Shown here piece after piece: positions 1-64,000 of a stretch of 64,000 nucleotides of DNA. A program made the position numbers and the translations under genes. Under the pieces are notes generated by a model. That model made no database searches, had not been told where the DNA came from, and saw only the letters and a program-made list of their open reading frames with translations. The DNA comes from Streptomyces sp. NBS 14/10 (GTDB taxonomy: Bacteria; Actinomycetota; Actinomycetes; Streptomycetales; Streptomycetaceae): the NCBI RefSeq assembly GCF_002224125.1, contig NZ_NCSM01000054.1:123625-187624 (forward strand), read 5' to 3'. How positions within the stretch are numbered: the stretch's first letter is position 1; each line of letters opens with the position of its first letter.

Positions 1-1
1 C

Positions 2-517
2 AGGTGGGGCGAGGAGGGAGCGCGGGTCGACCCACCCGCGGTGGGTGGGGAGCGGGACGTGTTGAGCGGGGTGCTGGACTGGCAGCGGGCGACGTTCGAG
101 TCGAAGTGTGCGGGGGTGGATCCGGGCCGGCTCTCGGAGCGGGGGGTGCCGCCGTCGGGGATGTCCCTGCATGGGCTGGTGCGGCACTTGGCGGGGGTTG
201 AGCGCTGGTGGTTCCGTATTCAGTTCGCCGGGGAGGAGGTTCCGCTGCTGTATTACTCGGACGACGACCCCGACCAGGACTTCGACGCCCTCGACGGCGA
301 CCCCGCGGAGGCGTTCGCGGTGTGGCGGGCGGAGTGCGAGCGCTCGCGGGAGATCGTGGCCGCCGCGGAGTCATTGGAGGTGACTGGGATCCGGAAGCGG
401 ACCGGGGAGTCGATCGTGCTGCGGCGGATCATGGTGGACATGATCGCCGAGTACGCCCGTCACAACGGACACGCGGATCTGCTGCGCGAGCGGATCGACG
501 GCGCCACGGGGTGGTGA
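2..517 (+). CDS. DinB/DUF664 family protein, 5' end cut by window edge
   Basis: The reading frame is open from the first bases of the window, so the true start probably lies upstream; the first in-window candidate is a GTG at 41. The protein has the look of the DinB/DUF664 four-helix-bundle group: a WQRATFESKC segment near the start, a conserved HGLVRHLAGVERWWF helix, and a C-terminal helix with YARHNGHADLLRE, where the histidines of this fold usually bind a metal. Related actinobacterial proteins are often linked to mycothiol-dependent chemistry or simply annotated as hypothetical. It is followed by a convergent esterase gene 11 bp away. The family call is good; the substrate is unknown. Confidence 0.75.
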   Translation, partial: RWGEEGARVDPPAVGGERDVLSGVLDWQRATFESKCAGVDPGRLSERGVPPSGMSLHGLVRHLAGVERWWFRIQFAGEEVPLLYYSDDDPDQDFDALDGDPAEAFAVWRAECERSREIVAAAESLEVTGIRKRTGESIVLRRIMVDMIAEYARHNGHADLLRERIDGATGW

Positions 518-528
518 CCCGCAGGACC

Positions 529-1344
529 TCAGGACTTGATGAAGTCGAGGATGTCGGCGTTGAGCTGATCCTTGTGGGTGATGTAGAGGCCGTGCCCGGC
601 GGCCGGGTACTCCTTGTAGACCGCGCCGGGAATCAGCGCAGCCGTACGGCGGCCGGTCACCTCGACGACCGCGGAGAAGTCCGCGTCGCCGTGCACGACC
701 AGGGCCGGGATGGTCAGCCCGCGCAGTTGCTCGCGGTTGTCGGCGTGGAAGACCGTCTGCTGGACCTGCAGCGTGGCCCAGGGGGAGGCGGACAGGCACA
801 TCCGGAGCTTCCAGTCGATCATGGCGGGGGAGGCTTCGGTGCCCAACTGGGTGGCGAAGTAGGCCTGTGACTGGGTGGCGAGCCACTTGGGGCGGTCGGC
901 GCGGAGGGCGGCGAGCAGCCCGTCCAGGGCGGCTTGGGGGACGCCCTCGGGGTTGTCGTCGGTCTGCTTGAGGAAGGGGAGGATGGCGGAGACGAACACG
1001 GCGCGCTCGACGCGGTCCTCGCCGTGGCGGCCGAGGTAGCGGGCCACCTCGGCGCCGCCGAGCGAGTGGGCGACGAAGGTCACGTCGCGCAGGTCGAGGT
1101 GGTCGAGGAACGCGGCGAGGTCGTCGGCCAGGGTGTCGATGTCGTAGCCGGCCGAGGGGCGGTCGGAGCGGCCGTGGCCGCGCCGGTCGAACGAGAGGCA
1201 GCGGAAGCCCTGCTCGACGAAGAACGGGATCTGGTACTCCCACATCTCGGTGTTGAGCATGGAGCTGGTGACGAAGACGATCGGGCGGCCCTGCCCGTAG
1301 TCCTCGTAGGCCAGGCGGGTCCCATCCGCGGTCTCAAAGAACAT
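529..1344 (-). CDS. alpha/beta hydrolase, aryl esterase/non-haem chloroperoxidase type
   Basis: A 271-residue single-domain alpha/beta hydrolase without signal peptide, hence cytoplasmic. The nucleophile elbow AHSLGGAE places Ser94; HGDADFS gives the acid at Asp222 and PAAGHG the base at His251. These positions match those of the Pseudomonas fluorescens aryl esterase/perhydrolase subfamily, long annotated as cofactor-free haloperoxidases. Length and the start (ATG with FFETADGTRLAYEDYG) are typical. It is probably an esterase of broad specificity; the physiological substrate cannot be read from sequence. It stands alone, divergent from nothing obvious and convergent with the DUF664 gene. Confidence 0.85.
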   Translation of the reverse strand: MFFETADGTRLAYEDYGQGRPIVFVTSSMLNTEMWEYQIPFFVEQGFRCLSFDRRGHGRSDRPSAGYDIDTLADDLAAFLDHLDLRDVTFVAHSLGGAEVARYLGRHGEDRVERAVFVSAILPFLKQTDDNPEGVPQAALDGLLAALRADRPKWLATQSQAYFATQLGTEASPAMIDWKLRMCLSASPWATLQVQQTVFHADNREQLRGLTIPALVVHGDADFSAVVEVTGRRTAALIPGAVYKEYPAAGHGLYITHKDQLNADILDFIKS

Positions 1345-1449
1345 CTCGGCTCCTCGGCAGCTGGTGCTGGTGGTTTCGACGTGTTCAGGATGTCCGAGCC
1401 GCCGAGGAGCGTCGATTACGTGCCGGGTAATGCCGGTTACGTCAGAGGC

Positions 1450-1917
1450 TCAGAGGCCCAGGTCCTTGATGATCTTGGCGACATGGCCCGTGGCGCGGAC
1501 GTTGTACAGGGCGCGCTCGACCTTGCCCTGTTCGTCGACGACGACCGTGGAGCGGATCACGCCGGTGACCGTCTTGCCGTACATCTTCTTCTCGCCGAAG
1601 GCGCCGTAGGCCTGGAGGATCTCCTTCTCGGGGTCGCCGAGCAGGGTGACCTTCAGGTCCTCCTTGTCGCGGAACTTCGCCAGCTTCTCGGGCTTGTCCG
1701 GGGAGATGCCGACCACGTCGTAGCCGTGCTGCGCGAGGAGGCCGAGGTTGTCGGTGAAGTCACAGGCCTGCTTGGTGCAGCCGGGGGTGAGGGCAGCCGG
1801 GTAGAAGTAGACGATCACCTTGCGGCCGGCGTAGTCGGCGAGCGAGACAGGCTTGCCGTCCGCGTTGGGGAGGGTGAAGGCGGGGGCGGTGTCGCCGGGC
1901 TGCAGGCGCTCGCTCAT
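1450..1917 (-). CDS. bcp: thioredoxin-dependent peroxiredoxin, BCP/PrxQ type
   Basis: A 155-residue cytoplasmic peroxiredoxin that reduces hydrogen peroxide and organic hydroperoxides using thioredoxin. The motif TPGCTKQAC contains the peroxidatic Cys47 and a resolving Cys52, the PrxQ-type intramolecular pair. The frame could extend to 1989, but the ATG at 1917 has a GAGGAG ribosome binding site about 7 bp upstream and gives the usual family N-terminus (MSERLQPGDTAPAFTLP), so I choose it. Length is normal for BCP. It is probably monocistronic. Confidence 0.92.
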   Translation of the reverse strand: MSERLQPGDTAPAFTLPNADGKPVSLADYAGRKVIVYFYPAALTPGCTKQACDFTDNLGLLAQHGYDVVGISPDKPEKLAKFRDKEDLKVTLLGDPEKEILQAYGAFGEKKMYGKTVTGVIRSTVVVDEQGKVERALYNVRATGHVAKIIKDLGL

Positions 1918-2086
1918 GGTGGGGTCTCCTCGTGGCACGGGTGCGTGGCGCGGGTGTAGGGCGCGGGTGTGTACGTACGTGCCCGACATTAGTCAGGTTT
2001 CCGATCGGGGGTGCTGTGGGGCATCGGCCAGGGGGAGCTGACAGACTGTCCATCACCGGATCATCGAGAATGACGGAGGCAGCGCG

Positions 2087-2407
2087 GTGTCGGATGCCAG
2101 GACCCCTGCGCAGATCGAGGCGGACATCGCCCGCAGGCGGCAGCAGCTCGCCGTGACGCTCGACGAGATCGGGACGCGGATGCATCCCAAGACCATCGTC
2201 GGGGACGCGAAGGCGAAGGCGGTGTCGGTGGTGGACCGGACGGCGGGGCGGGCCTATGTCTCCGTGAACCGCGCGGTCACCGGCGTACGGGCGCAGTTCG
2301 TCTCCGAGGAGGGCGTCCCACGGCTGGAGCGGATCATTCCGCTGACGCTCGTGGCGGTGGGCCTCGTCGGGCTGTACGCCATGTCATCGCGGCGTCGCCG
2401 TTCGTAG
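2087..2407 (+). CDS. DUF3618 small membrane-associated protein
   Basis: A 106-residue protein of the actinobacterial DUF3618 type: the N-terminal ARTPAQIEADIARRRQQL signature, then a helical region, and one C-terminal transmembrane segment (LTLVAVGLVGLYAM) ended by a basic tail (SSRRRRS). The GTG start at 2087 follows a purine-rich stretch. In other actinomycetes such proteins are found beside membrane-stress or BCP-type genes, as here. Its function is unknown; it is likely anchored in the cytoplasmic membrane with most of the chain in the cytoplasm. Confidence 0.85.
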   Translation: MSDARTPAQIEADIARRRQQLAVTLDEIGTRMHPKTIVGDAKAKAVSVVDRTAGRAYVSVNRAVTGVRAQFVSEEGVPRLERIIPLTLVAVGLVGLYAMSSRRRRS

Positions 2408-2503
2408 CGAGCGGGGGGCGGTCAAGGGGCGGCCGGGGGCGTTTGGCGGGCTGTGTCCGGCCTGTGCCTCCGGTGCGCGGCCGGGCCAGGTACGGTCAGG
2501 GGC

Positions 2504-2845
2504 GTGAGTACGAACACCTCCCATGACAAGCTGCCCATCCGGATGCTGCACGACCGGGTGCTGGTCCGAACCGACATCCCGGAGGGCGAGCGGCGCTCGA
2601 CCGGCGGCATCGTCATCCCGGCGACCGCGGCGGTCGGCAGGCGGCTGGCCTGGGCCGAGGTGGTCGCGGTCGGGCAGAGCGTGCGGACCGTGGAGCCGGG
2701 CGACCGGGTGCTCTACGACCCGGAGGACCGGGCCGAGGTCGAGGTGCGCGGCGTCGCGTATGTGCTGATGCGGGAGCGCGATCTGCACGCGGTCGCGGCC
2801 GAGCGGCTTGAGGGGTCCGAGGACTCCACGGGGCTGTATCTCTAG
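2504..2845 (+). CDS. GroES-like co-chaperonin domain protein
   Basis: A 113-residue protein with the GroES (Cpn10) fold: PIRMLHDRVLVRTDIPEGERRSTGGIVIP at the N-terminus and the beta-barrel segment DRVLYDPEDRAEVEVRGVAYVLMRERDL. The GTG at 2504 gives the N-terminus MSTNTSHDKLP; an upstream in-frame GTG at 2453 would add residues unlike the family. No groEL follows, so it is not the main groES-groEL operon but one of the stand-alone GroES-like genes common in Streptomyces. It may be an accessory chaperonin cap; that role is inferred from the fold only. Confidence 0.85.
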   Translation: MSTNTSHDKLPIRMLHDRVLVRTDIPEGERRSTGGIVIPATAAVGRRLAWAEVVAVGQSVRTVEPGDRVLYDPEDRAEVEVRGVAYVLMRERDLHAVAAERLEGSEDSTGLYL

Positions 2846-2909
2846 TCGGGTCCTCAGCAGTCGGGTCCTCAGCGGGAGCTCAGGGCTGCGGGGCCGTACG
2901 CAGGCATGT

Positions 2910-2941
2910 GCGAGGGTGGTGACCTTGGTCACCACCCTCGC
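2910..2941. terminator. bidirectional hairpin between groES-like and PBP genes
   Basis: A perfect 15-bp stem with a 2-base TT loop lies between the two convergent genes; the left arm begins GCGAGGGTGG and the right arm ends CCACCCTCGC. No U-tract follows, which is usual for high-GC actinomycete terminators. It can act for both transcripts. Confidence 0.75.
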
Positions 2942-2946
2942 CTGTC

Positions 2947-5241
2947 TCAGCCGCCCCCCTCTGGGACGCCCTGGCCACCCGGGTCGCCGGGGTCGGCCGT
3001 CGTGGGAACGTCCGTCGGGACGCCCGTCGGCACGGTGTACGTGGGCTCGGTCGCCGGGGCCGTCGGCGGGGTGGTGGTGGGCAGGGCCGGGTCGGTGGTC
3101 GGGGTGGTCGGAAGCGTGGCGGGTGGGGTGGTGACCTCCGGCGGGGTGGTGACGGCCGGGGCGGTGGTGGCCGGGCCGGTCGGGAGGGTCGGGGTGGTGG
3201 TGCCGTCGCCGGGGTTCAGCTCGAACTGGGCCGGGGTGCGTCCCTGGAGCGCGGCGGAGGTGTACGCCGCCCAGATCTCCGTCGGGTAGCCGCCGCCGTT
3301 GATACGGGGCAGGCCGGTCGCCCCGTACAGCGACTTCTGCGCCCCGGTGGACGAGTCCTGGCCCATCACGGCCACGACCGTCGCCAGGTCCGGGGTGTAC
3401 CCCGCGAACCAGGCCGCCTTGTCGTCCTCCGCGGTGCCGGTCTTGCCCGCCGCGGGGTGCCCGGCGGCCTGGGCCGCGGTCGCGGTGCCGCCGTCGACCA
3501 CGCTCTGCAGGACCGTGGTGGTGGTGTCGGCGGCGGGGCGGGGGACGGCCTGGTCGGTCTTCGGCGACGGGACGTCGATCTTCTGGCCGCCCCTGGTGAT
3601 CTTTGTGACCAGGGCGTACGGGGTGTGGACGCCGTGGTTGGCGAGGGTCGCGTACGCCTCGGTCATGTCCAGCACGCTGGCCGTGGCGACGCCGAGCGCG
3701 ATGGAGGGGGAGGCGTTCAGGTCCGGGGTGTCCTTGGGGATGCCGAGGGCGATCGCGGTCTGCTTGACCTTGTCCGGGCCGACGTCCTGTGCCATCTGGG
3801 CGTACACGGAGTTCACCGACTTGTCGGTGGCCGTGGTGACGTCGATGGAGCCGTAGTCGACGTCGTCCTCGTTGGCCGGGGAGTAGCCGGTGGGCCCCGC
3901 GGCCCCGGTGACCTCGCGCTTGTTGGTGCCGTCGTAGATCGTGTCCGGGGTGATCTGCACCCCGCCCTGGGTGGTGGATCCGTTCTGCAGCGCGGAGGTG
4001 AACACGAGCGGCTTGAAGGTGGATCCGACCTGGTAGTCGGTGCGGGTCGCGTTGTTGACGAACTGCTTGGTGTAGTCGACGCCGCCGTAGAGGGCGACCA
4101 CCCTCCCGGTCTTGGGGTCGATCGAGGCGCCGCCCGCCCGGACGTACTTGTCGACCTTGCGGGAGCCGCTGAGCTTGTTCATCAGCTTGTCGCGCACCGC
4201 CGCGACGAAGGCGTCCTGCTTCTTGCGGTCGATGGTGGTGGTGATCCGGTAGCCGCCGCGGGCCAGGGTCTGCTCGTCGATGATGTTGTTCTTGGTGAGG
4301 TACGCCTCGACGGCCTCGATCAGATATCCGCGCTGCCCGGACATGCCCGACTGGGCGGTGACCTTGCCGGGGGCCGGGAAGGTCATCTTGTCGCGGGCGG
4401 TCTTGGTCAGCCAGTCCTTCTTGACCATGCCGTCCAGGACGTAGTTCCAGCGGGCCAGCGCCCGGTCCTTGTTCTGCGGGTGGGTGACCACGTCGTACGC
4501 GTTGGGGGCGTTGAGCAGGGTCGCCAGATACGCGCCCTGGCCGATGTCGAGGTCCTTGGCGTCCTTGCCGTAGTAGGCCTGGGCGGCGGCCTGGATGCCG
4601 TAGGCGTTGCGCCCGAAGTAGCTGGTGTTCAGATAGCCCTCGAGGATGTCGTCCTTGCTCACCTCCCGGTCCAGCTTGATCGAGATGAAGAACTCCTTCA
4701 CCTTCCGGGAGACGGTCTGCTCCTGGTCGAGGTAGTAGTTCTTCACGTACTGCTGGGTGATGGTGGAGCCGGACTGCTTGCCCTTGCCGGTGGCGGTATT
4801 CCAGGCGGCGCGGACCATCGCCTCGGGGTTGATGGCCGACTCGGAGTAGAAGTCCCGGTCCTCGGCCGCGAGCACCGCGTGCTGGGTGTCCTTGGGCACC
4901 TGGCTGAGCGGTACGTTCTCCCGGTTGACCTTGCCCTCGCGGGCGAGCGGGGTGCCGTCGGAGTAGAGGAAGACATTGCTCTGGGCGATGGCGATGTCCT
5001 TGGCGGCGGGGATGTCGACGAGCAGATAGCCGGTGACCAGGCCGCCCGCGACGAGCAGCACGATCACCAGAAAGCCGCTGAGCACCATCCGCCAGGTGGG
5101 GAGCAGCCGGCGCCAGCCGGTGCGCTTGGGGCGGCCCTTTCTGCCTTTGGGGCGGGCGGCCCTGCCGTCGCTGGTGGGGTCGGTGCTGGTGACGTCCGGG
5201 CCGCCCATGCCGCCGTCGATCAGTTGGGGCTCGTCGCTCAT
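2947..5241 (-). CDS. bifunctional penicillin-binding protein (glycosyltransferase/transpeptidase)
   Basis: A 764-residue class A PBP that polymerises and crosslinks peptidoglycan at the outer face of the membrane. A basic cytoplasmic tail (residues 1-50) precedes one transmembrane anchor (about 52-76). The GT51 domain shows the catalytic Glu127 in AAEDRDFYS, QQYVKNYYL and the EGYLNTSYFG motif. The transpeptidase domain has the nucleophile in GSTFKP (Ser407), the SVN motif (475-477) and KTG (600-602). Residues from about 675 form a long Thr/Pro-rich tail, typical of actinomycete PBPs and probably wall-spanning. The start is ATG at 5241. It is monocistronic and convergent with the GroES-like gene. 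Confidence 0.93.
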   Translation of the reverse strand: MSDEPQLIDGGMGGPDVTSTDPTSDGRAARPKGRKGRPKRTGWRRLLPTWRMVLSGFLVIVLLVAGGLVTGYLLVDIPAAKDIAIAQSNVFLYSDGTPLAREGKVNRENVPLSQVPKDTQHAVLAAEDRDFYSESAINPEAMVRAAWNTATGKGKQSGSTITQQYVKNYYLDQEQTVSRKVKEFFISIKLDREVSKDDILEGYLNTSYFGRNAYGIQAAAQAYYGKDAKDLDIGQGAYLATLLNAPNAYDVVTHPQNKDRALARWNYVLDGMVKKDWLTKTARDKMTFPAPGKVTAQSGMSGQRGYLIEAVEAYLTKNNIIDEQTLARGGYRITTTIDRKKQDAFVAAVRDKLMNKLSGSRKVDKYVRAGGASIDPKTGRVVALYGGVDYTKQFVNNATRTDYQVGSTFKPLVFTSALQNGSTTQGGVQITPDTIYDGTNKREVTGAAGPTGYSPANEDDVDYGSIDVTTATDKSVNSVYAQMAQDVGPDKVKQTAIALGIPKDTPDLNASPSIALGVATASVLDMTEAYATLANHGVHTPYALVTKITRGGQKIDVPSPKTDQAVPRPAADTTTTVLQSVVDGGTATAAQAAGHPAAGKTGTAEDDKAAWFAGYTPDLATVVAVMGQDSSTGAQKSLYGATGLPRINGGGYPTEIWAAYTSAALQGRTPAQFELNPGDGTTTPTLPTGPATTAPAVTTPPEVTTPPATLPTTPTTDPALPTTTPPTAPATEPTYTVPTGVPTDVPTTADPGDPGGQGVPEGGG

Positions 5242-5528
5242 GTCCTTTGAGACTCCTCGGCCGCCGTCGAGGGTTGCGCCGCGGCGGAATCGTGCACGGT
5301 CGGGCGATTGGCCTGGTACGCCCCAGAAAACACTGTCGCATCATCCGTTCCGGGCCGGGGCCGTGGCCCACACCTGTGACACCTCTGTGACCGGCGGAAT
5401 GGACGATTTCCGCCTTCCAATCGGGTGGAGTTCCGCGCTCCATTCGGGCGAATAACGCCTCGCCCTCCCTCCGGCCGCGCCGCTAGGCTCCTGAGCTTTG
5501 GTGCCGGGCGGGAAGGGAGGGGCGGTCC

Positions 5529-6374
5529 ATGCTGCGCGGTCATCCGCGGCGCGGTGATTTGTGGCGCGGTCATTCAAGGCTGTACGCGGCCGTGGCGATG
5601 GGCGGGTTCAGGCGCTATGCGACCTATCGGGTCGCCACCGCGGCCGGGGTGTTCACCAATACGGTCTTCGGCTTCATCGTCGCCTACACCTATATAGCCC
5701 TGTGGGACCAGCGGCCCCATCTGGGCGGCTACGACCTCTCCCAGGCGTTGACGTTCGTCTGGCTCGGCCAGGCGCTGCTGGCGACCATGGCGCTGATGGG
5801 CGGGGGTTTCCAGGAGGAGCTGCAGGAGCGGATCCGCTCCGGCGATATCGCCATCGACCTCTACCGCCCGGTGGATCTTCAGCTGTGGTGGCTGGCCGGG
5901 GACCTCGGCCGGGCCACCTTCCAGCTGCTGGGGCGCGGGATCATGCCCATGGTGTTCGGCGCGCTGGCCTTCGAGCTGACCCTGCCCGGCTCCGCGCTGA
6001 CCTGGGTCTGGTTCGTGCTGTCGGTCGTCCTGGGGTCGTGTGTCGGCTTCGCGATGCACTATCTGGTCGGGCTCACCGCCTTCTGGCTGCTCGACAGTTC
6101 GGGGATCACCCTGATGAGCAGTCTGCTGGGGCTGTTCTTCTCCGGGATGATCCTCCCGCTGAACGTCTTCCCGGGCGCGCTGGGCGAGGTGGCCCGGCTG
6201 CTGCCGTGGGCGGCGATGCTGCAGGTGCCCGCGGATGTCTTCCTGGAGGAGCACCGCGGGCTCGGGCTGCTGCGGGCGCTGGCCTTCCAGGCGGGGTGGG
6301 CGGTCGTGCTGTTCGCGGCGGGGCGGGCGCTGCAGTCGGTCGCGACGCGGAGGGTGGTGGTGCAGGGTGGCTGA
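5529..6374 (+). CDS. ABC-2 type transporter permease, first subunit
   Basis: A 281-residue integral membrane protein with about six hydrophobic segments, of the ABC2_membrane_6/DUF990 permease kind. It opens with a cytoplasmic basic stretch, then GGFRRYATYRVATAAGVFTNTVFGF, the usual start of this family, so an internal start near 5592 is also possible. A conserved cytoplasmic loop RSGDIAIDLYRPVDLQLWWL follows. It overlaps the next permease gene by 8 bp (stop 6374, GTG start 6367), and an ATPase gene follows, so the three genes form one exporter. The substrate is unknown. Confidence 0.88.
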   Translation: MLRGHPRRGDLWRGHSRLYAAVAMGGFRRYATYRVATAAGVFTNTVFGFIVAYTYIALWDQRPHLGGYDLSQALTFVWLGQALLATMALMGGGFQEELQERIRSGDIAIDLYRPVDLQLWWLAGDLGRATFQLLGRGIMPMVFGALAFELTLPGSALTWVWFVLSVVLGSCVGFAMHYLVGLTAFWLLDSSGITLMSSLLGLFFSGMILPLNVFPGALGEVARLLPWAAMLQVPADVFLEEHRGLGLLRALAFQAGWAVVLFAAGRALQSVATRRVVVQGG

Positions 6375-7329
6375 GCCGCTGCGCTCCGGCGCCGACGCTG
6401 AGCCGCTGCGCTCCGGCGCGTACGGTGAGCGGCTGCGCTCCGGCGCGTACGGTGAGCGGCTGCGCTCCGGCGCGTACGGTGAGTCCCCGCCCTCCCGGGC
6501 GTACGCTGAGCCGCTTCGCTCCCGCGCGTACCACGGGCTGCGCGCCTACCTGCTGATCATCGCGATGTGGGTGCGCTCCACGATGGCGTACCGCACCTCG
6601 TTCCTGATCATGACGATCGGGAACTTCGCGGCGACCGGGCTCGACTTCGTCGTGATCGCGCTGATGTTCTCGCACGTCGGCACGCTGGGCGGGTTCAGCC
6701 TGTCCGAGGTGGCCTTCCTCTACGGCACCACCAGCACCTCCTTCGGCCTCACGGACATGACCCTGGGCAGCATGAACCGGGTCGGCCGCCGGGTCCGCGA
6801 CGGGACGATGGACACCCTGCTGGTGCGGCCCGTGCCGATCCTCGCGCAGGTGGCCGCCGACCGTTTCGCGCTGCGCAGGCTGGGCCGGATCTGCCAGGGG
6901 CTGCTGCTGCTCATCTGGTCGCTGATCCGGCTGGACATCGACTGGACGGCCGACCGGGTGCTGCTGGTGCCGGTGATGCTGCTGAGCGGGGGAGCGATCT
7001 TCGGGGCGATGTTCGTGGCCGGCGGGGCCTTCCAGTTCTGGGCGAACGACGCCTCCGAGGTGCAGAACTCCTTCACGTACGGCGGCAACACCCTGCTCCA
7101 GTACCCGCCGACGGTCTTCGCACAGGACCTGCTGCGCGGCGTCACCTTCGTCATCCCGCTGGCCTTCGTCAACTGGCTGCCCGCGCTGCACATCCTGGGC
7201 CGGGAGAACCCGCTGGGCCTGCCGAGCTGGATCGGCTTCGCCGCCCCGCTGGTCGCGCTGGGCTGCTGTGCGCTGGCCGGGCTGGCCTGGCGGGCGGGGC
7301 TGCGGTCGTATCGGAGCACGGGCAGCTGA
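6367..7329 (+). CDS. ABC-2 type transporter permease, second subunit, repeat-extended N-terminus
   Basis: A 320-residue permease that pairs with the preceding one. The membrane core begins around residue 58 (LRAYLLIIAMWVRSTMAYRTSF) and contains RRVRDGTMDTLLVRPVPILAQ, the cytoplasmic loop expected for the second half of this heterodimer. The GTG start at 6367 overlaps the upstream stop. What is odd is the N-terminus: residues 3-56 are six copies of a nine-residue unit (EPLRSGAY-like) encoded by 27-bp tandem DNA repeats, a segment not expected in this family. If the repeats are dispensable, translation could also start further in, but no good internal start and ribosome binding site precedes the first membrane helix. 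Confidence 0.85.
   Translation: MAEPLRSGADAEPLRSGAYGERLRSGAYGERLRSGAYGESPPSRAYAEPLRSRAYHGLRAYLLIIAMWVRSTMAYRTSFLIMTIGNFAATGLDFVVIALMFSHVGTLGGFSLSEVAFLYGTTSTSFGLTDMTLGSMNRVGRRVRDGTMDTLLVRPVPILAQVAADRFALRRLGRICQGLLLLIWSLIRLDIDWTADRVLLVPVMLLSGGAIFGAMFVAGGAFQFWANDASEVQNSFTYGGNTLLQYPPTVFAQDLLRGVTFVIPLAFVNWLPALHILGRENPLGLPSWIGFAAPLVALGCCALAGLAWRAGLRSYRSTGS
6373..6534 (+). repeat. six tandem 27-bp in-frame repeats
   Basis: Six consecutive 27-bp units at 6373, 6400, 6427, 6454, 6481 and 6508. Units 2-4 are nearly identical (core CTGCGCTCCGGCGCGTACGG); units 1, 5 and 6 are diverged. They keep the reading frame and encode the extended N-terminus of the second ABC-2 permease. Confidence 0.9.
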
Positions 7330-7344
7330 GAGGGCTGGGGCTTT

Positions 7345-8508
7345 ATGGGTGACATCAACGCTGACTCGAAAGACGGCTTCACGGATGGCTTCACGGATGG
7401 CTTCAGAGACGGCTTCATGAACGACTTCGCTGATGACTTCATCGTGCTCGACGGGGTCGAGAAGGTCTTCCAGGTGCGGCGCCGGGCGGGGCTGCTGCGC
7501 CGCGAGCGGCGCGAGGTGCGCGCCGTGGACGGCATCAGCTTCCGGGTGCCGCGCGGCGAGATGGTCGGCTACATCGGGCCCAACGGCGCCGGGAAGTCCA
7601 CCACGATCAAGATGCTCACCGGGATCCTGGTGCCCAGCGGCGGCCGGCTGCGGGTGGCCGGGATCGATCCGTCGCGCGAGCGGACGCGGCTGGCGCGCCG
7701 TATCGGGGTGGTCTTCGGGCAGCGTACGACCCTGTGGTGGGATCTGCCGCTGCGTGACTCGTACGCGCTGGTGCGGCGGATGTACCGGATCCCCGACGCC
7801 CGGTACCGCCAGAACCTCGACCGGTGCGTCGAACTCCTCGACCTCGGCGCGCTCCTGGACGTACCGGTCCGTCAGCTCTCCCTGGGCCAGCGGATGCGCG
7901 GCGATATCGCGGCGGCGCTGCTGCACGACCCCGAGGTGCTGTATCTCGACGAGCCGACGATCGGTCTTGATGTGGTCAGCAAGGCGAAGGTGCGGGAGTT
8001 TCTGCGCGAGGTGAACGCCGAGCAGGGCACCACCGTGCTGCTGACCACCCATGATCTGACCGATATCGAACAGCTGTGCAAGCGGGTGATGGTCATCGAC
8101 CACGGGCGGCTGGTGTACGACGGCGGGCTCGAGGGGCTGCACGCGGTGGGCGAGAGCGAGCGGACGCTCGTCGTCGACCTGGAGCGGGAGCTGCCGCCGA
8201 TCGAGATCCCCGGCTCGCGGACGGTACGGGTGGAAGGGCCGCGGCAGTGGCTGGCGTTCCCGGCCGGGAGCAGCGCCGCGCCGATCGTGGCGGCGGTGGC
8301 GGACGGATATCCGCTGGTGGACCTGTCGGTGCGGGAGCCGGACATCGAGGACGTCATCGCCAAGATGCTGTATCCGGCGGGGAGCGTGCCGGGGGCCGAA
8401 GCAGCGGTGGAGGCGGAGAGGGAGCCGGATGCGGAAGGAGCGGCGGAGGGGGAGGGAGAGGCGGAGCAGGAGGGCAAGTCCGCGCGTCCGTCGGCCGACC
8501 CGGTCTGA
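7345..8508 (+). CDS. ABC transporter ATP-binding protein
   Basis: A 387-residue ATPase that energises the two upstream permeases. Walker A is GPNGAGKST (78-86), the signature is LSLGQRMRGD (near 179-187) with Gly-Gln in place of the usual SGGQ, and Walker B is VLYLDEPTIGLD (198-209), followed by the H-loop TTHD. Together with an ABC-2 permease pair this is the architecture of Streptomyces exporters sometimes called daunorubicin-resistance-like. Residues 10-33 are a repeat (DGFTDGFTDGFRDGFMNDF) encoded by six 12-bp units (7372-7443); the C-terminus (about 350-380) is Glu/Ala-rich. The ATG at 7345 lies 15 bp after the second permease stop. Confidence 0.92.
   Translation: MGDINADSKDGFTDGFTDGFRDGFMNDFADDFIVLDGVEKVFQVRRRAGLLRRERREVRAVDGISFRVPRGEMVGYIGPNGAGKSTTIKMLTGILVPSGGRLRVAGIDPSRERTRLARRIGVVFGQRTTLWWDLPLRDSYALVRRMYRIPDARYRQNLDRCVELLDLGALLDVPVRQLSLGQRMRGDIAAALLHDPEVLYLDEPTIGLDVVSKAKVREFLREVNAEQGTTVLLTTHDLTDIEQLCKRVMVIDHGRLVYDGGLEGLHAVGESERTLVVDLERELPPIEIPGSRTVRVEGPRQWLAFPAGSSAAPIVAAVADGYPLVDLSVREPDIEDVIAKMLYPAGSVPGAEAAVEAEREPDAEGAAEGEGEAEQEGKSARPSADPV
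7372..7443 (+). repeat. six tandem 12-bp units at the ATPase 5' end
   Basis: Units of the form GAYGGCTTCAYG begin at 7372, 7384, 7396, 7408, 7420 and 7432, the last two diverged. They are in frame and encode the DGF-rich N-terminal extension of the ATP-binding protein. Confidence 0.85.
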
Positions 8509-8550
8509 AGGGGCGTGGGCCGCACGGCCTTACGCCGTTAACCTGTCCGT

Positions 8551-9366
8551 ATGACGAGCGGTGCATCCTCGGGGGATATGACACCCGAACCTCAGGCCGG
8601 GCTGGAGATGCGGGCCTCGGACGCCGAGCGCGAGCGGATCGCCGACGCGCTCCGGGACGGCGTCGCCGAAGGACGCCTCACCATGGAGGAGTTCGAGGAG
8701 CGGCTGGACGCGGCGTACCGGGCCCGGACCCATGCCGAACTCGAACCGCTCGTACGGGACCTCCCGGTGCCCGGCCGTCCGGCCGCCGCCCCCGTGCCCG
8801 CGGCCGAGGGCGGCTGGGCGGAGCGGATCGGCGCCACGCCGACCTCCCGGACCGGGATCGCGGTCATGGGCGGCTTTCAGCGCAAGGGACGCTGGACCGT
8901 GGCGCGCCGCTTCACTTCTTTCGTCTTCTGGGGCGGCGGGGAGATCGATCTGCGCGAGGCCCGTTTCGAGGACCGTGACACGGTGATCCGCTGCTTCGCG
9001 ATCATGGGCGGGATCCAGGTCACGGCCCCGCCGGACATGGATGTGCAGGTCGGCGGCGTCGGCATCATGGGCGCCTTCGACCACAGCGGCTCCGGTGAGG
9101 GCTCGCCGGGCTCGCCGCGGGTGACCGTCACCGGCCTGGCGCTCTTCGGCGGTGTGGCGGTGGAGCGCAAGCTGCGCAAGGAGGAGCGCCAGCGCCTCAA
9201 GGAGGAGCGCAAACTGCTCCAGGCCGAGCGCCACGCCGAGCGGCGGGAGCTGCGGGCCGAGCGCCACGCGGAACGCCGGGAGCGGCATGCTGAGCGCCAT
9301 GCCGAGCGGCGTGAGCGGCGTGGGTCGGCGGAGCGCCCGTCCCTGGAGAAGCGGGACTGGGACTGA
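8551..9366 (+). CDS. DUF1707 (SHOCT-like) protein with LiaF-like C-terminal region
   Basis: A 271-residue soluble protein. The N-terminal DUF1707 segment (residues 20-70; MRASDAERERIADALRDG and MEEFEERLDAAYRARTHAEL) is followed by a beta-rich region (about 98-190) with repeated MGG/FGG glycine turns (AVMGGFQRKG, FAIMGGIQV, GIMGAFDH, LFGGVAVE) like the cell-wall-active antibiotic response domain. Residues from 192 are a highly charged helix of AERHAERRE repeats, probably a coiled coil or nucleic-acid/membrane contact. This domain pair is very common in Streptomyces and its role is unknown. ATG start at 8551. Confidence 0.85.
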   Translation: MTSGASSGDMTPEPQAGLEMRASDAERERIADALRDGVAEGRLTMEEFEERLDAAYRARTHAELEPLVRDLPVPGRPAAAPVPAAEGGWAERIGATPTSRTGIAVMGGFQRKGRWTVARRFTSFVFWGGGEIDLREARFEDRDTVIRCFAIMGGIQVTAPPDMDVQVGGVGIMGAFDHSGSGEGSPGSPRVTVTGLALFGGVAVERKLRKEERQRLKEERKLLQAERHAERRELRAERHAERRERHAERHAERRERRGSAERPSLEKRDWD

Positions 9367-9446
9367 GCGGCGGGTCTGGGAGCGACGGGGACTGAGCCGG
9401 TCGGCTGAAGACTGGGCCGATCGGGTAGGGACTGAGCCGGTCGGTC
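9357..9446. repeat. degenerate short repeats between two convergent genes
   Basis: The gap after the DUF1707 gene contains about three partial copies of a GGGACTGAGCCGGTCGG-like unit. It overlaps the last codons of the upstream gene and looks like slippage-generated duplication; no gene is present. Confidence 0.6.
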
Positions 9447-9448
9447 GG

Positions 9449-10771
9449 CTAGAGGGCGGCTGCCGCGCCGCCCTTGAGGGCCTGGAGGTCCAGTGCCCGC
9501 GCCATCGCCCGGTAGCCCTCGTCGCTCGGGTGGAGGTGGTCGCCCGAGTCGTACGACGGGCGCAGCCGGATCGGGTACATCGAGTCGCGCAGCGCGTGGT
9601 CGAAGTCGACCACGTCGTCGAAGACCTTGCCCGCCCGGATCTCTGTGTTGACCTGCTGGCGCACGGCGTCCAGCTCGGGGGTGTAGCCGCGGTGGCCGTA
9701 GAAGGGCGCGAGGGTGGCGCCGAGGACGCGCAGCCCGCGTGCGTGCGCCTGCTCGGTCAGCCGGCGCAGCCCGGCGACGATCGTGTCCGGGTCGGTCTGG
9801 TGCGGGGTCCGCAGTATGTCGTTGACGCCCAGTTCGACGACGACGGCCCTGACGCCCGTACGGGAGAGTACGTCGCGCCGGAAGCGGGACAGGGCGCTGG
9901 GGTTGTTCGGCGGGACCTGGGTGCCGTCGCTCAGCACGCGGTTGCCGCTGATGCCCGAGTTGAGCACGCTGTAGCGGGGCGCGCCGGGCTCGGTGCGCAG
10001 CCGCTCGGCGAGGAAGTCGGTCCAGCGGTGGTTGGCCCCGGCGGTGGAGGTGATGCCGTCGGTGATGGAGTCGCCGATGACGACGACGGTGCCCTGCGCC
10101 TCCCGGCTGAACACGTCCACGGCCGTCAGATAGCGCCAGTAGGGGCTCTGCTCGGTGTAGGCGGCCCCGGCGGTGTCCTCCGTACGGTCGCCGCGCGCCA
10201 GGTAGGAGGTCTGGCGGGCGTGCGGGTGGTAGGTCACCGAGCCGGAGGCGCGCGGGGTGTAGGTGGTGACCAGCAGGTCGGCGGCGGCCGGGATGTCCAG
10301 CCGCACCGGGTCGCTGGTGACGGCCTGGCCCGGCGGGATGGTCACCCACGGGCGCTCGGCGAAGGTGAGGCGGCGCATCGTGCCCGCGGCGGCGGTGGGG
10401 TTGCTGGGGGCGGCCGCCAGGGCCAGCGAGGCGTGCGTGATCGTCAGCGGGCGGGCGCTGTAGAAGTTGGACAGCTGGATACGCGCCTGGCTGCCGCCGA
10501 CACTGGTGTGGACGACGTTCCGTATCGACATGCCGGCATAGCCCCGCAGCGTGTTCGGCTCGGCTGCCGCGGCGGACGTGGACCAGGCGCCCACCCAGGT
10601 GCCGGCCGAGGCCGGGGCGGCCGAGCTACGGGGCTTGCCGGCAGCGGTGTCGATGTTGCCGTCGCTGTTGCCGACCCCGATGAATATCGCGGTCGAGATG
10701 AGGACCACCACAGCCGCCAGCGCAGCGAGCACGGCATAGGCCGTGCGTCTGGGCATAGGGGGCACGCTCAT
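9449..10771 (-). CDS. secreted or membrane-anchored SGNH/GDSL hydrolase
   Basis: A 440-residue protein with one hydrophobic segment near the N-terminus (AYAVLAALAAVVVLISTAIFI), acting as signal anchor or uncleaved signal, so the enzyme faces outside. The SGNH blocks are clear: block I VIGDSITDG (nucleophile Ser), block II Gly in SGISGN, block III GVND, and block V SGDHLHPS (Asp and His). About 240 residues lie between the anchor and block I, a beta-rich region common in Streptomyces GDSL proteins. The ATG at 10771 has GAGGAG 8 bp upstream; the longer frame to 10945 lacks this. The substrate is an ester (lipid or polysaccharide), not predictable further. Confidence 0.88.
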   Translation of the reverse strand: MSVPPMPRRTAYAVLAALAAVVVLISTAIFIGVGNSDGNIDTAAGKPRSSAAPASAGTWVGAWSTSAAAAEPNTLRGYAGMSIRNVVHTSVGGSQARIQLSNFYSARPLTITHASLALAAAPSNPTAAAGTMRRLTFAERPWVTIPPGQAVTSDPVRLDIPAAADLLVTTYTPRASGSVTYHPHARQTSYLARGDRTEDTAGAAYTEQSPYWRYLTAVDVFSREAQGTVVVIGDSITDGITSTAGANHRWTDFLAERLRTEPGAPRYSVLNSGISGNRVLSDGTQVPPNNPSALSRFRRDVLSRTGVRAVVVELGVNDILRTPHQTDPDTIVAGLRRLTEQAHARGLRVLGATLAPFYGHRGYTPELDAVRQQVNTEIRAGKVFDDVVDFDHALRDSMYPIRLRPSYDSGDHLHPSDEGYRAMARALDLQALKGGAAAAL

Positions 10772-11042
10772 GGGCGGGTGTCTCCTCGGGCAGACGGAAC
10801 TTGGGGCTCCGAAAGTGGACGTGAACTGCGAGAGAGCAGCGGCGTCGCTGCGGTCCGGTCGGCTCACCATGATCCCATGGCGAGGTACGCGGCGCTTCCG
10901 GCGGGGCCGCAGGCCTGCCTCCGGCGCACAGAGTCGCTCGCCCACTCAGACGATGGGAACCGCCCGTACGTTCCACTCCATAGGCGACGGAATCGGGACT
11001 GAGACAAGAAAGAGACAATGACCGAGGGGACGGCTCGACCGG

Positions 11043-12389
11043 GTGGAGCGAATGGAGCGGATGAACCCGATGGAACGCACGCCGATGGATGAGGCGGTGC
11101 CGCCGGCTGCGGCCGCGAGGGCCGCTTTCTCCTCGGAGACCGCGCTGGACGTGGAGAAGCGCCGCGGCGTGCGCCGGATGAAGACGATCGCGACGGCGAT
11201 GCTGCTGGCCGTCGCCGTCGTGTACGCGCTGGCGACCTGGGCGCGGTCGGCCGGCGCGGGCGGCTGGGCCGGGTACGCGGCGGCGGCCGCCGAGGCCGGG
11301 ATGGTCGGCGCGCTGGCCGACTGGTTCGCGGTGACCGCGCTGTTCCGGCGGCCCATGGGGCTGCCGATCCCGCACACCGCGATCATCCCGACCAAGAAGG
11401 ACCAGCTGGGGGTGAGCCTCGGCGAGTTCGTCGGCGAGAACTTCCTGTCCGGCGACGTGGTGCGGATGCGGCTGCGGGCTGTCGGCATCAGCAGCAGGCT
11501 GGGCGCCTGGCTGGCCGAGCCCGCCCACGCCGACCGGGTGACGGCCGAGTTGGCGACGGCCCTGCGCGGCGCGCTCACGGTGCTGCGGGACTCCGATGTC
11601 CAGGCCGTGGTGGGCGAGGCGATCACCCGGCGCGCCGACGCACAGGAGATCGCGCCGGGCCTCGGCAAGATGCTGGAGCGGATCGTCGCGGACGGCGGGC
11701 ACCACCGGGCCGTGGACCTGGTGTGTCTGCGCGCCCACGACTGGCTCGTCGAGCACAACGAGTCGGTGATGGAGGCGGTGGCGGGCGGCGCGCCCGGCTG
11801 GACCCCGCGGTTCGTCGACCGGAAGGTCGGCGAGCGGGTCTACAAGGAACTGCTGCGGTTCGTCAGCGAGATGCGCGATATGCCGGATCATCCGGCGCGC
11901 GGGGCGCTGGACCGCTTCCTGGCCGACTTCGCGGGCGATCTGCAGTCCGATACGGACACCCGGGCGCGGGTGGAGCGACTGAAGGGGGAGGTGCTGGGGC
12001 GGGGCGAGGTGCAGGACCTGATCGCCTCGGCGTGGGCCTCCGTACGGGCGATGATCGTCGCGGCGGCCGAGGACGAGCGCAGCGAACTGCGGCTGCGGGC
12101 GCGGGCGGCGATCCTCTCGCTCGGCTCGCGGCTGGCCACGGAGGGGCGGCTGCGGGCGAAGGTCGACGGGTGGCTGGAGGACGCGGCGGTGTATGTGGTC
12201 ACCACCTACCGGGACGAGATCACCTCGCTGATCACCGAGACCGTGGCGGGCTGGGACGCGGAGCACACCTCGCGGAAGATCGAGGCGCATATCGGGCGGG
12301 ACCTGCAGTTCATCCGGATCAACGGCACGGTCGTGGGCGCGCTGGCGGGGCTGGTGATCTATACGGTCTCGCGGCTGCTGGGCGCGTAG
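11043..12389 (+). CDS. DUF445 family membrane protein
   Basis: A 448-residue protein of the DUF445/YjiN type. A transmembrane helix (about 50-70) and the conserved GMVGALADWFAVTALFRRP with IPHTAIIPTKKDQLG follow the N-terminal tail; the long middle is helical, and a second transmembrane segment closes the protein (VVGALAGLVIYTVSRLLGA). Family members are inner-membrane proteins of unknown function. The start is uncertain because the first codons are themselves repetitive (GTG 11043, ATG 11052, 11061 and 11067 all in frame, reading MERMERMNPMER). Confidence 0.85.
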   Translation: MERMERMNPMERTPMDEAVPPAAAARAAFSSETALDVEKRRGVRRMKTIATAMLLAVAVVYALATWARSAGAGGWAGYAAAAAEAGMVGALADWFAVTALFRRPMGLPIPHTAIIPTKKDQLGVSLGEFVGENFLSGDVVRMRLRAVGISSRLGAWLAEPAHADRVTAELATALRGALTVLRDSDVQAVVGEAITRRADAQEIAPGLGKMLERIVADGGHHRAVDLVCLRAHDWLVEHNESVMEAVAGGAPGWTPRFVDRKVGERVYKELLRFVSEMRDMPDHPARGALDRFLADFAGDLQSDTDTRARVERLKGEVLGRGEVQDLIASAWASVRAMIVAAAEDERSELRLRARAAILSLGSRLATEGRLRAKVDGWLEDAAVYVVTTYRDEITSLITETVAGWDAEHTSRKIEAHIGRDLQFIRINGTVVGALAGLVIYTVSRLLGA

Positions 12390-12488
12390 CGGTTCTGGGC
12401 GCTCAGCGGTTCTGGAGAGTGCGGGCCGCAGGGCCTATGGTGCCCCGACCGGAGGGGGCTTGGCGGGAGGCCCCGGAGGGAGGTCGGC

Positions 12489-13331
12489 GTGCGACGGCAG
12501 CGGTTACCGGTGGTCGTACGGGGGCGCTTACGGGGGCGGGCACGGGGGTGGCGCCCGCGGCGGGCGGTTCTGGCGCGGGTCCTGTGGACCGGCGCGGAGA
12601 TCACCGTCACTCTCGGGCTCGTCATGCTGCTCTTCGTCGTCCATCAGCTGTGGTGGACCAACCGGGAGGCGCGGGAGGGCGCCAAACGGGAGGTGGCGGC
12701 GCTGGAGCGGGAGTGGAGCGACGGGGCGGTCGAGAATCCGTCCGGGGACGGCTCGGCCGAGGATCCACCCAGGGGCGACTCGTCAGCGGCCGCCGACCCC
12801 GACTCGGACCGTGCCACGGCCCGTAACTCCCCGGCGGCGGCCGGGAGCCGGGCCCCGCGCCGGGACCAGACGTACGCCGTGCTGCGCATCCCCCGTATCG
12901 GGCTGACCGCCCCGGTGGCCGAGGGCATCAGCAGGGCCGGGGTGCTCAACAAGGGCTACGTGGGCCACTACCCGAAGACCGCGCAGCCCGGCCAGGTCGG
13001 CAACTTCGCGCTCGCGGGCCACCGCAATACGCACGGCGAGCCGTTCCGCCACCTCGACGAGGTGCGGGCGGGCGATACGGTCCGCGTCGAGACCGCCGAC
13101 GGCCGCTACACCTATGTCGTCGAGCGGACCCTGCCGCGCACCTCGCCCTCCGACGGCACGGTCGTCGCGGCGGTGCCGTACAGCTCGGCGCATCCGCGCT
13201 ACCGCTACACCGAGCGGGGCTCGTACATCACGCTGACGACCTGCACCCCGGAGTACACCTCCCGGTACCGGCTGGTGGTGTGGGGCAGGCTGAAGGCGGC
13301 CGAGCCGCGCGCTGTCGGTGGGGGCGACTAG
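12489..13331 (+). CDS. class E sortase
   Basis: A 280-residue type II membrane transpeptidase that links LAxTG-containing surface proteins to peptidoglycan. A basic N-terminus precedes one membrane helix (about 36-53), a Pro/Ser/Asp-rich linker (80-125) and the sortase barrel. The catalytic triad is visible: His178 in AGHRNTHG, Cys252 in LTTCTPEY and Arg261 in SRYRLV. Tyr in the following motifs and overall length fit Streptomyces SrtE enzymes. The GTG start at 12489 makes codons 6 and 14 TTA (12504-12506 and 12528-12530), predicting translation control by the bldA tRNA; in Streptomyces class E sortases serve aerial development. A possible LAxTG substrate is encoded at 18033. Confidence 0.9.
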   Translation: MRRQRLPVVVRGRLRGRARGWRPRRAVLARVLWTGAEITVTLGLVMLLFVVHQLWWTNREAREGAKREVAALEREWSDGAVENPSGDGSAEDPPRGDSSAAADPDSDRATARNSPAAAGSRAPRRDQTYAVLRIPRIGLTAPVAEGISRAGVLNKGYVGHYPKTAQPGQVGNFALAGHRNTHGEPFRHLDEVRAGDTVRVETADGRYTYVVERTLPRTSPSDGTVVAAVPYSSAHPRYRYTERGSYITLTTCTPEYTSRYRLVVWGRLKAAEPRAVGGGD

Positions 13332-13412
13332 ACTCGCGTACGAACTGATCAGCTGGGCAAGGGCGTTGCGGGCCGCGTACGTCTCGCGGGTGTTACGGGG
13401 AGGGGGAGTCCG

Positions 13413-13721
13413 ATGGTCCACCGCATCGAAGTGCTGCGGACGCACCTCGGCGTGCTCCTGTTCCTGCTGACCGGAGTGCTCCTCACGCACACCGGCCTGA
13501 TGAGCGCCGTCGCGCTCGCCGCGACCGCCACGATCGCGGCCGCCCTGCTGACCTGCGCGCTGCTGGCCGCGCGCGCTCTCGCCCCGCTTCCGCCGGGGCG
13601 AATACGCACCGCGATACGGGACAGGGAGCGCCGTACGGCGTTCCTGGCCCAGCGGGATCCCGACGCCGCGGGCCGCCCGCGGCCGCGAGCGCCGGGCCGT
13701 CGCCTGCCGACGGCCGCGTAG
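13413..13721 (+). CDS. small membrane protein upstream of yidC-like gene (DUF6412-like)
   Basis: A 102-residue protein with two hydrophobic segments (LGVLLFLLTGVLL and SAVALAATATIAAALLTCALLAARA) and a basic, Pro-rich C-terminus. Streptomyces genomes carry a similarly sized protein directly upstream of a small YidC/Oxa1 homologue, which is the arrangement here (next gene 138 bp downstream). The function is unknown; a role with membrane protein insertion is only inferred from position. ATG start at 13413 after a GGGGAGGGGG stretch. Confidence 0.7.
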   Translation: MVHRIEVLRTHLGVLLFLLTGVLLTHTGLMSAVALAATATIAAALLTCALLAARALAPLPPGRIRTAIRDRERRTAFLAQRDPDAAGRPRPRAPGRRLPTAA

Positions 13722-13729
13722 GCGCTCCG

Positions 13730-13780
13730 CTCCCGTAGCTTCATCAGCTTCATTACTGGAGCCCGCTTCATTGCTGGAGC
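13730..13780. repeat. short tandem duplication in intergenic gap
   Basis: The sequence CTTCATTRCTGGAGCCC occurs twice back to back in the gap before the YidC-like gene. It carries no gene. Confidence 0.7.
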
Positions 13781-13859
13781 CCACGTGGCTCGTCACGCCG
13801 ACTCACCGAATCCGGCATCGGATTCCGGCACACGACGAGACCCCGTGGAGGGCTTTCCC

Positions 13860-14588
13860 ATGTCTGTTTTCGCCGCGCTGGGCACGCTGCTCAGCTGGTT
13901 CGCCGACTGTCTGGCACCGCTGTTCGGGGCGTCCGCGACGGCCGCCGCGATCGTCCTGTTCACGCTGTGCGTGCGCGCCGCGCTCCATCCGCTCGCCCGC
14001 GCGGCCGTGCGCGGCGAGAAGGCGCGCGCCGCGCTCGCGCCGAAGATGGCCGAGCTGAACCGCCGTCACAAGCGCGACCCCGAGCGGCTGCGGCGCGCGA
14101 TGGCCGAGCTGTACCGGAAGGAGTCGGTCTCCCCGGTCGCGGGCTGCCTGCCGACGCTCGTTCAGCTGCCCGTCTTCTTCGTCATGTACCACCTGTTCTC
14201 CACCGGCAGCGGCGCCGGGGACCTGCTGGACCACACCCTGGCGGGCGCCCCGCTGGGCGGCCGGTGGGGCGGGGACCTGGCCGGGCCGCACGGGGCGGTC
14301 TACCTCGCCCTGTTCGTGCTGATCGCGGCGGTGGCGGGCTGGACGTACGTACGCGCCCGCAAGGCGGCCGCCGGCCGGCCTGCCCCCGCGGGGGTCCCGG
14401 CGGGGGCGGCCAAGCTGCTGCCCCTGATGTCGTTCGGCACGCTGGTCACCGCCGCCGTGGTGCCGCTGGCGGCGGGGCTCTACCTGGCGACCAGCACGAC
14501 CTGGACGGCGGTCGAGCGGGCCCTGCTCCAGAGCACGGGCCGGGACCGGGAGGAGAGGGCCAAAGGGGGCGCGCGGTCCAGTGGATGA
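13860..14588 (+). CDS. YidC/Oxa1 family membrane protein insertase
   Basis: A 242-residue multi-spanning protein of the YidC/Oxa1/Alb3 family, which helps insert and fold membrane proteins. The family core is present: a first transmembrane helix with the following basic loop (RAAVRGEKARAALAPKMAELNRRHK), the helical hairpin, and LPTLVQLPVFFVMYHLF before the remaining helices. It lacks a large extracytoplasmic domain, as in Gram-positive homologues, and has no lipobox. The frame is open from 13785, but ATG 13860 has GGAGGG close upstream and gives a sensible N-terminus. Streptomyces usually encode a second, essential yidC near oriC; this is an extra copy. Confidence 0.88.
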   Translation: MSVFAALGTLLSWFADCLAPLFGASATAAAIVLFTLCVRAALHPLARAAVRGEKARAALAPKMAELNRRHKRDPERLRRAMAELYRKESVSPVAGCLPTLVQLPVFFVMYHLFSTGSGAGDLLDHTLAGAPLGGRWGGDLAGPHGAVYLALFVLIAAVAGWTYVRARKAAAGRPAPAGVPAGAAKLLPLMSFGTLVTAAVVPLAAGLYLATSTTWTAVERALLQSTGRDREERAKGGARSSG

Positions 14589-14668
14589 ACGGAGTCTTGC
14601 GGACTGGACGCCGCTCTTGTGAGGATCGATCAGCCAGGGCCGCCCCTCGACTTACGGGAGTCATCAGA

Positions 14669-15526
14669 ATGAAGCTGCTGCGTGTCGGACCTGCGGGGGC
14701 GGAGCGCCCGGCGGTACTCGATGAGTCGGGCACCCCGCGCGATCTGTCGGGCCTGGCCAAGGACATCGACGGGGCCCTGCTCGGCGACGAGGCGGCGCTC
14801 GCCGGGATCCGTGCGGCGCTCGCGTCGGGCGAACTGCCCGCGCTGGACGCCGCGGACTCCCGGATCGGCCCGCCGCTGGGCCGTATCGGCAAGATCGTGT
14901 GCATCGGGCTGAACTACCACGACCACGCCACGGAGACCGGCGCCGCGATCCCTCAGGAGCCGATCCTCTTCATGAAGGCCCCGGACACCGTCGTCGGCCC
15001 CGATGACACGGTCCTGGTGCCGCGCGGCAGCGAGAAGACCGACTGGGAGGTGGAGCTGGCCGTCGTCATCGGGCGCACGGCCCGCTACCTCGAATCCGAC
15101 GAGGAGGCCCTTGCCTCGGTCGCGGGCTACGCCATCGCCCACGACGTCTCGGAGCGGGCGTTCCAGATCGAGCGCGGCGGCCAGTGGGACAAGGGCAAGA
15201 ACTGCGAGACCTTCAACCCCCTCGGCCCCTGGCTGGTCACCGCCGACGAGATCCCCGACCCCCAGGCGCTGGCCTTGCGCCTGTGGGTCAACGGCGAGCT
15301 CAAGCAGGACGGCACCACGGCGGACCAGATCTTCCCGGTGGCCCAGGTGGTGCGCTATCTCAGCCAGTTCATGCCCCTCTACCCGGGGGATGTCATCAAC
15401 ACCGGCACCCCGGCGGGCGTGGCCCTGGGACAGCCCGAGCCCAAGCCGTATCTGCGGGCCGGGGACGTCGTCGAGCTGGAGATCGACGGGCTGGGGCGGC
15501 AGCGCCAGGAGTTCAAGGACGCGTGA
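14669..15526 (+). CDS. fumarylacetoacetate hydrolase family protein
   Basis: A 285-residue cytoplasmic enzyme of the FAH superfamily, which cleaves or decarboxylates acylpyruvates and related diketo acids with Mg2+. The core shows GLNYHDHATETG, the metal ligands in DWEVELAVVIG (two Glu), HDVSER, and the C-terminal NTGTPAGVALG typical of the ureidoglycolate lyase/acylpyruvase group. ATG at 14669 with GGGAG 8 bp upstream; the frame is open far upstream but that overlaps the YidC-like gene. It overlaps the convergent Gfo/Idh/MocA gene by 14 bp at the 3' end. Confidence 0.9.
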   Translation: MKLLRVGPAGAERPAVLDESGTPRDLSGLAKDIDGALLGDEAALAGIRAALASGELPALDAADSRIGPPLGRIGKIVCIGLNYHDHATETGAAIPQEPILFMKAPDTVVGPDDTVLVPRGSEKTDWEVELAVVIGRTARYLESDEEALASVAGYAIAHDVSERAFQIERGGQWDKGKNCETFNPLGPWLVTADEIPDPQALALRLWVNGELKQDGTTADQIFPVAQVVRYLSQFMPLYPGDVINTGTPAGVALGQPEPKPYLRAGDVVELEIDGLGRQRQEFKDA

Positions 15527-16625
15527 TCCGGACCGTACGGCCCTCCGCCGCCGAGGTGCGGGCCGCCTCCAGGACCCGGAGGGCGGCCGCGGCCTCGGCG
15601 GCGGTGACCGGCGGGGCGCCGCCGTCGCGGAGCGCGGTGGCGATGGCGCGGTAGTAGGCCGGGTAGTCGCCCGGGAGGGTGGGTACGGGCACGCCGCCGC
15701 CGGTAAGGGGCGACTCGCCCGCGCCCAGCCGGCCCCAGGCGGCTTCGGGTTCGGCGCCCCAGGGCGCGCCGCCGTCCGTACCGGGGCGCAGGCCCTCGCG
15801 CAGCGCGGCCTCCTGGGGGTCGAGGCCGTACTTCACATAGCCCGCCTGGCTGCCCAGCACCCGGAAGCGCGGGCCCAGCTGCGCGGTGATCGCGCTCATC
15901 CACAGATGGGAGCGGACGCCGCTCGCATGGGTGAGGGCGATGAAGGTGTCGTCGTCGGTGCGGGCGCCCGGGCGGCGCACATCGACCTCGGCGTAGACGG
16001 AGGTGGCCGGCCCGAAGAGGGTGAGGGCCTGGTCGACGAGGTGGCTGCCCAGGTCGTACAGCAGCCCGCCGACCTCGGCCGGGTCGCCGGACTCGCGCCA
16101 GCCGCCCTTGAGCTGGGGGCGCCAGCGCTCGAAACGGGACTCGAAGCGCTGCACCTCGCCGAGCGCGCCCTCGGCGAGCAGCTTGTGCAGAGTGCGGAAG
16201 TCGTTGTCCCAGCGGCGGTTCTGGAAGACGCTCAGCAGCAGGCCGCGGCGGTCGGCGAGCTCGGCCAGCTCCTCGGCCTCGGCGGCGGTCGCGGCGAGCG
16301 GCTTGTCGACGACGACCGGCAGCCCGGCCTCCAGGGCGGCGCGCGCGAGGGGGACGTGGGTGCGGTTGGGGGAGGCGATGACGACCAGACCCAGCTCACC
16401 GGCGCGCGCCCACAGCTCATCGGCTGAGGCGGCGAGGCGCACCCCCGGGTACTCGTCGGCGGCCTGCCGCTGCCGCTCCGGGCTGGAGGTGACCACGGTG
16501 TCGAGGACGAGGCCGTCCGTGGCGGCGATCAGGGGCGCGTGGAAGACGGAGCCCGCCAGACCGAAGCCGATGAGGGCGACGCGTACGGGGGTGGAGCCAG
16601 GGGTGCCGGTGCCGGTGTCAGCCAT
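15513..16625 (-). CDS. Gfo/Idh/MocA family oxidoreductase
   Basis: A 370-residue NAD(P)-dependent dehydrogenase of sugars or inositols. The Rossmann start ALIGFGLAGSVFHAPLI, SPNRTHVPLARAALEAG and the DKPLA motif (the EKP-like catalytic Lys) are present, with LYDLGSHLVDQAL in the C-terminal domain. ATG at 16625 opens towards a divergent ROK regulator gene 55 bp away, suggesting that the ROK protein controls it. The 3' end overlaps the convergent FAH gene by 14 bp. The substrate is unknown. Confidence 0.92.
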   Translation of the reverse strand: MADTGTGTPGSTPVRVALIGFGLAGSVFHAPLIAATDGLVLDTVVTSSPERQRQAADEYPGVRLAASADELWARAGELGLVVIASPNRTHVPLARAALEAGLPVVVDKPLAATAAEAEELAELADRRGLLLSVFQNRRWDNDFRTLHKLLAEGALGEVQRFESRFERWRPQLKGGWRESGDPAEVGGLLYDLGSHLVDQALTLFGPATSVYAEVDVRRPGARTDDDTFIALTHASGVRSHLWMSAITAQLGPRFRVLGSQAGYVKYGLDPQEAALREGLRPGTDGGAPWGAEPEAAWGRLGAGESPLTGGGVPVPTLPGDYPAYYRAIATALRDGGAPPVTAAEAAAALRVLEAARTSAAEGRTVRITRP

Positions 16626-16638
16626 GGAACTACTTTGA

Positions 16639-16649
16639 CAACACTGTTG
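16639..16649. promoter_or_regulatory. palindromic operator candidate between Gfo/Idh and ROK genes
   Basis: In the 55-bp divergent intergenic region lies CAACACTGTTG, a perfect 11-bp palindrome around one central base, overlapping a TTTGACA that could be a -35 box. ROK repressors bind short inverted repeats in such places, so this is the likely site of the divergently encoded ROK protein. This is an inference from position and symmetry. Confidence 0.5.
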
Positions 16650-16680
16650 CGGAAGCGCAAGCGGGAGCCACAATGGGGGC

Positions 16681-17868
16681 GTGAACAGCGCGATGTCCTC
16701 GACGGCCCGACCCGGCGCCAGGCCCGGGCCTGGCACCCAGCCCGGACCGGGAACCCAGCCCGGCCCCGGCGCCAATCTGGCCGTTCTGCGCGGCCATAAC
16801 GCGGCCCTCGTCCTCGGTCTGCTGCGGGACGCGGGCGAGGGCGGGATCAGCCGGCTGGAGCTGGCCGCGCAGACCGGGCTCACCCCGCAGGCCGTCAGCA
16901 AGATCACGGCCCGGCTGCGGGCGGACGGGCTGGCCGCCGAGGCGGGCCACCGGGCGTCCACCGGCGGTAAGCCGCGTACGGTCCTGCGGCTGGTCCCGGG
17001 CGCGCGGCGGGCGATCGGGCTGCACCTGGACCGCGATGAGCTGACGGCCGTGCTGGTCGACCTCGCGGGCACACCGCTCGGCCGGCGCACGGTCCCCTTC
17101 GACTTCGGCGCGGGGGCTGAGGAGGCGGTCGCCGTGGTCGGCCGCGAGGTCGAGGCGCTGCTCGCCGAGGCCGACGGCGGCCGCACCGGGCTGCTGGGGG
17201 CCGGGGTCGCCGCCCCCGGGCCGCTGGACCACGGCTCCGGCGTGTTGCGCCGCGTCACCGGCTTCCCCCGCTGGGACGGCTTCCCGCTGCGCGACGCGCT
17301 CGCTCAGCGCCTCGGCCTCCCCGTCGTCCTGGACAAGGACACCAACGCCGCCGCACTCGGGCTCACCGTCGGCCGCGCCCGGCAGCGCGCCGCCGCCGGG
17401 TCCTTCCCCGCCGGGTCCTTCGCGTATCTGCACCTCGGCACCGGTCTGGGTGCCGGTCTCGTCCTCGGCGGGGCCGTCCACCGGGGAGCCCGCACCGGCG
17501 CGGGGGAGTTCGGACACCAGGTCATCCAGCTGGACGGGCCGCCCTGCGGCTGCGGCGACCGCGGCTGCCTGGAGGCGCTGTGCCTGGCCGCGGTCGCGGA
17601 CGGCGACCCGGCCCGGGCGGCGCGGCTGCTCGGCGTCGGCGCCGCCAACCTCGTACGGCTGCTCGACATCGACCGGGTGCTGCTCGGCGGCCGGGTCGTA
17701 CTGGCCGCGCCCGAGCCGTACGCGCGCGGCGTGGCCGAGACGCTGGCCGCGGACGCGGCGCGGGCCGGCGGCCGTACGGTCCCGGTGGATGTGATCGGCC
17801 GGGGCGGCCACGCGGTCGTGGAGGGCGCGGCGCAGCTGGTGCTGGCGCCGCTGTTCGCGGTGGGGTGA
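16681..17868 (+). CDS. ROK family transcriptional regulator
   Basis: A 395-residue repressor. After a Pro/Gly repeat tail (RPGPGTQPGPGTQPGPGA) comes a winged-helix DNA-binding domain (about 36-95; SRLELAAQTGLTPQAVSKITARL) and the ROK sugar-kinase-like domain with the zinc-binding CGCGDRGCLEAL motif. It presumably senses a sugar and represses the divergent Gfo/Idh/MocA gene. GTG start at 16681. The duplicated PGPGTQ peptide near the start is another short repeat of the kind seen in several genes of this window. Confidence 0.9.
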   Translation: MNSAMSSTARPGARPGPGTQPGPGTQPGPGANLAVLRGHNAALVLGLLRDAGEGGISRLELAAQTGLTPQAVSKITARLRADGLAAEAGHRASTGGKPRTVLRLVPGARRAIGLHLDRDELTAVLVDLAGTPLGRRTVPFDFGAGAEEAVAVVGREVEALLAEADGGRTGLLGAGVAAPGPLDHGSGVLRRVTGFPRWDGFPLRDALAQRLGLPVVLDKDTNAAALGLTVGRARQRAAAGSFPAGSFAYLHLGTGLGAGLVLGGAVHRGARTGAGEFGHQVIQLDGPPCGCGDRGCLEALCLAAVADGDPARAARLLGVGAANLVRLLDIDRVLLGGRVVLAAPEPYARGVAETLAADAARAGGRTVPVDVIGRGGHAVVEGAAQLVLAPLFAVG

Positions 17869-18032
17869 GGGAGTAGTGGGCTGATCGGCTGAATGTGGCT
17901 GATGGGCTGATGGGCCGAACGAGCGGGTTGTTGACCGCCAGTCGGAGGCAATCGGCCCGGTCGGCCGCGTGTCGGTCCCCCACGGTGGAAGACAGCAGGG
18001 CACTCGGGAAACCACCGCAGCAGAGGTCGCCC

Positions 18033-19049
18033 ATGCGCTCGCCCGCCACCCCCGTCGTCCGCGCAGCCGCCCAGTCCGCCGCCGCGCTCGCCCTGCTGGT
18101 GCCCGCGGTGTGGTGCGGAACCGCGCAGTCCGCGACCGCGTCGGCCGCCGTGCCCTCCTGCGGACGGCGGGAGAGCCCCCGCTTCCCGATCGACGCCCGG
18201 CTGCACGGCGGACCGGCCCGGTACGCGCGGGGCGGAGGCTGGCGCGCCTGGCACCTGGAGCTGCGCAACACCACGCGCGTCGAGTGCCGCGCCATCCACC
18301 CCATCGCGATCCTCGTCGACCGCGCGCACGCCCTGCGGCCCGACCACATCCGGATGGAGTTCCTTGACCCTTACGCCGACAAGGCCGCCGGTGGCCGATG
18401 GCGGCCCGTCTCCTTCGAGACCACGGACGAGGACGAGAACATCGGGGTCTTCGGCGACCCGTTCCAGGGCTTCACCGTGCCCGCGCGCGGGAGCGTGAAG
18501 GTGCGGGTGCGGTCCCGCTTCACCGACTCCGCGCCGACCGGCCCCGTCACCGCGAACGTCATCACCATGGAGCGCCGCGCGGACGACGGGGACTGGGTCG
18601 GCCAGTCCGGCGACTACGACTTCCGCATCGAGCGCGCGGCGGGGGTGGGGGCGGAGGAGGCGAGCGGGGCCGGTACGGAGGAGCCGGGGGAGCCCCGTAA
18701 GAGCGGGCCCAGCGCCGGTGAGCAGCCCAGTACGGGCGGGCTCCGCACCGGTGAGCCTCCCGCCGAGCCGCGGCCCGAGCCCCGCGCCGATCAGGGGACC
18801 GGCGCCGGCGGGCGCACCGGGGGCCCCGGGAAGACCGGGGGCCCCGTGGGCCTCGGGAAGGAGGAGCCGCCCGCCCGCGCCGACGCCACCCCCGGCCCCC
18901 GCGGCGAGGGCAGCAGTCGCGACCACCTGCCGCCTGAACTCGCCGCGACGGGCCGGGGCGTCGTACTCCTCGGACTCGCCGTGATCAGTGGCGCGCTCAT
19001 CGTCTCCGGTACCGCGCTGGTGATCAGGTCCCGGCGTCCGAGGCGGTGA
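18033..19049 (+). CDS. secreted LAxTG-anchored surface protein
   Basis: A 338-residue protein with a signal peptide (residues 1-38, ending ATASA) and a cell-wall sorting signal at the C-terminus: LAATG, then a hydrophobic stretch (VVLLGLAVISGALIVSGTAL) and RSRRPRR. LAxTG is the motif used by class E sortases, so this is a probable substrate of the sortase at 12489. The mature part holds a beta-rich domain (about 45-200; WRAWHLELRNTTR, FTVPARGSVKVRVR) followed by a Gly/Pro/Glu-rich low-complexity linker (about 215-300). The frame is open from 17895, but ATG 18033 with AGAGGT upstream gives the proper signal peptide. The function is unknown. Confidence 0.85.
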   Translation: MRSPATPVVRAAAQSAAALALLVPAVWCGTAQSATASAAVPSCGRRESPRFPIDARLHGGPARYARGGGWRAWHLELRNTTRVECRAIHPIAILVDRAHALRPDHIRMEFLDPYADKAAGGRWRPVSFETTDEDENIGVFGDPFQGFTVPARGSVKVRVRSRFTDSAPTGPVTANVITMERRADDGDWVGQSGDYDFRIERAAGVGAEEASGAGTEEPGEPRKSGPSAGEQPSTGGLRTGEPPAEPRPEPRADQGTGAGGRTGGPGKTGGPVGLGKEEPPARADATPGPRGEGSSRDHLPPELAATGRGVVLLGLAVISGALIVSGTALVIRSRRPRR

Positions 19050-19062
19050 GAGCCGGCCGCCG

Positions 19063-19224
19063 CTACCGCCCTCTGGGCGGCTCGCCCCGGCGGCGGAGCT
19101 CTTCGTCAAGCTTCTCCGCACCACTCCGGGGCTGGTCGGTGGTGCCCTTGCCCTTGCGTGAGGCTTGCCGCGCCCGTTGCTGGCCCTTGTTGATCGCGTC
19201 CTTGAGCTTGTCTTTGAGGCTCAT
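19063..19224 (-). CDS. small basic hydrophilic protein, 53 residues
   Basis: A short gene read from ATG 19224 with a GGAG ribosome binding site 7 bp upstream, ending at a TAG at 19063. The product starts MSLKDKLKDAINKGQQRARQ and ends in ELRRRGEPPRGR: highly charged, mostly helical, no membrane segment. Codon third positions are G/C-rich, which supports coding. I do not recognise a family with certainty; it faces the sortase-substrate gene (convergent, 14 bp apart). Confidence 0.65.
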   Translation of the reverse strand: MSLKDKLKDAINKGQQRARQASRKGKGTTDQPRSGAEKLDEELRRRGEPPRGR

Positions 19225-19334
19225 CTGAATCTCCTTCGCGGGGGAGCGGAAGCGGCCTTGTCAGGCGCGGCCTTCACCACCAGGATCGGCCGCCGGCCCG
19301 GCTCTGTCGCGCTGGAGCGCTTGCCGCGCGGCCG

Positions 19335-19371
19335 CCCCGGTCCCGTCTGCCGAGGTCAGACGGGACCGGGG
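19335..19371. terminator. 15-bp perfect stem-loop
   Basis: CCCCGGTCCCGTCTG and its exact reverse complement flank a 7-base loop (CCGAGGT). It lies between the small basic gene and the HAD gene in a 255-bp gap that otherwise shows nothing recognisable. It may terminate readthrough into the HAD gene, or serve in its leader. Confidence 0.65.
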
Positions 19372-19479
19372 AGGTCCAGGTCGCGGCCCGGCTGACTACC
19401 CTGGACCCTCGGCCCGTCCGCAATGGCGCGGTCGGTGTCCCCACTCAGGTGTTATTGGTGCACGGCAGGAGAGTCCGCA

Positions 19480-20259
19480 ATGGCAGAGCGCAAGCCGATC
19501 GAGTCCTGGCTCACCGATATGGACGGGGTGCTGATGCACGAGGGGATCCCGGTGCCCGGGGCCGACGCCTTCATCAAGCGCCTGCGCGAGTCCGGTAAGC
19601 CCTTCCTCGTGCTCACCAACAACTCCATCTACACCCCGCGCGATCTGCACGCCCGGCTGTCCCGGATCGGCCTGGACGTGCCCGTCGCCAACATCTGGAC
19701 GTCCGCGCTGGCCACCGCCAAGTTCCTGGACGACCAGCGGCCCGGGGGTACGGCGTATGTCATCGGCGAGGCGGGGCTGACCACGGCCCTGCACGACATC
19801 GGCTATGTCCTCACCGACGTCGAACCGGACTATGTGGTCCTCGGCGAGACCCGTACCTACAGCTTCGAAGCGCTCACCAAGGCCATCCGCCTGATCAACA
19901 ACGGTGCCCGCTTCATCGCCACCAACCCCGACGAGACCGGGCCCTCGGCGGAGGGCGCGCTGCCCGCGACCGGGTCCGTGGCCGCGCTGATCACCAAGGC
20001 GACGGGGGCCGAGCCGTACTTCGTCGGCAAGCCGAACCCGCTGATGATGCGCGCCGGGCTGAACGCGATCGGGGCGCACTCCGAGACCAGCGCGATGATC
20101 GGCGACCGGATGGACACCGATGTGCTGGCCGGTCTCGAGGCGGGCATGGAGACCTTCCTGGTGCTCACCGGGGTCACTCAGATCGGAGAGGTCGACCGGC
20201 ACCCGTTCCGGCCGTCCACGGTCGTGAACTCCATCGCGGACCTGGTCGAGCGGGTGTGA
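19480..20259 (+). CDS. HAD-IIA family hydrolase (NagD-like phosphatase)
   Basis: A 259-residue cytoplasmic phosphatase of the HAD superfamily. Motif I is LTDMDGVLMHEG (nucleophile and acid/base Asp), motif II VLTNNS, motif III lysine in GKPNPLMM, and motif IV MIGDRMDTDVLAG. The C2 cap between motifs II and III is of NagD size. ATG 19480 has AGGAGAG upstream and a family-like N-terminus (MAERKPIESWLTDMDG); the frame to 19423 is less likely. Physiological substrate (nucleotide or sugar phosphate) unknown. Confidence 0.92.
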   Translation: MAERKPIESWLTDMDGVLMHEGIPVPGADAFIKRLRESGKPFLVLTNNSIYTPRDLHARLSRIGLDVPVANIWTSALATAKFLDDQRPGGTAYVIGEAGLTTALHDIGYVLTDVEPDYVVLGETRTYSFEALTKAIRLINNGARFIATNPDETGPSAEGALPATGSVAALITKATGAEPYFVGKPNPLMMRAGLNAIGAHSETSAMIGDRMDTDVLAGLEAGMETFLVLTGVTQIGEVDRHPFRPSTVVNSIADLVERV

Positions 20260-20374
20260 CGCCGGCCGGAGCCATCTGACGCGTACGGACTGACCCATAC
20301 GGAGCAGCCGGGGGCCGCAGCGGATGCGGCTCCCGGCGGCGCGCGTGAGCCTCGGTGGTGTCAGGAGGTTCACC

Positions 20375-20668
20375 ATGCGTTCGCTCGCCCTCACGCTCCG
20401 TATGGCCGCCTGTGCGGCGGCGGTGGTCATGGCCATCGCCGGACCCGCCGCCGCGGACCAGGAGGACAACGCCCCCGCGCGCCCGGCCCACCCGGCCCAC
20501 CCCGCCCACCACGCCCATCCGGGCATCGCCCCGGCCGATGACGCGGCGCGCCAGGACTTCGGCCGGGCCGAGGCGTACGGCCTGGTGCTCTCCGGGGGCA
20601 CGGCGCTGGCCGTCGCCGGGCTGGCGGTGCACCGCCGCCGTCGCCCGGTCGGAATGGCATCGGGCTGA
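20375..20668 (+). CDS. small secreted or membrane-anchored protein with His/Pro repeats
   Basis: A 97-residue protein: signal peptide (residues 1-27, ending GPAAA), a short PAHPAHPAHHAHPG stretch, and a C-terminal hydrophobic helix (GLVLSGGTALAVAGLAV) with basic end HRRRR. This resembles a short cell-surface protein with a membrane anchor but has no clear LPxTG or LAxTG. The ATG at 20375 has a strong AGGAGG. Its stop is 5 bp before the next gene, a sortase-like pseudoenzyme, so the two are probably one operon. In other Streptomyces a small exported protein often precedes a class F sortase. Confidence 0.75.
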   Translation: MRSLALTLRMAACAAAVVMAIAGPAAADQEDNAPARPAHPAHPAHHAHPGIAPADDAARQDFGRAEAYGLVLSGGTALAVAGLAVHRRRRPVGMASG

Positions 20669-20673
20669 CGGCG

Positions 20674-21327
20674 GTGTACGGGAAGGGCTTGGGCCGGGTC
20701 GGCCGGCCGGTCGCGGGGGTGGCCTGGGCGGCGCTGCTCCTCGGGCTGTGGCTGTGGGGCCATGACACCGCGGAGGGCCTGGGCGGTGTGGTGCCGGTGA
20801 CGGGAGACGTGGCGGCCGTGGGGCGCCCGCCCGCCCATCCGCTGCCACCGTCCCGGGAACCGCTGCCGTCCGTACGGGCGCGGCGCGTCGTCGTCGCGTC
20901 GGCGGGAATCGCGGGGCGGGTCGGCGAGCCGGGCCGGGGCCGGAGCTGGAGCCGGCGAATGGGCCGGGGCGCTGACTGGTACGGCGTGGGGGCGCGGCCG
21001 GGGGCCGCGGGTACGGCGGTGCTGATCGGGCCCGCCGACGCCGGTGTCGTCCGCCGCCTGGGCGGGGTCAGGCGCGGGGACGCGGTGCGGGTGTCGCGGG
21101 CGGACGGGACGGTGGCCGAGTTCACGGTCGAGGGCGTCGAGATGGCCATGGCCGGGCGGTACGACGCGCGGCGGGTGTACGGGGCGCGGGCCCGGGGCCG
21201 GGCGGAGCTGCGGCTGGTCGCGAGGGACGGAATCCACGGCGAGTACGGAGAGCACGGGGCGCGCGGGGCGTACGCGGCGCCTGGTGCGCGCGTGGTGGTG
21301 TCGGCGTATCTGACGGGGATTCGGTAG
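20674..21327 (+). CDS. class F sortase-like protein lacking catalytic residues
   Basis: A 217-residue protein with an N-terminal membrane anchor (about 10-29) and a sortase F-like C-terminal domain: DWYGVGARPGAAGTAVLIG, GGVRRGDAVRVSRADG, FTVEGVEMAM and a terminal VVVSAYLTGIR all follow the family pattern. The active-site positions are changed: where the family has AGHVD the protein has IGPADA (no His), and where it has a TCGG-type Cys motif it has LVARDG (no Cys). The protein is therefore probably not a transpeptidase. It may be a decaying gene or a non-catalytic partner; codon use is still normal and the frame is open. GTG start at 20674. Confidence 0.75.
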   Translation: MYGKGLGRVGRPVAGVAWAALLLGLWLWGHDTAEGLGGVVPVTGDVAAVGRPPAHPLPPSREPLPSVRARRVVVASAGIAGRVGEPGRGRSWSRRMGRGADWYGVGARPGAAGTAVLIGPADAGVVRRLGGVRRGDAVRVSRADGTVAEFTVEGVEMAMAGRYDARRVYGARARGRAELRLVARDGIHGEYGEHGARGAYAAPGARVVVSAYLTGIR

Positions 21328-21504
21328 GCGTGCGCGCCCCGGCGCGGCTGAGGGCCCGCACCACGCCGTACGGGCGAAATCGCGCAAAGGGCTGTGGACA
21401 ACCCTGTGGGGGTCGGTGTGGTGTGTAAGCATGGATTCGACCGGTCTTGTCCTACCCGGGGGCCTGAGGGGCGCCTCCCGGAGCGTGCACCCAAGGGGGA
21501 GTGG

Positions 21505-22557
21505 ATGTACGGGAGTTACACCGGCCGTCGGCGCAGGGCTGTCCGTGTGGGGGCCGCGGTGGGGGCGCTGCTGTCGCTTGTGACGCTCTCCGGCTGCTTC
21601 GGCTCGTCGTCCTCCGACAGCGAGGAGGAGTCGATCGCGGCCGCCAAGCCCGCGCAGCGGCCCAGGAATGTCGTGCCGTACTGGGTGAATCCCGACGGCA
21701 GCGCGGCGCGGCAGGTCGCCGCGTACCGCAGGAAGGGGGCGGACGCCGAGGCGAAGCTGATAGGGCGGATCGCGGCGCAGCCGGTCGCGGAGTGGCTGGG
21801 GGTGGACGATCCGGAGGGCCAGGCGCGCGGGTTCACCGAGGCCGCCGCCCGGGAGGAGCGCGACGCGCTGCTGGTCTTCTACAACATCCCGCACCGCGAC
21901 TGCGGACACTACTCGAAGGGCGGCGCCGCCGACGGCAATACGTACCGCGCCTGGCTGGACAAGGCGGTCAGGGGTATTGGCGACCGGGCCGCCACGGTCA
22001 TCCTGGAGCCGGACGCGCTGCCTCACGCGGTGGACGGCTGCACGCCCAAGAAGTTCCTCGAGGAGCGCTATGACCTGCTGACCGGGGCCGTGGACAAGCT
22101 CAAGGGGCTGCCCCACACCAAGGTCTATCTGGACGCCGGGAATCCGCACTGGATCAAGGACCCGCGCCGGATGGCCGAGCCGCTGAGGCGGGCGGGGCTG
22201 AAGAAGGCCGACGGCTTCGCGCTCAACATCGCCAATTACCAGACCACCGAGGACAACAAGGCATACGGCAAGAAGCTCTCCGCCCTGGTCGGCGGCAAGC
22301 CTTTCGTGATCGACACCAGCCGTAATGGCAACGGCCCGGTGCCGGGCAAGGAGGACCCCGAGGCCTGGTGCAACCCCAAGGGGCGGGCGCTGGGCGAGAC
22401 GCCGACGGTCCGCACGGGCGACGGCGCGGTCGCCGCGTATCTGTGGATCAAGCGTCCGGGCGAGTCGGACGGCACCTGCAAGGGCGGCCCCAAGGCCGGC
22501 CAGTGGTGGCCGCGGTACGCGCTCGACCTCGCCCGTAACGCTAAACGGCGCCGGTAG
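21505..22557 (+). CDS. cslZ: glycoside hydrolase family 6 lipoprotein (CslZ-like)
   Basis: A 350-residue exported beta-1,4-glucanase. The signal peptide ends in a lipobox (LSGC, near residue 30), so the enzyme is probably a membrane-anchored lipoprotein outside the cell. GH6 motifs are present: VFYNIPHRDCGHYS, VILEPDALP (acid), DTSRNGNGP, EAWCNPKGRALG and AYLWIKRPGESDG. It is convergent with glxA, 8 bp apart, and matches the place of cslZ in the Streptomyces cslA-glxA-cslZ locus, where it is thought to process the glycan made by CslA at hyphal tips. ATG at 21505 with GGGGGAG upstream. Confidence 0.9.
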   Translation: MYGSYTGRRRRAVRVGAAVGALLSLVTLSGCFGSSSSDSEEESIAAAKPAQRPRNVVPYWVNPDGSAARQVAAYRRKGADAEAKLIGRIAAQPVAEWLGVDDPEGQARGFTEAAAREERDALLVFYNIPHRDCGHYSKGGAADGNTYRAWLDKAVRGIGDRAATVILEPDALPHAVDGCTPKKFLEERYDLLTGAVDKLKGLPHTKVYLDAGNPHWIKDPRRMAEPLRRAGLKKADGFALNIANYQTTEDNKAYGKKLSALVGGKPFVIDTSRNGNGPVPGKEDPEAWCNPKGRALGETPTVRTGDGAVAAYLWIKRPGESDGTCKGGPKAGQWWPRYALDLARNAKRRR

Positions 22558-22565
22558 CCGACCGG

Positions 22566-24524
22566 TCAGTGCTTCGAGGCGCCCGCGGACGCGGGCACCT
22601 CCACCCAGGCCGCCTTTGACGGGGTGCCCTCGTCGTCCACCACCGTGAGCATGTACCACCCCGGCGGGACCAGCGACGGGTCCTTCGGGATCCGGACGGT
22701 GACGCTGTCCCGGCCGGCGACGAAGTCCAGCGCGATCGACCGCTGTTCGACGTTGGTCACATGGGTGAAGGACCCCGGGCGGATCAGCCGCACCCGCTCG
22801 ATGGCCGGTGCGTGCGGGGTCCGGTAGGTGGCCTTCGCCCCGTGCTTGACGGTCCGCGGCGCGGTGTCGACCAGCGTGGGCCGCGCGTCGCGGAACAGAT
22901 ACGGCGGGGTGTACAGGTCGATCTGCTGCTGGAACGTCCCCGGCTTGGTGTTGGCGGAGTCGCCGAACAGCGAGTCGGAGCCGAAGGTCATCACCCGGCC
23001 GTCGGGCAGCAGCAGCGCCCCGGAGTGGTAGTTGCGGCCCACCAGCGGGTCGGCCACAGCGCGCGCGGTGTTGGTCTTGGGGTCGTAGACCTCGGCCCGC
23101 AGCACATTGCTGCCGTCGCGCCCGCGGTAGTCGCCCGAGCCGTTGGTGGTCAGGAGGGTGTCGTCCGGGAGGATGACGCTGCTGGGGTAGCGGACCTCGG
23201 AGTACAGCTTCGGCCCGTCGTGGAAGCGCGGCCGTGCCTTGCGCAGATCGACGATCCGGGTCTTCGCGGTGGCCCTGGGGTCCTCGCCGACCCCGCCGCC
23301 GCCGAGCACCATGTACCGCTGCTCCTGGGCCGGGGGCAGCAGCACGGACATCGACGTCTCCAGGATGTCCGGGTCGCTCATACCGGGCACGGTCTTGAAC
23401 ACATTGGTCTTCAGGTCCCAGATGCCGGGGGTGCGGCCCACGTTGTCCGGGCCGTATCCGGCGTTGGAGCCGGTGTAGAAGATCCTGCCGCCTTTGGAGA
23501 GGAAGAGCGCGGGGTACGTGGGGAAGAACCGCTTCTTGGGCAGGTACTTCCACTTCTTGGTCCGGGGGTCGTAGGTCTCGTTCTTCCCCGGTACGACCTG
23601 GCCGATCTCGTCCAGGCCGGAGACCGACAGCACCCGGCCGTCCTGGAGGGTGGTCAGGGTCGGGTACCAGCGGGCCTCGTGCATCGGGTCGACGGGGACA
23701 TAGCGCTCGGCGACCGGGTCGAACTCGTAGGCGGTCTTGATGCCCTGGAAGTCCTTCTTGTCGAAGGACAGCTTCTGCGCGATGCCGTAGAAGTTCCGCC
23801 GGTCCTTGCCCTCCAGCCCCTCGATCCGGTAGTTGTCCTGGGTCCCGGTCTGGTACCGCTTCCCCTTGCGCAGCGCCTCCACATAGACCCGGGCGGTGCT
23901 GGCGGTCACGGTGACCTTGCCGGACTTGCGGTTCTTGGCCTTCTTGGCGCGCGGAACCAGAACCGGGTCCTTGGACTCGAAGACCTTGCCGTTCTCCTTG
24001 CCGGTGAAGCGGGTGCCCGCCGGGAACGTCTTCGGCTTGTCCGGGTCCTCGTTGTGGACGAACATCAGGCCGCCGGCCTTCTCCACATCGCCCTTGAGCT
24101 TTTCGTACCGCTGAGTGCCGCCCGCCACCAGCAGTTTTCCGTCCGGCAGCTGGGAGTGTCCGGCGCAGAAGAGGTCCTGGGGGGTGGGAATGTTCCGGTA
24201 GCTGTTCTTCACCGGGTCCCACAGGACGCTCCGGAAGGACTTGGCGGCGAAGTTCTTCGCGTTGTTCCCGGAGCCGGCGACCAGCAGCACCTTGCCGGTG
24301 TGCAGCAGGGCGGCGTGGATCGTGTTGATCCGGTACTCCTCGGGGACGTTCACCACATCCCAGTGGCCGTTCCTGGCCTTGTACTCCGGCTGGTTGATCT
24401 TGTACTTGTGGTACTTGTCCGAGCTGAAGCGGTAGAGGGCCGGTCCGTTCATTCCGGCCAGCATGAGCACAGCCACCGCACCGATCCCGAAGCGGCGGGT
24501 GCGGCGACTCGGTCGGTACTTCAC
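22566..24524 (-). CDS. glxA: mononuclear copper-radical oxidase GlxA
   Basis: A 652-residue galactose-oxidase-like enzyme with an N-terminal membrane anchor (about 12-30). Kelch-type beta-propeller repeats carry the active site: Cys120 in DLFCAGHS, which crosslinks to the Tyr (residue 287) in HEARWYPTL, with the stacking Trp286 beside it; RNYHSGALLL supplies the axial Tyr and a His ligand, and FTHVTNVEQR the last His. GlxA oxidises an alcohol group of the CslA-made glycan at Streptomyces hyphal tips and is needed for normal morphology. The GTG start at 24524 lies 3 bp after the cslA stop, so the genes are translationally coupled. Confidence 0.95.
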   Translation of the reverse strand: MKYRPSRRTRRFGIGAVAVLMLAGMNGPALYRFSSDKYHKYKINQPEYKARNGHWDVVNVPEEYRINTIHAALLHTGKVLLVAGSGNNAKNFAAKSFRSVLWDPVKNSYRNIPTPQDLFCAGHSQLPDGKLLVAGGTQRYEKLKGDVEKAGGLMFVHNEDPDKPKTFPAGTRFTGKENGKVFESKDPVLVPRAKKAKNRKSGKVTVTASTARVYVEALRKGKRYQTGTQDNYRIEGLEGKDRRNFYGIAQKLSFDKKDFQGIKTAYEFDPVAERYVPVDPMHEARWYPTLTTLQDGRVLSVSGLDEIGQVVPGKNETYDPRTKKWKYLPKKRFFPTYPALFLSKGGRIFYTGSNAGYGPDNVGRTPGIWDLKTNVFKTVPGMSDPDILETSMSVLLPPAQEQRYMVLGGGGVGEDPRATAKTRIVDLRKARPRFHDGPKLYSEVRYPSSVILPDDTLLTTNGSGDYRGRDGSNVLRAEVYDPKTNTARAVADPLVGRNYHSGALLLPDGRVMTFGSDSLFGDSANTKPGTFQQQIDLYTPPYLFRDARPTLVDTAPRTVKHGAKATYRTPHAPAIERVRLIRPGSFTHVTNVEQRSIALDFVAGRDSVTVRIPKDPSLVPPGWYMLTVVDDEGTPSKAAWVEVPASAGASKH

Positions 24525-24527
24525 GTT

Positions 24528-26348
24528 CTATCGTCCCCCAAGGGATGGATCGGCGGTCTGCTTCTCGGTCTGCTTCCCGGTCCGTTTCTCCTGGCGGAGG
24601 GTCCACCGCCAGGCGATGATCGGCGCGGCCGTGACAGCCAGGGCAAGTGATGCCCAAACGGTCATCGCTGGATGACTGTGGTCGAAATAGAAGGAAGAGG
24701 CGAGCGACCCGCCGAAGACCGCCAGGAAGAAAAGGTGAATCCGGAAGGTGCCGAAGAGTGTGTCGGGGCTCGCCGAGTCGCCCTTGGGCGTCACCACGAA
24801 CCTGCTCTTACGGCGCAGTACGGCGTCCATCAGCGAGCGGGCGTAGATCGGCGCGGCGAGGGCGGACATCACCATGCCGGCCACGCCGCCGGAGCCCTCC
24901 GGTTCGTGCGGGGAGACGTTGTGCCGCCGGTTCCAGATGTACAGACCGATCTGCAGGGCCGAGGCGTTGCCGTAGAGCATCATCCAGATGGCGGGGTCGA
25001 TCTGGAGCCCCGAGGCGCCGAAGCCGAGGAAGAGCGCGCAGCTGAGGGCGGCGAGAATCCAGTTGAGCGCCGACGCCGGATAGAAGATCACCATCAGCGT
25101 GTAGTTGAAGAACTTGCCCGGCGGCAGGGTGAACGGCGCCTTCCAGAACTGCTTGAGCAGCGTCTCGTAGGTGCCTCTGGACCAGCGCAGCTGCTGGGTG
25201 AAGAAGTCGGTCCAGGCGCCCGGGCCCTCGCCGACCGCGAGCACGTCGGGGGTGTAGACGGAGCGCCACTTGCGGCCGGTGGCGGGGTTGCGGTGGCGGT
25301 GCAGTTCGAAGCCGGTGGCCATGTCCTCGGTGATCGAGTCGTACAGTCCGCCGATGCCCTTGAGAGCGCTGATCCGTACGGCGTTGTTGGTGCCGACGAA
25401 CATGGGGCCGCCATAGGCGTTCCCCGCGCGCTGGATGAGGGCGTGGAAGAGGAACTGCTGGCTCTCGGCGGCCTTGGTGACGGCCGCGTCGTAGTTGCCG
25501 TAGACCTGCGGGCCGACGACGAAGGCGACGTCCGGGTCGCGGAAGTAGCCGAGCATCCGCTCCAGGTAGTTGGGGAGCGGGACGTGGTCGGTGTCGACGG
25601 AGGCGAAGTAGTCGTAGGCGTCGCCGTGGGCGTCCAGCCAGGCGTTGTAGTTGCCGTGCTTGGTCCTGGCGCGGTGCGGGCCCTTGGGCCGGTTCCACTT
25701 CTCGACGCCCTTGCGGGTGAAGTGGCGTACGCCCAGGCGCGCGCAGACCGCCTTCACCGCCGGGTCGTCGCCCTCGTCGAGGAGCCAGACGTGCAGCGTT
25801 CCGCGGTGGCGCACCCGCACCGCCGCCTCCAGGGTCCGGGTCACCATCTCCAGCGGCTCCTTGCCGGGCACGAAGGAGGTGAGGAAGGCGACCTTGGTGC
25901 CGGTCTCGGGCACCACCGGGACCGGGTCGCGGGCGACGAGGGTGGCATGCGCGTTGGACAGCACATTGAGCGTGCGGAACAGCTCGATCAGCCCGATGGA
26001 GACCAGCATCACGGTGTCCATGGCGGCCATGACGGGGCCGACGCCCTCCCGGCTGGTCCAGTGGGCGGGCTGCATCAGCCACAGCAGCAGCCCCAGCGAG
26101 AGCAGGGGCGCGGCGCCGAGCAGCAGCGCGGCGCGGACGCGGTGCGGTTCGTCGGCCAGCAGCCCGCGGTAGCGCACCCGGTACGGTTTGGCTGAATTTC
26201 CGGCGCTTTCGGAATCCGGTCGGCTGAGCGGGCCGGCGAGCCGGCTGTAGTGCTCGTAGTCGTACTTCGGCAGCGGCGGCCGGGGCCGGTGCCGGGGCGG
26301 TTCGCTGTGGTGCTGCCGTGGGACGCGCGCGCTGGTCGTCGACGCCAT
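24528..26348 (-). CDS. cslA: cellulose synthase-like glycosyltransferase CslA
   Basis: A 606-residue GT2 membrane glycosyltransferase that makes a beta-glucan-like polymer at the hyphal tip. The catalytic motifs are LDEGDDPAV (first Asp region), ASVDTDHVP, TEDMATGFELH and the processive-synthase QQLRWSRGTYE. Membrane helices flank the GT domain (two before, several after about residue 400). The first 60 residues are Pro/His-rich and cytoplasmic. The start ATG at 26348 is followed by a normal family N-terminus. It forms the cslA-glxA operon; the 282-bp region upstream (26349-26630) should contain its promoter. Confidence 0.95.
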   Translation of the reverse strand: MASTTSARVPRQHHSEPPRHRPRPPLPKYDYEHYSRLAGPLSRPDSESAGNSAKPYRVRYRGLLADEPHRVRAALLLGAAPLLSLGLLLWLMQPAHWTSREGVGPVMAAMDTVMLVSIGLIELFRTLNVLSNAHATLVARDPVPVVPETGTKVAFLTSFVPGKEPLEMVTRTLEAAVRVRHRGTLHVWLLDEGDDPAVKAVCARLGVRHFTRKGVEKWNRPKGPHRARTKHGNYNAWLDAHGDAYDYFASVDTDHVPLPNYLERMLGYFRDPDVAFVVGPQVYGNYDAAVTKAAESQQFLFHALIQRAGNAYGGPMFVGTNNAVRISALKGIGGLYDSITEDMATGFELHRHRNPATGRKWRSVYTPDVLAVGEGPGAWTDFFTQQLRWSRGTYETLLKQFWKAPFTLPPGKFFNYTLMVIFYPASALNWILAALSCALFLGFGASGLQIDPAIWMMLYGNASALQIGLYIWNRRHNVSPHEPEGSGGVAGMVMSALAAPIYARSLMDAVLRRKSRFVVTPKGDSASPDTLFGTFRIHLFFLAVFGGSLASSFYFDHSHPAMTVWASLALAVTAAPIIAWRWTLRQEKRTGKQTEKQTADPSLGGR

Positions 26349-26630
26349 GAGTCATTCCCCCCGCACGCGAAAGCTGGCCGCGTGCTGAAGCCCGTTCGTC
26401 GTGTGCTCTCCCCTGAAACGGCCCCCCTCGGCCGTACGGGCACATTAGTGGAGACAACCGACGATGCGGACATGGAACGGCCGCCCCGCGCATGCGCAAC
26501 AGCGAGAACCGGACCTTTCCGGCGGGGAGGGGTGAATCGGCCGCGGCGCGAGGCGGGAGGCGGTGCGAGGCGGGAAGGCAGTGCGAGGTGGGAAGCGGTG
26601 CTCAGGCCGGTCGTGGTGCGGGGCGCCGGG

Positions 26631-27332
26631 TCATTCCTGGTGGGGGGAGCGCAGCCGCTCCCGGATGTTGCCGAAGTGATCGCGGACGGCGGCCTCGGCA
26701 CGTACGACATCGCCGGTACGGACCGCCTCCAGGATCTCCCGGTGCTGCCGGCAGGTGACCTTGGGATCGGTGTGCAGATCCACCAGATCGGTGCGCACCC
26801 GGTGGAAGGCGTCCCAGAACGCCTCCAGCATCTCGCTGAGCAGCAGACTGTCCAGGCCGCGGTGGAGGGCGGCGTGGAAGGCCCGGTCGGTGTCCGCGCG
26901 TACGGCGCCCTCGGCGGCCTCCGCCTCCATCCGCTCGACCAGGGCGTCCAGCTCGGCCAGGTCGGTCTGCGGTATTCGCCCGGCCAGCCGTGCGATCAGC
27001 CCGGTCTCCACCGCCTCGCGCAGCTCCAGCAGCTGGAGCAGGCTGTCCTCGCCGCGGTAGTGGCCGGCGACGGTGCGGAAGATCAGCCCCTCGATCATCG
27101 GGCCCATCGACATGGGCCCGACGTAGGTGCCGAAGCCATGGCGGATCTCCACGATGTTCATGGCCTGCAGCCCCTTGAGGGCTTCGCGCACGGAGTTGCG
27201 GCTGACGCCGAGCAGTTCCATCAGCTCGGTTTCGGTCGGCAGCGGGGCGCCGGAGGGCAGCCGCTGGTCGACGATCAGGCGCTTGATGCGCTCCTGGATG
27301 TCGCTCGCCATGCCGCGATTGTGCGCCGCCAC
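26631..27332 (-). CDS. GntR/FadR-type transcriptional regulator (FCD domain)
   Basis: A 233-residue regulator with an N-terminal winged helix (IQERIKRLIVDQRLPSGAPLPTETELMELLGVSRNSVREAL) and a C-terminal all-helical FCD ligand domain containing the metal/ligand residues of the type DRAFHAALHRG and CRQHREILEAV. The GTG at 27332 follows GGAGGTGG; ATG 27311 is the alternative. In Streptomyces this family controls sugar-acid or organic-acid catabolism. No obvious target operon lies next to it; the neighbours are cslA and a tRNA gene. Confidence 0.88.
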   Translation of the reverse strand: MAAHNRGMASDIQERIKRLIVDQRLPSGAPLPTETELMELLGVSRNSVREALKGLQAMNIVEIRHGFGTYVGPMSMGPMIEGLIFRTVAGHYRGEDSLLQLLELREAVETGLIARLAGRIPQTDLAELDALVERMEAEAAEGAVRADTDRAFHAALHRGLDSLLLSEMLEAFWDAFHRVRTDLVDLHTDPKVTCRQHREILEAVRTGDVVRAEAAVRDHFGNIRERLRSPHQE

Positions 27333-27370
27333 AGCCACCTCCGATCGCGTCAGCTTACCGGGAACGCAAC

Positions 27371-27400
27371 AGGGGCTCCTCGGCGAACCGAGAAACCCCT
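27371..27400 (-). terminator. hairpin downstream of tRNA-Lys
   Basis: A 13-bp stem with two mismatches and a CGAA loop (arms AGGGGCTCCTCGG and CCGAGAAACCCCT) follows the tRNA gene on the minus strand. It is the likely tRNA transcript end and separates it from the regulator gene. Confidence 0.6.
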
Positions 27401-27420
27401 GGTCAGTGGCGTAAGCCAAG

Positions 27421-27494
27421 TGCGCCGCCAGGGACTCGAACCCCGGACCCGCTGATTAAGAGTCAGCTGCTCTAACCAACTGAGCTAGCGGCGC
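27421..27494 (-). tRNA. tRNA-Lys (CUU anticodon)
   Basis: The minus strand folds into a complete tRNA: acceptor stem GCGCCGC/GCGGCGC with discriminator A, D-arm AGCTCAGTTGGTTAGAGC, anticodon loop CTCTTAA with anticodon CTT, and T-loop GGTTCGAGTCC. The 74-nt length excludes the CCA end, which is not encoded. CUU reads AAG, the dominant lysine codon in high-GC DNA. Confidence 0.97.
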
Positions 27495-27560
27495 CTGCTG
27501 ACGGATGAATCCTACCCGACCTGGAGGGGTGCTCCGGGCAGCGCGCTTCGTCGCGCTTCA

Positions 27561-27595
27561 TTGGTATGGACATCTCCTGTATTTGGTATGGACAT
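27561..27595 (+). repeat. two direct repeats upstream of the AA10 gene
   Basis: TTGGTATGGACAT occurs at 27561-27573 and again at 27583-27595, a 22-bp period (two helical turns). Direct repeats with TGGT...GAC bases are a feature of Streptomyces chitin- and cellulose-degradation promoters, so this may be a regulator site. It is inferred. Confidence 0.5.
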
Positions 27596-27621
27596 GACCA
27601 AGAAATCGCGGTTACTCTGCG

Positions 27622-27638
27622 ACTTGGTCTAGACCGCA
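27622..27638. promoter_or_regulatory. putative DasR-responsive element (dre)
   Basis: The sequence ACTTGGTCTAGACCGCA matches the DasR operator consensus (ACTGGTCTAGACCA-type) with its central TGGTCTAGACC palindrome nearly intact. It lies 48 bp upstream of the AA10 monooxygenase start. DasR is the Streptomyces N-acetylglucosamine-responsive repressor, so this gene is probably coupled to amino-sugar availability. Confidence 0.7.
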
Positions 27639-27685
27639 CAGCACTCGGCTCGCCGAAGCACTCCCCACGTCTTCAGGAGCGAAGC

Positions 27686-28279
27686 ATGCGCAAGAAGATC
27701 AGCGCCGCTGTGATCGGCATCGGGCTCGCGGCGGTCTCCGTTCTCACCACCGGCGGCAGCGCCTCCAGTCACGCCTACACCGACTCGCCCATCAGCCGCC
27801 AGAAGCTGTGTGCCAACGGCACCGTCACCAACTGCGGCGACATCCAGTACGAACCGCAGAGCGTCGAGGGCCCCAAGGGCTTCCCGTCCGGCGGTCCGGC
27901 CGACGGCACGATCTGTGCGGGTGGCAACAGCCGGTTCTCCCAGCTGGACGACCCGCGCGGCGGCCAGTGGCCGACCACCAAGCTCACCGCCGGGCAGAGC
28001 TACACCTTCACCTGGCGCTTCACCGCCTCGCACGCCACGACGGACTTCAAGTACTTCATCACCAAGAACGGCTGGAACCCCAACTCGAAGCTCACCCGCG
28101 CGAGCCTGGACTCCACCCCGTTCCTGACCGTTCCGTACAACGGCCAGCGGCCACCGTCCACGCTCTCCCACTCGGGCACCATCCCGAGCGGGAAGACCGG
28201 CAGGCATCTGATCCTCGCCGTGTGGACCGTCGCCGACACCTCGAACGCCTTCTACGCCTGCTCGGACGTGCAGTTCTGA
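27686..28279 (+). CDS. lpmP: AA10 lytic polysaccharide monooxygenase (LpmP-like)
   Basis: A 197-residue secreted copper enzyme that oxidatively cleaves chitin or cellulose-like polymers. The signal peptide ends at Ser28, exposing His29 (HAYTDSP), the first ligand of the copper histidine brace; the second is the His in RFTASHATTDF. The protein is a single catalytic domain without binding module. ATG 27686 has AGGAG 7 bp upstream. It sits close to cslA-glxA, as its homologue does in S. coelicolor/S. lividans, and is suited to act on the same hyphal glycan or on chitin. A DasR-like site precedes it. Confidence 0.92.
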   Translation: MRKKISAAVIGIGLAAVSVLTTGGSASSHAYTDSPISRQKLCANGTVTNCGDIQYEPQSVEGPKGFPSGGPADGTICAGGNSRFSQLDDPRGGQWPTTKLTAGQSYTFTWRFTASHATTDFKYFITKNGWNPNSKLTRASLDSTPFLTVPYNGQRPPSTLSHSGTIPSGKTGRHLILAVWTVADTSNAFYACSDVQF

Positions 28280-28316
28280 CCCCTTTTTCCGGGGCTCGGT
28301 CCGCCAACCGAACGGC

Positions 28317-28348
28317 GCGGGGCCCGGCCCGTCAGGACCGGGCCCCGC
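28317..28348. terminator. bidirectional hairpin after the AA10 gene
   Basis: A perfect 11-bp stem (GCGGGGCCCGG / CCGGGCCCCGC) with a 10-base loop sits between the convergent AA10 and DUF397 genes. Confidence 0.75.
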
Positions 28349-28354
28349 ATCATC

Positions 28355-28603
28355 TCAGGCGTCGTATAAGCCCGCCTTCACGCCACGTACGAAGGCGGCC
28401 CAGACGGCCGGGGCGGCGCCCAGGACCGCGTCCGGGTCGTCGCTTTCGCGCAGTCGGACCAGGCCGCCCCATGCGGCGACCTCGACACACTGGCCCTCGC
28501 CCACGGAGTGCGAGGACTTGCGCCAGCGCGGACGCGGACGCGGGGACGGGGATGGATTCGGGGACAGGTCATGCTGGTTCTCGGGCACTCTTGAGGTGTT
28601 CAC
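28355..28603 (-). CDS. DUF397 small protein
   Basis: An 82-residue protein of the DUF397 type: WRKSSHSVGEGQCVEVA, VRLRESDDPDAVLG and AFVRGVKAGLYDA are the family blocks. The first 27 residues are Pro/Ser/Arg-rich. The GTG start at 28603 lies 35 bp inside the end of the upstream regulator gene, so the two are coupled. In Streptomyces such proteins pair with a neighbouring XRE/DUF5753 regulator (WhiJ-type loci), apparently modulating its activity. Confidence 0.88.
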   Translation of the reverse strand: MNTSRVPENQHDLSPNPSPSPRPRPRWRKSSHSVGEGQCVEVAAWGGLVRLRESDDPDAVLGAAPAVWAAFVRGVKAGLYDA

Positions 28604-29504
28604 GGTGTGGGGCCCTCTTTCCTAAGAGACCGGCGATGAGGGCCTTCGTCTCCTCCGTCGACAGCGCGCTGTCGACGATGTGGTCGAAGGCGTCGGCGAA
28701 GACTTTGACGTCGTCGACTCCTTCGACGTATACGGGGCCGCGCAGGTTCTCCTGGGTGACCACATCCGGCATCGGACCGGGAAACCCGACGATTGTGAAG
28801 GCGCCCGCGTCCCCCGGGTTGGGCGCCGCGTCGATCGGCATCACCTGCAGCGTGACCGTGGGCCAGTCCGCGACGTCAAGCAGCCGCCGCAACTGTTCGT
28901 CCATGATGGCCGGGCGGCCGGAGAAACGCCGGTGGAGGGCGGCCTCGTGGATCACCGCCCACAGCCGCAGCGGAGCGCGCGGACGGGTCAGCACCGCCTG
29001 GCGGGCCAGCCGCACCTCGGCGAGCGCCGCGACCTCCGCCTCGCTGCGCGCGACCGCGTTGGCGGCGATCGTCTCCCGGGCGTAGTCGGGCGTCTGCAGC
29101 AGCCCGGGGACGACCAGCGGGGCGAAGTCGCGGACGCATTCGGCGTCGCTCTCCAGCGAGATGTAGTCGGCGTACGCGGGGGCGACCACGCCGCGGTAGG
29201 TCTGCCACCAGCCGCGTTTCCCGGCGTCCTTGGCCAGCCTCTCGAGCGCCGCGCGGACTTCGGAGTCGCTGATGGCGTAGGCCTCCAGCAGGGTGGCGAC
29301 CTCCGCGGCGCGGATGGTCGCGTTCGCGTTCTCTATCCGGGACAGCTTCGGGGCGCTCCAGCGGCGGGCGCCCGTACGTCCCCTTTGGGCCGCGTTCAGC
29401 GCCTGCGCGGCCGCGTCCAGTGTCATCCCCGCTTCGGTACGCAGCTTCCGCAGAGTGGACCCCAGCCGCCTGCGCCGCACGGTGGGCACTGGGTGGTAGG
29501 ACAT
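28569..29504 (-). CDS. XRE family regulator with DUF5753 (WhiJ-like)
   Basis: A 311-residue regulator. The N-terminal helix-turn-helix (about 10-65; LGSTLRKLRTEAGMTLDAAAQAL and WSAPKLSRIENANATI) is followed by the DUF5753 domain (from about 100; ISLESDAECVRDFAPLVVPGLLQTPDYAR, HEAALHRRFSG). Homologues regulate developmental or antibiotic genes with a DUF397 partner, encoded just downstream. A divergent histidine-kinase-like ATPase gene completes the usual trio. ATG 29504 is chosen; its ribosome binding site is weak. Confidence 0.92.
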   Translation of the reverse strand: MSYHPVPTVRRRRLGSTLRKLRTEAGMTLDAAAQALNAAQRGRTGARRWSAPKLSRIENANATIRAAEVATLLEAYAISDSEVRAALERLAKDAGKRGWWQTYRGVVAPAYADYISLESDAECVRDFAPLVVPGLLQTPDYARETIAANAVARSEAEVAALAEVRLARQAVLTRPRAPLRLWAVIHEAALHRRFSGRPAIMDEQLRRLLDVADWPTVTLQVMPIDAAPNPGDAGAFTIVGFPGPMPDVVTQENLRGPVYVEGVDDVKVFADAFDHIVDSALSTEETKALIAGLLGKRAPHREHLKSAREPA

Positions 29505-29656
29505 GTCGCCAGTCTGACGTATCGCCAACTACAACCACCAGGCGGCATATGCCAGTCTTGCGTGAGTGGGTCGAAACATTGCGAGTAGCACGGACATGGG
29601 ACAGGATCGCCTGTGCGACACGGCAGCGCGCCGTGCCTTGGAGGGCCCTGGACGAC

Positions 29657-30085
29657 ATGGCAGAGAACATCCCGCAGGGGGCACCGCCCGGCGGTAGCTG
29701 GGGGCGATACGAGCTGCGCCTGCGCGTCCATCCGCAGACACTCGCGGACGTGCGCCGCGTCGTGGGTGCGCGGCTGCGCCAGTGGGGCCGCGAGGAGTTG
29801 ATCACCGCGGCGGCGATGTGCGTCACCGAGCTGCTCTCCAACGTCCACAAGCACGCTGCCTCGCCCGACTGTGTGCTCACCCTCGAGAACCGCCCGTACG
29901 GCATACGGGCCTCCGTCACCGACAGCGAGTCCTCGCTGCCGGTGGTCAAGGAGCCCGACTTCCTCTCCGAGAGCGGGCGGGGGATGTTTCTGCTCAGCAA
30001 GACGGCCGACGAATGGGGCACGGACCTCAACACCACCGGGAAGACGGTCTGGTTCACGCTTCGCGCGGAATCGGTCGGTCCGTGA
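29657..30085 (+). CDS. anti-sigma-type ATP-binding protein (HATPase_c_2)
   Basis: A 142-residue GHKL ATPase domain like RsbW/SpoIIAB and AbaA-type regulators. The N-box is ELLSNVHKHA, the G1 box VTDSESSLPVV and the G2 region SGRGMFLLSKTAD. No sensor or membrane segment. The frame extends upstream to 29420 with an ATG at 29549, but ATG 29657 (GGAGGG 11 bp upstream) gives the usual family length. It is divergent from the XRE regulator, as in whiJ-like loci. Confidence 0.82.
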   Translation: MAENIPQGAPPGGSWGRYELRLRVHPQTLADVRRVVGARLRQWGREELITAAAMCVTELLSNVHKHAASPDCVLTLENRPYGIRASVTDSESSLPVVKEPDFLSESGRGMFLLSKTADEWGTDLNTTGKTVWFTLRAESVGP

Positions 30086-30140
30086 GCCGCCGTTCGGTAG
30101 CGTGCCGTTCCGGAGTGGTGTGCGAGCCGGGGAGGGGCCC

Positions 30141-30560
30141 ATGGATCCGGTGACGGCGGGTGCGCTGATCGCGGCGGTCAACGCGGTGGTGTCCGGGGCC
30201 GGGGGTGAGGCGGGCCGACGGGCGCTCGAGGCGCTGGGCGCGCTGTCCCGCAGGGTGCTGCGGCGGAACCCGTCCGATCCGGCGGGCGGCCCGGGCGTCG
30301 ATCCGGCGGGCGATGGTGAGCCCGTCGCGATTCCGTACGACGACCCGGAGCGGCTGCGCCGACTGGCCGAGTTGCTGGTCGAACGAGCCCGGCAGGACCC
30401 CGAGTTGGGGCGCGATCTGGCGGCCTGGATGAGCCGGTACGGAACGCCGGCCCAAGAGGTCGGCACCGTCCACAATTCCATCTCGGGTGATGCGCGGATC
30501 ACCGGGCCGGTTATCCAAGGCCGGGATTTCCAGGGACCGATCAGCTTCGGCTCGCAGTGA
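30141..30560 (+). CDS. hypothetical protein with C-terminal beta-strand tag
   Basis: A 139-residue protein, ATG at 30141 with GGGGAGGGG upstream. The first 45 residues form a small amphipathic helix pair (DPVTAGALIAAVNAVVSG), the middle is a charged helix (DDPERLRRLAELLVERARQD), and the end (VHNSISGDARITGPVIQGRDF) is a short beta-repeat motif also seen at domain junctions of large Streptomyces signalling proteins. It may be an orphan of such a protein or a small adaptor. Function unknown. Confidence 0.7.
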   Translation: MDPVTAGALIAAVNAVVSGAGGEAGRRALEALGALSRRVLRRNPSDPAGGPGVDPAGDGEPVAIPYDDPERLRRLAELLVERARQDPELGRDLAAWMSRYGTPAQEVGTVHNSISGDARITGPVIQGRDFQGPISFGSQ

Positions 30561-30920
30561 CTCACCCCCGGACGGGGGTACCCGGGCGCCCGTCGGCGGC
30601 TGGCAGCAAGCGGACAGCGGCCCCGGCCGCCGCTCGCCCAGTGTGGCCGGGCGGCTGCGCTGGGTGGTGTGCGGGCGACCGGGTGGCGCGGATACACGCA
30701 ACTTCCTGACATACCGCGTGTCGTTGCGCACGCGAGGCGTTGCGGTAGGGTCTGACACGCCGTCATTTGCCTACTCTTTACCTGACTCGCTGCGTTGACG
30801 CCGTCGCTGTGTGCGAATTACTGTCGTCAATGGAATTGCATAGCGTTTTTTGCTCCAAGAAATTCTCGAACCAGGCTCGAATTTCAGAAAACAGGTCGCC
30901 TTCGCCCTGCAGGGGAAGTC
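30561..30920. other. 360-bp gene-free region before the first LuxR-type regulator
   Basis: No coding sequence is supported here. The right half (30770-30900) is distinctly less GC-rich than the surroundings and contains a T-run (GCGTTTTTTGCTCC near 30843) and several TTGACG/TTGC-like hexamers, so it probably holds the promoter of the regulator that starts at 30921. I could not define the exact boxes. Confidence 0.5.
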
Positions 30921-31751
30921 ATGGTTGGTCTTGCGAGGATGCCCGAGCCGTCGCCCGAGCGCGGGGCGGCCGGTGCCGCGGGCTCCGACCATGTGGAGCG
31001 GGCGCTGCTGGCGGCCCATGACCTGATCGAGTCCGTGGTGACCCGGCACCGGCAGGACCAGGCCCGCCAGTCGTGGGTGCGGGCCGGGCCCGGCCGGCCG
31101 TCGGCCGCCGAGGCCGCCGACCGGCTCATCGCCGGAGCCGAGCGGACCGTTGCCGTCGTGCTCTCCGGCGACCCGGAGCAGGAGGACGCCGTCTGCGCGG
31201 CCCTCGCCCGCCCGCCCCGCCCCGGCCGCGAGGGCGTCGCCGTCCGGTTGCTGTGCCTGCCGGACGCCCTGGCCGGCCCGCGGATACCGGTGCTGGCGCG
31301 CACCGACCCGCGCTGTGAGGCGCGGACGGCCGACGGGGCGTTACCCGAAACCCTGCTCGTCGACGGCCGGATCGGCTACGTACGGCCGGAGACGGGCCCG
31401 GGACTCGACTCCGAGCCCGGGTCGCAGCGGGCCGTACCGCCGGTTTCGCTCGTGGAGGACGCGGCCACGGTGCAGGCCCTGGACCTGATGTTCGCCGGGG
31501 CATGGGGGAACGCGGCGGCGCTCGCCGAGCCCTCGCGCCCGCCCGGACGGCTGTGCACCGACACCGCGCTGCGGATCCTGGAGTGTCTGCGGGCCGGGGT
31601 CACCGATGAGGTGGCCGCCCGCGACCTCAAGGTGTCGCTGCGCACCTACCGCCGCTACGTCGCGGAGATCATGCGCGAGCTGGGGGCGCATTCCCGGTTC
31701 CAGGCGGGGGTACGAGCGGTGGAGACGGGGCTTTTGCCAAGCCGCCCCTGA
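30921..31751 (+). CDS. LuxR-type (HTH) transcriptional regulator, paralogue 1
   Basis: A 276-residue regulator. The C-terminal 60 residues are a LuxR/GerE-like helix-turn-helix (GVTDEVAARDLKVSLRTYRR, then HSRFQAGVRAVETG). The N-terminal two thirds resemble the effector domain of TrmB-like or phospholipase-D-fold regulators (DHVERALLAAHDLIESVVTRHR at the start; CLPDALAGPRIPVL later). There is no P-loop, so it is not a LAL ATPase. The ATG at 30921 follows GGGGAAG. One codon is TTA (31341-31343), predicting bldA dependence. Two paralogues are in the window (31807 and 45644); the last is next to the biosynthetic operon. Confidence 0.85.
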   Translation: MVGLARMPEPSPERGAAGAAGSDHVERALLAAHDLIESVVTRHRQDQARQSWVRAGPGRPSAAEAADRLIAGAERTVAVVLSGDPEQEDAVCAALARPPRPGREGVAVRLLCLPDALAGPRIPVLARTDPRCEARTADGALPETLLVDGRIGYVRPETGPGLDSEPGSQRAVPPVSLVEDAATVQALDLMFAGAWGNAAALAEPSRPPGRLCTDTALRILECLRAGVTDEVAARDLKVSLRTYRRYVAEIMRELGAHSRFQAGVRAVETGLLPSRP

Positions 31752-31806
31752 AGCACTCGAGACCTGACCATGTCGCGAGGCGGGACGACGAAGCGATGAC
31801 CAGACG

Positions 31807-32631
31807 ATGACGGACCAGATGACGGAACGGATCACGGAACGGATTGCGGACCGGATCACCGAGCCGACCGCCGGGGTCGAGGACGCCCTCGACCGCACCC
31901 TGCAAGAGGTGCGCAGCCTCTTACAGTCCACCGTTCACGAACACCGGGCCCGGCAGGCCAGAAGCGAGCTGTTCACCGAGGTGGGCGCGGCCGACGCGGC
32001 CTTTCTCGCCGCCGCCGAACAGGTCGTCGGCCAGGCCGTGCACAGCGTGGACGCCGCGTTCCCGGAGCCCACGGCCCGGCCGGCGGCCGACCACGCGGCC
32101 CTGCACACCCTGGTCTCGGGCCTCGGCGACGCCATTGACGTACGGGTGCTGCGCACCCGGCCGCCGGTCGACCCCGGCCCCCCGCTCGGGCCGGGCGGCG
32201 GCCTCGGGGCCCGCCCGCCGCAGATCCGGATCGCGGCGGTGGCGCTGCCCACGGCCGTGATCGCCGACGGCCGGACCGCCCTGGTGTGCGCGGACTCGGC
32301 CGACGGGCGGCAGGCATCGGTCGTCCAGGACCCGGCCGTGGTCGCGGCCCTGCACGCCATGTTCGGCAACCTCTGGCGCTCCGCCGCGCCCGCCGCCCGC
32401 CCGCTCGACTTCGGCAACCGCGCCCGCACCGAGATGGTGCGGCGGGTGCTGCGGCGGCTGGGCGACGGGGTCACGGACGAGGCGGCGGCGCGGGAGCTGG
32501 CGATCTCGGTGCGCACCTACCGCCGCTACGTCACCGGAATCCTGGAGTTACTCGAGGTGAACTCCCGTTTTCAGGCCGGGGTGCGCGCCTGTGAGCTCGG
32601 CATCCTCGACCGATTCTCCACCGGTGGATGA
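31807..32631 (+). CDS. LuxR-type (HTH) transcriptional regulator, paralogue 2
   Basis: A 274-residue paralogue of the upstream regulator with the same layout: N-terminal effector region (EDALDRTLQEVRSLLQSTVHEHRAR), then VTDEAAARELAISVRTYRRYV and NSRFQAGVRACELG at the end. It lies 55 bp downstream, so the pair looks like a tandem duplication that has diverged. The N-terminus MTERITERIADRITE is itself a short repeat. Two TTA codons (31921-31923 and 32548-32550) make bldA-controlled translation likely. The target is unknown; the cluster at 46.8 kb is the obvious candidate. Confidence 0.85.
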   Translation: MTDQMTERITERIADRITEPTAGVEDALDRTLQEVRSLLQSTVHEHRARQARSELFTEVGAADAAFLAAAEQVVGQAVHSVDAAFPEPTARPAADHAALHTLVSGLGDAIDVRVLRTRPPVDPGPPLGPGGGLGARPPQIRIAAVALPTAVIADGRTALVCADSADGRQASVVQDPAVVAALHAMFGNLWRSAAPAARPLDFGNRARTEMVRRVLRRLGDGVTDEAAARELAISVRTYRRYVTGILELLEVNSRFQAGVRACELGILDRFSTGG

Positions 32632-32703
32632 ACCCGTGGATGAAACGGAACGATTTCCTTGTTCCCCATCACATTGTGATCCTGAGCGGGCTGGCGATAG
32701 GTT

Positions 32704-32717
32704 GCACGCGGGCGTGC
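32704..32717. promoter_or_regulatory. inverted repeat upstream of the ABC permease
   Basis: GCACGC-GG-GCGTGC is a perfect 6-bp inverted repeat around two bases, 43 bp before the permease start. It could be an operator or a leader hairpin. I looked for a TPP riboswitch because the transporter is ThiY-like and did not find its conserved elements. Confidence 0.4.
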
Positions 32718-32759
32718 CGGGAGATCTGGCAACAGCCGGTAATACAAGGGGATTTGGGG

Positions 32760-33698
32760 ATGACGCAAGGGCGCGGAAGGGGTGCGACCGCCACGGCGGG
32801 CGCCAGTGGCGGACCGGGAACGGAACCGTCGCATTCACCCCGGCCCGGACAGGTACGAAAGTCCGGGAAGAACAGCGGAAAAGCATCGCACGCGGGTCGC
32901 TCGAGTCAAAGCCCCAAGGGGGCACACGGCCGCCGAGTTCGCAGGAACAGGGCCGGATCCGCGACCCGGGGGGTGCTCCCGCCGCTCGTATTCGGGCTGG
33001 CCCTGCTCATCGTATGGGATCTTGCCATCCGTATCGGCGCCGTGGACACGTTCTACCTTCCGGCGCCGTACGACCTGGCGAAATATTTCGTCGACGAGTT
33101 CCTGCACGGCGATCTGCGCGACTACACCAAGGAGACGGTGTGGGAGGCGCTGGCGGGCAGCGGCATGGGGCTCGGAGTCGCCCTGCCGCTCGGCTATCTC
33201 ATTGCTCGCAGTGAGCTCGCGGCCGCGGCCCTCGAGCCGTATCTGGCCGCTTCGCAGGCGGTGCCCGCGGTGGCCCTGGCCCCGCTGTTCGCGCTGTGGC
33301 TCGGCTATGGGCTGCTGCCCATCGCCGTGCTGTGCGCGCTGCTGGTCTTCTTCCCCATCCTGGTGAACACCGTGCTGGGCTTGCGCTCGCTGGACCCCGA
33401 TGTGATGGGGGCGGCGCGCGTGGACGGCGTGGGGTGGTGGGGGATGCTGTGGTACATCGAGTTTCCGCTCGCGCTGCCCAGCATCCTCACGGGGGTGCGC
33501 AATGGCTTCACCCTGTCCATCACCGGTGCGGTGGTCGGCGAGTTCGTCATGGGCGGCGAGGGGCTTGGACAGCTCCTCTCGGTCCAGCGACAGGAGGCCG
33601 ACACCATCGGGCTGTTCTCGACGCTCGTCATGCTCGCACTTCTCGCCGCCGGCTTCTATGGCGTCATTCGCCTGGTCGAGCGGCTCGTACAGCGCTGA
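32760..33698 (+). CDS. ABC transporter permease (SsuC/ThiX type)
   Basis: A 312-residue binding-protein-dependent transport permease. The first 75 residues are polar, Ser/Gly/Arg-rich and cytoplasmic; then six transmembrane segments (starting VLPPLVFGLALLIVWDLAI) with the cytoplasmic EAA-type loop GAARVDGVGWWGMLWYIEFPLALP that docks the ATPase. It belongs with the aliphatic-sulfonate/pyrimidine-precursor importers. ATG 32760 follows AAGGGG. The substrate-binding protein gene is 31 bp downstream; no ATPase gene is in the neighbourhood. Confidence 0.88.
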   Translation: MTQGRGRGATATAGASGGPGTEPSHSPRPGQVRKSGKNSGKASHAGRSSQSPKGAHGRRVRRNRAGSATRGVLPPLVFGLALLIVWDLAIRIGAVDTFYLPAPYDLAKYFVDEFLHGDLRDYTKETVWEALAGSGMGLGVALPLGYLIARSELAAAALEPYLAASQAVPAVALAPLFALWLGYGLLPIAVLCALLVFFPILVNTVLGLRSLDPDVMGAARVDGVGWWGMLWYIEFPLALPSILTGVRNGFTLSITGAVVGEFVMGGEGLGQLLSVQRQEADTIGLFSTLVMLALLAAGFYGVIRLVERLVQR

Positions 33699-33729
33699 CT
33701 GACATCTTCCACTCATTGAGGAGAAGTAC

Positions 33730-34779
33730 GTGCGTTTGGTAAGGACGTCCACCAGGCACGCCCTGAGACTCCGGGTCACGGGGGCGGCTCTCGCGTCGGT
33801 GGTGGCGGCGGCCACCCTGACCTCATGCGCCGAGAAGCCGAAGGACGCGGGGGGCAAGAGCGGAGACAAGATCACGGTCGGGCTGACGTACACGCCCAAC
33901 ATCCAGTTCGCCCCGTTCTATGTGGCGGCCGAGAAGGGGTACTACAAGGACGCCGGGCTGAATGTCGAACTGCGTCACCACGGCGCCGCCGAAGATCTCT
34001 TCGGAGCCCTGAAGTCGGGCAAGGAGGATGTGATCTACGCGGGCGGGGACGAGATGCTGCAGGCCCGCTCCAAGAATCTCCCTCTGGTGGACATCGCCAC
34101 CTTTTATCAGAAATACCCCGTGGGTTTGATCGTCCCCAAGGAATCCGACATCAAGAAGCCCGCGGACCTGAAGGGCCGTACGCTCGGCACCCCCGGTCCC
34201 TATGGCGAGACCTATTTCGGTCTGCTGGCCCTGCTGAAAGAGGCAGGGCTCTCCCCCAAGGACGCCAAGGTGAAGAACATCGGCTTCACCCAGCAGGCGG
34301 CGCTGACCGGCAAAAAGGTCGAGGGCGTCATGGGCTACCTCAACAATGACGCCATTGCCTTCCAGGAGGCCGGCAAGGAGGTCCGCTCCCTGACGCTCGA
34401 CGGAGGCGCCCAGGGCGATCCGCTGGTCGGGGTGGGAATCGGCGTCAAGGAAAAGACGCTGGACAAGCGCGGCGACGAGATGAAGAAGTTCGTCGACGCC
34501 ACCCTGCGCGGTCTCCAGTACGCCATCGACAAACCCGAGGACACCGTCAAGCTCAGCCAGAAGTACGTCCCCGGTCTCGGCGACGAGAAGCGGCAGAAGA
34601 ACGCGCTCGCGGTGCTCAAGGCCACCACGCCCATGATGCAGAACGACGCGGGCGAACTGGGCACCAACGACGCCCAGAGCTGGAGCCGTATGGCGGACTT
34701 CATGTACGACCAGGGCCTGCTGGAGAAGGCGGTCACCCCTGAGGACGCGTACTCCAACGACTATCTGCCCAAGGCGTAG
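33730..34779 (+). CDS. NMT1/THI5-like substrate-binding lipoprotein
   Basis: A 349-residue lipoprotein: signal peptide with lipobox LTSC (Cys near 33), then the NMT1/THI5-like fold (VGLTYTPNIQFAPFYVAAEKGYYKDAGLNVEL at the start; GDEMLQARSKNLPL; TLGTPGPYGETYFGLL). This family binds pyrimidine thiamin precursors or sulfonates/nitrate-like anions; the FAPFYVAAEKGYY start favours the thiamin-precursor (ThiY) branch. GTG 33730 has TGAGGAG upstream. It forms an operon with the preceding permease, but the ATPase subunit is missing here and must be supplied from elsewhere. Confidence 0.9.
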   Translation: MRLVRTSTRHALRLRVTGAALASVVAAATLTSCAEKPKDAGGKSGDKITVGLTYTPNIQFAPFYVAAEKGYYKDAGLNVELRHHGAAEDLFGALKSGKEDVIYAGGDEMLQARSKNLPLVDIATFYQKYPVGLIVPKESDIKKPADLKGRTLGTPGPYGETYFGLLALLKEAGLSPKDAKVKNIGFTQQAALTGKKVEGVMGYLNNDAIAFQEAGKEVRSLTLDGGAQGDPLVGVGIGVKEKTLDKRGDEMKKFVDATLRGLQYAIDKPEDTVKLSQKYVPGLGDEKRQKNALAVLKATTPMMQNDAGELGTNDAQSWSRMADFMYDQGLLEKAVTPEDAYSNDYLPKA

Positions 34780-34806
34780 CCGGCAGCCGTAGTCAGTCCC
34801 GCCCGG

Positions 34807-34840
34807 CCGGGCGGCGGCAGCTCACGCACCCGCCGCCCGG
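34807..34840. terminator. bidirectional hairpin between lipoprotein and MFS genes
   Basis: Arms CCGGGCGGCGG and CCGCCGCCCGG (11 bp) flank a 12-base loop that contains the stop codon of the convergent MFS gene. Confidence 0.65.
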
Positions 34841-36084
34841 TCCCGGGCCGCCCGGCGGTGCAGCGCGCCCGCCACCGCGAACGCCGCGACCGCGCCGACC
34901 GCGAGGGCGACCCAGCTGCCCGTCGCCGAGGCGTGCACGATCACGAACAGCCCGATCGGCGGCCCGGAGGCCGTGCCCAGGTTCCACGCCAGCGACGCCA
35001 GGGCGCTCGCCCGGCCCACGGCCGTCTCCCCGGACCAGCGCAGCAGCAGCGGATAGAACGCCGAGGAATACATCAGCTCGCCCGCCGCGAAGACCACCGC
35101 GAAGGCCAGCAGCAGCCCGTACCGCACCAGCGACGAGGCCGCGTCCCCGGCGAGCACCGCGCCGAGCCCGCAGCCGAACGCCGCCACCCACAGCACCGGA
35201 CCGGCGGCCAGCGCGACCGTCTCCGGCAGCCGCTCCAGCCGCCGCCGCAGCAGCGGCTGCAGCGCCACCAGCGCGAACGAGTTGGCCGCCACCACCACCG
35301 ACACCCACCCCAGTGTGATGCCCATGTGGTCGTGGAGCAGCAGCGGCACCGTCGCCTCGATCTGGGTGAAGCCGACGATCGCGAACAGTGCCTGGGCCAG
35401 CACCAGCAGCGCCATCGGACGGGCGCGCAGCAGCGTACGGTACGTCGGCCCGCCGCCCTGCTCGCCCTTCTCTTCCCGCACCTCGGCGGACTCCCGCGGC
35501 CGCATGGCCCAGATGGCCACCAGCAGCGGTAGCGCGGCCGCCGCGTTGGCCACGTACAGCCAGCGCAGCGTCCCGACGGGGGCCTCGGCCCCGCGCAGCG
35601 CCAGGCCCGCGACGACCGAACCCGCCCCGATCCCCACGTTGTTCACGATGTGCCGGACCGAGAAGGCCGTACGGCGCCCGCTCTCCGGGACGGCGGCGTC
35701 CACGACGCCCACGATCGAGGCGTAGAACAGCCCGAAGCCCACCCCGACACACGCGCCCGAGAGCAGGACCGGCACCACCGTGTCGACCGGGGCAAGCATC
35801 CCGTACCCGACCGCGAGCGCCGCGGCTCCCAGCGCCCCCACCCGGTGCGGCCCCGCCCGGTCCGCGAGCGGCCCGCCGAGCAGCGCGGCGGCGAAGCTGG
35901 CCGCCGCCATGGCGATGAAGTAGCCGCCCGCGGCCCGGGAGCCGAGCCCGAGCAGTTCGCTGATGTAGATGGAGGTGAACGGGAAGCACAGGCCGTTGCC
36001 CAGGGTGGACAGCAGCAGACAGCCCATGAGCAGGCGAAAGCGCCGCCCCAGGACCTCGCGGGGCGGCGCTGCGCCAGCCGTCAA
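34822..36084 (-). CDS. MFS transporter, 12-helix type
   Basis: A roughly 420-residue major facilitator with the usual two six-helix halves; the loop between helices 2 and 3 reads GGPLADRAGPHRVG, the MFS motif-A region, and the second half carries PLLRRRLERLP. The start is uncertain: a TTG at 36084 overlaps the stop of the upstream F420 gene and keeps the basic RRFR before helix 1; ATG 36027 is the alternative. It is probably a drug or metabolite exporter co-transcribed with the oxidoreductase gene. Confidence 0.85.
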   Translation of the reverse strand: MTAGAAPPREVLGRRFRLLMGCLLLSTLGNGLCFPFTSIYISELLGLGSRAAGGYFIAMAAASFAAALLGGPLADRAGPHRVGALGAAALAVGYGMLAPVDTVVPVLLSGACVGVGFGLFYASIVGVVDAAVPESGRRTAFSVRHIVNNVGIGAGSVVAGLALRGAEAPVGTLRWLYVANAAAALPLLVAIWAMRPRESAEVREEKGEQGGGPTYRTLLRARPMALLVLAQALFAIVGFTQIEATVPLLLHDHMGITLGWVSVVVAANSFALVALQPLLRRRLERLPETVALAAGPVLWVAAFGCGLGAVLAGDAASSLVRYGLLLAFAVVFAAGELMYSSAFYPLLLRWSGETAVGRASALASLAWNLGTASGPPIGLFVIVHASATGSWVALAVGAVAAFAVAGALHRRAARDRAAGA

Positions 36085-36890
36085 GAAGCCCGCCCGGCGC
36101 CCAGCGCCTCGCGCACCTTCAGCAGCTCCTCCACCTGGCGCAGGTCGTACGGCGCGGCCAGGGACAGCACCACATGGACCGCACCGGCCTCGGCGAAGCC
36201 CTCCACGAGCGGCAGCTGGTCCGGGTTGACCATGACCGTACGGGCCACCTCGCCCGGATCGCGGCCCACGCGCTCGCACCACTGGTCCAGCACGCCGTTC
36301 AGCTCGCGGAAGTCGGCGACCGGGTCCTCGGAGGCCCAGCCGTACCAGTTCCACCAGTCCGCCTCGCGGGCCACCAGCTCCAGGGTGCGCCGCCGCCCGG
36401 CCCCGCCGATCAGCAGCGGAAGCGGCCCCGCGGGCCCGGGGTTGAGCTTCCCAAGCCGCTCCTTGATCGCCGCGATGGCCGCGGCGAACGCGTCCACGCG
36501 CTCGGCCGGGCCCGGGAACGGGATGCCGTACTCCGTGTGCTCCGCCTCGAACCACCCCGCCCCGAGCCCCAGCACCAGCCGCCCGCCGCTGAGCTGGTCG
36601 ACGGTGCGGGCCATGTCGGCGAGCACATGCGGATTGCGGAACGCGGTGCAGCTGACGAGCGGGCCGATGGTGGCCCGGCTGGTCTCGACGGCCATCGCGG
36701 ACAGCAGCGACCAGCACTCGAAGTGGTTCCCGGCCGGGTCGCCGTGGTGCGGCAGGAAGTGGTCCCAGGTCCAGATCGAGTCGACGCCCAGGGCGTCGGC
36801 CTCGCGCCAGGCGGCGCGGAGCTGGTCGAGCTCGGTGTGCTGGGGGTGCAGCTGCACGCCGACGCGCAGGGTGTTCTCGTGCGGGGGCAC
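36081..36890 (-). CDS. LLM-class F420-dependent oxidoreductase
   Basis: A 269-residue TIM-barrel flavin-like enzyme that uses the deazaflavin F420 common in actinomycetes. LGVDSIWTWDHF, LVSCTAFRNPHVLADMARTVDQLSGGR and LGLGAGWFEAEHTEYGIPFP are the standard segments. The start is GTG at 36890. Its stop overlaps the start of the MFS gene (TTG), so they are translationally coupled. The substrate is unknown. Confidence 0.9.
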   Translation of the reverse strand: MPPHENTLRVGVQLHPQHTELDQLRAAWREADALGVDSIWTWDHFLPHHGDPAGNHFECWSLLSAMAVETSRATIGPLVSCTAFRNPHVLADMARTVDQLSGGRLVLGLGAGWFEAEHTEYGIPFPGPAERVDAFAAAIAAIKERLGKLNPGPAGPLPLLIGGAGRRRTLELVAREADWWNWYGWASEDPVADFRELNGVLDQWCERVGRDPGEVARTVMVNPDQLPLVEGFAEAGAVHVVLSLAAPYDLRQVEELLKVREALGAGRAS

Positions 36891-36934
36891 GGTGTTCCTC
36901 TTTCTGAGTAGTGGTGGAAATGCCGCCCGCGGGG

Positions 36935-37951
36935 CTACGGCGTCACGACGACCCGGTAGACCGGAGTCTCCGCGGCCTGCTTGAGTGCCTTCTCGACCTC
37001 GTCCAGCGCATACCGCGCGGTGACCAGCGTCTCGAGACGCCCCGTCAGCGCGCCCCCGCGCAGCAGCTCCGCCGCCGCGCGCCAGTCCTCCGGGTCATGG
37101 CTGAAGGAGCCGGTGACCGTCAGCTGGCGGCGGTGCACCTCATAGCCGGGCAGCTCGGCCGGGGGGCCGTCGGGGGAGCCGCCGAAGAGCACGATGCGGC
37201 CGCCGTCGGCGACCGAGGCCAGCGCCACGGCGATGGCCTCCTTGGACGCGATGGTCACGAACACCACATCGGCGCGGGGCAGTTGCCCCAGATCGCCCGG
37301 GGCGACGGCGGCGTCCGCGCCGGCCGCGGCGATGGCGGCCAGCCGCTGCTCGTCCAGCTCCACCACGGACACGCTGCGCGCCTGAAGCGCCTTGGTCACG
37401 GCGAGGTGCAGATGGCCCATGTACCCGGCGCCGACCACGGTGACCCTGTCCCCCGCCCGGAAGCCACCGCGGCGCAGCGAGTGGACCACGCAGGCCAGCG
37501 GTTCGCCCATGGCCGCGACGGCCGGGTCGGTGTCGCCCACGGACCACACCCGCGAGGCGTCCACCTTGATGTAGTCGGCGAGCCCCGCGCCCATGGTGAT
37601 CGCGCCGTCCTCGCGCTTATGCCCCTGGAGGGCGACGCAGATGGCGGACTGCCCCGCCCGGCAGCTGCGACAGGTCCCGCAGCGGGGCAGCCCGTCGATG
37701 GTGACGAGGTCGCCGACGCCCGGCATGTCGTCCAGCCCGGCGGCCTTGGCGCCCACCTTCTCGACCCACCCGGCGATCTCATGGCCGGCGGCGGCGGGGT
37801 AGACGGTCATGCGTCCCGCGTACAGGTTGGCCTCCATGGTGCACACCCCGCACGCGGCGATGCGTACCAGCACCTCCGAGTCGCCCACGTCCGGCACAGG
37901 TATCTCGCTGATTTCCACCTGTCCTGGCGCCGTGATGACAGCTGTACGCAT
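36935..37951 (-). CDS. zinc-dependent medium-chain alcohol dehydrogenase
   Basis: A 338-residue MDR enzyme. Catalytic zinc ligands lie in ACGVCTMEA (Cys34/37), AGHEIAG (His57, Glu58) and the later Cys/Asp region; the structural zinc lobe is CGTCRSCRAGQSAIC (Cys91, 94, 97, 105). The NAD-binding turn is TVVGAGYMGHL. It resembles sorbitol/threonine-type dehydrogenases and oxidises a polyol or alcohol. It is followed on the same strand, 44 bp on, by the LLM-class gene. Confidence 0.9.
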   Translation of the reverse strand: MRTAVITAPGQVEISEIPVPDVGDSEVLVRIAACGVCTMEANLYAGRMTVYPAAAGHEIAGWVEKVGAKAAGLDDMPGVGDLVTIDGLPRCGTCRSCRAGQSAICVALQGHKREDGAITMGAGLADYIKVDASRVWSVGDTDPAVAAMGEPLACVVHSLRRGGFRAGDRVTVVGAGYMGHLHLAVTKALQARSVSVVELDEQRLAAIAAAGADAAVAPGDLGQLPRADVVFVTIASKEAIAVALASVADGGRIVLFGGSPDGPPAELPGYEVHRRQLTVTGSFSHDPEDWRAAAELLRGGALTGRLETLVTARYALDEVEKALKQAAETPVYRVVVTP

Positions 37952-38063
37952 GGGAACTGCCTTCCGAATTACGGTCGTTGTGCCCGGAGGCTATGCCTGG
38001 GTCACGGACCGAGGCAAGGAAAAGATCACAAGCCGCGTGCGTCGGAAGGGAGTTGTCGGGTTG

Positions 38064-38141
38064 ATCAGGTGGCGGGGAACTCCCCGCGCCGTATGGCGGT
38101 GACGAACGCGGACCAGTCGTCCGCGGGGAAGACGAGTGCCG
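38064..38141 (-). pseudogene. C-terminal remnant of a DUF397 gene
   Basis: Reading the minus strand from about 38141 to the TGA at 38064 gives PALVFPADDWSAFVTAIRR followed by GEFPAT and stop, an exact-style DUF397 C-terminus. Immediately upstream in the same frame is GGG and then a TGA, so the N-terminal half is gone. It overlaps a small forward gene. This looks like the stump of a decayed whiJ-type locus. Confidence 0.6.
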
Positions 38142-38275
38142 GACCCCCGCCGCAGCAGGGTCAGGATGACGCACCGCAGGGCGGCGACGATCGCCCCACC
38201 CTTGAAGAACTGTGGCAGCGGTCCGCCGCCCTGAGCGAGCAGATTGCCCGGCACCTGGGGCGGGGCCTGAAGTGA
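38093..38275 (+). CDS. small hypothetical protein, 60 residues
   Basis: A short hydrophilic protein from ATG 38093 (GTG 38099 in frame): an N-terminal Ser/Gln/Pro-rich tail, then a helix TLEELWQRSAALSEQIARHL ended by GRGLK. The end overlaps the next gene start (GTGA). The N-terminal half lies opposite the DUF397 relic, so its first codons may be recent. The helix and the coupled neighbour support a real gene; function unknown. Confidence 0.55.
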   Translation: MAVTNADQSSAGKTSAGPPPQQGQDDAPQGGDDRPTLEELWQRSAALSEQIARHLGRGLK

Positions 38276-38529
38276 CGAAGAGGACCAGCACCCCATTCAG
38301 CCTCGCCGTCGGCATGGTGGTCTACGACCGCCACTACGACATGCCCGCGACCGTCACCGACTTCGTCGGGCCGTTCGTCTGCCTCACCCGCCCCACCGGC
38401 CTCACCTGGCGCTCACACCAGGGTTCCGTGCGCCCGGCCACCGCGTACGAGCGACGGCAGCTACGGGCCATCGCCCGGCTGCACGCCCAGCGCCAACGAG
38501 GCATCGCCCCCACACCGTCGGGCGGCTGA
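38272..38529 (+). CDS. small hypothetical protein, 85 residues
   Basis: GTG start at 38272 overlapping the previous stop. The product is a small beta-type domain (FSLAVGMVVYDRHYD, ATVTDFVGPFVCLTRPTG, WRSHQGSVRPAT) followed by a basic helix (RRQLRAIARLHAQRQRG), resembling short proteins found beside XRE/DUF397 genes in Streptomyces. The stop codon is inside the left arm of a long hairpin. Function unknown. Confidence 0.7.
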   Translation: MTKRTSTPFSLAVGMVVYDRHYDMPATVTDFVGPFVCLTRPTGLTWRSHQGSVRPATAYERRQLRAIARLHAQRQRGIAPTPSGG

Positions 38530-38603
38530 GTTTGCGGTGAATATCGGACGGCGACACGCCGACGCCACGGCGTGTCGTCGTCTCATACTCACCGCAAACT
38601 CAG
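38526..38603. terminator. long imperfect hairpin (36-bp arms)
   Basis: Arms 38526-38561 and 38568-38603 are inverted repeats, identical at about 32 of 36 positions, around a 6-base loop (ACGCCA); the outer part is CTGAGTTTGCGGTGA. It starts at the stop codon of the preceding gene, so it can act as a terminator, but the arms are much longer than needed and could represent a small mobile palindrome. Confidence 0.65.
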
Positions 38604-38657
38604 GGCTCCGCGCAGACAGAACTCACCGAACACTTCGCCGGAGCGGACGAACAACCC

Positions 38658-38948
38658 ATGTCACATGGACCCTGGCACGCCGAATGGACGTTCATCAGCA
38701 AAAACGGCGTCACCACAGGGACCGCCCACGCGCCACGGTACGTGGATATCCGTACGGCCGTATTCATGGCCGCCGGCAAGTCGCTCCGTGATCTGTCGCA
38801 TGACGAGACCGCCGAGCGAGAAGAGCCCTGGAAACTCCTCGTCGGAGCCCTGTACTCCGAAGCGATGCTCACGGCGGACGAGCTCGGCATATGGCAGTAC
38901 ACGAGCCCCGACGGCTGGGCCGGCGTAACCATCCGATTCACCCCGTAG
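38658..38948 (+). CDS. hypothetical protein, 96 residues
   Basis: A 96-residue protein from ATG 38658 with a weak GGAGCGG upstream. It has WHAEWTFISKNGVTTG, a helical centre and ends in DGWAGVTIRFTP; no membrane segment, no motif I recognise. Its codon use is less GC-biased than its neighbours, which hints at horizontal origin. It stands alone between two inverted-repeat structures. Confidence 0.6.
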   Translation: MSHGPWHAEWTFISKNGVTTGTAHAPRYVDIRTAVFMAAGKSLRDLSHDETAEREEPWKLLVGALYSEAMLTADELGIWQYTSPDGWAGVTIRFTP

Positions 38949-38982
38949 CCGCGATCGTCCGGATGAAGCCCCGGTGGGTGGT

Positions 38983-39508
38983 TGAGCTCAGGACTGGCTC
39001 TGCTGCGCTCCGCCGCAGCTGCTGCCGCGCGGTGGCCGGGCGGTCGGTCCAGCGGTGCGCCCGGCTGGGGGTGCGCGAGCGTGACGAACGGGTCGGCGAT
39101 CGCTGGGCGGCATGGTCCGGACGCCGCGTTCGGGCATCGTTTCGCGCCTTCGGCGCACAGCGGCCAGCGGCGGGAACGGGGAGGGGCGCCGGGGGCATCG
39201 TTGCCGTCCAGCCCAAGGGGTCCGTCACCGGCTCTCGGGGGTTGGGGCGGATGGTCGCCCGAAGCGGTGGGCGCTGGTCCGCTTCGGGCCCTCCCCCCAC
39301 CTGCTCATAAAAAAATGCTTGCTCTGCATCAAGTATCGCATCAAGCGCTTTTCTGAGAGGGGGTGGGTCGGAGGGGCGGTCCTGTCCGTCGGTGCCCGCC
39401 CATCCGTCGCGCTCCCGCACCCTCGGCCCAGCGCACCGCTGGACCTGACCGCCCAGCCATCGCGCGGCAGCAGCTGCTGCGGAGCGCAGCGGAGCCTCTT
39501 TGAGCTCA
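38983..39508. repeat. 526-bp element with long imperfect terminal inverted repeats
   Basis: The ends start with TGAGCTCA (38983-38990 and 39501-39508). About 80-110 bp of each end are inverted copies of each other, for example CTGCTGCGCTCCGCCGCAGC and the complement of the right end, CTCCGCAGCAGCTGCTGCCG. The inner part has an AT-rich island (ATAAAAAAATGCTTGC near 39306). No transposase fits inside. No target-site duplication is obvious. It looks like a non-autonomous or decayed element. The rest of the 707-bp gap (38949-39655) shows only the leader of the next gene. Confidence 0.55.
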
Positions 39509-39655
39509 GCCGCCTGCCGGGCCGAGGAGCCAGCCACGGAGATCATCAGATGGCTTCTTAGTCAGAAGGCGCGGGGAACGTTTTGGCTCGGTCCTGCCTC
39601 CTGGCATGCCGAAGCGGGCCCTCAGGAGGCCCGCCGAAGGCGAGAGGTGTTTCCC

Positions 39656-40561
39656 ATGACATCGAGCACAACCTCGGTCACGGCCGCCGTCGACAGACCG
39701 CTTCCGAACGCCGAAGGGGCGGCGCACAGCCGGCTGGAGGTGCGCGGCGTCCGGTTGCATGTCGCCGAGTACGGGACCGGGGCGCCGGTCCTGCTGCTGC
39801 ACGGTTTCCCGCAGCACTGGTTCGCCTGGCACCCGGTCGCCGTCCTGTCGGCCGCCGGACGACGGCTGATCTGCCCGGATCTGCGGGGCTTCGGCTGGTC
39901 GGAGCAGACCCGGCGCGGCTACGACATCGACAGCTTGGCCGATGACATGCTCGCGCTGCTGGACGCACTCGGGCTTGATCGCGTGGGTCTGGTCGGGCAC
40001 GACTGGGGTGCCCAGGTCGGCTTCCGGCTGTGCCTGCGGGCACCGGAGCGGTTCACTGGTTATCTGGCGCTCAACATGGCGCACCCGTGGGCCCGGCAGC
40101 GGGCCATCCTGCCGAACCTGTGGCGGCAGTGGTACACCGCCTTCATCGAGTATCCGGTGATCGGCCGGGCCGTGCTGCGCCGCTGGCCGGCGTTCGCCCG
40201 CTTCCTGCTGCGTCACCAGGTCGCCGACCGGTCGGTCTGGCAAGCCGATGAGCTCGCGGAGTTCAGCGCTGCGGCCCAGGCGAGCGCGCATGCCGGGCAG
40301 GCCATGTTCTGGCAGTACGTGGTCCGGGAGATCCCGGCGCTGCTGCGCGGCACGTGGCGCGGGCAGCGGCTGACCGTCCCGACCGTGCTGCTGGGAGGTG
40401 AGCGGGACAACGTGATACGGCCGTCCATGCTGGCCGGGGGCGAGAGCCACGCGGACGATCTCACGGTACGGATCGTGCCGGGCGTCGGCCACTTTCTGCC
40501 GCGGGAGAGTCCCCAGGTGGTCGCCGGGGCGATGAGGGAGCTGTTCGTGACGGGTCGTTGA
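39656..40561 (+). CDS. epoxide hydrolase-like alpha/beta hydrolase
   Basis: A 301-residue alpha/beta hydrolase of the epoxide hydrolase/haloalkane dehalogenase branch: oxyanion motif HGFPQHWFAW, Asp nucleophile in VGHDWGAQV, and His in VPGVGHFLPRES. Ser is replaced by Asp at the nucleophile elbow, so esters are not the expected substrate. Cap residues lie between about 150 and 220. ATG 39656 follows GAGAGG. It is probably detoxifying or part of secondary metabolism; no direct link to the biosynthetic cluster is seen. Confidence 0.88.
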   Translation: MTSSTTSVTAAVDRPLPNAEGAAHSRLEVRGVRLHVAEYGTGAPVLLLHGFPQHWFAWHPVAVLSAAGRRLICPDLRGFGWSEQTRRGYDIDSLADDMLALLDALGLDRVGLVGHDWGAQVGFRLCLRAPERFTGYLALNMAHPWARQRAILPNLWRQWYTAFIEYPVIGRAVLRRWPAFARFLLRHQVADRSVWQADELAEFSAAAQASAHAGQAMFWQYVVREIPALLRGTWRGQRLTVPTVLLGGERDNVIRPSMLAGGESHADDLTVRIVPGVGHFLPRESPQVVAGAMRELFVTGR

Positions 40562-40565
40562 ACGG

Positions 40566-41015
40566 CTAGGTGCGCAAGGCCGCCCGCAGCGCGACCTTCC
40601 GGATGAAGGCCCGGCCGCGGCGGGCCCCGAGAGCGTACGTCCACTGAACCGGCCGCAGGGCGGCGGGACGGGCCGCGCCGAGCATGGCGAAGCGCGTGCC
40701 GTCGCCCTCCGGTACGGCGGCCATGCCCCCCACCACGAGTCGCGACTGCATCAGGCACCAGCCGGGAGCCAGCCGCACGTCGAAGGCGCTGCGGCAGCCA
40801 AGGGGGCCCACCGCCAGGGCGCGCTTGCGATCGGCGTCGCCGGGCTGGACGCGGAACTCGCGCAACAGAGGCACGAGGTGTGGCAGCTCGCCCGCCAGAT
40901 CCGAGGCGACCGCCCATACCTTGTCGTACGGCAGCTCCAGGCGTTCCTCCGCGTACAACGTGGTGTGCAGGCCCGCGGCCATCAGCCGCAGCCGGGTCAC
41001 GGCATCAACGCTCAT
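40566..41015 (-). CDS. SRPBCC family protein
   Basis: A 149-residue START/Bet v1-like protein: LELPYDKVWAVASDLAGELPHL and the strand pattern to VQWTYALGARRGRAFIRKV. Such proteins bind hydrophobic ligands or act as cyclase/antitoxin-like factors. Its ATG overlaps the stop of the upstream ECF sigma gene (ATGA), so the two are co-translated. It may be a partner or target of that sigma system; this is inferred from coupling only. Confidence 0.8.
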   Translation of the reverse strand: MSVDAVTRLRLMAAGLHTTLYAEERLELPYDKVWAVASDLAGELPHLVPLLREFRVQPGDADRKRALAVGPLGCRSAFDVRLAPGWCLMQSRLVVGGMAAVPEGDGTRFAMLGAARPAALRPVQWTYALGARRGRAFIRKVALRAALRT

Positions 41016-41569
41016 TGCTGCCACGCCTTCCGGAAGGCCGAACGGGCCCGGTGGAGCCGTGACTTGACCGTGCCCGGCGCGATATCAAGGATCTTGGCCG
41101 CACTTCGTTCATCAAGCCCCTCGAGCTCGCGCAGGACGAGCACGGCGCGATGATGCACGGGCATCCGCGCGAGCACGTCCCGTACCTGTGCCGACAGCTC
41201 GCCGTCACCGACGCCGACGAGGCCGTGCAGGCGGGCGACTTCGTCGGGATCGACGGCCCGCTCGACGGCGGTGCGCCGCGCCACCCGCACCGCCTCGCGC
41301 ACGGTGACGGTGCGTACCCATCCGTAGAACGCCTGTGGATCGCGCAGTCCGCCCATCCCGACGAAGACCGCGGTCAGCGCCTCCTGAACGGCGTCCTCGC
41401 AATGCGACAGGGCGATCGGCCGGCACAGCCGGGTCACATACGGCGTCACCACGGTCAGCACCTCGTCCATGGCCAGCACGTCGCCTGTCTGCGCCGCCCG
41501 CACCAGCGCGGCCACGGCATCCCACGGCGGCTGAGGTTCTCCTGCTGAGCCGTCCATCACCGCGGACAC
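41012..41569 (-). CDS. ECF-type RNA polymerase sigma factor
   Basis: A 185-residue sigma-70 family protein with region 2 (RLCRPIALSHCEDAVQEALTAVFV) and region 4 (RMPVHHRAVLVLRELEGLDERSAAKILDIAPGTVKSRLHRAR). No anti-sigma factor gene is adjacent; instead an SRPBCC gene follows with overlap. The start is GTG 41569, ATG 41557 being possible. Confidence 0.9.
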   Translation of the reverse strand: MSAVMDGSAGEPQPPWDAVAALVRAAQTGDVLAMDEVLTVVTPYVTRLCRPIALSHCEDAVQEALTAVFVGMGGLRDPQAFYGWVRTVTVREAVRVARRTAVERAVDPDEVARLHGLVGVGDGELSAQVRDVLARMPVHHRAVLVLRELEGLDERSAAKILDIAPGTVKSRLHRARSAFRKAWQQ

Positions 41570-41645
41570 TACTGCCTCGAGGCTGGGCGCATGACGCGGG
41601 GCGGCCGTGGTCAGGCTGTGCCGAACGATCCGGACGCGGCCCCGC

Positions 41646-43031
41646 TCAGGCGGTCGTGGGGACGAGCCGCCACTGCTGGCAGTTGTTGTTCAGCCAGGAC
41701 CACTGGCGGATATCGGCGCCGTCGGCGGTGGAGCAGTCGGCGGTGTCCATGACCTTGCCGGTGGCCACGTTCACCAGGCGGCTGGTGTCGTCGCCCATGT
41801 CCTCGACGCGCCACTTCTGGTTGGCGCCGCCGGTGCACGTCCACTGGAAGATGTTGGCGCCGTCGGCGGTGTTGCCGCCCGATACGTCGAGGCATTTGCC
41901 GCTGTTGCGGTTGACCAGCGTGTACGCGGTGGGGGTGGTGCCCGTTTCGCCGGACGGGCCGGGGAGCGAGGTGCCGAGGGCTACGGGGGTGCCGAAGTTC
42001 GGTGTGCCGTCGGCGTTCCAGGTGAACTTCTGGGCCCGGGTCGTACGGCCGTTGCCGCAGCCGCCGCCCGTCGAGTTGTTGCCGTGGTAGACGATCCAGT
42101 TCTCGGTGCCGTCGGGGGAGGTGAAGAACCCGTTGTGGCCGGGGCCGTAGACACCGGCGGCGTCATTGCGCTGGAAGACCGGCGTCTGCTTCTTGGTCCA
42201 GGCGGCGGGGTTCAGCGGATCGCTGCCGGTGAGTTCCAGTTGGCCGAGCTTGTAGTCGGGGGTCTGGCAGGAGCTGGTGGAGAAGGTCAGGAAGGTGCGG
42301 CCGTTGCGGTACAGCGGCTCGGGGCCTTCGTTGACCGGGTTGCCGGAGGTCTCCCAGCTCAGGGTGGGGCTGGAGATGATGGTGAAGGTGGAGCCGGCGA
42401 GCGTGTACGGGTTGCTCAGCGGCGCGATGACCAGGCTCTGGGTGCTGCCGTTGATGAAGCCGCTGCCCACCAGGTACAGCTTGCCGCCGTGCCGGAGCAC
42501 GCTGGCGTCGATGAGCCAGCCGTCGGGGCCGAGGTTGGCTCCGGCGAGCTTGTTCTTGTAGGTGTAGGGGCCCATCGGGTCGGAGCCCGCGCTCTCCAGG
42601 ACATGGGTGCGCTGGGAGTCGCAGCAGGCGGTGCCGCGGTTGCCGGCCGAGTAGTAGAGGTACCACTTGCCGTCGAAGAAGTGGAGCTCGGGCGCCCAGA
42701 AGTTGGAGTTGCGGCCCGAGGTGGCGTCGGACCACACCTGGACGCTCGGCGCGGTGGAAAGACCGGCCAGCGTGGGCGACTTGCGCATGGTGAGCTCACC
42801 GGTGAAGGAGGTCGTCACCAGGTAGTAGTCGCCGTTGTAGTACTCCAGCCAGGGGTCCGCGCCCTTCTGTGCCTTGACCGGGTTGGTGTACGGCCTGCCG
42901 TCGGCCGCGGCGGCGGGCTGCGCGGCGAGTACGGCCGGCGCTCCGAGTAATTCGGCTGATGATCCATACGCCCCCGGGAGTACGCCCTCGGCCTTCCCGC
43001 GTGGGACGTTCAACGGGAGCCGGGCTGTCAC
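41646..43031 (-). CDS. GH43 glycosidase with ricin-type domain, damaged N-terminus
   Basis: A 461-residue arabinan/xylan-type hydrolase. The GH43 five-bladed propeller shows the catalytic Asp in KGADPWLEYY, the pKa Asp in LIDASVLRHG and the general acid Glu in NEGPEPLYRNG. Residues from about 365 form two ricin-type repeats (DVSGGNTADGANIFQWTC and DTADCSTADGADIRQW). The mature start (PAAAADGRPYTNPVKAQ) is normal, but the expected signal peptide is broken: upstream of GAPAVLAAQPAAAA the frame is polar, contains a TTA codon (42948-42950) and codons unlike the neighbours. Secretion is doubtful. The GTG at 43031 has no good ribosome binding site. Confidence 0.8.
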   Translation of the reverse strand: MTARLPLNVPRGKAEGVLPGAYGSSAELLGAPAVLAAQPAAAADGRPYTNPVKAQKGADPWLEYYNGDYYLVTTSFTGELTMRKSPTLAGLSTAPSVQVWSDATSGRNSNFWAPELHFFDGKWYLYYSAGNRGTACCDSQRTHVLESAGSDPMGPYTYKNKLAGANLGPDGWLIDASVLRHGGKLYLVGSGFINGSTQSLVIAPLSNPYTLAGSTFTIISSPTLSWETSGNPVNEGPEPLYRNGRTFLTFSTSSCQTPDYKLGQLELTGSDPLNPAAWTKKQTPVFQRNDAAGVYGPGHNGFFTSPDGTENWIVYHGNNSTGGGCGNGRTTRAQKFTWNADGTPNFGTPVALGTSLPGPSGETGTTPTAYTLVNRNSGKCLDVSGGNTADGANIFQWTCTGGANQKWRVEDMGDDTSRLVNVATGKVMDTADCSTADGADIRQWSWLNNNCQQWRLVPTTA

Positions 43032-43096
43032 GGTGAAGGGCCCGGATCAGGGACTTCCGATCCGTCGCCACCACTCATCGGGGAGGGGTTGCCTCC

Positions 43097-43801
43097 GTGA
43101 CCACCGCCACGCTCACCCGCACGAGCGCTCAGCGCCGGGACTTCGGCGCTCTGAGCGGAGTGCTGTACGTCCTGTTCTTCGTGGCCAGTCTCGTCATCGC
43201 CGGGGCGCTGGGCCCGTCCGGAGCGGTGACGCCGTACTCCAGCGACGCGGAGGTGCAGGCGTATCGGCTGAAGGACCCGGCCGCGCTGGAGGATCTCTTC
43301 CGCGTTCTCGGCCTGCTCCAGGGACTGTCCGCGCTCGCGCTGCTGGCGTTCGTCCCCTGGCTGACCGCGTTCGTACGCGGGCATGGCAGCCAGGCACGGG
43401 CGGACGCGGTGCGCGCGCTGGCCACCGTCGCGGGAGCGCTCCTCCTGCTCTCCGCGAGCACGAGCTGGGTTCTGGCCCAAGTCGGCTCCACAGCGGAGCT
43501 GTCCACGTATCGGGCCATCTCTGATCTGTCGTTCATCACCGGCGCCGGCCCGGCCATCGCCGCCCTGGGCCTGGCGATCTTCCTGGTGGCCGCGACGGGA
43601 CGCGCCAGCCGCGCCTTGCCCGGCTGGGTCGCCTGGAGCGGCATGGTGGTCGGGGTGGCCAGTGTGCTGTCGATGAGCTCCCTCGTCGCGCAGGGCGGCT
43701 CGGTACTCATCCCGGTCGGTCGCTTCCTCGGCTTCGTCTGGTTCGCCGTAGTCAGCGTGCGCGCTTGGGGAAGGGGGCCCGGCGGAACGTCCACCAGATG
43801 A
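43097..43801 (+). CDS. multi-spanning membrane protein
   Basis: A 234-residue integral membrane protein with about six hydrophobic segments (GVLYVLFFVASLVIAGALG, LGLLQGLSALALLAFV, ALATVAGALLLLSAS and so on) and polar loops. GTG 43097 has GGGGAGGGG upstream. Similar unknown membrane proteins with a YSSDAEVQAYR-type loop occur across Streptomyces. Its 3' end overlaps the convergent drug exporter gene by 50 bp. Function unknown. Confidence 0.75.
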   Translation: MTTATLTRTSAQRRDFGALSGVLYVLFFVASLVIAGALGPSGAVTPYSSDAEVQAYRLKDPAALEDLFRVLGLLQGLSALALLAFVPWLTAFVRGHGSQARADAVRALATVAGALLLLSASTSWVLAQVGSTAELSTYRAISDLSFITGAGPAIAALGLAIFLVAATGRASRALPGWVAWSGMVVGVASVLSMSSLVAQGGSVLIPVGRFLGFVWFAVVSVRAWGRGPGGTSTR

Positions 43802-45314
43802 TCGCGGCGCCGAACACGGCCGCGGCGGCGCCGACGGCGGACGCGACATGCATGGCGTGGACGAAGCCCTGGTCCGCGAAGTCGGACAGCCGGGGCAGGG
43901 ACAGCCGCTGGGCGAGCAGCCGGGTGGCCTCCGGCGACTCCCCGGCGGCGTCGGCCTGCTCCGCGGACAGGCCGTCCAGCTTCGGGGTGATCTCGTTCCG
44001 GTACACGCCGGCCAGGACGGAGCCGAGGACCGCGACCCCCAGGACGCCGCCGATCTGCCGCATCGAGTTGTTGACGGCCGAGCCCGCCCCGGTCCGGTCG
44101 GCGGGCAGGACGGACATGATGGCCTCGGTGGTGGGGGCGACCGCCGCGCCTATGCCCAGGCCCTGGAGGACCAGGAAGACCCAGAAAAGCCCCAGGCCGC
44201 TGTTCTCGTCGAGGAAGACATAGCCGAAGAAGCCCACCGTGGCGATCAGCATGGCGCAGGTCACCACGGCCCGGACGCCGTACAGCCGGACCAGCCGGGC
44301 CGACAGCGGGGCGCCCAGCAGCACGCCGAGGGCCACCGGGGCGATGGACAGGCCGCACTCCAGCGGCGTCTGGCCGTGGACGCCCTGGAGATAGAAGCTG
44401 GTGTAGTACATCGAGCCGTTCAACCCGAAGAAGGTGAGCATCACCGCGACGCTCGCGCCGGTGAACCGCACGTTGCGGAACAGCCGGACGTCGAATCCGG
44501 GACTCGACACGCGTAGTTCGATCAGAACGAAGACGGCGACCAGGACCGTGCCGCCGGCCAGCGAGCCGAGGACGGCCGGGCCGGTCCAGTCGTTGCGGTG
44601 GCCGCCCTCGATGACGCCCCAGACGACGGCGAACAGCCCGGCGGTGGAGAACAGCACGCCGAGCGGGTCGAATTTCTTGCGGACCTTGGCGACCGCTCCG
44701 GGCAGATAGGCGAACGAGCCCACCGCGCACAGCACCACGATCGGCACATTGACCAGGAAGATCGCGCCCCACCAGAAGTGGTCCAGGATCGCGCCGCTGA
44801 TCATCGGGCCGGTGGCGATGGCGATACCGCTGGAGCCGGACCAGATGGCGATGGCCATGGCGCGGTGGCGCTCGTCGAAGACCTGGGCGATCAGCGCGAG
44901 TGTCGCGGGCATGATCAGGGCGCTGCCCAGGCCCATCGCCCCGCGGGCGATGATGAGTTCATCGGCCGAGCCGGAGTACGCGGCCCAGACGGAGGCGGCG
45001 CCGAAGACGAGCATGCCGATGAGCAGCAGCCGGCGGTGGCCGTACCGGTCGGCGAGCACCCCGCCGGTGAACAGCAGCACCGCGAAGACCAGCGTGTACG
45101 AACTGATGCTCCACTGCAGCTGGTTCGGGCTGGCGCCGAGACCTTCGTCCGGGTCGGCCAGGGTCTTCAGCGCGACGTTGAGCACGGTGTTGTCCAGCCA
45201 CACCGCCAGCTGGGACAGGACAAGCACCGACAGAGCGAGCCATTGGCGGCCGGTCGGCGACCGAGGCGGGTCGGCCGGCGCGGCGGCGGTGGTCGCGGTG
45301 TTCTGTGCAGCCAT
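43752..45314 (-). CDS. DHA2-family (14-helix) MFS drug exporter
   Basis: A 520-residue proton-driven multidrug exporter of the EmrB/QacA type. Motif LDNTVLNVALKTL in helix 1, GGVLADRYGHRRLL (motif A), and GSSGIAIATGPMISG (motif C) are all present. The frame reads upstream to 45440 but ATG 45314 gives the usual tail. It is divergent from the cluster regulator at 45644 and may export the product of the biosynthetic operon or confer self-resistance. Confidence 0.93.
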   Translation of the reverse strand: MAAQNTATTAAAPADPPRSPTGRQWLALSVLVLSQLAVWLDNTVLNVALKTLADPDEGLGASPNQLQWSISSYTLVFAVLLFTGGVLADRYGHRRLLLIGMLVFGAASVWAAYSGSADELIIARGAMGLGSALIMPATLALIAQVFDERHRAMAIAIWSGSSGIAIATGPMISGAILDHFWWGAIFLVNVPIVVLCAVGSFAYLPGAVAKVRKKFDPLGVLFSTAGLFAVVWGVIEGGHRNDWTGPAVLGSLAGGTVLVAVFVLIELRVSSPGFDVRLFRNVRFTGASVAVMLTFFGLNGSMYYTSFYLQGVHGQTPLECGLSIAPVALGVLLGAPLSARLVRLYGVRAVVTCAMLIATVGFFGYVFLDENSGLGLFWVFLVLQGLGIGAAVAPTTEAIMSVLPADRTGAGSAVNNSMRQIGGVLGVAVLGSVLAGVYRNEITPKLDGLSAEQADAAGESPEATRLLAQRLSLPRLSDFADQGFVHAMHVASAVGAAAAVFGAAIIWWTFRRAPFPKRAR

Positions 45315-45643
45315 GTGTGCGGCGCCTTTCGGGACCCGGGGATGGGTGGGTCCGCCGTCGTACGGCAAGGGACTCGTGCTGGCTTGAAGCGAAGTTATCA
45401 ATGGGGACCGGGGGCCGCAGCCTCTTGGGCACAAGGACAAGGCTTATCTCGGCCTGAGTGAAGCCTGAGAACCGGTATATTCCCGCCGATGATAGGGCTC
45501 GTATACCCCGCCGGGTATGCCTTGCGGTCGGGTGTGCACCCTCGTTACTGTGCCAAAAAGGAACCGGGGGGTGTCCTTTGAGCCAATTTCGAATTCAACA
45601 AGACGACGGTACGTCCATTGCTGGAATTGAGGGGGAAGTGGGC
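45315..45643. other. 329-bp divergent intergenic region (MFS exporter / regulator)
   Basis: This gap separates the divergent exporter and LuxR-type regulator genes. Its right part (about 45470-45640) is AT-richer than the rest and the frame upstream of the regulator has poor third-position GC, so it is non-coding leader with promoters for both directions. I see no clear operator; a TTG at 45578 could be an alternative regulator start. Confidence 0.5.
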
Positions 45644-46426
45644 GTGAGGGGGGCGATTCGGGCGGAGCCGCAAACGGGGGCCGACCACCTCGAACAGACC
45701 CTCGGGCAGGCGCTGCACCTGCTCGAGTCCGCCGTGCGCCACCACCGGCGCGCCACCCTCGCCTGTGTGACGGCCGACCTGCCCGTGGAGGGCGAGGCCG
45801 TGGCCGGATGGGTGGCCCGGCTGGTGCTGCGGGCCGAAGAGGACGTGATCTGGTCGCTGCCGGAGGTCGCCTCCGACGAGCACGCCAAGCTGACCGCCCA
45901 GACGTTCGCGCAGCTTCTGGACAAGGGCGTCCGGGTCAGGCTGCTGTGTCCGCAGGCGGTCATCCGGGGCGCGCGCTGGCAGCGGACCGTGGGTGAGCTG
46001 GGGCCCCGCGTGGAGGTGCGGGTGTCCAGCGCCGTACGCCAGGAGCTGGTCGTGGTGGACGGCGCCGCGGTCATCGCCCCCGACGCGGCGCCGGGGGAGC
46101 CGGGCGGATCCCGGGCCTCGATGATCCAGAACTCGACCGTGGCCGACATGCTGTACGGGCTGCTGTGCGGCATGTGGGACGCGGCGCAGCGCCCGACCCG
46201 GCCGCTGTCCTTCGAGGGCGGGGCGCGGGGCAGGGTGCTGCGCGAGGTCCTGACCCTGATGGCAGAGGGCTACAAGGACGACGCGGCGGCCCGGAAGCTC
46301 GGGCTTTCGGTGCGTACGTACCGGCGCTATGTGGCCGACATCATGCGGGACCTGAGGGTCGAGTCGCGTTTCCAGGCCGGAGTGCGGGCGGTGCGCGCGG
46401 GGCTCATGGAGCCATACCCCGAGTGA
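45644..46426 (+). CDS. LuxR-type (HTH) transcriptional regulator, paralogue 3 (cluster-edge)
   Basis: A 260-residue regulator of the same family as those at 30921 and 31807: N-terminal effector helix (DHLEQTLGQALHLLESAVRHHRR) and C-terminal HTH (YKDDAAARKLGLSVRTYRRYV, RVESRFQAGVRAVRAG). I start it at GTG 45644 because GAGGGGG precedes it by 8 bp and the region upstream to the TTG at 45578 has atypical codon use. It contains no TTA codon, unlike its two paralogues. It lies directly upstream of the biosynthetic operon and is the likely pathway activator. Confidence 0.82.
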   Translation: MRGAIRAEPQTGADHLEQTLGQALHLLESAVRHHRRATLACVTADLPVEGEAVAGWVARLVLRAEEDVIWSLPEVASDEHAKLTAQTFAQLLDKGVRVRLLCPQAVIRGARWQRTVGELGPRVEVRVSSAVRQELVVVDGAAVIAPDAAPGEPGGSRASMIQNSTVADMLYGLLCGMWDAAQRPTRPLSFEGGARGRVLREVLTLMAEGYKDDAAARKLGLSVRTYRRYVADIMRDLRVESRFQAGVRAVRAGLMEPYPE

Positions 46427-46851
46427 CCTGCCTGAGCCGCGCAACAGTCCGCCCCCGTAGGGCGATATGGCTCGATCTCATGGGTTCCAGGGCCTTTAGT
46501 GGTCCCCCTAGATATACGCCGCGGCCGCGCGCGCCGCGGCCGTCCGGCGTGGCCTGAAGCTGCCTCGAGCTGCCTGATGGCGCCTCGGGCGGGCCACCCG
46601 CGCGGCTTTGCGGGCGATACGGTCCTGTCCGTACCCCTTTTGCTGGCAACTTGCTGCAGCTTTACTGCGTACAACACCTGTGAACGGCCTATGCGCGGCA
46701 GGTTTATGACAGCCGAGGTTACCAATCGGTCACCTCAGGCGAGGGGTATGACAGCTAGTGGACTCCGGGGTTGTCGCGATCTGGAACCGGCGCTTAGCGT
46801 CATGGGCACGTTCCTCGCTTTGCCCATGCCCAAAAATGGAGGTGCGCGGTA
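46427..46851. other. 425-bp promoter region of the biosynthetic operon
   Basis: No gene is supported here. A small hairpin with self-complementary arms GCCGCGGC lies at 46518-46540, just after the regulator gene, and may be its terminator. The stretch 46600-46760 is relatively AT-rich with TTGC/TTTACT-like boxes and the direct repeats listed separately. The operon's first ribosome binding site is GGAGGTG, ahead of the ACP start. Confidence 0.55.
46717..46734 (+). promoter_or_regulatory. heptamer direct repeat, possible activator site
   Basis: GGTTACC and GGTCACC start 11 bp apart (spacer AATC). Heptamers with an 11-bp period are the typical layout of SARP-type activator sites, but no SARP gene is in the window; a LuxR-type regulator could use a similar arrangement. 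A TATGACAGC sequence also occurs on both sides (near 46705 and 46747). Confidence 0.4.
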
Positions 46852-47103
46852 ATGGCCGCCATCGTCGAAGAGCGCCAGGAAACAATCAAGGAAATCGTCA
46901 CGGATATCCTTGAGATAGATCCGGAAGAGGTCACCGAGACCAGCCTCTTCAAGGAAGAACACGACGCGGATTCGCTGCGGGCCATAGAGATTCTGGCGGC
47001 CCTGGAAAAGGAGTTCAACGTCGTCATCCCGCAGGCGCAGCTCAGCCGCATGATCAACCTCGAGGGTGTCTACGAGGTCGTCTCCGAAGCGGCCGGCTGG
47101 TAA
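46852..47103 (+). CDS. acyl carrier protein 1
   Basis: An 83-residue carrier protein whose Ser41 in DADSLRAIEIL is the phosphopantetheine attachment site. It is acidic and all-helical, and begins the biosynthetic operon with GGAGGTG ahead of its ATG. The D-A-D-S-L version of the DSL motif is slightly unusual. The stop is 37 bp before the first ketosynthase gene. The second ACP at 60046 is only distantly similar, so the two may serve different ketosynthase pairs or stages. Confidence 0.92.
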   Translation: MAAIVEERQETIKEIVTDILEIDPEEVTETSLFKEEHDADSLRAIEILAALEKEFNVVIPQAQLSRMINLEGVYEVVSEAAGW

Positions 47104-47140
47104 CGGACACCGTGGCGGACTCAAGCGAAGGCAGGGCGTT

Positions 47141-48376
47141 ATGCAGGGTCAGCCGGCCCGCAGGGTCGTGATAACGGGTCTCGGAACGGTGTCCGGCATC
47201 GGTGTCGGCACCGCCGAGTTCCTTGCCGGACTGCGGTCCGGGAAGAGCGCCGCGAAGCCGATCACCGCTTTCGACACCGAGGGGTTCGACCACGCCACGG
47301 CGTGCGAGATCACCGACTTCGACCCCGGCGAATGGATCCGGCACCTCGATGTCCGGACCCTCGGCCGGGCCAGCCAGTTCTCCGTATCGGCCGCCCGAAT
47401 GGCGGTGGCCGACGCCGGACTGACCGAGCACGAGCTGCGGGACGTCCCGACGCTGATCTCCGTCGGCACCACCGACGGCGAGTCCAGGGACCTGGATCAC
47501 CTGGTCGAGGTGGAGGTCGACCAGGGGCCCGAGCAGATGGACGCCGTCGTCGCCCGCCGGGTGCCCGCCGGGCGGCTCTCCGCCGCGATAGCCCAGGAGT
47601 TCGGCCTCACCCGGGTGGAAGCCGTCACCCTCCCCACCGCCTGCGCGGCGGGGAACTACGCGATCGGCTACGGCTTCGACGCCATACGCGGCGGAGACGT
47701 GGACTTCGCACTGTGCGGCGGCGCCGACGCACTCTGCCGCAAGACGTTCACCGGCTTCTACCGGCTGGGCACCATCGCCCCCGAGCGCTGTCAGCCATTC
47801 GACAAGGACCGCAAGGGAATCCTCACCGGTGAGGGCGCCGGCATATTGCTGCTGGAGAGTCTGGAATCGGCGCTCGCCCGCGGCGCCCGTATCTACGCGG
47901 AAGTCCTCGGATACGGCCTCAACTGCGATGCGCACCATCCCGTCGCGCCCCACCAGGACAGCGTGGCCCGCTGTATGCGGATCGCCCTGGAGAATGCCGA
48001 AGTCAAGCCGGAGGAAGTCGACTTCATCTCCGCGCACGGCACCGGAACCAAGGCCAACGATGTCACCGAGGCGCGCGCCATCCGCCAGGTCTTCGGGGAG
48101 GACGACCCGCCCCGCACCGTATCCGTCAAGTCGATGATCGGCCACACCATGGGGGCCGCCAGCGCGCTGGCCGCCATCGCCTGCTCCCTCGCCCTCACCG
48201 AGGGCTTCATCCCGCCGACCATCAACCACGCGGAGACCGACCCCGAGTGCGCGCTCGACGTCGTGCCCAACCGGGCCGTCGCCGCCGATGTGAAGATCGT
48301 GCAGAACAACGGCCTGGCCTTCGGCGGCAACAACGCCGTCGTGATCTTCGGCAAGCGCGACACGGACTGGTCATGA
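47141..48376 (+). CDS. 3-oxoacyl-ACP synthase 1, catalytically complete (KS-alpha type)
   Basis: A 411-residue FabF-like ketosynthase. The Cys-His-His set is intact: Cys168 in PTACAAGNYAIG, His299 in SAHGTGTKAND, His335 (with Lys330) in KSMIGHTMGA. The C-terminal NNGLAFGGNNAVVIFG is standard. It condenses malonyl-ACP with the growing acyl chain. ATG 47141 follows AGGCAGGG. It overlaps the next ketosynthase gene by 4 bp (ATGA) and starts a run of six genes coupled in this way. Its likely catalytic-site-lacking partner is not adjacent; the KS-like protein at 57816 is a candidate. Confidence 0.93.
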   Translation: MQGQPARRVVITGLGTVSGIGVGTAEFLAGLRSGKSAAKPITAFDTEGFDHATACEITDFDPGEWIRHLDVRTLGRASQFSVSAARMAVADAGLTEHELRDVPTLISVGTTDGESRDLDHLVEVEVDQGPEQMDAVVARRVPAGRLSAAIAQEFGLTRVEAVTLPTACAAGNYAIGYGFDAIRGGDVDFALCGGADALCRKTFTGFYRLGTIAPERCQPFDKDRKGILTGEGAGILLLESLESALARGARIYAEVLGYGLNCDAHHPVAPHQDSVARCMRIALENAEVKPEEVDFISAHGTGTKANDVTEARAIRQVFGEDDPPRTVSVKSMIGHTMGAASALAAIACSLALTEGFIPPTINHAETDPECALDVVPNRAVAADVKIVQNNGLAFGGNNAVVIFGKRDTDWS

Positions 48377-49575
48377 GCCAGCTGGTGACCGGCGCGGGCG
48401 CCGTGGCGAGTGTGGGCGAAGGCGTCGACGAGGTCTTCGCGGCGCTGTGCGCGGGCACCAGCGGACGATGTGAACTGCGCGGCTTCGACCCGGACAGATA
48501 CCGGGCGCGCCACGCGTACGAGATCGACGACCGCCCCGCCACGGGCGGCGACATACCCGGCCGCGCCACCGCGTGGCTGCTGCGCGCCGTCGCCGAGGCC
48601 GCCGCCCAGGCCGGCCTCGGCGACGATCTGAGCCGGGTGCCGGTCCTGGTCGGCACCGGCCTGCGGGAGCTGCGCTCCGCCGAACTGGCGTGGCGCGACG
48701 GCACCCCCTTCGACCCCGACCGGCTGCACTTCGGCCCCGCGCTGCGCGCCCGCTTCGGCGCGGAGCGCAGCTACACTTTCTCGGGCGCCTGCTCGGCCTC
48801 CCTGTACGCGCTCGCCCTGGCCGCCGATCTGCTGGCCACCGGCGCCGAGGACACCGTGGTCGTGGCCGGGGTCGACACCCTCACCGAGTCCATGTTCGGC
48901 CTCCTGGACCGGGTCCACGCCGAGCCGCCCGAGCGCGTCCAGCCCTTCGACCGGGCGCGCCGCGGGGTGCTGATGGGCGACGGCGCGGCGGCGGTGGTGC
49001 TGCGGCGGGACGAGCCGCAGGGGGAGAAGCCGCCGGGGGGCGGGGCCGCCGGTGTGCTTTTGGGGCGGTTGCGCGCCGTCAGCATGAACTGTGACGCGCG
49101 TCATGTCACCGCTCCCGACCCCAAGGGGATCGCCGAGGCGGTGCACGAGGCGCAGTGGCGGGCAGGCGTCAAACCGTGCGACATCGACCTGGTCCTGCTG
49201 CACGGCACCGGCACCCTGCTCAACGACGAGGCGGAGGCGACGGCCATCGCCGAGGTCTTCGGCCACGACGTGGGGTCGCCCCTGATGACCGCCATCAAGT
49301 CCATGACCGGCCACACTTCCGGCAGCTCCGGGCTGCTGAGCCTGATCGTCGCGCTCAAGTCGCTGTCCACGGGCCAGGTGCCGCCGACCCTCGGCCTGAC
49401 CGACCCGGTCGCCGAGGCGGCGGACTTCCGCTTCGTACGGGAGCGGATCGAGGGCGCCGAGCTGAACGTCGCGCAGATCGACGCCTTCGGGTTCGGCGGT
49501 GTCAACGCGGTGGCCATCGTGGAGCGGGTGGGCGCGGGGGCGGGCGCGGGTGCGGGTGGGAGGGCTGGGTCATGA
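48373..49575 (+). CDS. 3-oxoacyl-ACP synthase 2, catalytically complete
   Basis: A 400-residue ketosynthase. Cys140 in FSGACSASLYAL, His in LLHGTGTLLND and Lys/His in IKSMTGHTSGSS are all present. The N-terminal part is shorter and more diverged than in the first KS. The last residues are a Gly/Ala-rich tail (GAGAGAGGRAG). It overlaps both neighbours by 4 bp. The next gene encodes a ketosynthase homologue without catalytic residues, so these two form a KS/chain-length-factor-type heterodimer in my reading. Confidence 0.9.
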   Translation: MSQLVTGAGAVASVGEGVDEVFAALCAGTSGRCELRGFDPDRYRARHAYEIDDRPATGGDIPGRATAWLLRAVAEAAAQAGLGDDLSRVPVLVGTGLRELRSAELAWRDGTPFDPDRLHFGPALRARFGAERSYTFSGACSASLYALALAADLLATGAEDTVVVAGVDTLTESMFGLLDRVHAEPPERVQPFDRARRGVLMGDGAAAVVLRRDEPQGEKPPGGGAAGVLLGRLRAVSMNCDARHVTAPDPKGIAEAVHEAQWRAGVKPCDIDLVLLHGTGTLLNDEAEATAIAEVFGHDVGSPLMTAIKSMTGHTSGSSGLLSLIVALKSLSTGQVPPTLGLTDPVAEAADFRFVRERIEGAELNVAQIDAFGFGGVNAVAIVERVGAGAGAGAGGRAGS

Positions 49576-50654
49576 CACTCAAGGCCCCTCACAACTTCGA
49601 GGAAATCGTTGTCACCGGTGTCGGGCTGGCCCTGCCCGGCGCCGATACGCCCCGGGAACTGCTGCGCGCCATCGGTGAGTCTGGTGTGGACCGGCCGTAC
49701 GAGCCCTTCGACACGGGCGCCCGTATCGGCCGCCGCGGCCACCGTTACAAGGACCGCGCGACCCAACTGGCCCTGTGCGCCGCGCAAGACGCGCTGCGGG
49801 ACGCCGCCCTGATCCCCGGCGACAGCGAGGAGCTGACCGTGCCGGGCGGGACGGTGGGCGTCGTCGCCAGCTCCAACCTGGGCAACCTGGACACCGCGTG
49901 CCTCACGGCCGCCGCCATCGCCGAGGACTCGGTGGCCGGCCTCAGCCCCATGGGCCTGCCGAACGCCTCGAGCAACGTGGTCGCCTCCTGGGCGGCCATC
50001 CGCTTCGGCCTGCGCGGCCCCAACCTGATGCTGTGCAACGGCGCCACCTCCGGCCTGGACGCCGTCCACTGGGCCGCCACGATGGTGGCCGCCGGGCGGG
50101 TGCGCCGCGCGCTGGTGATCGGCGTCGAGACGCATAACGCGGTGGTTGAGGGGCTGTTGTGCGGTTCGCCCGGCGGCTCCACCTCCACCGAAGACCTGCT
50201 GCTCGACGGGGCGGGCGCCCTCGTCGTCGAGGGCGCCGCCTGGGCCCGCGACCGGGGCGTCCAGCCCGCGGCCGTCCTGGGCCGCTACGCACGCCGGACC
50301 GAACTCGCCACGTGCGTACGGGCGTTGCTGCCCGACGACGCCGCGCCCGGGGTCTGGTTCACTCCCGAGGGCTACGGCATGCCCCGCGACACGAGCGCCG
50401 CTGCCGCCCCCGTCCCCGACACCGTTCCGCGACACGACCTCACCACCGCCTTCGGCCGCGCCTCCGGCGCGCTGGGCGTGCTGCAGTGCGCCGCCGCGGT
50501 CGGCTGGCTGGGCACGGCCGAGGGCCGGGCCGACGCCGGGGACGCGCTGATCACCAGCGGCGACGACACCACGGACGCCGTGGCCGCGCTGCTGCTCAGC
50601 CCTCCCGGTTGGCCCGCCGCCGCCCCCCGGCAGCCGGGCGGAGCCGCCGCGTGA
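49572..50654 (+). CDS. ketosynthase-like protein without active-site Cys (CLF-like 1)
   Basis: A 360-residue thiolase-fold homologue of ketosynthases. At the catalytic Cys position it has Ala158 (CNGATSGLDAV against the usual GCTSGLDAV), and the two His motifs are gone (GVWFTPEGYGM; FGRASGALGVL). This is the pattern of a non-condensing partner such as the chain length factor of type II PKS, where it shapes the channel for the growing chain. It overlaps KS 2 upstream and the hydrolase-thioesterase gene downstream, so the likely partner is KS 2. Confidence 0.85.
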   Translation: MTLKAPHNFEEIVVTGVGLALPGADTPRELLRAIGESGVDRPYEPFDTGARIGRRGHRYKDRATQLALCAAQDALRDAALIPGDSEELTVPGGTVGVVASSNLGNLDTACLTAAAIAEDSVAGLSPMGLPNASSNVVASWAAIRFGLRGPNLMLCNGATSGLDAVHWAATMVAAGRVRRALVIGVETHNAVVEGLLCGSPGGSTSTEDLLLDGAGALVVEGAAWARDRGVQPAAVLGRYARRTELATCVRALLPDDAAPGVWFTPEGYGMPRDTSAAAAPVPDTVPRHDLTTAFGRASGALGVLQCAAAVGWLGTAEGRADAGDALITSGDDTTDAVAALLLSPPGWPAAAPRQPGGAAA

Positions 50655-52549
50655 ACACCGCATACGTCCCGGGGAGATACGTCGAGGTCCGCCTGATCCG
50701 CCCGGCTGCCCCCGACGGCGCCGCCCGCGGGCGCGTGTTGTTACTGCACGGGCTGGCCGGCGGCGCCTCTGTCTGGGAAAGCTCCAGCGGACTCGTCGAC
50801 CCGGCCTGGGAGGTGTGGGCGGCCGATCTTCCCTGGAGCGGCTTCTCGCGGCCCGGCTGGCCGGACCGCCCGGTCACCCACTGGGTGGCGGAGGCCGTGG
50901 CCCGGGTGCCCGGCGGGCCCGACGTGATCGCCGGCCACTCCTTCGGAGCCGCCGCGCTGCTCTCCTGGCTGGCCGAGACGTCCGCCGAGGAACACGGGCC
51001 CGCCGAGGACCACGCGCCCGCCGAGGTCTCCGGGGTCATTCTCGTCTCTCCCTTCTACCGGGCGCGCAAGCACGATTTCGACTGGGCCACGCTGTCGTTC
51101 TACGTCAACAACTTCGACCAGATCCTCGAAGACGGCCTGCGCGTCAGCGCCGGTGACCGGCTGACCCCCGACGTACGACGCCACATGGCGCTGAAGGTCC
51201 GCGAACACGTCGGCCCGTACGGCTGGATGCGCTTCTTCGAGACGTATCTGGCGACCCCTCGGCTGCCGGTCGAGCGCCTGCGGACCCCGTTCCTCATCGT
51301 CAGCGGGGAACGGGACAAGGCCGCCCCGGCCGCCGAGGCCATAGGGCTGGCAAAGGCGCTGCCCGACGCCGATGTGCGCGTGCTCACCGACGTCGGCCAC
51401 TTCCCGATGGTCGAGCGCGCCGACGAGTTCTCGGAGGCTGTCAACGGCTTCCTCCGCACTATTGCCGCCCGGCACCCCCGGCCGGGCGAAGCCCTTTCTG
51501 TTCCCGATGGAGTACACCTGATGACAGCTGCGGTCGCGCCGACACTGACCAAGGCCCTGCTCGCCGATACCACCACCGTGCGGCTGCGTCCCCGCTACGA
51601 GGGTTCCAACATCTGCACCTGGATCGGCTTCAAGCATGTCAACTACCTCGTCGAAGAGGCCGTGCTGATCCACTTCGCGCACTGCGGGGTGCCCGCCCGG
51701 CTGCTGTACGAGGAGTACGGGCTCGGCCTCGACATCGTCGGCCTGGACAGCCGCATCCTGCACGCGTTCCACATGGACGACGAGGCGGAGGCGGAGGTGG
51801 TGCCGGACACCTCGGCCGACGACGGCACCCTCGGCTTCCGGGTGACCATCCGGGTCGACCGCGACGATTCGACGCTCAAGGCCGTCACCTCCAAGGTGCG
51901 TGTCTCGCTGCGTACGGACACCTATCTGGACCCGCCCATCGAGGCGCCTGAGGAGCTCGCCCCCTTCACCGTCGGCCGGCTCGGCGGGCACGAGGGCGCG
52001 GCGGAGGCGGCCGGGGCCTGTGTGGCGGCGGACGCGGTGTCGGCGGCGGACGCGGCGCTGTCGGCGGGCGGGGACGAGACGGCGGTGCTGGCGGCCCTGA
52101 CCGAGGGCCGTAACGCCTACGCCTGGAAGTGGAACATCACCTATCCCTACTGCCACTTCACCGAGCGCCTTCAGATGTCCGGCTATCTGCGGCTCATGGA
52201 GGAGGCCAAGGACCGCTTCGTCCTCGACCGCGGCATATCCATCAAGACGCTGCTGGACGACCGCAAGTGGATCCCCGTCGTGCCGCACTCCGTGATCCGC
52301 GTCGTCGACGAGGCGCTGATGGAGGAAGACCTGTACACGGTCTACACCGTGGAGGAGATCTTCAAGGACTTCACCTACACCTCCCGCATGGACTGCTACG
52401 TCATCCGCGACGGCAGGCTCACGCTCACCGCGACCGGCCGGATCGTGCACGGCTACGCGGTGATCGAGAACCGCCGCGACTGGCATCTGGTCCCTTTCGA
52501 CCAGCGGGTGCTGAGCGCGCTCGGCGGGAAGCCCGGAAGCGCCGGCTGA
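50651..52549 (+). CDS. fusion of alpha/beta hydrolase and double-hotdog thioesterase
   Basis: A 632-residue protein in one open frame from GTG 50651. Residues 1-280 are an alpha/beta hydrolase with Ser97 (AGHSFGAAA), Asp222 (SGERDKAAP) and His250 (DVGHFPMVE). From Met291 a hotdog thioesterase-like region follows: one hotdog about 300-430 (GFKHVNYLVEEAVLIHFAHCG, YGLGLDIVGLDSRI) and a second about 475-625 (PYCHFTERLQMSGYLRLMEEAKD). It could release the acyl chain from ACP or CoA. ATG 51521 (Met291) has GGAG 9 bp upstream, so a separate thioesterase may also be made. Codon 31 is TTA (50741-50743), linking it to bldA. Confidence 0.82.
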   Translation: MNTAYVPGRYVEVRLIRPAAPDGAARGRVLLLHGLAGGASVWESSSGLVDPAWEVWAADLPWSGFSRPGWPDRPVTHWVAEAVARVPGGPDVIAGHSFGAAALLSWLAETSAEEHGPAEDHAPAEVSGVILVSPFYRARKHDFDWATLSFYVNNFDQILEDGLRVSAGDRLTPDVRRHMALKVREHVGPYGWMRFFETYLATPRLPVERLRTPFLIVSGERDKAAPAAEAIGLAKALPDADVRVLTDVGHFPMVERADEFSEAVNGFLRTIAARHPRPGEALSVPDGVHLMTAAVAPTLTKALLADTTTVRLRPRYEGSNICTWIGFKHVNYLVEEAVLIHFAHCGVPARLLYEEYGLGLDIVGLDSRILHAFHMDDEAEAEVVPDTSADDGTLGFRVTIRVDRDDSTLKAVTSKVRVSLRTDTYLDPPIEAPEELAPFTVGRLGGHEGAAEAAGACVAADAVSAADAALSAGGDETAVLAALTEGRNAYAWKWNITYPYCHFTERLQMSGYLRLMEEAKDRFVLDRGISIKTLLDDRKWIPVVPHSVIRVVDEALMEEDLYTVYTVEEIFKDFTYTSRMDCYVIRDGRLTLTATGRIVHGYAVIENRRDWHLVPFDQRVLSALGGKPGSAG

Positions 52550-53790
52550 TGTACTCCGACGCGACCGACGTACTGGTCACCGGCCTCGGCGCGCTGAGCT
52601 GTCTGGGCTCGGGCACCGACGCCCTGTGGCGGGGCATGCACACGGGGCGCAGCGCGCCGACGCGGGTGCCCGACCCGCTCGCGCACATGGACCACCCGCA
52701 TATGTATCTGGTGCCCGAGGCCGATCTGCCGAAGGGGCCCGAGGAGCAGGACGGGCTGCCGCTGGGGCGAGCGTCGCAGTTCGCCATCGCGGCGGCGAGC
52801 GAGGCGGTCGAGAGCGCGGGGCTGACCGGGCTGGCCGGGGTGGACCCGCGCCGGGTGGCCGTCTCGATCAGCAGCGGTATGGGCGACTCCGACGTGCACG
52901 AGCGGCGGCGCGCCGGCGGGCCCGCGATCCACGACCGCTGGGCGCCCGTCTTCCCGGTGGCCTCGGCGGTCGGCGGATGGCTCGGCGCGCAGGGCGCCAA
53001 CACCAGCCTCACCAACGCCTGCGCCGCCAGCGGTTACGCGCTGTCCGTCGCCGCCGATCTGATCCGCTCCGGCGAGGCGGACGTGGTCGTGGCCGGCGGC
53101 ACCGAGGGGTACTCCCGTGTCGCCCTGGCCTGTTTCAACCGGCTGGGCGCGATCGACCCCGAGCGGTGCCGCCCGTTCGCCGCCGACCGGCGCGGGACGA
53201 TCTTCGGGGAGGGCGCCGCCGTACTGGTCCTGGAGTCGGCGGCGCATGCGCGCGAGCGCGGCGCCAGGACGGTCTACGCACGCCTGGCGGGCACCGGCTG
53301 GAGCTGCGACGCCCACCACGCGACCGCCCCCGAGCCCGGCGGCGCGCAGATCGAGCGCGCGATGCGCGAGGCCCTGCGGGAGGCGGACCCGGCCCTGGAG
53401 GCGGCGTTGGACCCGGTTTCCGGGGCGGGGGCGGCACGGCTCGGGTTCGTTGTGCCGCACGGCACCGGCACCGAGCTCAACGACGTCGTGGAGGCCCGGG
53501 CGCTGTCCACCGTGCTCGGCGAGGCGGCCCCCCGGACCCCGCTCTACAGCGTCAAGGCGCTCCTCGGCCACACCGGCGGCGCGGCGGGCGCATTCGCCGC
53601 ACTGGCCGCCGCCCTGGTGCTGCACCACAAGACGCTCCCGCCGAACGTGCCGGTCGGCCCGCTCGACCCCGAGTGCCAGGTGCCGCTGCCCGCCGGGCCC
53701 ACCCCCATGACCGCGCCCTACGGCCTGGTCAACGCCTATGCCTTCGGGGGCAACAATGTCTCGCTCGTGCTCCAGGAGGCGGGCCGATGA
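52549..53790 (+). CDS. 3-oxoacyl-ACP synthase 3, catalytically complete
   Basis: A 413-residue ketosynthase with Cys158 in LTNACAASGYAL, His in VPHGTGTELND, and Lys/His in SVKALLGHTGGAAG. ATG 52549 overlaps the previous stop (TGATG). It is followed, with ATGA overlap, by a ketosynthase-like gene without active site, giving the second KS/partner pair in the operon. Confidence 0.92.
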   Translation: MYSDATDVLVTGLGALSCLGSGTDALWRGMHTGRSAPTRVPDPLAHMDHPHMYLVPEADLPKGPEEQDGLPLGRASQFAIAAASEAVESAGLTGLAGVDPRRVAVSISSGMGDSDVHERRRAGGPAIHDRWAPVFPVASAVGGWLGAQGANTSLTNACAASGYALSVAADLIRSGEADVVVAGGTEGYSRVALACFNRLGAIDPERCRPFAADRRGTIFGEGAAVLVLESAAHARERGARTVYARLAGTGWSCDAHHATAPEPGGAQIERAMREALREADPALEAALDPVSGAGAARLGFVVPHGTGTELNDVVEARALSTVLGEAAPRTPLYSVKALLGHTGGAAGAFAALAAALVLHHKTLPPNVPVGPLDPECQVPLPAGPTPMTAPYGLVNAYAFGGNNVSLVLQEAGR

Positions 53791-54779
53791 CCGCTGATCT
53801 GATCGTGACGGGCGTCGGGACGGTGCGCCCCGAGGGCTTCGACTTCAAGACCGCGCTCGGGCCTCGCGGCTACAAGTATCTGCCCACCGCCTCCCAGTAC
53901 TTCCTCGCCGCCGCCAAACGGGCCCTGGCCGACGCCGGTCCCGGCACTCTGGAGGCGACCCGTGCCGAGCGCCGCGGCGCCGCGGTCGGCACCAACAGCG
54001 CCGCCGCCTCGCTGCACGACGCGATGGACCGTACGGTCATGGAGACCGGCGCCGCCGATCTGAGCCCGGCCACCGCCCCGTACTTCTCCATCAACCTGTT
54101 CGGCAGCCGCCTGGCCACCGAACACGAGCTGAAGGGCTTCAACCTCACCTTCGCCAGCCCCCGGGTCGCCGGTCTGGAAGCCCTCGAGACGGGTCGGCGC
54201 GCTCTCGCCGCCGGCCGGGCCCGCTGGCTGCTGGCCGGGGCCACCGAGCAGGTGCTGGCCGAGGGCGAGCCGGGGGCGGAGACCTCCGAGGCCGGGGCGG
54301 TCGCCCTGGTGCTGGAGCCGGCGGCCGCCGTCGCGGCCCGTGGCGGGCGGGCGTACGGCCGGGTGGCGGTCCGCTCGTTCTTCCTGCCGCCGTCCGTGGC
54401 CGCCGCCCGGGGCGGCGCGGAGCGCGCCCGGGCGCTGATCGACGGCGCGCTCGATCCACTGGGCCATGTCCCCGACGGCCCGCTGCCCATCACGGCCGTA
54501 CTCGACGACTCCCCGGTGGGCGAGGCCTTCGCGGCGGCGCTGGGGGAGCGGGCCGAGTACGTGCCCGCGGGCGCCGGCTGCCTGGAGCCGGTGGCACGGG
54601 TCGCCGCCGCCCTGGCGGGCGGGACCGGCCCGGCGCGCGTAGTCCTCACCGCGGCGGCGGAGGGGAACGCCGCGGTGTGTCTGGTCACTCCCGGCGGCCC
54701 CGATACCGGAGTTGGAACACAAGCCGAAGCACAAGCCGAAGCACAAGCCGAAGCACGGGCGGAAGAAGGCGGAGGGTGA
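53787..54779 (+). CDS. ketosynthase-like protein without active-site Cys (CLF-like 2)
   Basis: A 330-residue, short and strongly degenerate ketosynthase homologue. At the Cys position it has Arg126 (TFASPRVAGLEAL), and neither HGTGT nor the GHT motif remains. The last 20 residues are an Ala/Glu/Gln repeat encoded by three 12-bp units (54721-54756). It can only be a structural or chain-length partner, presumably for the ketosynthase encoded just upstream. Confidence 0.8.
   Translation: MTADLIVTGVGTVRPEGFDFKTALGPRGYKYLPTASQYFLAAAKRALADAGPGTLEATRAERRGAAVGTNSAAASLHDAMDRTVMETGAADLSPATAPYFSINLFGSRLATEHELKGFNLTFASPRVAGLEALETGRRALAAGRARWLLAGATEQVLAEGEPGAETSEAGAVALVLEPAAAVAARGGRAYGRVAVRSFFLPPSVAAARGGAERARALIDGALDPLGHVPDGPLPITAVLDDSPVGEAFAAALGERAEYVPAGAGCLEPVARVAAALAGGTGPARVVLTAAAEGNAAVCLVTPGGPDTGVGTQAEAQAEAQAEARAEEGGG
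54721..54756 (+). repeat. three tandem 12-bp repeats at a gene end
   Basis: AAGCCGAAGCAC occurs three times in a row (54721, 54733, 54745) in the last codons of the CLF-like 2 gene, encoding the Gln-Ala-Glu-Ala repeat. Confidence 0.9.
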
Positions 54780-54786
54780 GCGGCTG

Positions 54787-55578
54787 ATGATCACACCACT
54801 CAAGGGCTCCTGGTGCCTGATCCTGGGTGCCTCCAGCGGCATGGGCCTGGCCACCGCCCAGGAGCTGGCGCGCGAGGGCGTCAACATCCTGGGCGTGCAC
54901 TTCGACACCGCGGAGGGGCAGGACAAGGCCGCCGTCGCACGGGAGGAGCTGTGCGCCCACGGCGTCCAGGCGCACTTCTTCAACGCCAACGCGGCCTCCG
55001 CCAGAACCAGGGAGGAACTGCTGCCGCGGTTCGCCGAGCTGACCGGCGAGTCCGGCGTCAGGATCCTGGTGCACTCCCTCGCCTTCGGCACCCTGCTGCC
55101 CTTCGTCGCACCCGAGGGCGAGCCGGGGGTGACCTCCCGCCAGATGAACATGACGCTCGATGTGATGGCCCACTCCCTCGTCTACTGGACGCAGGACCTG
55201 TTCACCGCGGGCCTGCTGCGCGAGGGCGCCAAGGTGTACGCGATGACCAGCGCGGGCGGCGCCCGCGTCCTGCCCAGCTACGGCGCCGTGTCCGCGGCCA
55301 AGTCGGCCCTGGAGGCGCATGTACGCCAGCTCGCCGTGGAGCTCGCCCCCTCCGGTATCGCCGTCAACGCGCTGCGTGCCGGGGTGACGCTGACCCCTTC
55401 CATGGAACGCATCCCGGACAGCGGCCGGATCGCCGAGTACGCGCGCGGGGTCAATCCGCACCGCAGGCTGACCCGGCCCGAGGACGTCGCCGAAGCCATC
55501 TCCCTGCTCTCCCGCACCGACTCCTCCTGGATCACCGGCAATGTGATCGGAGTCGACGGCGGCGAAAACCTGACCTGA
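54787..55578 (+). CDS. FabI-type enoyl-ACP reductase-like SDR
   Basis: A 263-residue short-chain reductase. The Rossmann loop is LGASSGMGLA (13-22) and the catalytic Tyr165 and Lys172 are separated by six residues (SYGAVSAAKSAL), the Y-x6-K spacing of FabI enoyl reductases; classical SDR ketoreductases have Y-x3-K. Other FabI-like parts: ILVHSLAFG and VNALRAGVTLTPSM. So it probably reduces a trans-2-enoyl-ACP double bond. ATG 54787 has GGAGGG upstream. Its presence means the product is partly saturated or that only selected double bonds are removed. Confidence 0.85.
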   Translation: MITPLKGSWCLILGASSGMGLATAQELAREGVNILGVHFDTAEGQDKAAVAREELCAHGVQAHFFNANAASARTREELLPRFAELTGESGVRILVHSLAFGTLLPFVAPEGEPGVTSRQMNMTLDVMAHSLVYWTQDLFTAGLLREGAKVYAMTSAGGARVLPSYGAVSAAKSALEAHVRQLAVELAPSGIAVNALRAGVTLTPSMERIPDSGRIAEYARGVNPHRRLTRPEDVAEAISLLSRTDSSWITGNVIGVDGGENLT

Positions 55579-55652
55579 CCTGACCTGACCTGACCTGACC
55601 TGACCTGAGCCGACCTGACCCGAGCCGACCTGACCTGAGCCGAACGCAGAAC
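55568..55652. repeat. CTGAC pentanucleotide tract between genes
   Basis: Starting inside the last codons of the enoyl reductase gene, CTGAC is repeated about seven times without interruption, then continues in degenerate form (GAGCCGAC) to about 55652. It encodes nothing and contains the upstream gene's stop. A microsatellite of this kind is rare in Streptomyces and could slip. Confidence 0.85.
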
Positions 55653-55670
55653 GCACGCCGAGGACCGACG

Positions 55671-56636
55671 ATGACCAGTGCAGAGACCGACGGCGCACCG
55701 CCCCAGCGGCCGGGCGGCGCCCTGCGCGCCCTCGCCGCACCGCTGCTGGGCATCGTCGGCGCGGCCAAGCACGCGTATCAGCTCTACCACCCGCCGCTGC
55801 CCGCCGGCCGCGCCCGCACCCCGGCCGACAAGGGTCTGCCGACGCACCACAAGACCGTGGTGGCCTCCTTCGACGGCATCCCGCTGCGCGCGTGGGTGGT
55901 GCCGGGTGCCGGGCCGCACACCGTGATCGTGTGCCACGGCATGGGCCGTACCAAGTCCATGGCGCTCGGCCATATCGAACTGCTCCACCGGGCGGGCCAC
56001 CACGTCGTCGCGTACGACATGCGCAACCACGGGGACAGCGGCGCGGACCGGGCGCTGGGCCGTATGGCCGAGCGCTACACCAGCGATCTGCGGGACGTAC
56101 TCCTCGCCACCGCCGCCGACCCCCGGCTGCGCGGCGGCGCCATCGCCCTGTACGGCTTCTCCTTCTCGACCTGGCCCGCGCTCCAGGTGGTGCGCCGCTC
56201 CCGGGTGCCGGTGGCCGCCGTGATCGCGGACAGCGGCCCGGCGTACGACGTCCCGGCCGGGCTGCGCCACTTCGCCCGCCTTCGCGGGCAGATCATGCGG
56301 AGTTGGCTGCGTGGGCCGCTCACGCTCGCCGTCCACGAGCGCGCCTTCGCGTTCTTCGCGATGCGGATGCTGGGCCTCGCCGACTGGCCGCCGGACCTGT
56401 CCGCGTACGACACCCGGCTGATGTTCATCGGCAGTGGCGACGACACCTTCGTCCGCCCCGACGCCATCGCGCGGACCGCCCGCCACTACCCCCGCGCCGA
56501 GTACTGGACGGCGGCCGGGAGCCCGCATATGAGGGGGCTGCGGTTCGACGCGGCGGAGTACGAGAAGCGCGTCCTCGGCTTCTTGGCCGAGGCGTTCGAC
56601 GCGGCTGAAGAGGGCCGTGGGGGTGGGCGACCATGA
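55671..56636 (+). CDS. alpha/beta hydrolase with GFSFS elbow, copy 1
   Basis: A 321-residue alpha/beta hydrolase with an unusual nucleophile elbow GFSFSTWPAL, the acid in GSGDDTFV and the His in AGSPHMRG. The first 40 residues include a hydrophobic segment (LRALAAPLLGIVGAAKHAYQL), so it may be membrane-associated. Its closest relative in the window is the gene at 62963. ATG start at 55671. The stop overlaps the next gene start (ATGA). It may cyclise, hydrolyse or proof-read the acyl intermediate. Confidence 0.82.
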   Translation: MTSAETDGAPPQRPGGALRALAAPLLGIVGAAKHAYQLYHPPLPAGRARTPADKGLPTHHKTVVASFDGIPLRAWVVPGAGPHTVIVCHGMGRTKSMALGHIELLHRAGHHVVAYDMRNHGDSGADRALGRMAERYTSDLRDVLLATAADPRLRGGAIALYGFSFSTWPALQVVRRSRVPVAAVIADSGPAYDVPAGLRHFARLRGQIMRSWLRGPLTLAVHERAFAFFAMRMLGLADWPPDLSAYDTRLMFIGSGDDTFVRPDAIARTARHYPRAEYWTAAGSPHMRGLRFDAAEYEKRVLGFLAEAFDAAEEGRGGGRP

Positions 56637-56959
56637 CCGACCATCTGCTCGTGGAAAGCGGCGGGCCGGAGTCGGGGCCCGCCTGCGAGCGGTTCGTCGG
56701 CGACGCCGTACGGCTGCTCCAGGACGGCCACCGCGTGGTGCTGTTCCTCGTCGAGAACGGGGTGACCGCCGCGCTGCCCGGCGCCTCGCACCGCGTCGCG
56801 ACCTTCCTGCGTGACGGCGGCGAGCTGTGGGTGGACGCCTTCTCGGCCGCCCAGCGCGCCCTCCCCGCCGAGGACCTGCTGCCCGGCTCCCGGCTGGCGG
56901 ACATGGACGAGGTGGCGGACCGGCTGCTGGAACCCCGGCTACGGGCGGTGTGGCACTGA
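56633..56959 (+). CDS. DsrE-fold small protein 1
   Basis: A 108-residue protein with an alpha/beta core of DsrE/DsrH character (VGDAVRLLQDGHRVVLFLVENGVTAALPG), no Cys in the usual DsrE place, and a helical end (ADMDEVADRLLEPRLRAV). It overlaps the hydrolase gene upstream and the next DsrE-like gene downstream. In sulfur-relay systems DsrE/F/H subunits assemble as a hexamer and pass a persulfide; a role here is inferred from the trio. Confidence 0.7.
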   Translation: MTDHLLVESGGPESGPACERFVGDAVRLLQDGHRVVLFLVENGVTAALPGASHRVATFLRDGGELWVDAFSAAQRALPAEDLLPGSRLADMDEVADRLLEPRLRAVWH

Positions 56960-57366
56960 TGGCCTGGTCGCCGCCCCCCACCGACGTGCTGCTCCAGCTC
57001 CTCGGCGCCCCGCACCAGACCGAACTCGTCAGCTCAGCGCTGCGGCTGACGACCGCGCTGCTCGGCAAGGGAGCCCGGGTCCAGGTATGGGCCTGCGGCG
57101 ACGCCACCCGGCTGACCTGGACGGGCCTCGGCGAGACCAAGCCGCGCAACTACGCCGACTGGGAGCGGGAGTACCCCTCCGGCCCCCGGATCGTGCGCGA
57201 GCTGCTGACCGACCACCCGGACCGCCTCTACTGGTACGTCTGCGCCTTCTGCGCCGAGGAGCGGGGCACCGCCGACCAGATCCCGCAGGTGCGCAGACGG
57301 CCCATGTTCAAGTACGCCGAGCACGTGGCCGTGGCGGGCAAGTGTCTGTCCCTGGGGGTGCACTGA
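56959..57366 (+). CDS. DsrE-fold small protein 2
   Basis: A 135-residue DsrE-like protein: VLLQLLGAPHQTELVSSALRL, VQVWACGDATRLTW and a later WYVCAFCAEERG. Three Cys in these motifs (VWAC, CAFC) could be redox- or persulfide-active. ATG 56959 overlaps the previous stop (TGATG). Confidence 0.7.
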   Translation: MAWSPPPTDVLLQLLGAPHQTELVSSALRLTTALLGKGARVQVWACGDATRLTWTGLGETKPRNYADWEREYPSGPRIVRELLTDHPDRLYWYVCAFCAEERGTADQIPQVRRRPMFKYAEHVAVAGKCLSLGVH

Positions 57367-57368
57367 CG

Positions 57369-57770
57369 ATGCCCGAGACGACGGCGCGCTGGCTTGTGAT
57401 GATCGAACGGGCCTACCGGGGCGCGGTCGAGCGGCAGTTCGCCGACGCCCTGTCCCTGGTCACCGAGTTGCACCGGCAGAGCGTCGGCGGCACCGACCTC
57501 GCGCTGCGCGGCCTCGCCGTCAGCTACGCCCTGACCACCGACTACGAACCGGCGGTACGCATCGGCGGCCGCACCCTGGACACCCTTCCCGATCCGCGCG
57601 CCACGGTGCGCGACATCCTCGCCGCGGGGGTGGCCGTACTCGTCGAGGAACCCGACCTCACCGCGCTCGGCCGCACCGCCGCGGACCGGCTGCTGACCGG
57701 CGTACGGGTCGTCGAAGGAGGCGGACTCGCCGCCCGCTGGTTCTCGTACGAACAGGTGTGGTTCCTGTGA
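57369..57770 (+). CDS. DsrE-fold small protein 3
   Basis: A 133-residue protein with the DsrF-like start (RAYRGAVERQFADALSLVTELHRQ) and DLALRGLAVSYALTTDY, then ATVRDILAAGVAVLVEE. No Cys is conserved. It is 2 bp behind the preceding gene. With the two genes before it, it makes up a DsrEFH-like trio in the middle of the polyketide operon. Confidence 0.7.
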   Translation: MPETTARWLVMIERAYRGAVERQFADALSLVTELHRQSVGGTDLALRGLAVSYALTTDYEPAVRIGGRTLDTLPDPRATVRDILAAGVAVLVEEPDLTALGRTAADRLLTGVRVVEGGGLAARWFSYEQVWFL

Positions 57771-57815
57771 CCGGGCCCACCTCCCCCGCCCTCTCCCGAA
57801 GGAGTGCACGGATCC

Positions 57816-58949
57816 ATGGTCTTCGCCACCGCCACCAGCGGCCCGGTCATCTCCGCCTGGGCCGCCATATCTCCGCTCGGCCTGCACGGGGCGGACTTCG
57901 CCACCGGGCTGCGCTCCGGCCGCAGGGCCGGTAAGCCGCTGGACCCCGAGGAGTGGTCGGTGCCCTTCCACGAGGCGTGCCTCGTGCCCGACTTCCACAT
58001 CAAGCAGATCCTGGGCCGCAAGGGCACCCGCTCCATGGACCGGGCCACCGGCCTGGCCGTGACCGCCATCGGCCGGCTGCTCACCGACGAGCGGCCGGAA
58101 CGCCTCGCCGGCGTGGGCGAGGACACCGGTGTGGCGCTGGGCACCAGCACCGGAAGCGCCCAGTCCATCATGGACTTCACCCGCGACTCCCTGGTCGGCG
58201 AGCGCCCCTTCTTCGTGGACCCGGCCCGGTTCCCCAACACGGTCATGAACTGCGCGGCCGGGCAGACCGCCATCTGGCACGGGTTCAAGGGCCCCAACAC
58301 CACCATCGCGGGCGGCCGCGCCACCGGGCTGCTCACCCTCCAGTACGCGCTGCGGCTGCAGCGCGCCGGGCGGGCCGCCGCCGTGCTGTGCGGGGCCGTC
58401 GAGGAGTTCTCCTCCGCCCGCGCCTGGCTGGAGTGGCACTCCCGCGCCGACGGCGACACCGCGGCCGTGCTCGGCGAGGGCGCGGCGGTGTGGCTGCTGG
58501 AGCCGGACGCGGCCGCGCGCGAACACGGGCGCGTCGGCCTGGTCGAGGTGGCGGGCCTCGAGTTCGGCTTCGCCGCCGCCCCCGAGGGCGGCGCCGGGCG
58601 GGCCCGTACGGTGCTCGCCGACGTGGTACGGCGGCTGCTGGACCGTACGGGCGTGGAGCCCGGCGGGCTCTGGGCGGTCGCCGATTCGCAGGCGCCGGGC
58701 GCGGAGGGGGAGGCGGAGCGCGCCGCCCTCGCGGAGGTGCTGGACGGCCATGAGCCGCTGCGGATATCGGCCGTCGACTCCATCGGGGACACCTACGCCG
58801 CCTCGGCGGCCTTCCAGATCACCGCCGTGCTGGCGCTCGCCGAGCGGTCGGACACCGCCCCCGGCAGCCTGGCCCTGGTCACCTCGGTGGACCGGGACGG
58901 CGTGGTCGGCGCGGCCCTGCTTCGGACCCGGCCGCAAGCGACCACGTAA
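57816..58949 (+). CDS. ketosynthase-like protein without active-site Cys (CLF-like 3)
   Basis: A 377-residue homologue of ketosynthases of the Ketoacyl-synt_2-like kind (VMNCAAGQTAIWHGFKGPN is typical). The Cys position is Arg168 (AGGRATGLLTL), and no HGTGT or GHT motif exists. ATG 57816 has AAGGAG 11 bp upstream; GTG 57804 is less likely. It is a non-condensing partner, and since the other two partners lie next to their KS, this one may pair with KS 1 at 47141. Confidence 0.8.
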   Translation: MVFATATSGPVISAWAAISPLGLHGADFATGLRSGRRAGKPLDPEEWSVPFHEACLVPDFHIKQILGRKGTRSMDRATGLAVTAIGRLLTDERPERLAGVGEDTGVALGTSTGSAQSIMDFTRDSLVGERPFFVDPARFPNTVMNCAAGQTAIWHGFKGPNTTIAGGRATGLLTLQYALRLQRAGRAAAVLCGAVEEFSSARAWLEWHSRADGDTAAVLGEGAAVWLLEPDAAAREHGRVGLVEVAGLEFGFAAAPEGGAGRARTVLADVVRRLLDRTGVEPGGLWAVADSQAPGAEGEAERAALAEVLDGHEPLRISAVDSIGDTYAASAAFQITAVLALAERSDTAPGSLALVTSVDRDGVVGAALLRTRPQATT

Positions 58950-58982
58950 CACGCGCGGGACCACCGTGAGGAGCTGGTTGAG

Positions 58983-60005
58983 ATGACGAACGACGACACA
59001 GCGAACACAGAGAACAGAGCGAACACAGAGAACAGAGCGAACACAGAGAACAGAGCGAGCACAAGCGAGGATGTGCGCACCGCCCTTGTCTTCCCGGGCC
59101 AGGGCGCCCAGAAGCAGGGCATGGGCGAGGTCTGGCGGGAGGCCGAGTCCTGGCCGCTGGTCGCCGGGATCTCCGAGCACACCGGAGTGGACGTCGAGGA
59201 CCTGCTGCTGAAGGCCGACGACGACACGCTGCGCCGCACCGACCTGGCCCAGATCGCCGTGTTCAGCACCGAAGTGCTCGCCCACCGCGAGGCGGCAGCG
59301 GCCGGCGTGCTGGGCGAGGTGGTCGCGTGCGCGGGACACAGCCTGGGCGAGTACACGGCGCTGTACGCGGCGGGGGCGCTGTCGCTCGCCGACGCCGCGC
59401 GCCTGGTCGCCGCCCGCGGCCGTGCCATGCGCGGCTGCGCCGAGCGCTCGCCCGGCACCATGGCCGCGGTGGTCCGGCTCGACGAGGAGACCGTGGCGGG
59501 GCTGGTCGCGCGGGTCCGGGAAGCGGGCCAGGAGGTGTGGGTCGCCAACGTCAACGCACCCGGCGCCATCGTCGTCTCGGGCACCGCCGACGGCGTGGCG
59601 GGGCTCGGCGAGGCGGCCGTCGAGAGCGGCGGCAAGGTGATCCCGCTCAAGGTCGGCGGCGCCTTCCACAGCCCGCGCATGGCGGACGCGGCGGCCGAGC
59701 TGGAAGCGGCGCTGGCCGCCGCGGAGTTCGCCGCCGAGCACATGCCCGTCGTCGCCAACGTGGACGCCCGCGCGTACGCAGGCGGCGAGCAGTGGCCGGA
59801 CCTGGAGCTCCGCCAGCTCACCAGCCGGGTCCGCTGGGAGGAATGCGTCCGCACGCTGGCCGACGAGCTCGGCTGCGCCCGGTTCGTGGAGCTCGGCCCC
59901 GGCCGTCAGTTGACCGGGATGATCCGCCGCATCGCCAAGGAGGCGGTGACCGTCCCGGTCGACTCGTCCGCCGCCCTGGCCAAGCTGACCGCCGTATCCG
60001 CCTGA
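58983..60005 (+). CDS. malonyl-CoA:ACP transacylase
   Basis: A 340-residue FabD-like acyltransferase that loads malonyl on the ACPs. The active-site Ser120 is in AGHSLGEYTAL, the N-terminal LVFPGQGAQKQGMG and the His motif GGAFHSPRM are present. Its first 26 residues include three ANTENR repeats from 18-bp units (59001-59054), outside the fold. Most reducing type II systems borrow FabD from fatty acid synthesis; this operon has its own. Confidence 0.92.
   Translation: MTNDDTANTENRANTENRANTENRASTSEDVRTALVFPGQGAQKQGMGEVWREAESWPLVAGISEHTGVDVEDLLLKADDDTLRRTDLAQIAVFSTEVLAHREAAAAGVLGEVVACAGHSLGEYTALYAAGALSLADAARLVAARGRAMRGCAERSPGTMAAVVRLDEETVAGLVARVREAGQEVWVANVNAPGAIVVSGTADGVAGLGEAAVESGGKVIPLKVGGAFHSPRMADAAAELEAALAAAEFAAEHMPVVANVDARAYAGGEQWPDLELRQLTSRVRWEECVRTLADELGCARFVELGPGRQLTGMIRRIAKEAVTVPVDSSAALAKLTAVSA
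59001..59054 (+). repeat. three tandem 18-bp repeats at the MAT 5' end
   Basis: GCGAACACAGAGAACAGA occurs at 59001, 59019 and 59037, in frame, encoding the N-terminal ANTENR repeats. The unit is AT-richer than the surrounding genes. Confidence 0.9.
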
Positions 60006-60045
60006 GAAATCACTGGTAAGTCCACAGAACCTGAGGAGAACCCGC

Positions 60046-60300
60046 ATGACCGACACCGCCGCCGCCCTGGACCTGGAGGAGCTGCGCGTCTTCGTCGCCG
60101 ATGTCCTCGACGTCGAGGAGGAAGAGGTCACCGACGACGCCGACTTCGTCAAGGAGCTGGGCGTCGACTCCCTCATGGCCCTGGAGGTCATGGTCGTCCT
60201 GGAGAAGAAGTACTCGGTGAAGCTCCAGGAGCAGGAGATGAAGGAGATCACCTGTCTGCGGAAGGTCTATGACCTGCTCGCCTCGAAGCTGGAGAAGTGA
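60046..60300 (+). CDS. acyl carrier protein 2
   Basis: An 84-residue acidic carrier protein with Ser42 in LGVDSLMALEV, the classic phosphopantetheine site, and the helix KKYSVKLQEQEMKEI. ATG 60046 has GAGGAGA upstream. Together with ACP 1 the operon has two carrier proteins; this one is closest in sequence style to fatty-acid-type ACPs. Confidence 0.94.
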   Translation: MTDTAAALDLEELRVFVADVLDVEEEEVTDDADFVKELGVDSLMALEVMVVLEKKYSVKLQEQEMKEITCLRKVYDLLASKLEK

Positions 60301-60301
60301 G

Positions 60302-61282
60302 GTGACGACCACGGCGTGCGGACCGGTCGACGGCACGGTCGAGGTCGTCGACCCCGGAGCCCCGGGCGGCCGCCCGGCCCGGACCACGGTCCTCATCGAC
60401 GCGTCGGAGCGGGTGTTCGCCGGGCACTTCCCGGGATTCCCCGTCTTCCCCGGCGTATGTGTCGTCGAGTACGCCCACCGCGGCGCGCTGGCCACGCTGC
60501 CCGAACCGGGCGAGCGGTGGACCCTGGTGGCCGTCGAGTCGGCCCGGTTCACCAGCCCGGTGGTCCCCGGCGACCGGCTGGACGGCGACATCACCTGGGC
60601 GCGGGACGCCGGGGCCTGGCGCTGCCGGGTGGCCCTGGCCACCGGGCGGGGGCCCGCCGCGCTCGTACGGCTCCGCTACCGCCTGGGCGACGGGCGGTGG
60701 GAGGACTCCGGGCGGGAGGACTCCGGGCGGGAGGACTCCGGGGGCGGCCACGCCCTTCCGGCCCCGCCCGAGGTCCCGGCGCACCGGACGGCGATCACGA
60801 CAAGCGAGATCAAGCGGGTGCTGCCGCACCGCTACCCCATGCTGCTGATCGACCGGGTCACCGAGCTGGTGCCCGGCGAGCGGGCGGCCGGACTGAAGGC
60901 GGTCAGCTGCAACGAGCCCTGGTACGAGGCGATGCCGGACAAGGCCGCCGAGGAGGACCACCACTACCCGTGGACGGTTCTGACCGAATCCTGGTGCCAT
61001 GTCGCCGGGGTACTGGCTCTCCACGACAAGCCGAACCCGGAAGTGCTCAGCGGCCGCGTCTCGCTGCTGGGCGGCCTCACCGACGTCAGGCCGCTGCGCC
61101 CGGTCGTTCCCGGCGATCTCGTCGAGCACCAGGTGCGGCTGATCCGCCAGGTCGGCGAGACCTACATGTTCGAGGGCGAGAGCCGGGTCGGGGACGACGC
61201 CGTCCTGACGGTCGGCCGGATGGCAGTGACGATGCGCCCCGCCACGGACCTGACGGGCGCGCTCCTCAAGGGAGGTGAATGA
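60302..61282 (+). CDS. double-hotdog 3-hydroxyacyl-ACP dehydratase
   Basis: A 326-residue FabA/FabZ-type protein with two hotdog domains. Domain 1 (about 1-130) has the catalytic pair His42 and Glu56 (GHFPGFPVFPGV then VVE), spaced 14 as in FabZ. Domain 2 (about 165-310) has the FabZ start VLPHRYPMLLIDRV, but at the catalytic site the residues are DHHYPWTVLTES, with wrong spacing, so it is probably structural. They are joined by a linker of three EDSGR repeats (60701-60743). GTG 60302 follows the ACP stop. It removes water to give 2-enoyl-ACP, so chain building includes polyene formation. Confidence 0.87.
   Translation: MTTTACGPVDGTVEVVDPGAPGGRPARTTVLIDASERVFAGHFPGFPVFPGVCVVEYAHRGALATLPEPGERWTLVAVESARFTSPVVPGDRLDGDITWARDAGAWRCRVALATGRGPAALVRLRYRLGDGRWEDSGREDSGREDSGGGHALPAPPEVPAHRTAITTSEIKRVLPHRYPMLLIDRVTELVPGERAAGLKAVSCNEPWYEAMPDKAAEEDHHYPWTVLTESWCHVAGVLALHDKPNPEVLSGRVSLLGGLTDVRPLRPVVPGDLVEHQVRLIRQVGETYMFEGESRVGDDAVLTVGRMAVTMRPATDLTGALLKGGE
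60701..60743 (+). repeat. three tandem 15-bp repeats in the DH linker
   Basis: GAGGACTCCGGGCGG at 60701, 60716 and 60731 (last one partly diverged) encodes the EDSGR linker between the two hotdog domains. Confidence 0.85.
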
Positions 61283-61285
61283 CCT

Positions 61286-62029
61286 GTGTCCGACACGACG
61301 AACGGCGTCGCCCTGGTCTCCGGCGGCTCGCGCGGCATCGGCCGCGCCACCGTGCTGCGGCTGGCCCGGGACGGCTTCGACGTCGCGTTCTGCTATCAGT
61401 CCAGCCCGGACGCCGCCCGCAGCCTGGAGAAGGAGGCCGAGGAGCTGGGCGGCGGGCGGGTGATCGGCAAACAGGCGGACGTCTCCGACGCCGACTCGGT
61501 GCGCGAACTGGTCGCCTTCGCGGAGGAGCGGTTGGGCGCCATCGACGTCGCGGTGACCTCCGCGGGCATCACCCAGGACAATCCGCTGCTGCTGATGAAG
61601 GACGAGGAGTGGCGGCAGGTGCTGGGCGTGAACCTGGACGGCACGTACCACGTGTGCCGCTCGGTGGTCTTCGAGATGATGAAGCGCAAATCCGGCTGCA
61701 TCGTCAACATCTCCTCGGTCGCCGGGGTGTACGGAAACGCCACCCAGAGCAATTACGCGGCGTCCAAGGCGGGGATCATCGGATTCACCAAGTCGCTCGC
61801 CAAAGAGGTCGGCCGCTACGGCATCCGGGCCAATGTGGTGGCGCCGGGCTTCATCGATACGGATATGACCTCCTCGCTGTCGGAAAGTACGCAGAAGGAG
61901 GCGCTTAAGAAGATCCCGCTCGGCCGCTTCGGCCGCCCGGAAGAGGTCGCTGACATGGTCGCGTATCTCATCGGGGCGGAGTATGTGACCGGCGCGGTCT
62001 TCGAGGTCGACGGCGGCATCGTCATCTGA
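61286..62029 (+). CDS. 3-oxoacyl-ACP reductase (FabG-type)
   Basis: A 247-residue ketoreductase with the nucleotide loop SGGSRGIGRA (12-21), Ser144, Tyr157 and Lys161 (YAASK), and the normal PGFIDTDM loop. It reduces the 3-oxo group after each condensation. GTG 61286 is 3 bp after the dehydratase stop. The stop codon is part of a 15-bp tandem duplication (62015-62044). Confidence 0.94.
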   Translation: MSDTTNGVALVSGGSRGIGRATVLRLARDGFDVAFCYQSSPDAARSLEKEAEELGGGRVIGKQADVSDADSVRELVAFAEERLGAIDVAVTSAGITQDNPLLLMKDEEWRQVLGVNLDGTYHVCRSVVFEMMKRKSGCIVNISSVAGVYGNATQSNYAASKAGIIGFTKSLAKEVGRYGIRANVVAPGFIDTDMTSSLSESTQKEALKKIPLGRFGRPEEVADMVAYLIGAEYVTGAVFEVDGGIVI

Positions 62030-62044
62030 GGCATCGTCATTTGA
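62015..62044 (+). repeat. tandem 15-bp duplication across a stop codon
   Basis: GGCATCGTCATCTGA (62015-62029) is directly followed by GGCATCGTCATTTGA (62030-62044). The first copy ends the ketoreductase gene. Confidence 0.9.
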
Positions 62045-62085
62045 TTCGCACGGAACAGAAACGGAACGGAAAGGGGGGATCAGCG

Positions 62086-62850
62086 ATGGGCGGCAGGCGC
62101 GGCAAGGTGCCACGCTTCTATTTCAACTTTCGCAGTCCGTACAGCTGGCTCGCCTACCGCGATCTGATGGACCGCTATCCGGATGTCGCACAGGCGGTCG
62201 AATGGCATCCGTGGTGGGAGCCGGACGCGGACGGCGAACGCCTGATGAAAGAGCACGGCGAGACCTTCCCGTACACCCCGATGACCCGGGAGAAGCACCT
62301 CTACGTCCTTCAGGACGTACGGCGGCTCGCCCGCGCCCGCGGACTCGACATCAGCTGGCCGCTGGACGAGGACCCGGTGTGGGAGGTGCCGCACCTCGCG
62401 TACTTCCTGGCGCTGGAGGCCGGGCACGGCCCCCCGTACATCGAGCGCGTCTACCGGGCGCGCTGGCAGGAGGGGCGCGACATCTGCGATCCGGCGACGG
62501 TCGCGGACATCGCCGAGGAGCTGGGGCTGCCGGCCGAGCGGCTGGCGGGGGCGGCCGAGGACCGGGAACTGCGCGAGGGGCCGGGCCTCGCGGCGCTGCT
62601 CGCCCTGGGCCGGGACGGGGTGTTCGGCGTTCCGTTCTTCCTCCACGGCTACGACAAGTTCTGGGGGGTGGACCGGCTGCCCGCCTTCGTGGAGTCCGTC
62701 CGCGCCCGCGCCCGCCCCGGCCCCCGCCCCGGCGCCGAGCCGCCGCCCGCCGAGCCGCAGCCCGGCGCGGACTCCCCCGGCTGCCGCTGGGCGGTGCCCC
62801 CTGCCGCCGTCCGCTCCGGCGACCAGGGCCATGCCGGGGGCTGCGGCTGA
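62086..62850 (+). CDS. DsbA-fold isomerase (HCCA isomerase-like)
   Basis: A 254-residue thioredoxin-fold protein of the 2-hydroxychromene-2-carboxylate isomerase/DsbA branch: FNFRSPYSWLAYRDL at the start, an inserted helical domain, and GVFGVPFFLHGYDKFWG with the cis-Pro loop. There is no CXXC, so it is not a disulfide oxidase; family members are glutathione-dependent isomerases. Related proteins in reducing type II PKS clusters for cinnamoyl-type chains are proposed to set cis double bonds. ATG 62086 has AAGGGGGG upstream. The C-terminus (from about 210) is Pro/Ala-rich and low complexity. Confidence 0.82.
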   Translation: MGGRRGKVPRFYFNFRSPYSWLAYRDLMDRYPDVAQAVEWHPWWEPDADGERLMKEHGETFPYTPMTREKHLYVLQDVRRLARARGLDISWPLDEDPVWEVPHLAYFLALEAGHGPPYIERVYRARWQEGRDICDPATVADIAEELGLPAERLAGAAEDRELREGPGLAALLALGRDGVFGVPFFLHGYDKFWGVDRLPAFVESVRARARPGPRPGAEPPPAEPQPGADSPGCRWAVPPAAVRSGDQGHAGGCG

Positions 62851-62962
62851 GCCCGCCGCCCGGATGCCCCGTACCGCTCAGACGAACCATCCACCCGAGA
62901 CGAACGAGACGAGACCCCCGCTGATTCCGCACAGAACCCCCACCCCCGCACGGAGGACGCAG

Positions 62963-63892
62963 ATGCCCGAGCCACGGCAGAAGTCGGTACGGTATCCCGC
63001 GCTGAAGTCCCGCGTCCTGTCGGCCGCGGCGCTGCCGCTGGCCTCGCTGTACGGGGCCGGGCTGGCCTACCGGGCCTTCCATCCGCGCCGCCGGACCCAG
63101 CACGGGCATCCGCAGGACTACGGTCTGCCCACCACGGAGCTGAAGATCCCCTTCGCCGGCCGGAAGTACGTCCACGCCTGGCTGTGCCCCGGATCCGAGC
63201 AGAAGGTGGTGGTCCTCGGGCACAGCCTGGGGATGAGCAAGGCGCGCAGCCTCGGCCACGCCAAGTTCCTGCACGACGCGGGCTACACGGTCTGTCTGTT
63301 CGACCAGCGCAACCACGGGGCCAGCAGCGTCGACCGGGCGCTGCTGGGCCTCGGCGACCGGTTCGCCAGCGACGTCACCGCCGTCGTCTCCCATCTCCGT
63401 GGCAACCAGGGCTACGGCCAGGCCCGGTTGGCCGTCTTCGGCTTCTCCTTCTCCTGCTTCTCGTCCATGTGGGCGCTGACGCATGAGGGGTTCGCCGTGG
63501 ACGCGCTGGTGTGCGACAGCGGCCCCGGTCATGACGTACCGCCGCTGCTGCGCAAGTACCTGGAGGCCGGGATGTTGCCGGTGCCGGCGCTGCTGAGCGG
63601 GGAGCCGTCGCTGTCGGTGGTGAAGGGGGTGCTGTGCTCGCTGGCGCCTGCCCTGGTCCGGGCGCAGTGGCCGCCGCCCGCGACGGGGAAGTTCGCCGAG
63701 ATACCGCTGCTGTTCATGTCGGGGGAGCGGGACGCCATCGTGCCGCCTTCCTCAGTGGACGCGCTCGCCGAGCGTTACGCCCAGGCCGAGACGCATGTCC
63801 TGCCGAACGCCGAGCATCTGCTCGGCTTGGAGACCGATCCCGAGGCATACGCGAATGTCGTACTGGATTTCCTCAAGCGGGCCCTGGGGTAG
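62963..63892 (+). CDS. alpha/beta hydrolase with GFSFS elbow, copy 2
   Basis: A 309-residue homologue of the gene at 55671: GFSFSCFSSMW (nucleophile), SGERDAIVPPS (Asp), LPNAEHLLG (His), and an N-terminal hydrophobic patch (LSAAALPLASLYGAGLAYRAF). ATG 62963 has CGGAGGACG upstream. The pairing of two such hydrolases in one operon suggests steps acting on the acyl chain, either release or condensation-like chemistry. The nucleophile may be either Ser of the motif. Confidence 0.82.
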   Translation: MPEPRQKSVRYPALKSRVLSAAALPLASLYGAGLAYRAFHPRRRTQHGHPQDYGLPTTELKIPFAGRKYVHAWLCPGSEQKVVVLGHSLGMSKARSLGHAKFLHDAGYTVCLFDQRNHGASSVDRALLGLGDRFASDVTAVVSHLRGNQGYGQARLAVFGFSFSCFSSMWALTHEGFAVDALVCDSGPGHDVPPLLRKYLEAGMLPVPALLSGEPSLSVVKGVLCSLAPALVRAQWPPPATGKFAEIPLLFMSGERDAIVPPSSVDALAERYAQAETHVLPNAEHLLGLETDPEAYANVVLDFLKRALG

Positions 63893-63942
63893 CCACTGAC
63901 CGTCCTGGACGGACGGTTCTTCTGACAGAGGGAAGAGAGAGC

Positions 63943-64000
63943 ATGCAAAAGGTGCTCATCGCCAATCGTGGCGAAATCGCGGTCCGCGTTGCCCGTGCCT
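63943..64000 (+). CDS. acyl-CoA carboxylase biotin-carboxylase subunit, 3' end beyond window
   Basis: Only the first 19 codons are seen: MQKVLIANRGEIAVRVARA, the unmistakable start of a biotin carboxylase subunit (AccA/AccC). The ATG has GGGAAGAGAG upstream. If the gene belongs to the cluster it would supply malonyl-CoA (or another extender unit) for the operon. Confidence 0.9.
   Translation, partial: MQKVLIANRGEIAVRVARA

Follow-up and report, generated by a model that had tools for sequence, protein, structure and literature searches.

The locus raises the question of how three ketosynthases (KSs) and three catalytically degenerate partners could share one reducing type II polyketide synthase (PKS), and what they would make together. 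In the window, that is, the whole 64,000-nucleotide stretch of Streptomyces sp. NBS 14/10 DNA analysed here, after which the contig runs on for only 276 bases, all six KS-family frames reported by the sequence-only reading were found uninterrupted and co-directional (Table 1). The Pfam ketoacyl-synthase N-domain was detected in all six proteins and the C-domain solely in the three KSs, the active sites of which are complete, as that reading had stated; Cys, His, Lys and His are retained in 34/34 KS1, 26/26 KS2 and 21/21 KS3 family members in the alignment, window included. The claimed loss of the catalytic site in the partners was equally evident, with Ala158 (clfA), Arg126 (clfB) and Arg168 (clfC; Arg172 when counted from GTG 57804 rather than ATG 57816) at the Cys position, where 0 of 82 aligned partner sequences had Cys (one clfA residue being an unread X). 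Arg at this position in two partners, which had been contrasted with the usual Gln of aromatic CLFs, is indeed present but ordinary in these families, being found in 16/22 members of the clfB family and 23/34 of the clfC family.

KS1 and clfC had their best solved matches in chains A (E 1.2e-172) and B (E 7.4e-78, query from start 57804), respectively, of 6kxd, which we take to be ishigamide Iga11/Iga12, and the homology extends over nearly the whole length. The ishigamide system reportedly uses a single KS-CLF pair to make a simple polyene, and we know of no third pair or enoyl reductase (ER) in it. The clfB protein is short (330 aa), and its AlphaFold2 monomer was predicted with a pLDDT of 80.3 and a pTM of 0.79. 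This shortness and a match of clfA to the AmcG model (E 1e-6) might suggest that the short degenerate partners are cispentacin (AmcG)-type cyclisation factors forming a five-membered ring, a reading that we consider scarcely credible and rejected on the NCBIfam scores: clfA reached 28.5 bits where the model requires 80, neither clfB nor clfC had a listed AmcG match at E 0.01, and no AmcH-like adenylating enzyme was found among the operon proteins scanned.

Table 1. Features of the operon in the window, with the evidence for each assignment.
Feature	Position	Strand	Evidence
LuxR-type regulator	45458..46426	+	Pfam GerE
acp1, acyl carrier protein	46852..47103	+	PP-binding, DSL motif
KS1, active ketosynthase of conserved pair	47141..48376	+	Pfam; 6kxd chain A match
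KS2, active ketosynthase	48373..49575	+	Pfam; Cys140 and His/Lys/His
clfA, degenerate KS partner of KS2 (Ala158)	49572..50654	+	Pfam, tree, alignment, co-occurrence
alpha/beta-hydrolase fused to double hot-dog (4HBT_2-like) protein	50651..52549	+	Pfam
KS3, active ketosynthase	52549..53790	+	Pfam; Cys158 and His/Lys/His
clfB, degenerate KS partner of KS3 (Arg126)	53787..54779	+	Pfam, alignment, AlphaFold2 monomer
ER-like SDR (FabL/FabI-type, Y-x6-K)	54781..55578	+	NCBIfam, solved-structure matches, alignment
alpha/beta-hydrolase 1	55671..56636	+	Pfam
DsrE-like trio, member A	56633..56959	+	Pfam DsrE E 0.0029, below cut-off
DsrE-like trio, member B	56959..57366	+	Pfam DsrE E 0.011, below cut-off
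Trio, member C	57369..57770	+	no Pfam match
clfC, degenerate KS partner of KS1 (Arg168)	57816..58949	+	6kxd chain B match
Malonyl-CoA:ACP transacylase (MAT)	58983..60005	+	Pfam Acyl_transf_1, GHSLGE
acp2, acyl carrier protein	60046..60300	+	Pfam PP-binding, DSL motif
Fused dehydratase (DH), two hot-dog halves	60269..61282	+	ApeI-like plus FabA/FabZ-like; GHFPG first half, HRYP second
Ketoreductase (KR; FabG-type, Y-x3-K)	61286..62029	+	Pfam
DsbA-like protein	62041..62850	+	Pfam DSBA; by position, counterpart of GlaV/YsfG cis-trans isomerase (available text of PMC9381841)
alpha/beta-hydrolase 2	62831..63892	+	Pfam

The pairing proposed by the sequence-only reading, namely 47141 with 57816 (KS1-CLF1, clfC), 48373 with 49572 (KS2-CLF2, clfA) and 52549 with 53787 (KS3-CLF3, clfB), was favoured by both co-occurrence and clades. 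Stretches were collected around clfC matches with an E of 2.6e-41 or better outside the window (set 1, 42 stretches), and around clfB matches (set 2, 47 stretches); after 3 and 1 of them, respectively, shorter than 14 kb had been dropped and four places common to both sets counted once, 81 distinct stretches remained, in which genes were assigned to families by their best tblastn match. Both ks2 and clfA were present in 56 of the 81 and both ks3 and clfB in 51, with one member alone in none, and ks1 and clfC stood together in 70, with ks1 alone in 3 and clfC alone in 2. In three of these five exceptions the lone or partial match lies on or close to an edge of its stretch, and in two the only ks1 match is weak (29%). 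All eight marks (three KSs, three partners, ER and DsrE-like member B) were found in 26/46 clfB-selected and 4/39 clfC-selected stretches.

In the trees, the partners formed one clade (support 95 and 98) and the KSs an adjoining one (96 and 97), with each family a clade of its own. Both clades were separate from further KS/CLF genes in this genome, presumed from adjacency and motifs to be aromatic-type. FastTree joined clfA with clfB (90) and ks2 with ks3 (50), and the mixture-model tree clfA with clfC (47) and ks2 with ks3 (24); because the two disagree, we draw no conclusion on how the three pairs branched from one another. Distance correlation (mirror-tree, 21 loci) gave r of 0.84 to 0.94 across all nine KS/CLF combinations and ranked the cognate KS top for clfA and clfB, not for clfC; since it did not single out every cognate pair, it was left out of the pairing evidence. 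Relatives of clfB were not found in viral contigs. Co-occurrence and clades together support three KS/partner pairs matched as proposed, and the gla cluster of Streptomyces globisporus C-1027 has the same pairs in the available text of PMC9381841.

The novelty implied for three pairs did not hold, as the three of ysf (youssoufenes, Deng 2021) have already been dissected and act in turn (as cited in the parts available of PMC9381841 and PMC13311259), and mbg (o-dialkylbenzenes, Zhang 2021), likewise a highly reducing type II PKS in which several KS-CLF pairs have been validated, differs from the window in having four (PMC13311259, available part). In the accessible literature, the ysf isomerase is glutathione-dependent, and the third ysf pair extends C18 to C20–C22 in a product called a polyene acid. 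The window itself combines KS-CLF pairs outside the aromatic clade with discrete ACPs, KR and DH, as in highly reducing type II PKSs, and has the two or three KS-CLF pairs of cinnamoyl-lipid clusters (gla/ysf); neither grouping with aromatic-type KS/CLF nor, as noted before, an aromatase/cyclase family (Pfam) was found among the operon proteins scanned. The KR, DH, MAT and two ACPs of the sequence-only reading were confirmed by Pfam and motif checks, Tyr and Lys each being kept in 80/83 aligned rows of the KR family. Genes that it had not listed are the hydrolase/double-hot-dog fusion, the two separate hydrolases, the DsrE-like trio and the DsbA-like gene.

Judged from gene order, the operon arrangement is not new and runs gene for gene along the published gla cluster. 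The order in S. anulatus L103 fits the gla letters (MAT A, PPTase B, P450 C, acp D ... isomerase V, hydrolase W), where acp1 and hydrolase H were seen by tblastn rather than as listed frames and MAT is truncated at the stretch edge. In the window, the core genes from acp1 through the second hydrolase, gla D to W, follow this order too. This comparison goes by letters, with H, I, L–P and W having no stated function in the available text of PMC9381841. Like gla (PMC9381841, same text), the window has three KS-CLF pairs together with two ACPs, AT, DH, KR and LuxR regulation, a 68–77% identical homologue of its LuxR-type regulator occupying the corresponding position in four orthologous clusters; the DsbA-like protein lies in the GlaV position and, on that ground, is a putative counterpart of the isomerase GlaV/YsfG. 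Unlike in gla, MAT lies between clfC and acp2, the DH halves are fused, and the hydrolase is fused to the double hot-dog protein, as in 2/40 loci besides the window, these being separate genes in most relatives read. No P450 or PPTase gene, both present in the gla-like L103, was found in the operon of the window.

A further difference is the ER-like SDR directly after ks3-clfB, whereas gla, and cinnamoyl clusters in general, are stated to have no ER in the part of PMC9381841 available. Within the openly accessible literature searched, an ER in such a cluster was described only in the available part of PMC11446937, where a type II region of Amycolatopsis PS_44_ISF1 resembles the window in a second KS-CLF pair beside DH and ER and differs in having two pairs and a proposed trihydroxy fatty acid product without an aromatic head. 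By position only, GlaL would be an ER.

The SDR shows Y-x6-K spacing, the catalytic spacing of FabI/FabL-type SDR enoyl-ACP reductases, in 45/45 aligned rows, and its best solved matches are FabL 3oic and FabI 1ulu. The FabI-type ER of the earlier reading was thus present as an SDR with this spacing, but its NCBIfam scores (FabL best, 136.1 versus a cut-off of 328 bits; FabI, 82.2 versus 337 bits) lie below the curated ER models, and we therefore name it ER-like. In a survey of 392 genomes of the genus, in which the 4 to 10 top-ranking candidates of each genome were scored, clfB was taken as the 45 matches of at least 180 bits among the matches listed, the weaker ones being sorted by eye as clfA-type (76) or left out. 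Among the matches listed, 29/32 SDRs of ER type lay within 2 kb of a clfB, and a broken clfB (G453), in two pieces about 1.3–1.5 kb from its ER, belongs to the weaker ones outside this count. Conversely, 11/51 distinct clfB-bearing stretches had no ER in the part read; one stretch labelled as having no ER (L112) has a contig that stops inside clfB.

As no other aromatising dehydrogenase is evident in the operon, the SDR might instead oxidise a cyclohexadiene to benzene; this is quite unlikely, since all 40 SDR-bearing distinct stretches have clfB, whereas 13/19 set-1 stretches with clfA are without the SDR, which therefore tracks ks3-clfB and not the second pair. We infer that KS3-CLF3 and the ER-like SDR would form a fully reducing module working after ring closure.

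An ortho-alkylphenyl (cinnamoyl-type) lipid is a more probable product than a plain polyene; the earlier guess of a partly reduced polyene chain, perhaps with ring formation, pointed in the right direction. The closeness of KS1 and clfC to the 6kxd chains would suit an aryl-free, ishigamide-like polyene acid or amide, with a single double bond taken out by the ER and without formation of a benzene ring. This is very unlikely, given that ks1-clfC is the sole pair in 19/39 clfC-selected stretches, which are likely the simple type lacking a second or third pair, whereas an isomerase and a second pair are listed as traits of clusters that form a ring (PMC9381841, available part; PMC6510318).

For the cinnamoyl-type product, we regard the following pathway of polyene formation, ring closure, saturated extension and acid release as likely. 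KS1-CLF1 would start and extend the chain with KR and DH, and KS2-CLF2 would take it on with the same enzymes, both without enoyl reduction, to a polyene of about C10, in which the DsbA-like isomerase may set a cis bond. The polyene would then close to an ortho-substituted benzene, possibly via the DsrE-like trio; 6-pi electrocyclisation is proposed for the cinnamoyl-type class in the literature available and is named in a title cited for mbg (PMC13311259, available part). KS3-CLF3 would lengthen the ring-bearing acyl-ACP while the adjoining ER fully reduces each added unit, and the hydrolases would release a carboxylic acid with the general structure Ar-CH=CH-(CH2)n-COOH. Gene content, catalytic residues, clades, co-occurrence and ER linkage are presented here, and the gla pairs and product, the glaE disruption and the electrocyclisation proposal come from the literature; the sequence of steps in this strain, the functions of ER and trio, and the compound formed are predictions.

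According to the available text of PMC9381841, gla makes globisporamic acid, its products are lost on disruption of glaE (KS1), and its C10, C12 and C20 products have an identical o-methylphenyl head but varying numbers of saturated C2 units on the carboxyl side, a variation that fits the prediction of late, ER-linked elongation. Alternatively, KS3-CLF3-ER could act early and make a saturated starter that KS1 and KS2 extend as a polyene. In one locus (L067), acp2, ks3, clfB and ER are co-directional and apart from the other PKS genes, which lie on the opposite strand, and such a separate block means that the module could act at any point. An early role is nevertheless unlikely, because the variable saturated part in gla is the carboxyl end, with the aromatic methyl end constant, and YsfJ-YsfK are reported to accept ring-bearing intermediates (PMC9381841, same text).

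The putative ring closer is encoded by three genes upstream of clfC. Members A (18.2 bits) and B (16.3 bits) fall below the Pfam DsrE cut-off of 22.7 bits and C has no match, for which reason we call the trio DsrE-like. Member B has 28 homologues, several named DsrE/TusD, and an AlphaFold2 pLDDT of 92.3, and all three members occur side by side in 6 loci besides the window. We infer the trio to be a candidate ring-closing cyclase; a link to Kcn17-Kcn18-Kcn19 is our guess. The wider proposal, one PKS with two reductive programmes switched by the KS-CLF pair and with the trio as ring closer, has in our estimate an even chance of being correct.

What is added to the published picture is thus the ER-like SDR tied to ks3-clfB and the DsrE-like trio as a candidate cyclase. 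Globisporamic acid has ten CH2 groups, yet gla was reported without an ER (PMC9381841, available part); KS3-CLF3 with a dedicated ER would, if true, explain these groups and change the interpretation published for the gla pathway. If the third pair has its own ER, the extent of reduction would depend on the pair to which the chain is bound, and multi-pair KS-CLF clusters may offer a compact system for chain hand-over between pairs and the programming of reduction.

On the plus strand of the window (C78:123625-187624, in a host genome of 12.1 Mb), the operon runs from acp1 at least to the second alpha/beta-hydrolase gene; since contig C78 stops 276 bases past the window, its downstream end lies beyond view. 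Pfam and motif checks identified three KS, the same number of KS-like partners, two ACPs, a MAT, a KR, a fused DH, and an ER-like SDR. They also showed a double hot-dog protein, a DsbA-like protein, and three hydrolase domains. Three small DsrE-like genes, absent from the list of the sequence-only reading, also belong to the operon. In alignments, the Cys, His, Lys, and His residues were kept in all KS1 (34/34), KS2 (26/26), and KS3 (21/21) sequences, and none of the 82 partner sequences had Cys at the active-site position (one residue being unread), where the commonest residues were Ala in clfA (14/26) and Arg in clfB (16/22) and clfC (23/34). These checks confirm the claim made from the sequence that three KS and three KS-like partners lie in one operon. 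In the KS1 set compared, the closest named relative was S. sparsogenes ATCC 25498 (93%).

Features of the operon and its surroundings (window positions; single values are the positions noted for the genes)
Feature	Position	Remark
GH43/ricin-lectin gene	41646-43031	
LuxR-type gene	45458	upstream of operon
acp1	46852	
KS1	47141	proposed partner clfC
KS2	48373	proposed partner clfA
clfA	49572	KS-like partner
Hydrolase + double hot-dog	50651-52549	fusion
KS3	52549	proposed partner clfB
clfB	53787	KS-like partner
ER-like SDR	54781-55578	
DsrE-like trio A/B/C	56633-57770	
clfC	57816	KS-like partner
DH	60269-61282	fusion of two DH halves
DsbA-like	62041-62850	
alpha/beta-hydrolase 2	62831-63892	

Outside the operon, window 38000-43700 has a stretch with the GH43/ricin-lectin gene between an alcohol dehydrogenase gene and an MFS gene, which are direct neighbours in genome G069. 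The window's own genome also holds two simple acp-ks1-clfC loci (among L044, L045, and L046; contigs C99, C82, and C34) and, on C34, four KS-like matches in a row, accompanied by DH, KR, and MAT.

In two trees (171 rows, FastTree; 83 rows, LG+C20 quick), each of the six families was a single clade. All KS families lay on one side of a branch (support 96 and 97), and the three partner families grouped on another (95 and 98), both groups being set apart from other KS/CLF genes of the same genome, which we take to be aromatic-type from adjacency and motifs. Thus, in neither tree did the partners fall outside the KS/CLF clade, the placement that the sequence-only reading had named as contrary to it; the splitting order of the three pairs was left unsettled by the two trees. 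KS1 and clfC matched, near full-length, chains A (E 1.2e-172) and B (E 7.4e-78) of PDB 6kxd, which are presumably Iga11/Iga12. This structure is a typical KS-CLF complex (PMC10698177). An AlphaFold2 model of clfB from a ten-row alignment gave pLDDT 80.3 and pTM 0.79. Chains B and C of PDB 9s5h/9s5i, a KS/KS-like pair labelled only '3-oxoacyl-ACP synthase', ranked first or second among solved matches for KS1, KS2, KS3, clfA, and clfC.

The proposed pairing was examined by co-occurrence. In 39 stretches chosen by clfC, ks2 and clfA were both present in 19 and both missing from 20, ks3 and clfB were both present in 9 and both missing from 30, and ks1 with clfC was the sole pair in 19. Among 46 stretches chosen by clfB, ks3 accompanied clfB in every one, and ks2 and clfA occurred together in 40 and not at all in 6. 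With the four places common to both sets counted once, the resulting 81 stretches contained ks2/clfA together in 56 and ks3/clfB in 51, neither gene of these pairs ever occurring alone, and ks1/clfC in 70, alone in 3 and 2; because the stretches share kinship, these counts are not independent events. In the ks1/clfC exceptions, the match lay at or near the stretch edge (L120, L128, L129) or ks1 was matched only weakly, at 29% (L122, L126). The pairing read from the sequence is supported by these results. Validated pairs are described for the mbg (o-dialkylbenzene) and ysf (youssoufene) clusters in PMC13311259, which adds that pairs may be recognised even where their genes lie apart.

The S. 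anulatus locus L103 has the order MAT, PPTase, P450, acp1, ks1, ks2, clfA, hydrolase, double hot-dog, ks3, clfB, ER, hydrolase, DsrE-A, -B, -C, clfC, acp2, DH, DH, KR, DsbA, and hydrolase, which fits letters A to W of the globisporamic acid cluster (gla) of S. globisporus. In gla, GlaA is an acyltransferase, GlaB a PPTase, GlaD/GlaR ACPs, GlaE/F/J KS, GlaG/K/Q CLF, GlaS/T DH, GlaU KR, and GlaV an isomerase, and glaE disruption abolished compounds 1 and 2 (PMC9381841). The L103 order recurs in the window between acp1 and the second hydrolase, except that MAT has moved between clfC and acp2 and that two gene fusions occur, both shared with S. sparsogenes L089. The fusions are rare among relatives, the DH halves being fused in 6/55 loci and the hydrolase and double hot-dog genes in 2/40 besides the window; they suggest that the unfused counterparts work as complexes. 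The full set of eight marks (the three KS and their three partners, the ER, and DsrE-B) was found in 26 of the 46 clfB-chosen stretches, including those of Actinokineospora, Saccharothrix, and Streptosporangium. This distribution and the gla-like order place the operon in a known, gla-like kind of cluster, and the novelty implied for its three pairs is not upheld. A contig of the cyanobacterium Nostoc favosum CHAB5714 (L131) has, at 33-68% identity, each of the three pairs as well as the ER and the hydrolase/double hot-dog genes; judged by record titles, it is the only non-actinomycete among the 47 loci of the clfB-based collection.

Trio members A and B matched Pfam DsrE weakly, under the cut-off (E 0.0029 and 0.011), and member C had no Pfam match. 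For member B, 28 homologues with E of at most 0.001 came out of 48 candidates, and several of them carry the name DsrE or TusD; Cys 46, 95, and 98 were invariant over 29 rows, and the monomer model was confident (pLDDT 92.3). Its profile gave only weak matches to solved sequences, including YchN (E 0.035), below three SEC13 chains that look spurious. Across the genus, 39 DsrE-like matches were spread over 32/392 genomes, with clfC within 25 kb of 31, clfB within 25 kb of 22, and neither for 2. One of these two, L140 (G055:C3:3272000-3291999), has the trio beside an NRPS frame of 2439 residues that bears condensation, adenylation, and carrier domains, and the survey placed no clfC, clfB, or ER within 25 kb. 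As Kcn17-Kcn18-Kcn19, likewise a three-gene set, catalyse ring closure in kitacinnamycin according to PMC9321520, the likeness in gene number suggests that the trio may be a cyclase of this type.

The best solved matches of the SDR were FabL (3oic, E 1.4e-23) and FabI (1ulu, E 4.3e-21). It has Y-x6-K in 45/45 aligned rows, which we take to be the FabI/FabL spacing, in contrast to Y-x3-K in the cluster KR (Y and K each in 80 of 83 rows). Its scores fell under the curated ER model cut-offs, and 7749/8000 scored candidates matched it at E 1e-60 or better, those listed being named SDR, enoyl-ACP reductase III, FabI, or 3-oxoacyl-ACP reductase; therefore, 'ER-like' is the safe label. At this threshold, with the best 4 to 10 candidates scored per genome, 32 of the 392 genomes of the genus had a match. 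For 29 of these 32 matches, the starts of the match and of a clfB (180 bits or more) were no more than 2 kb apart, and one further match had a clfB within 25 kb; clfC was within 25 kb of 29. Conversely, 30/45 clfB had an ER within 25 kb. On the KS3 tree, the ER label required three changes, one of them a contig end, against 11.8 with shuffled labels.

Globisporamic acid is E-13-(2-methylphenyl)-12-tridecenoic acid, accompanied by E-5-(2-methylphenyl)-4-pentenoic and E-3-(2-methylphenyl)acrylic acids, and what distinguishes the three structures is the number of saturated C2 units at their carboxyl ends. The authors state that gla has no ER, list an unexplained dehydrogenase, and liken GlaJ-GlaK to YsfJ-YsfK, which accept ring-bearing intermediates (PMC9381841). 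Presumably, ring closure would come first, and KS3-CLF3 with the adjacent ER would then add one, and subsequently four more, fully reduced extensions. We infer that an ER beside KS3-CLF3 would fit the saturated post-ring extensions of gla-type products. The most interesting remainder is this link of an ER to the third pair, which offers a testable account of how a saturated tail may be built on an aromatic head.
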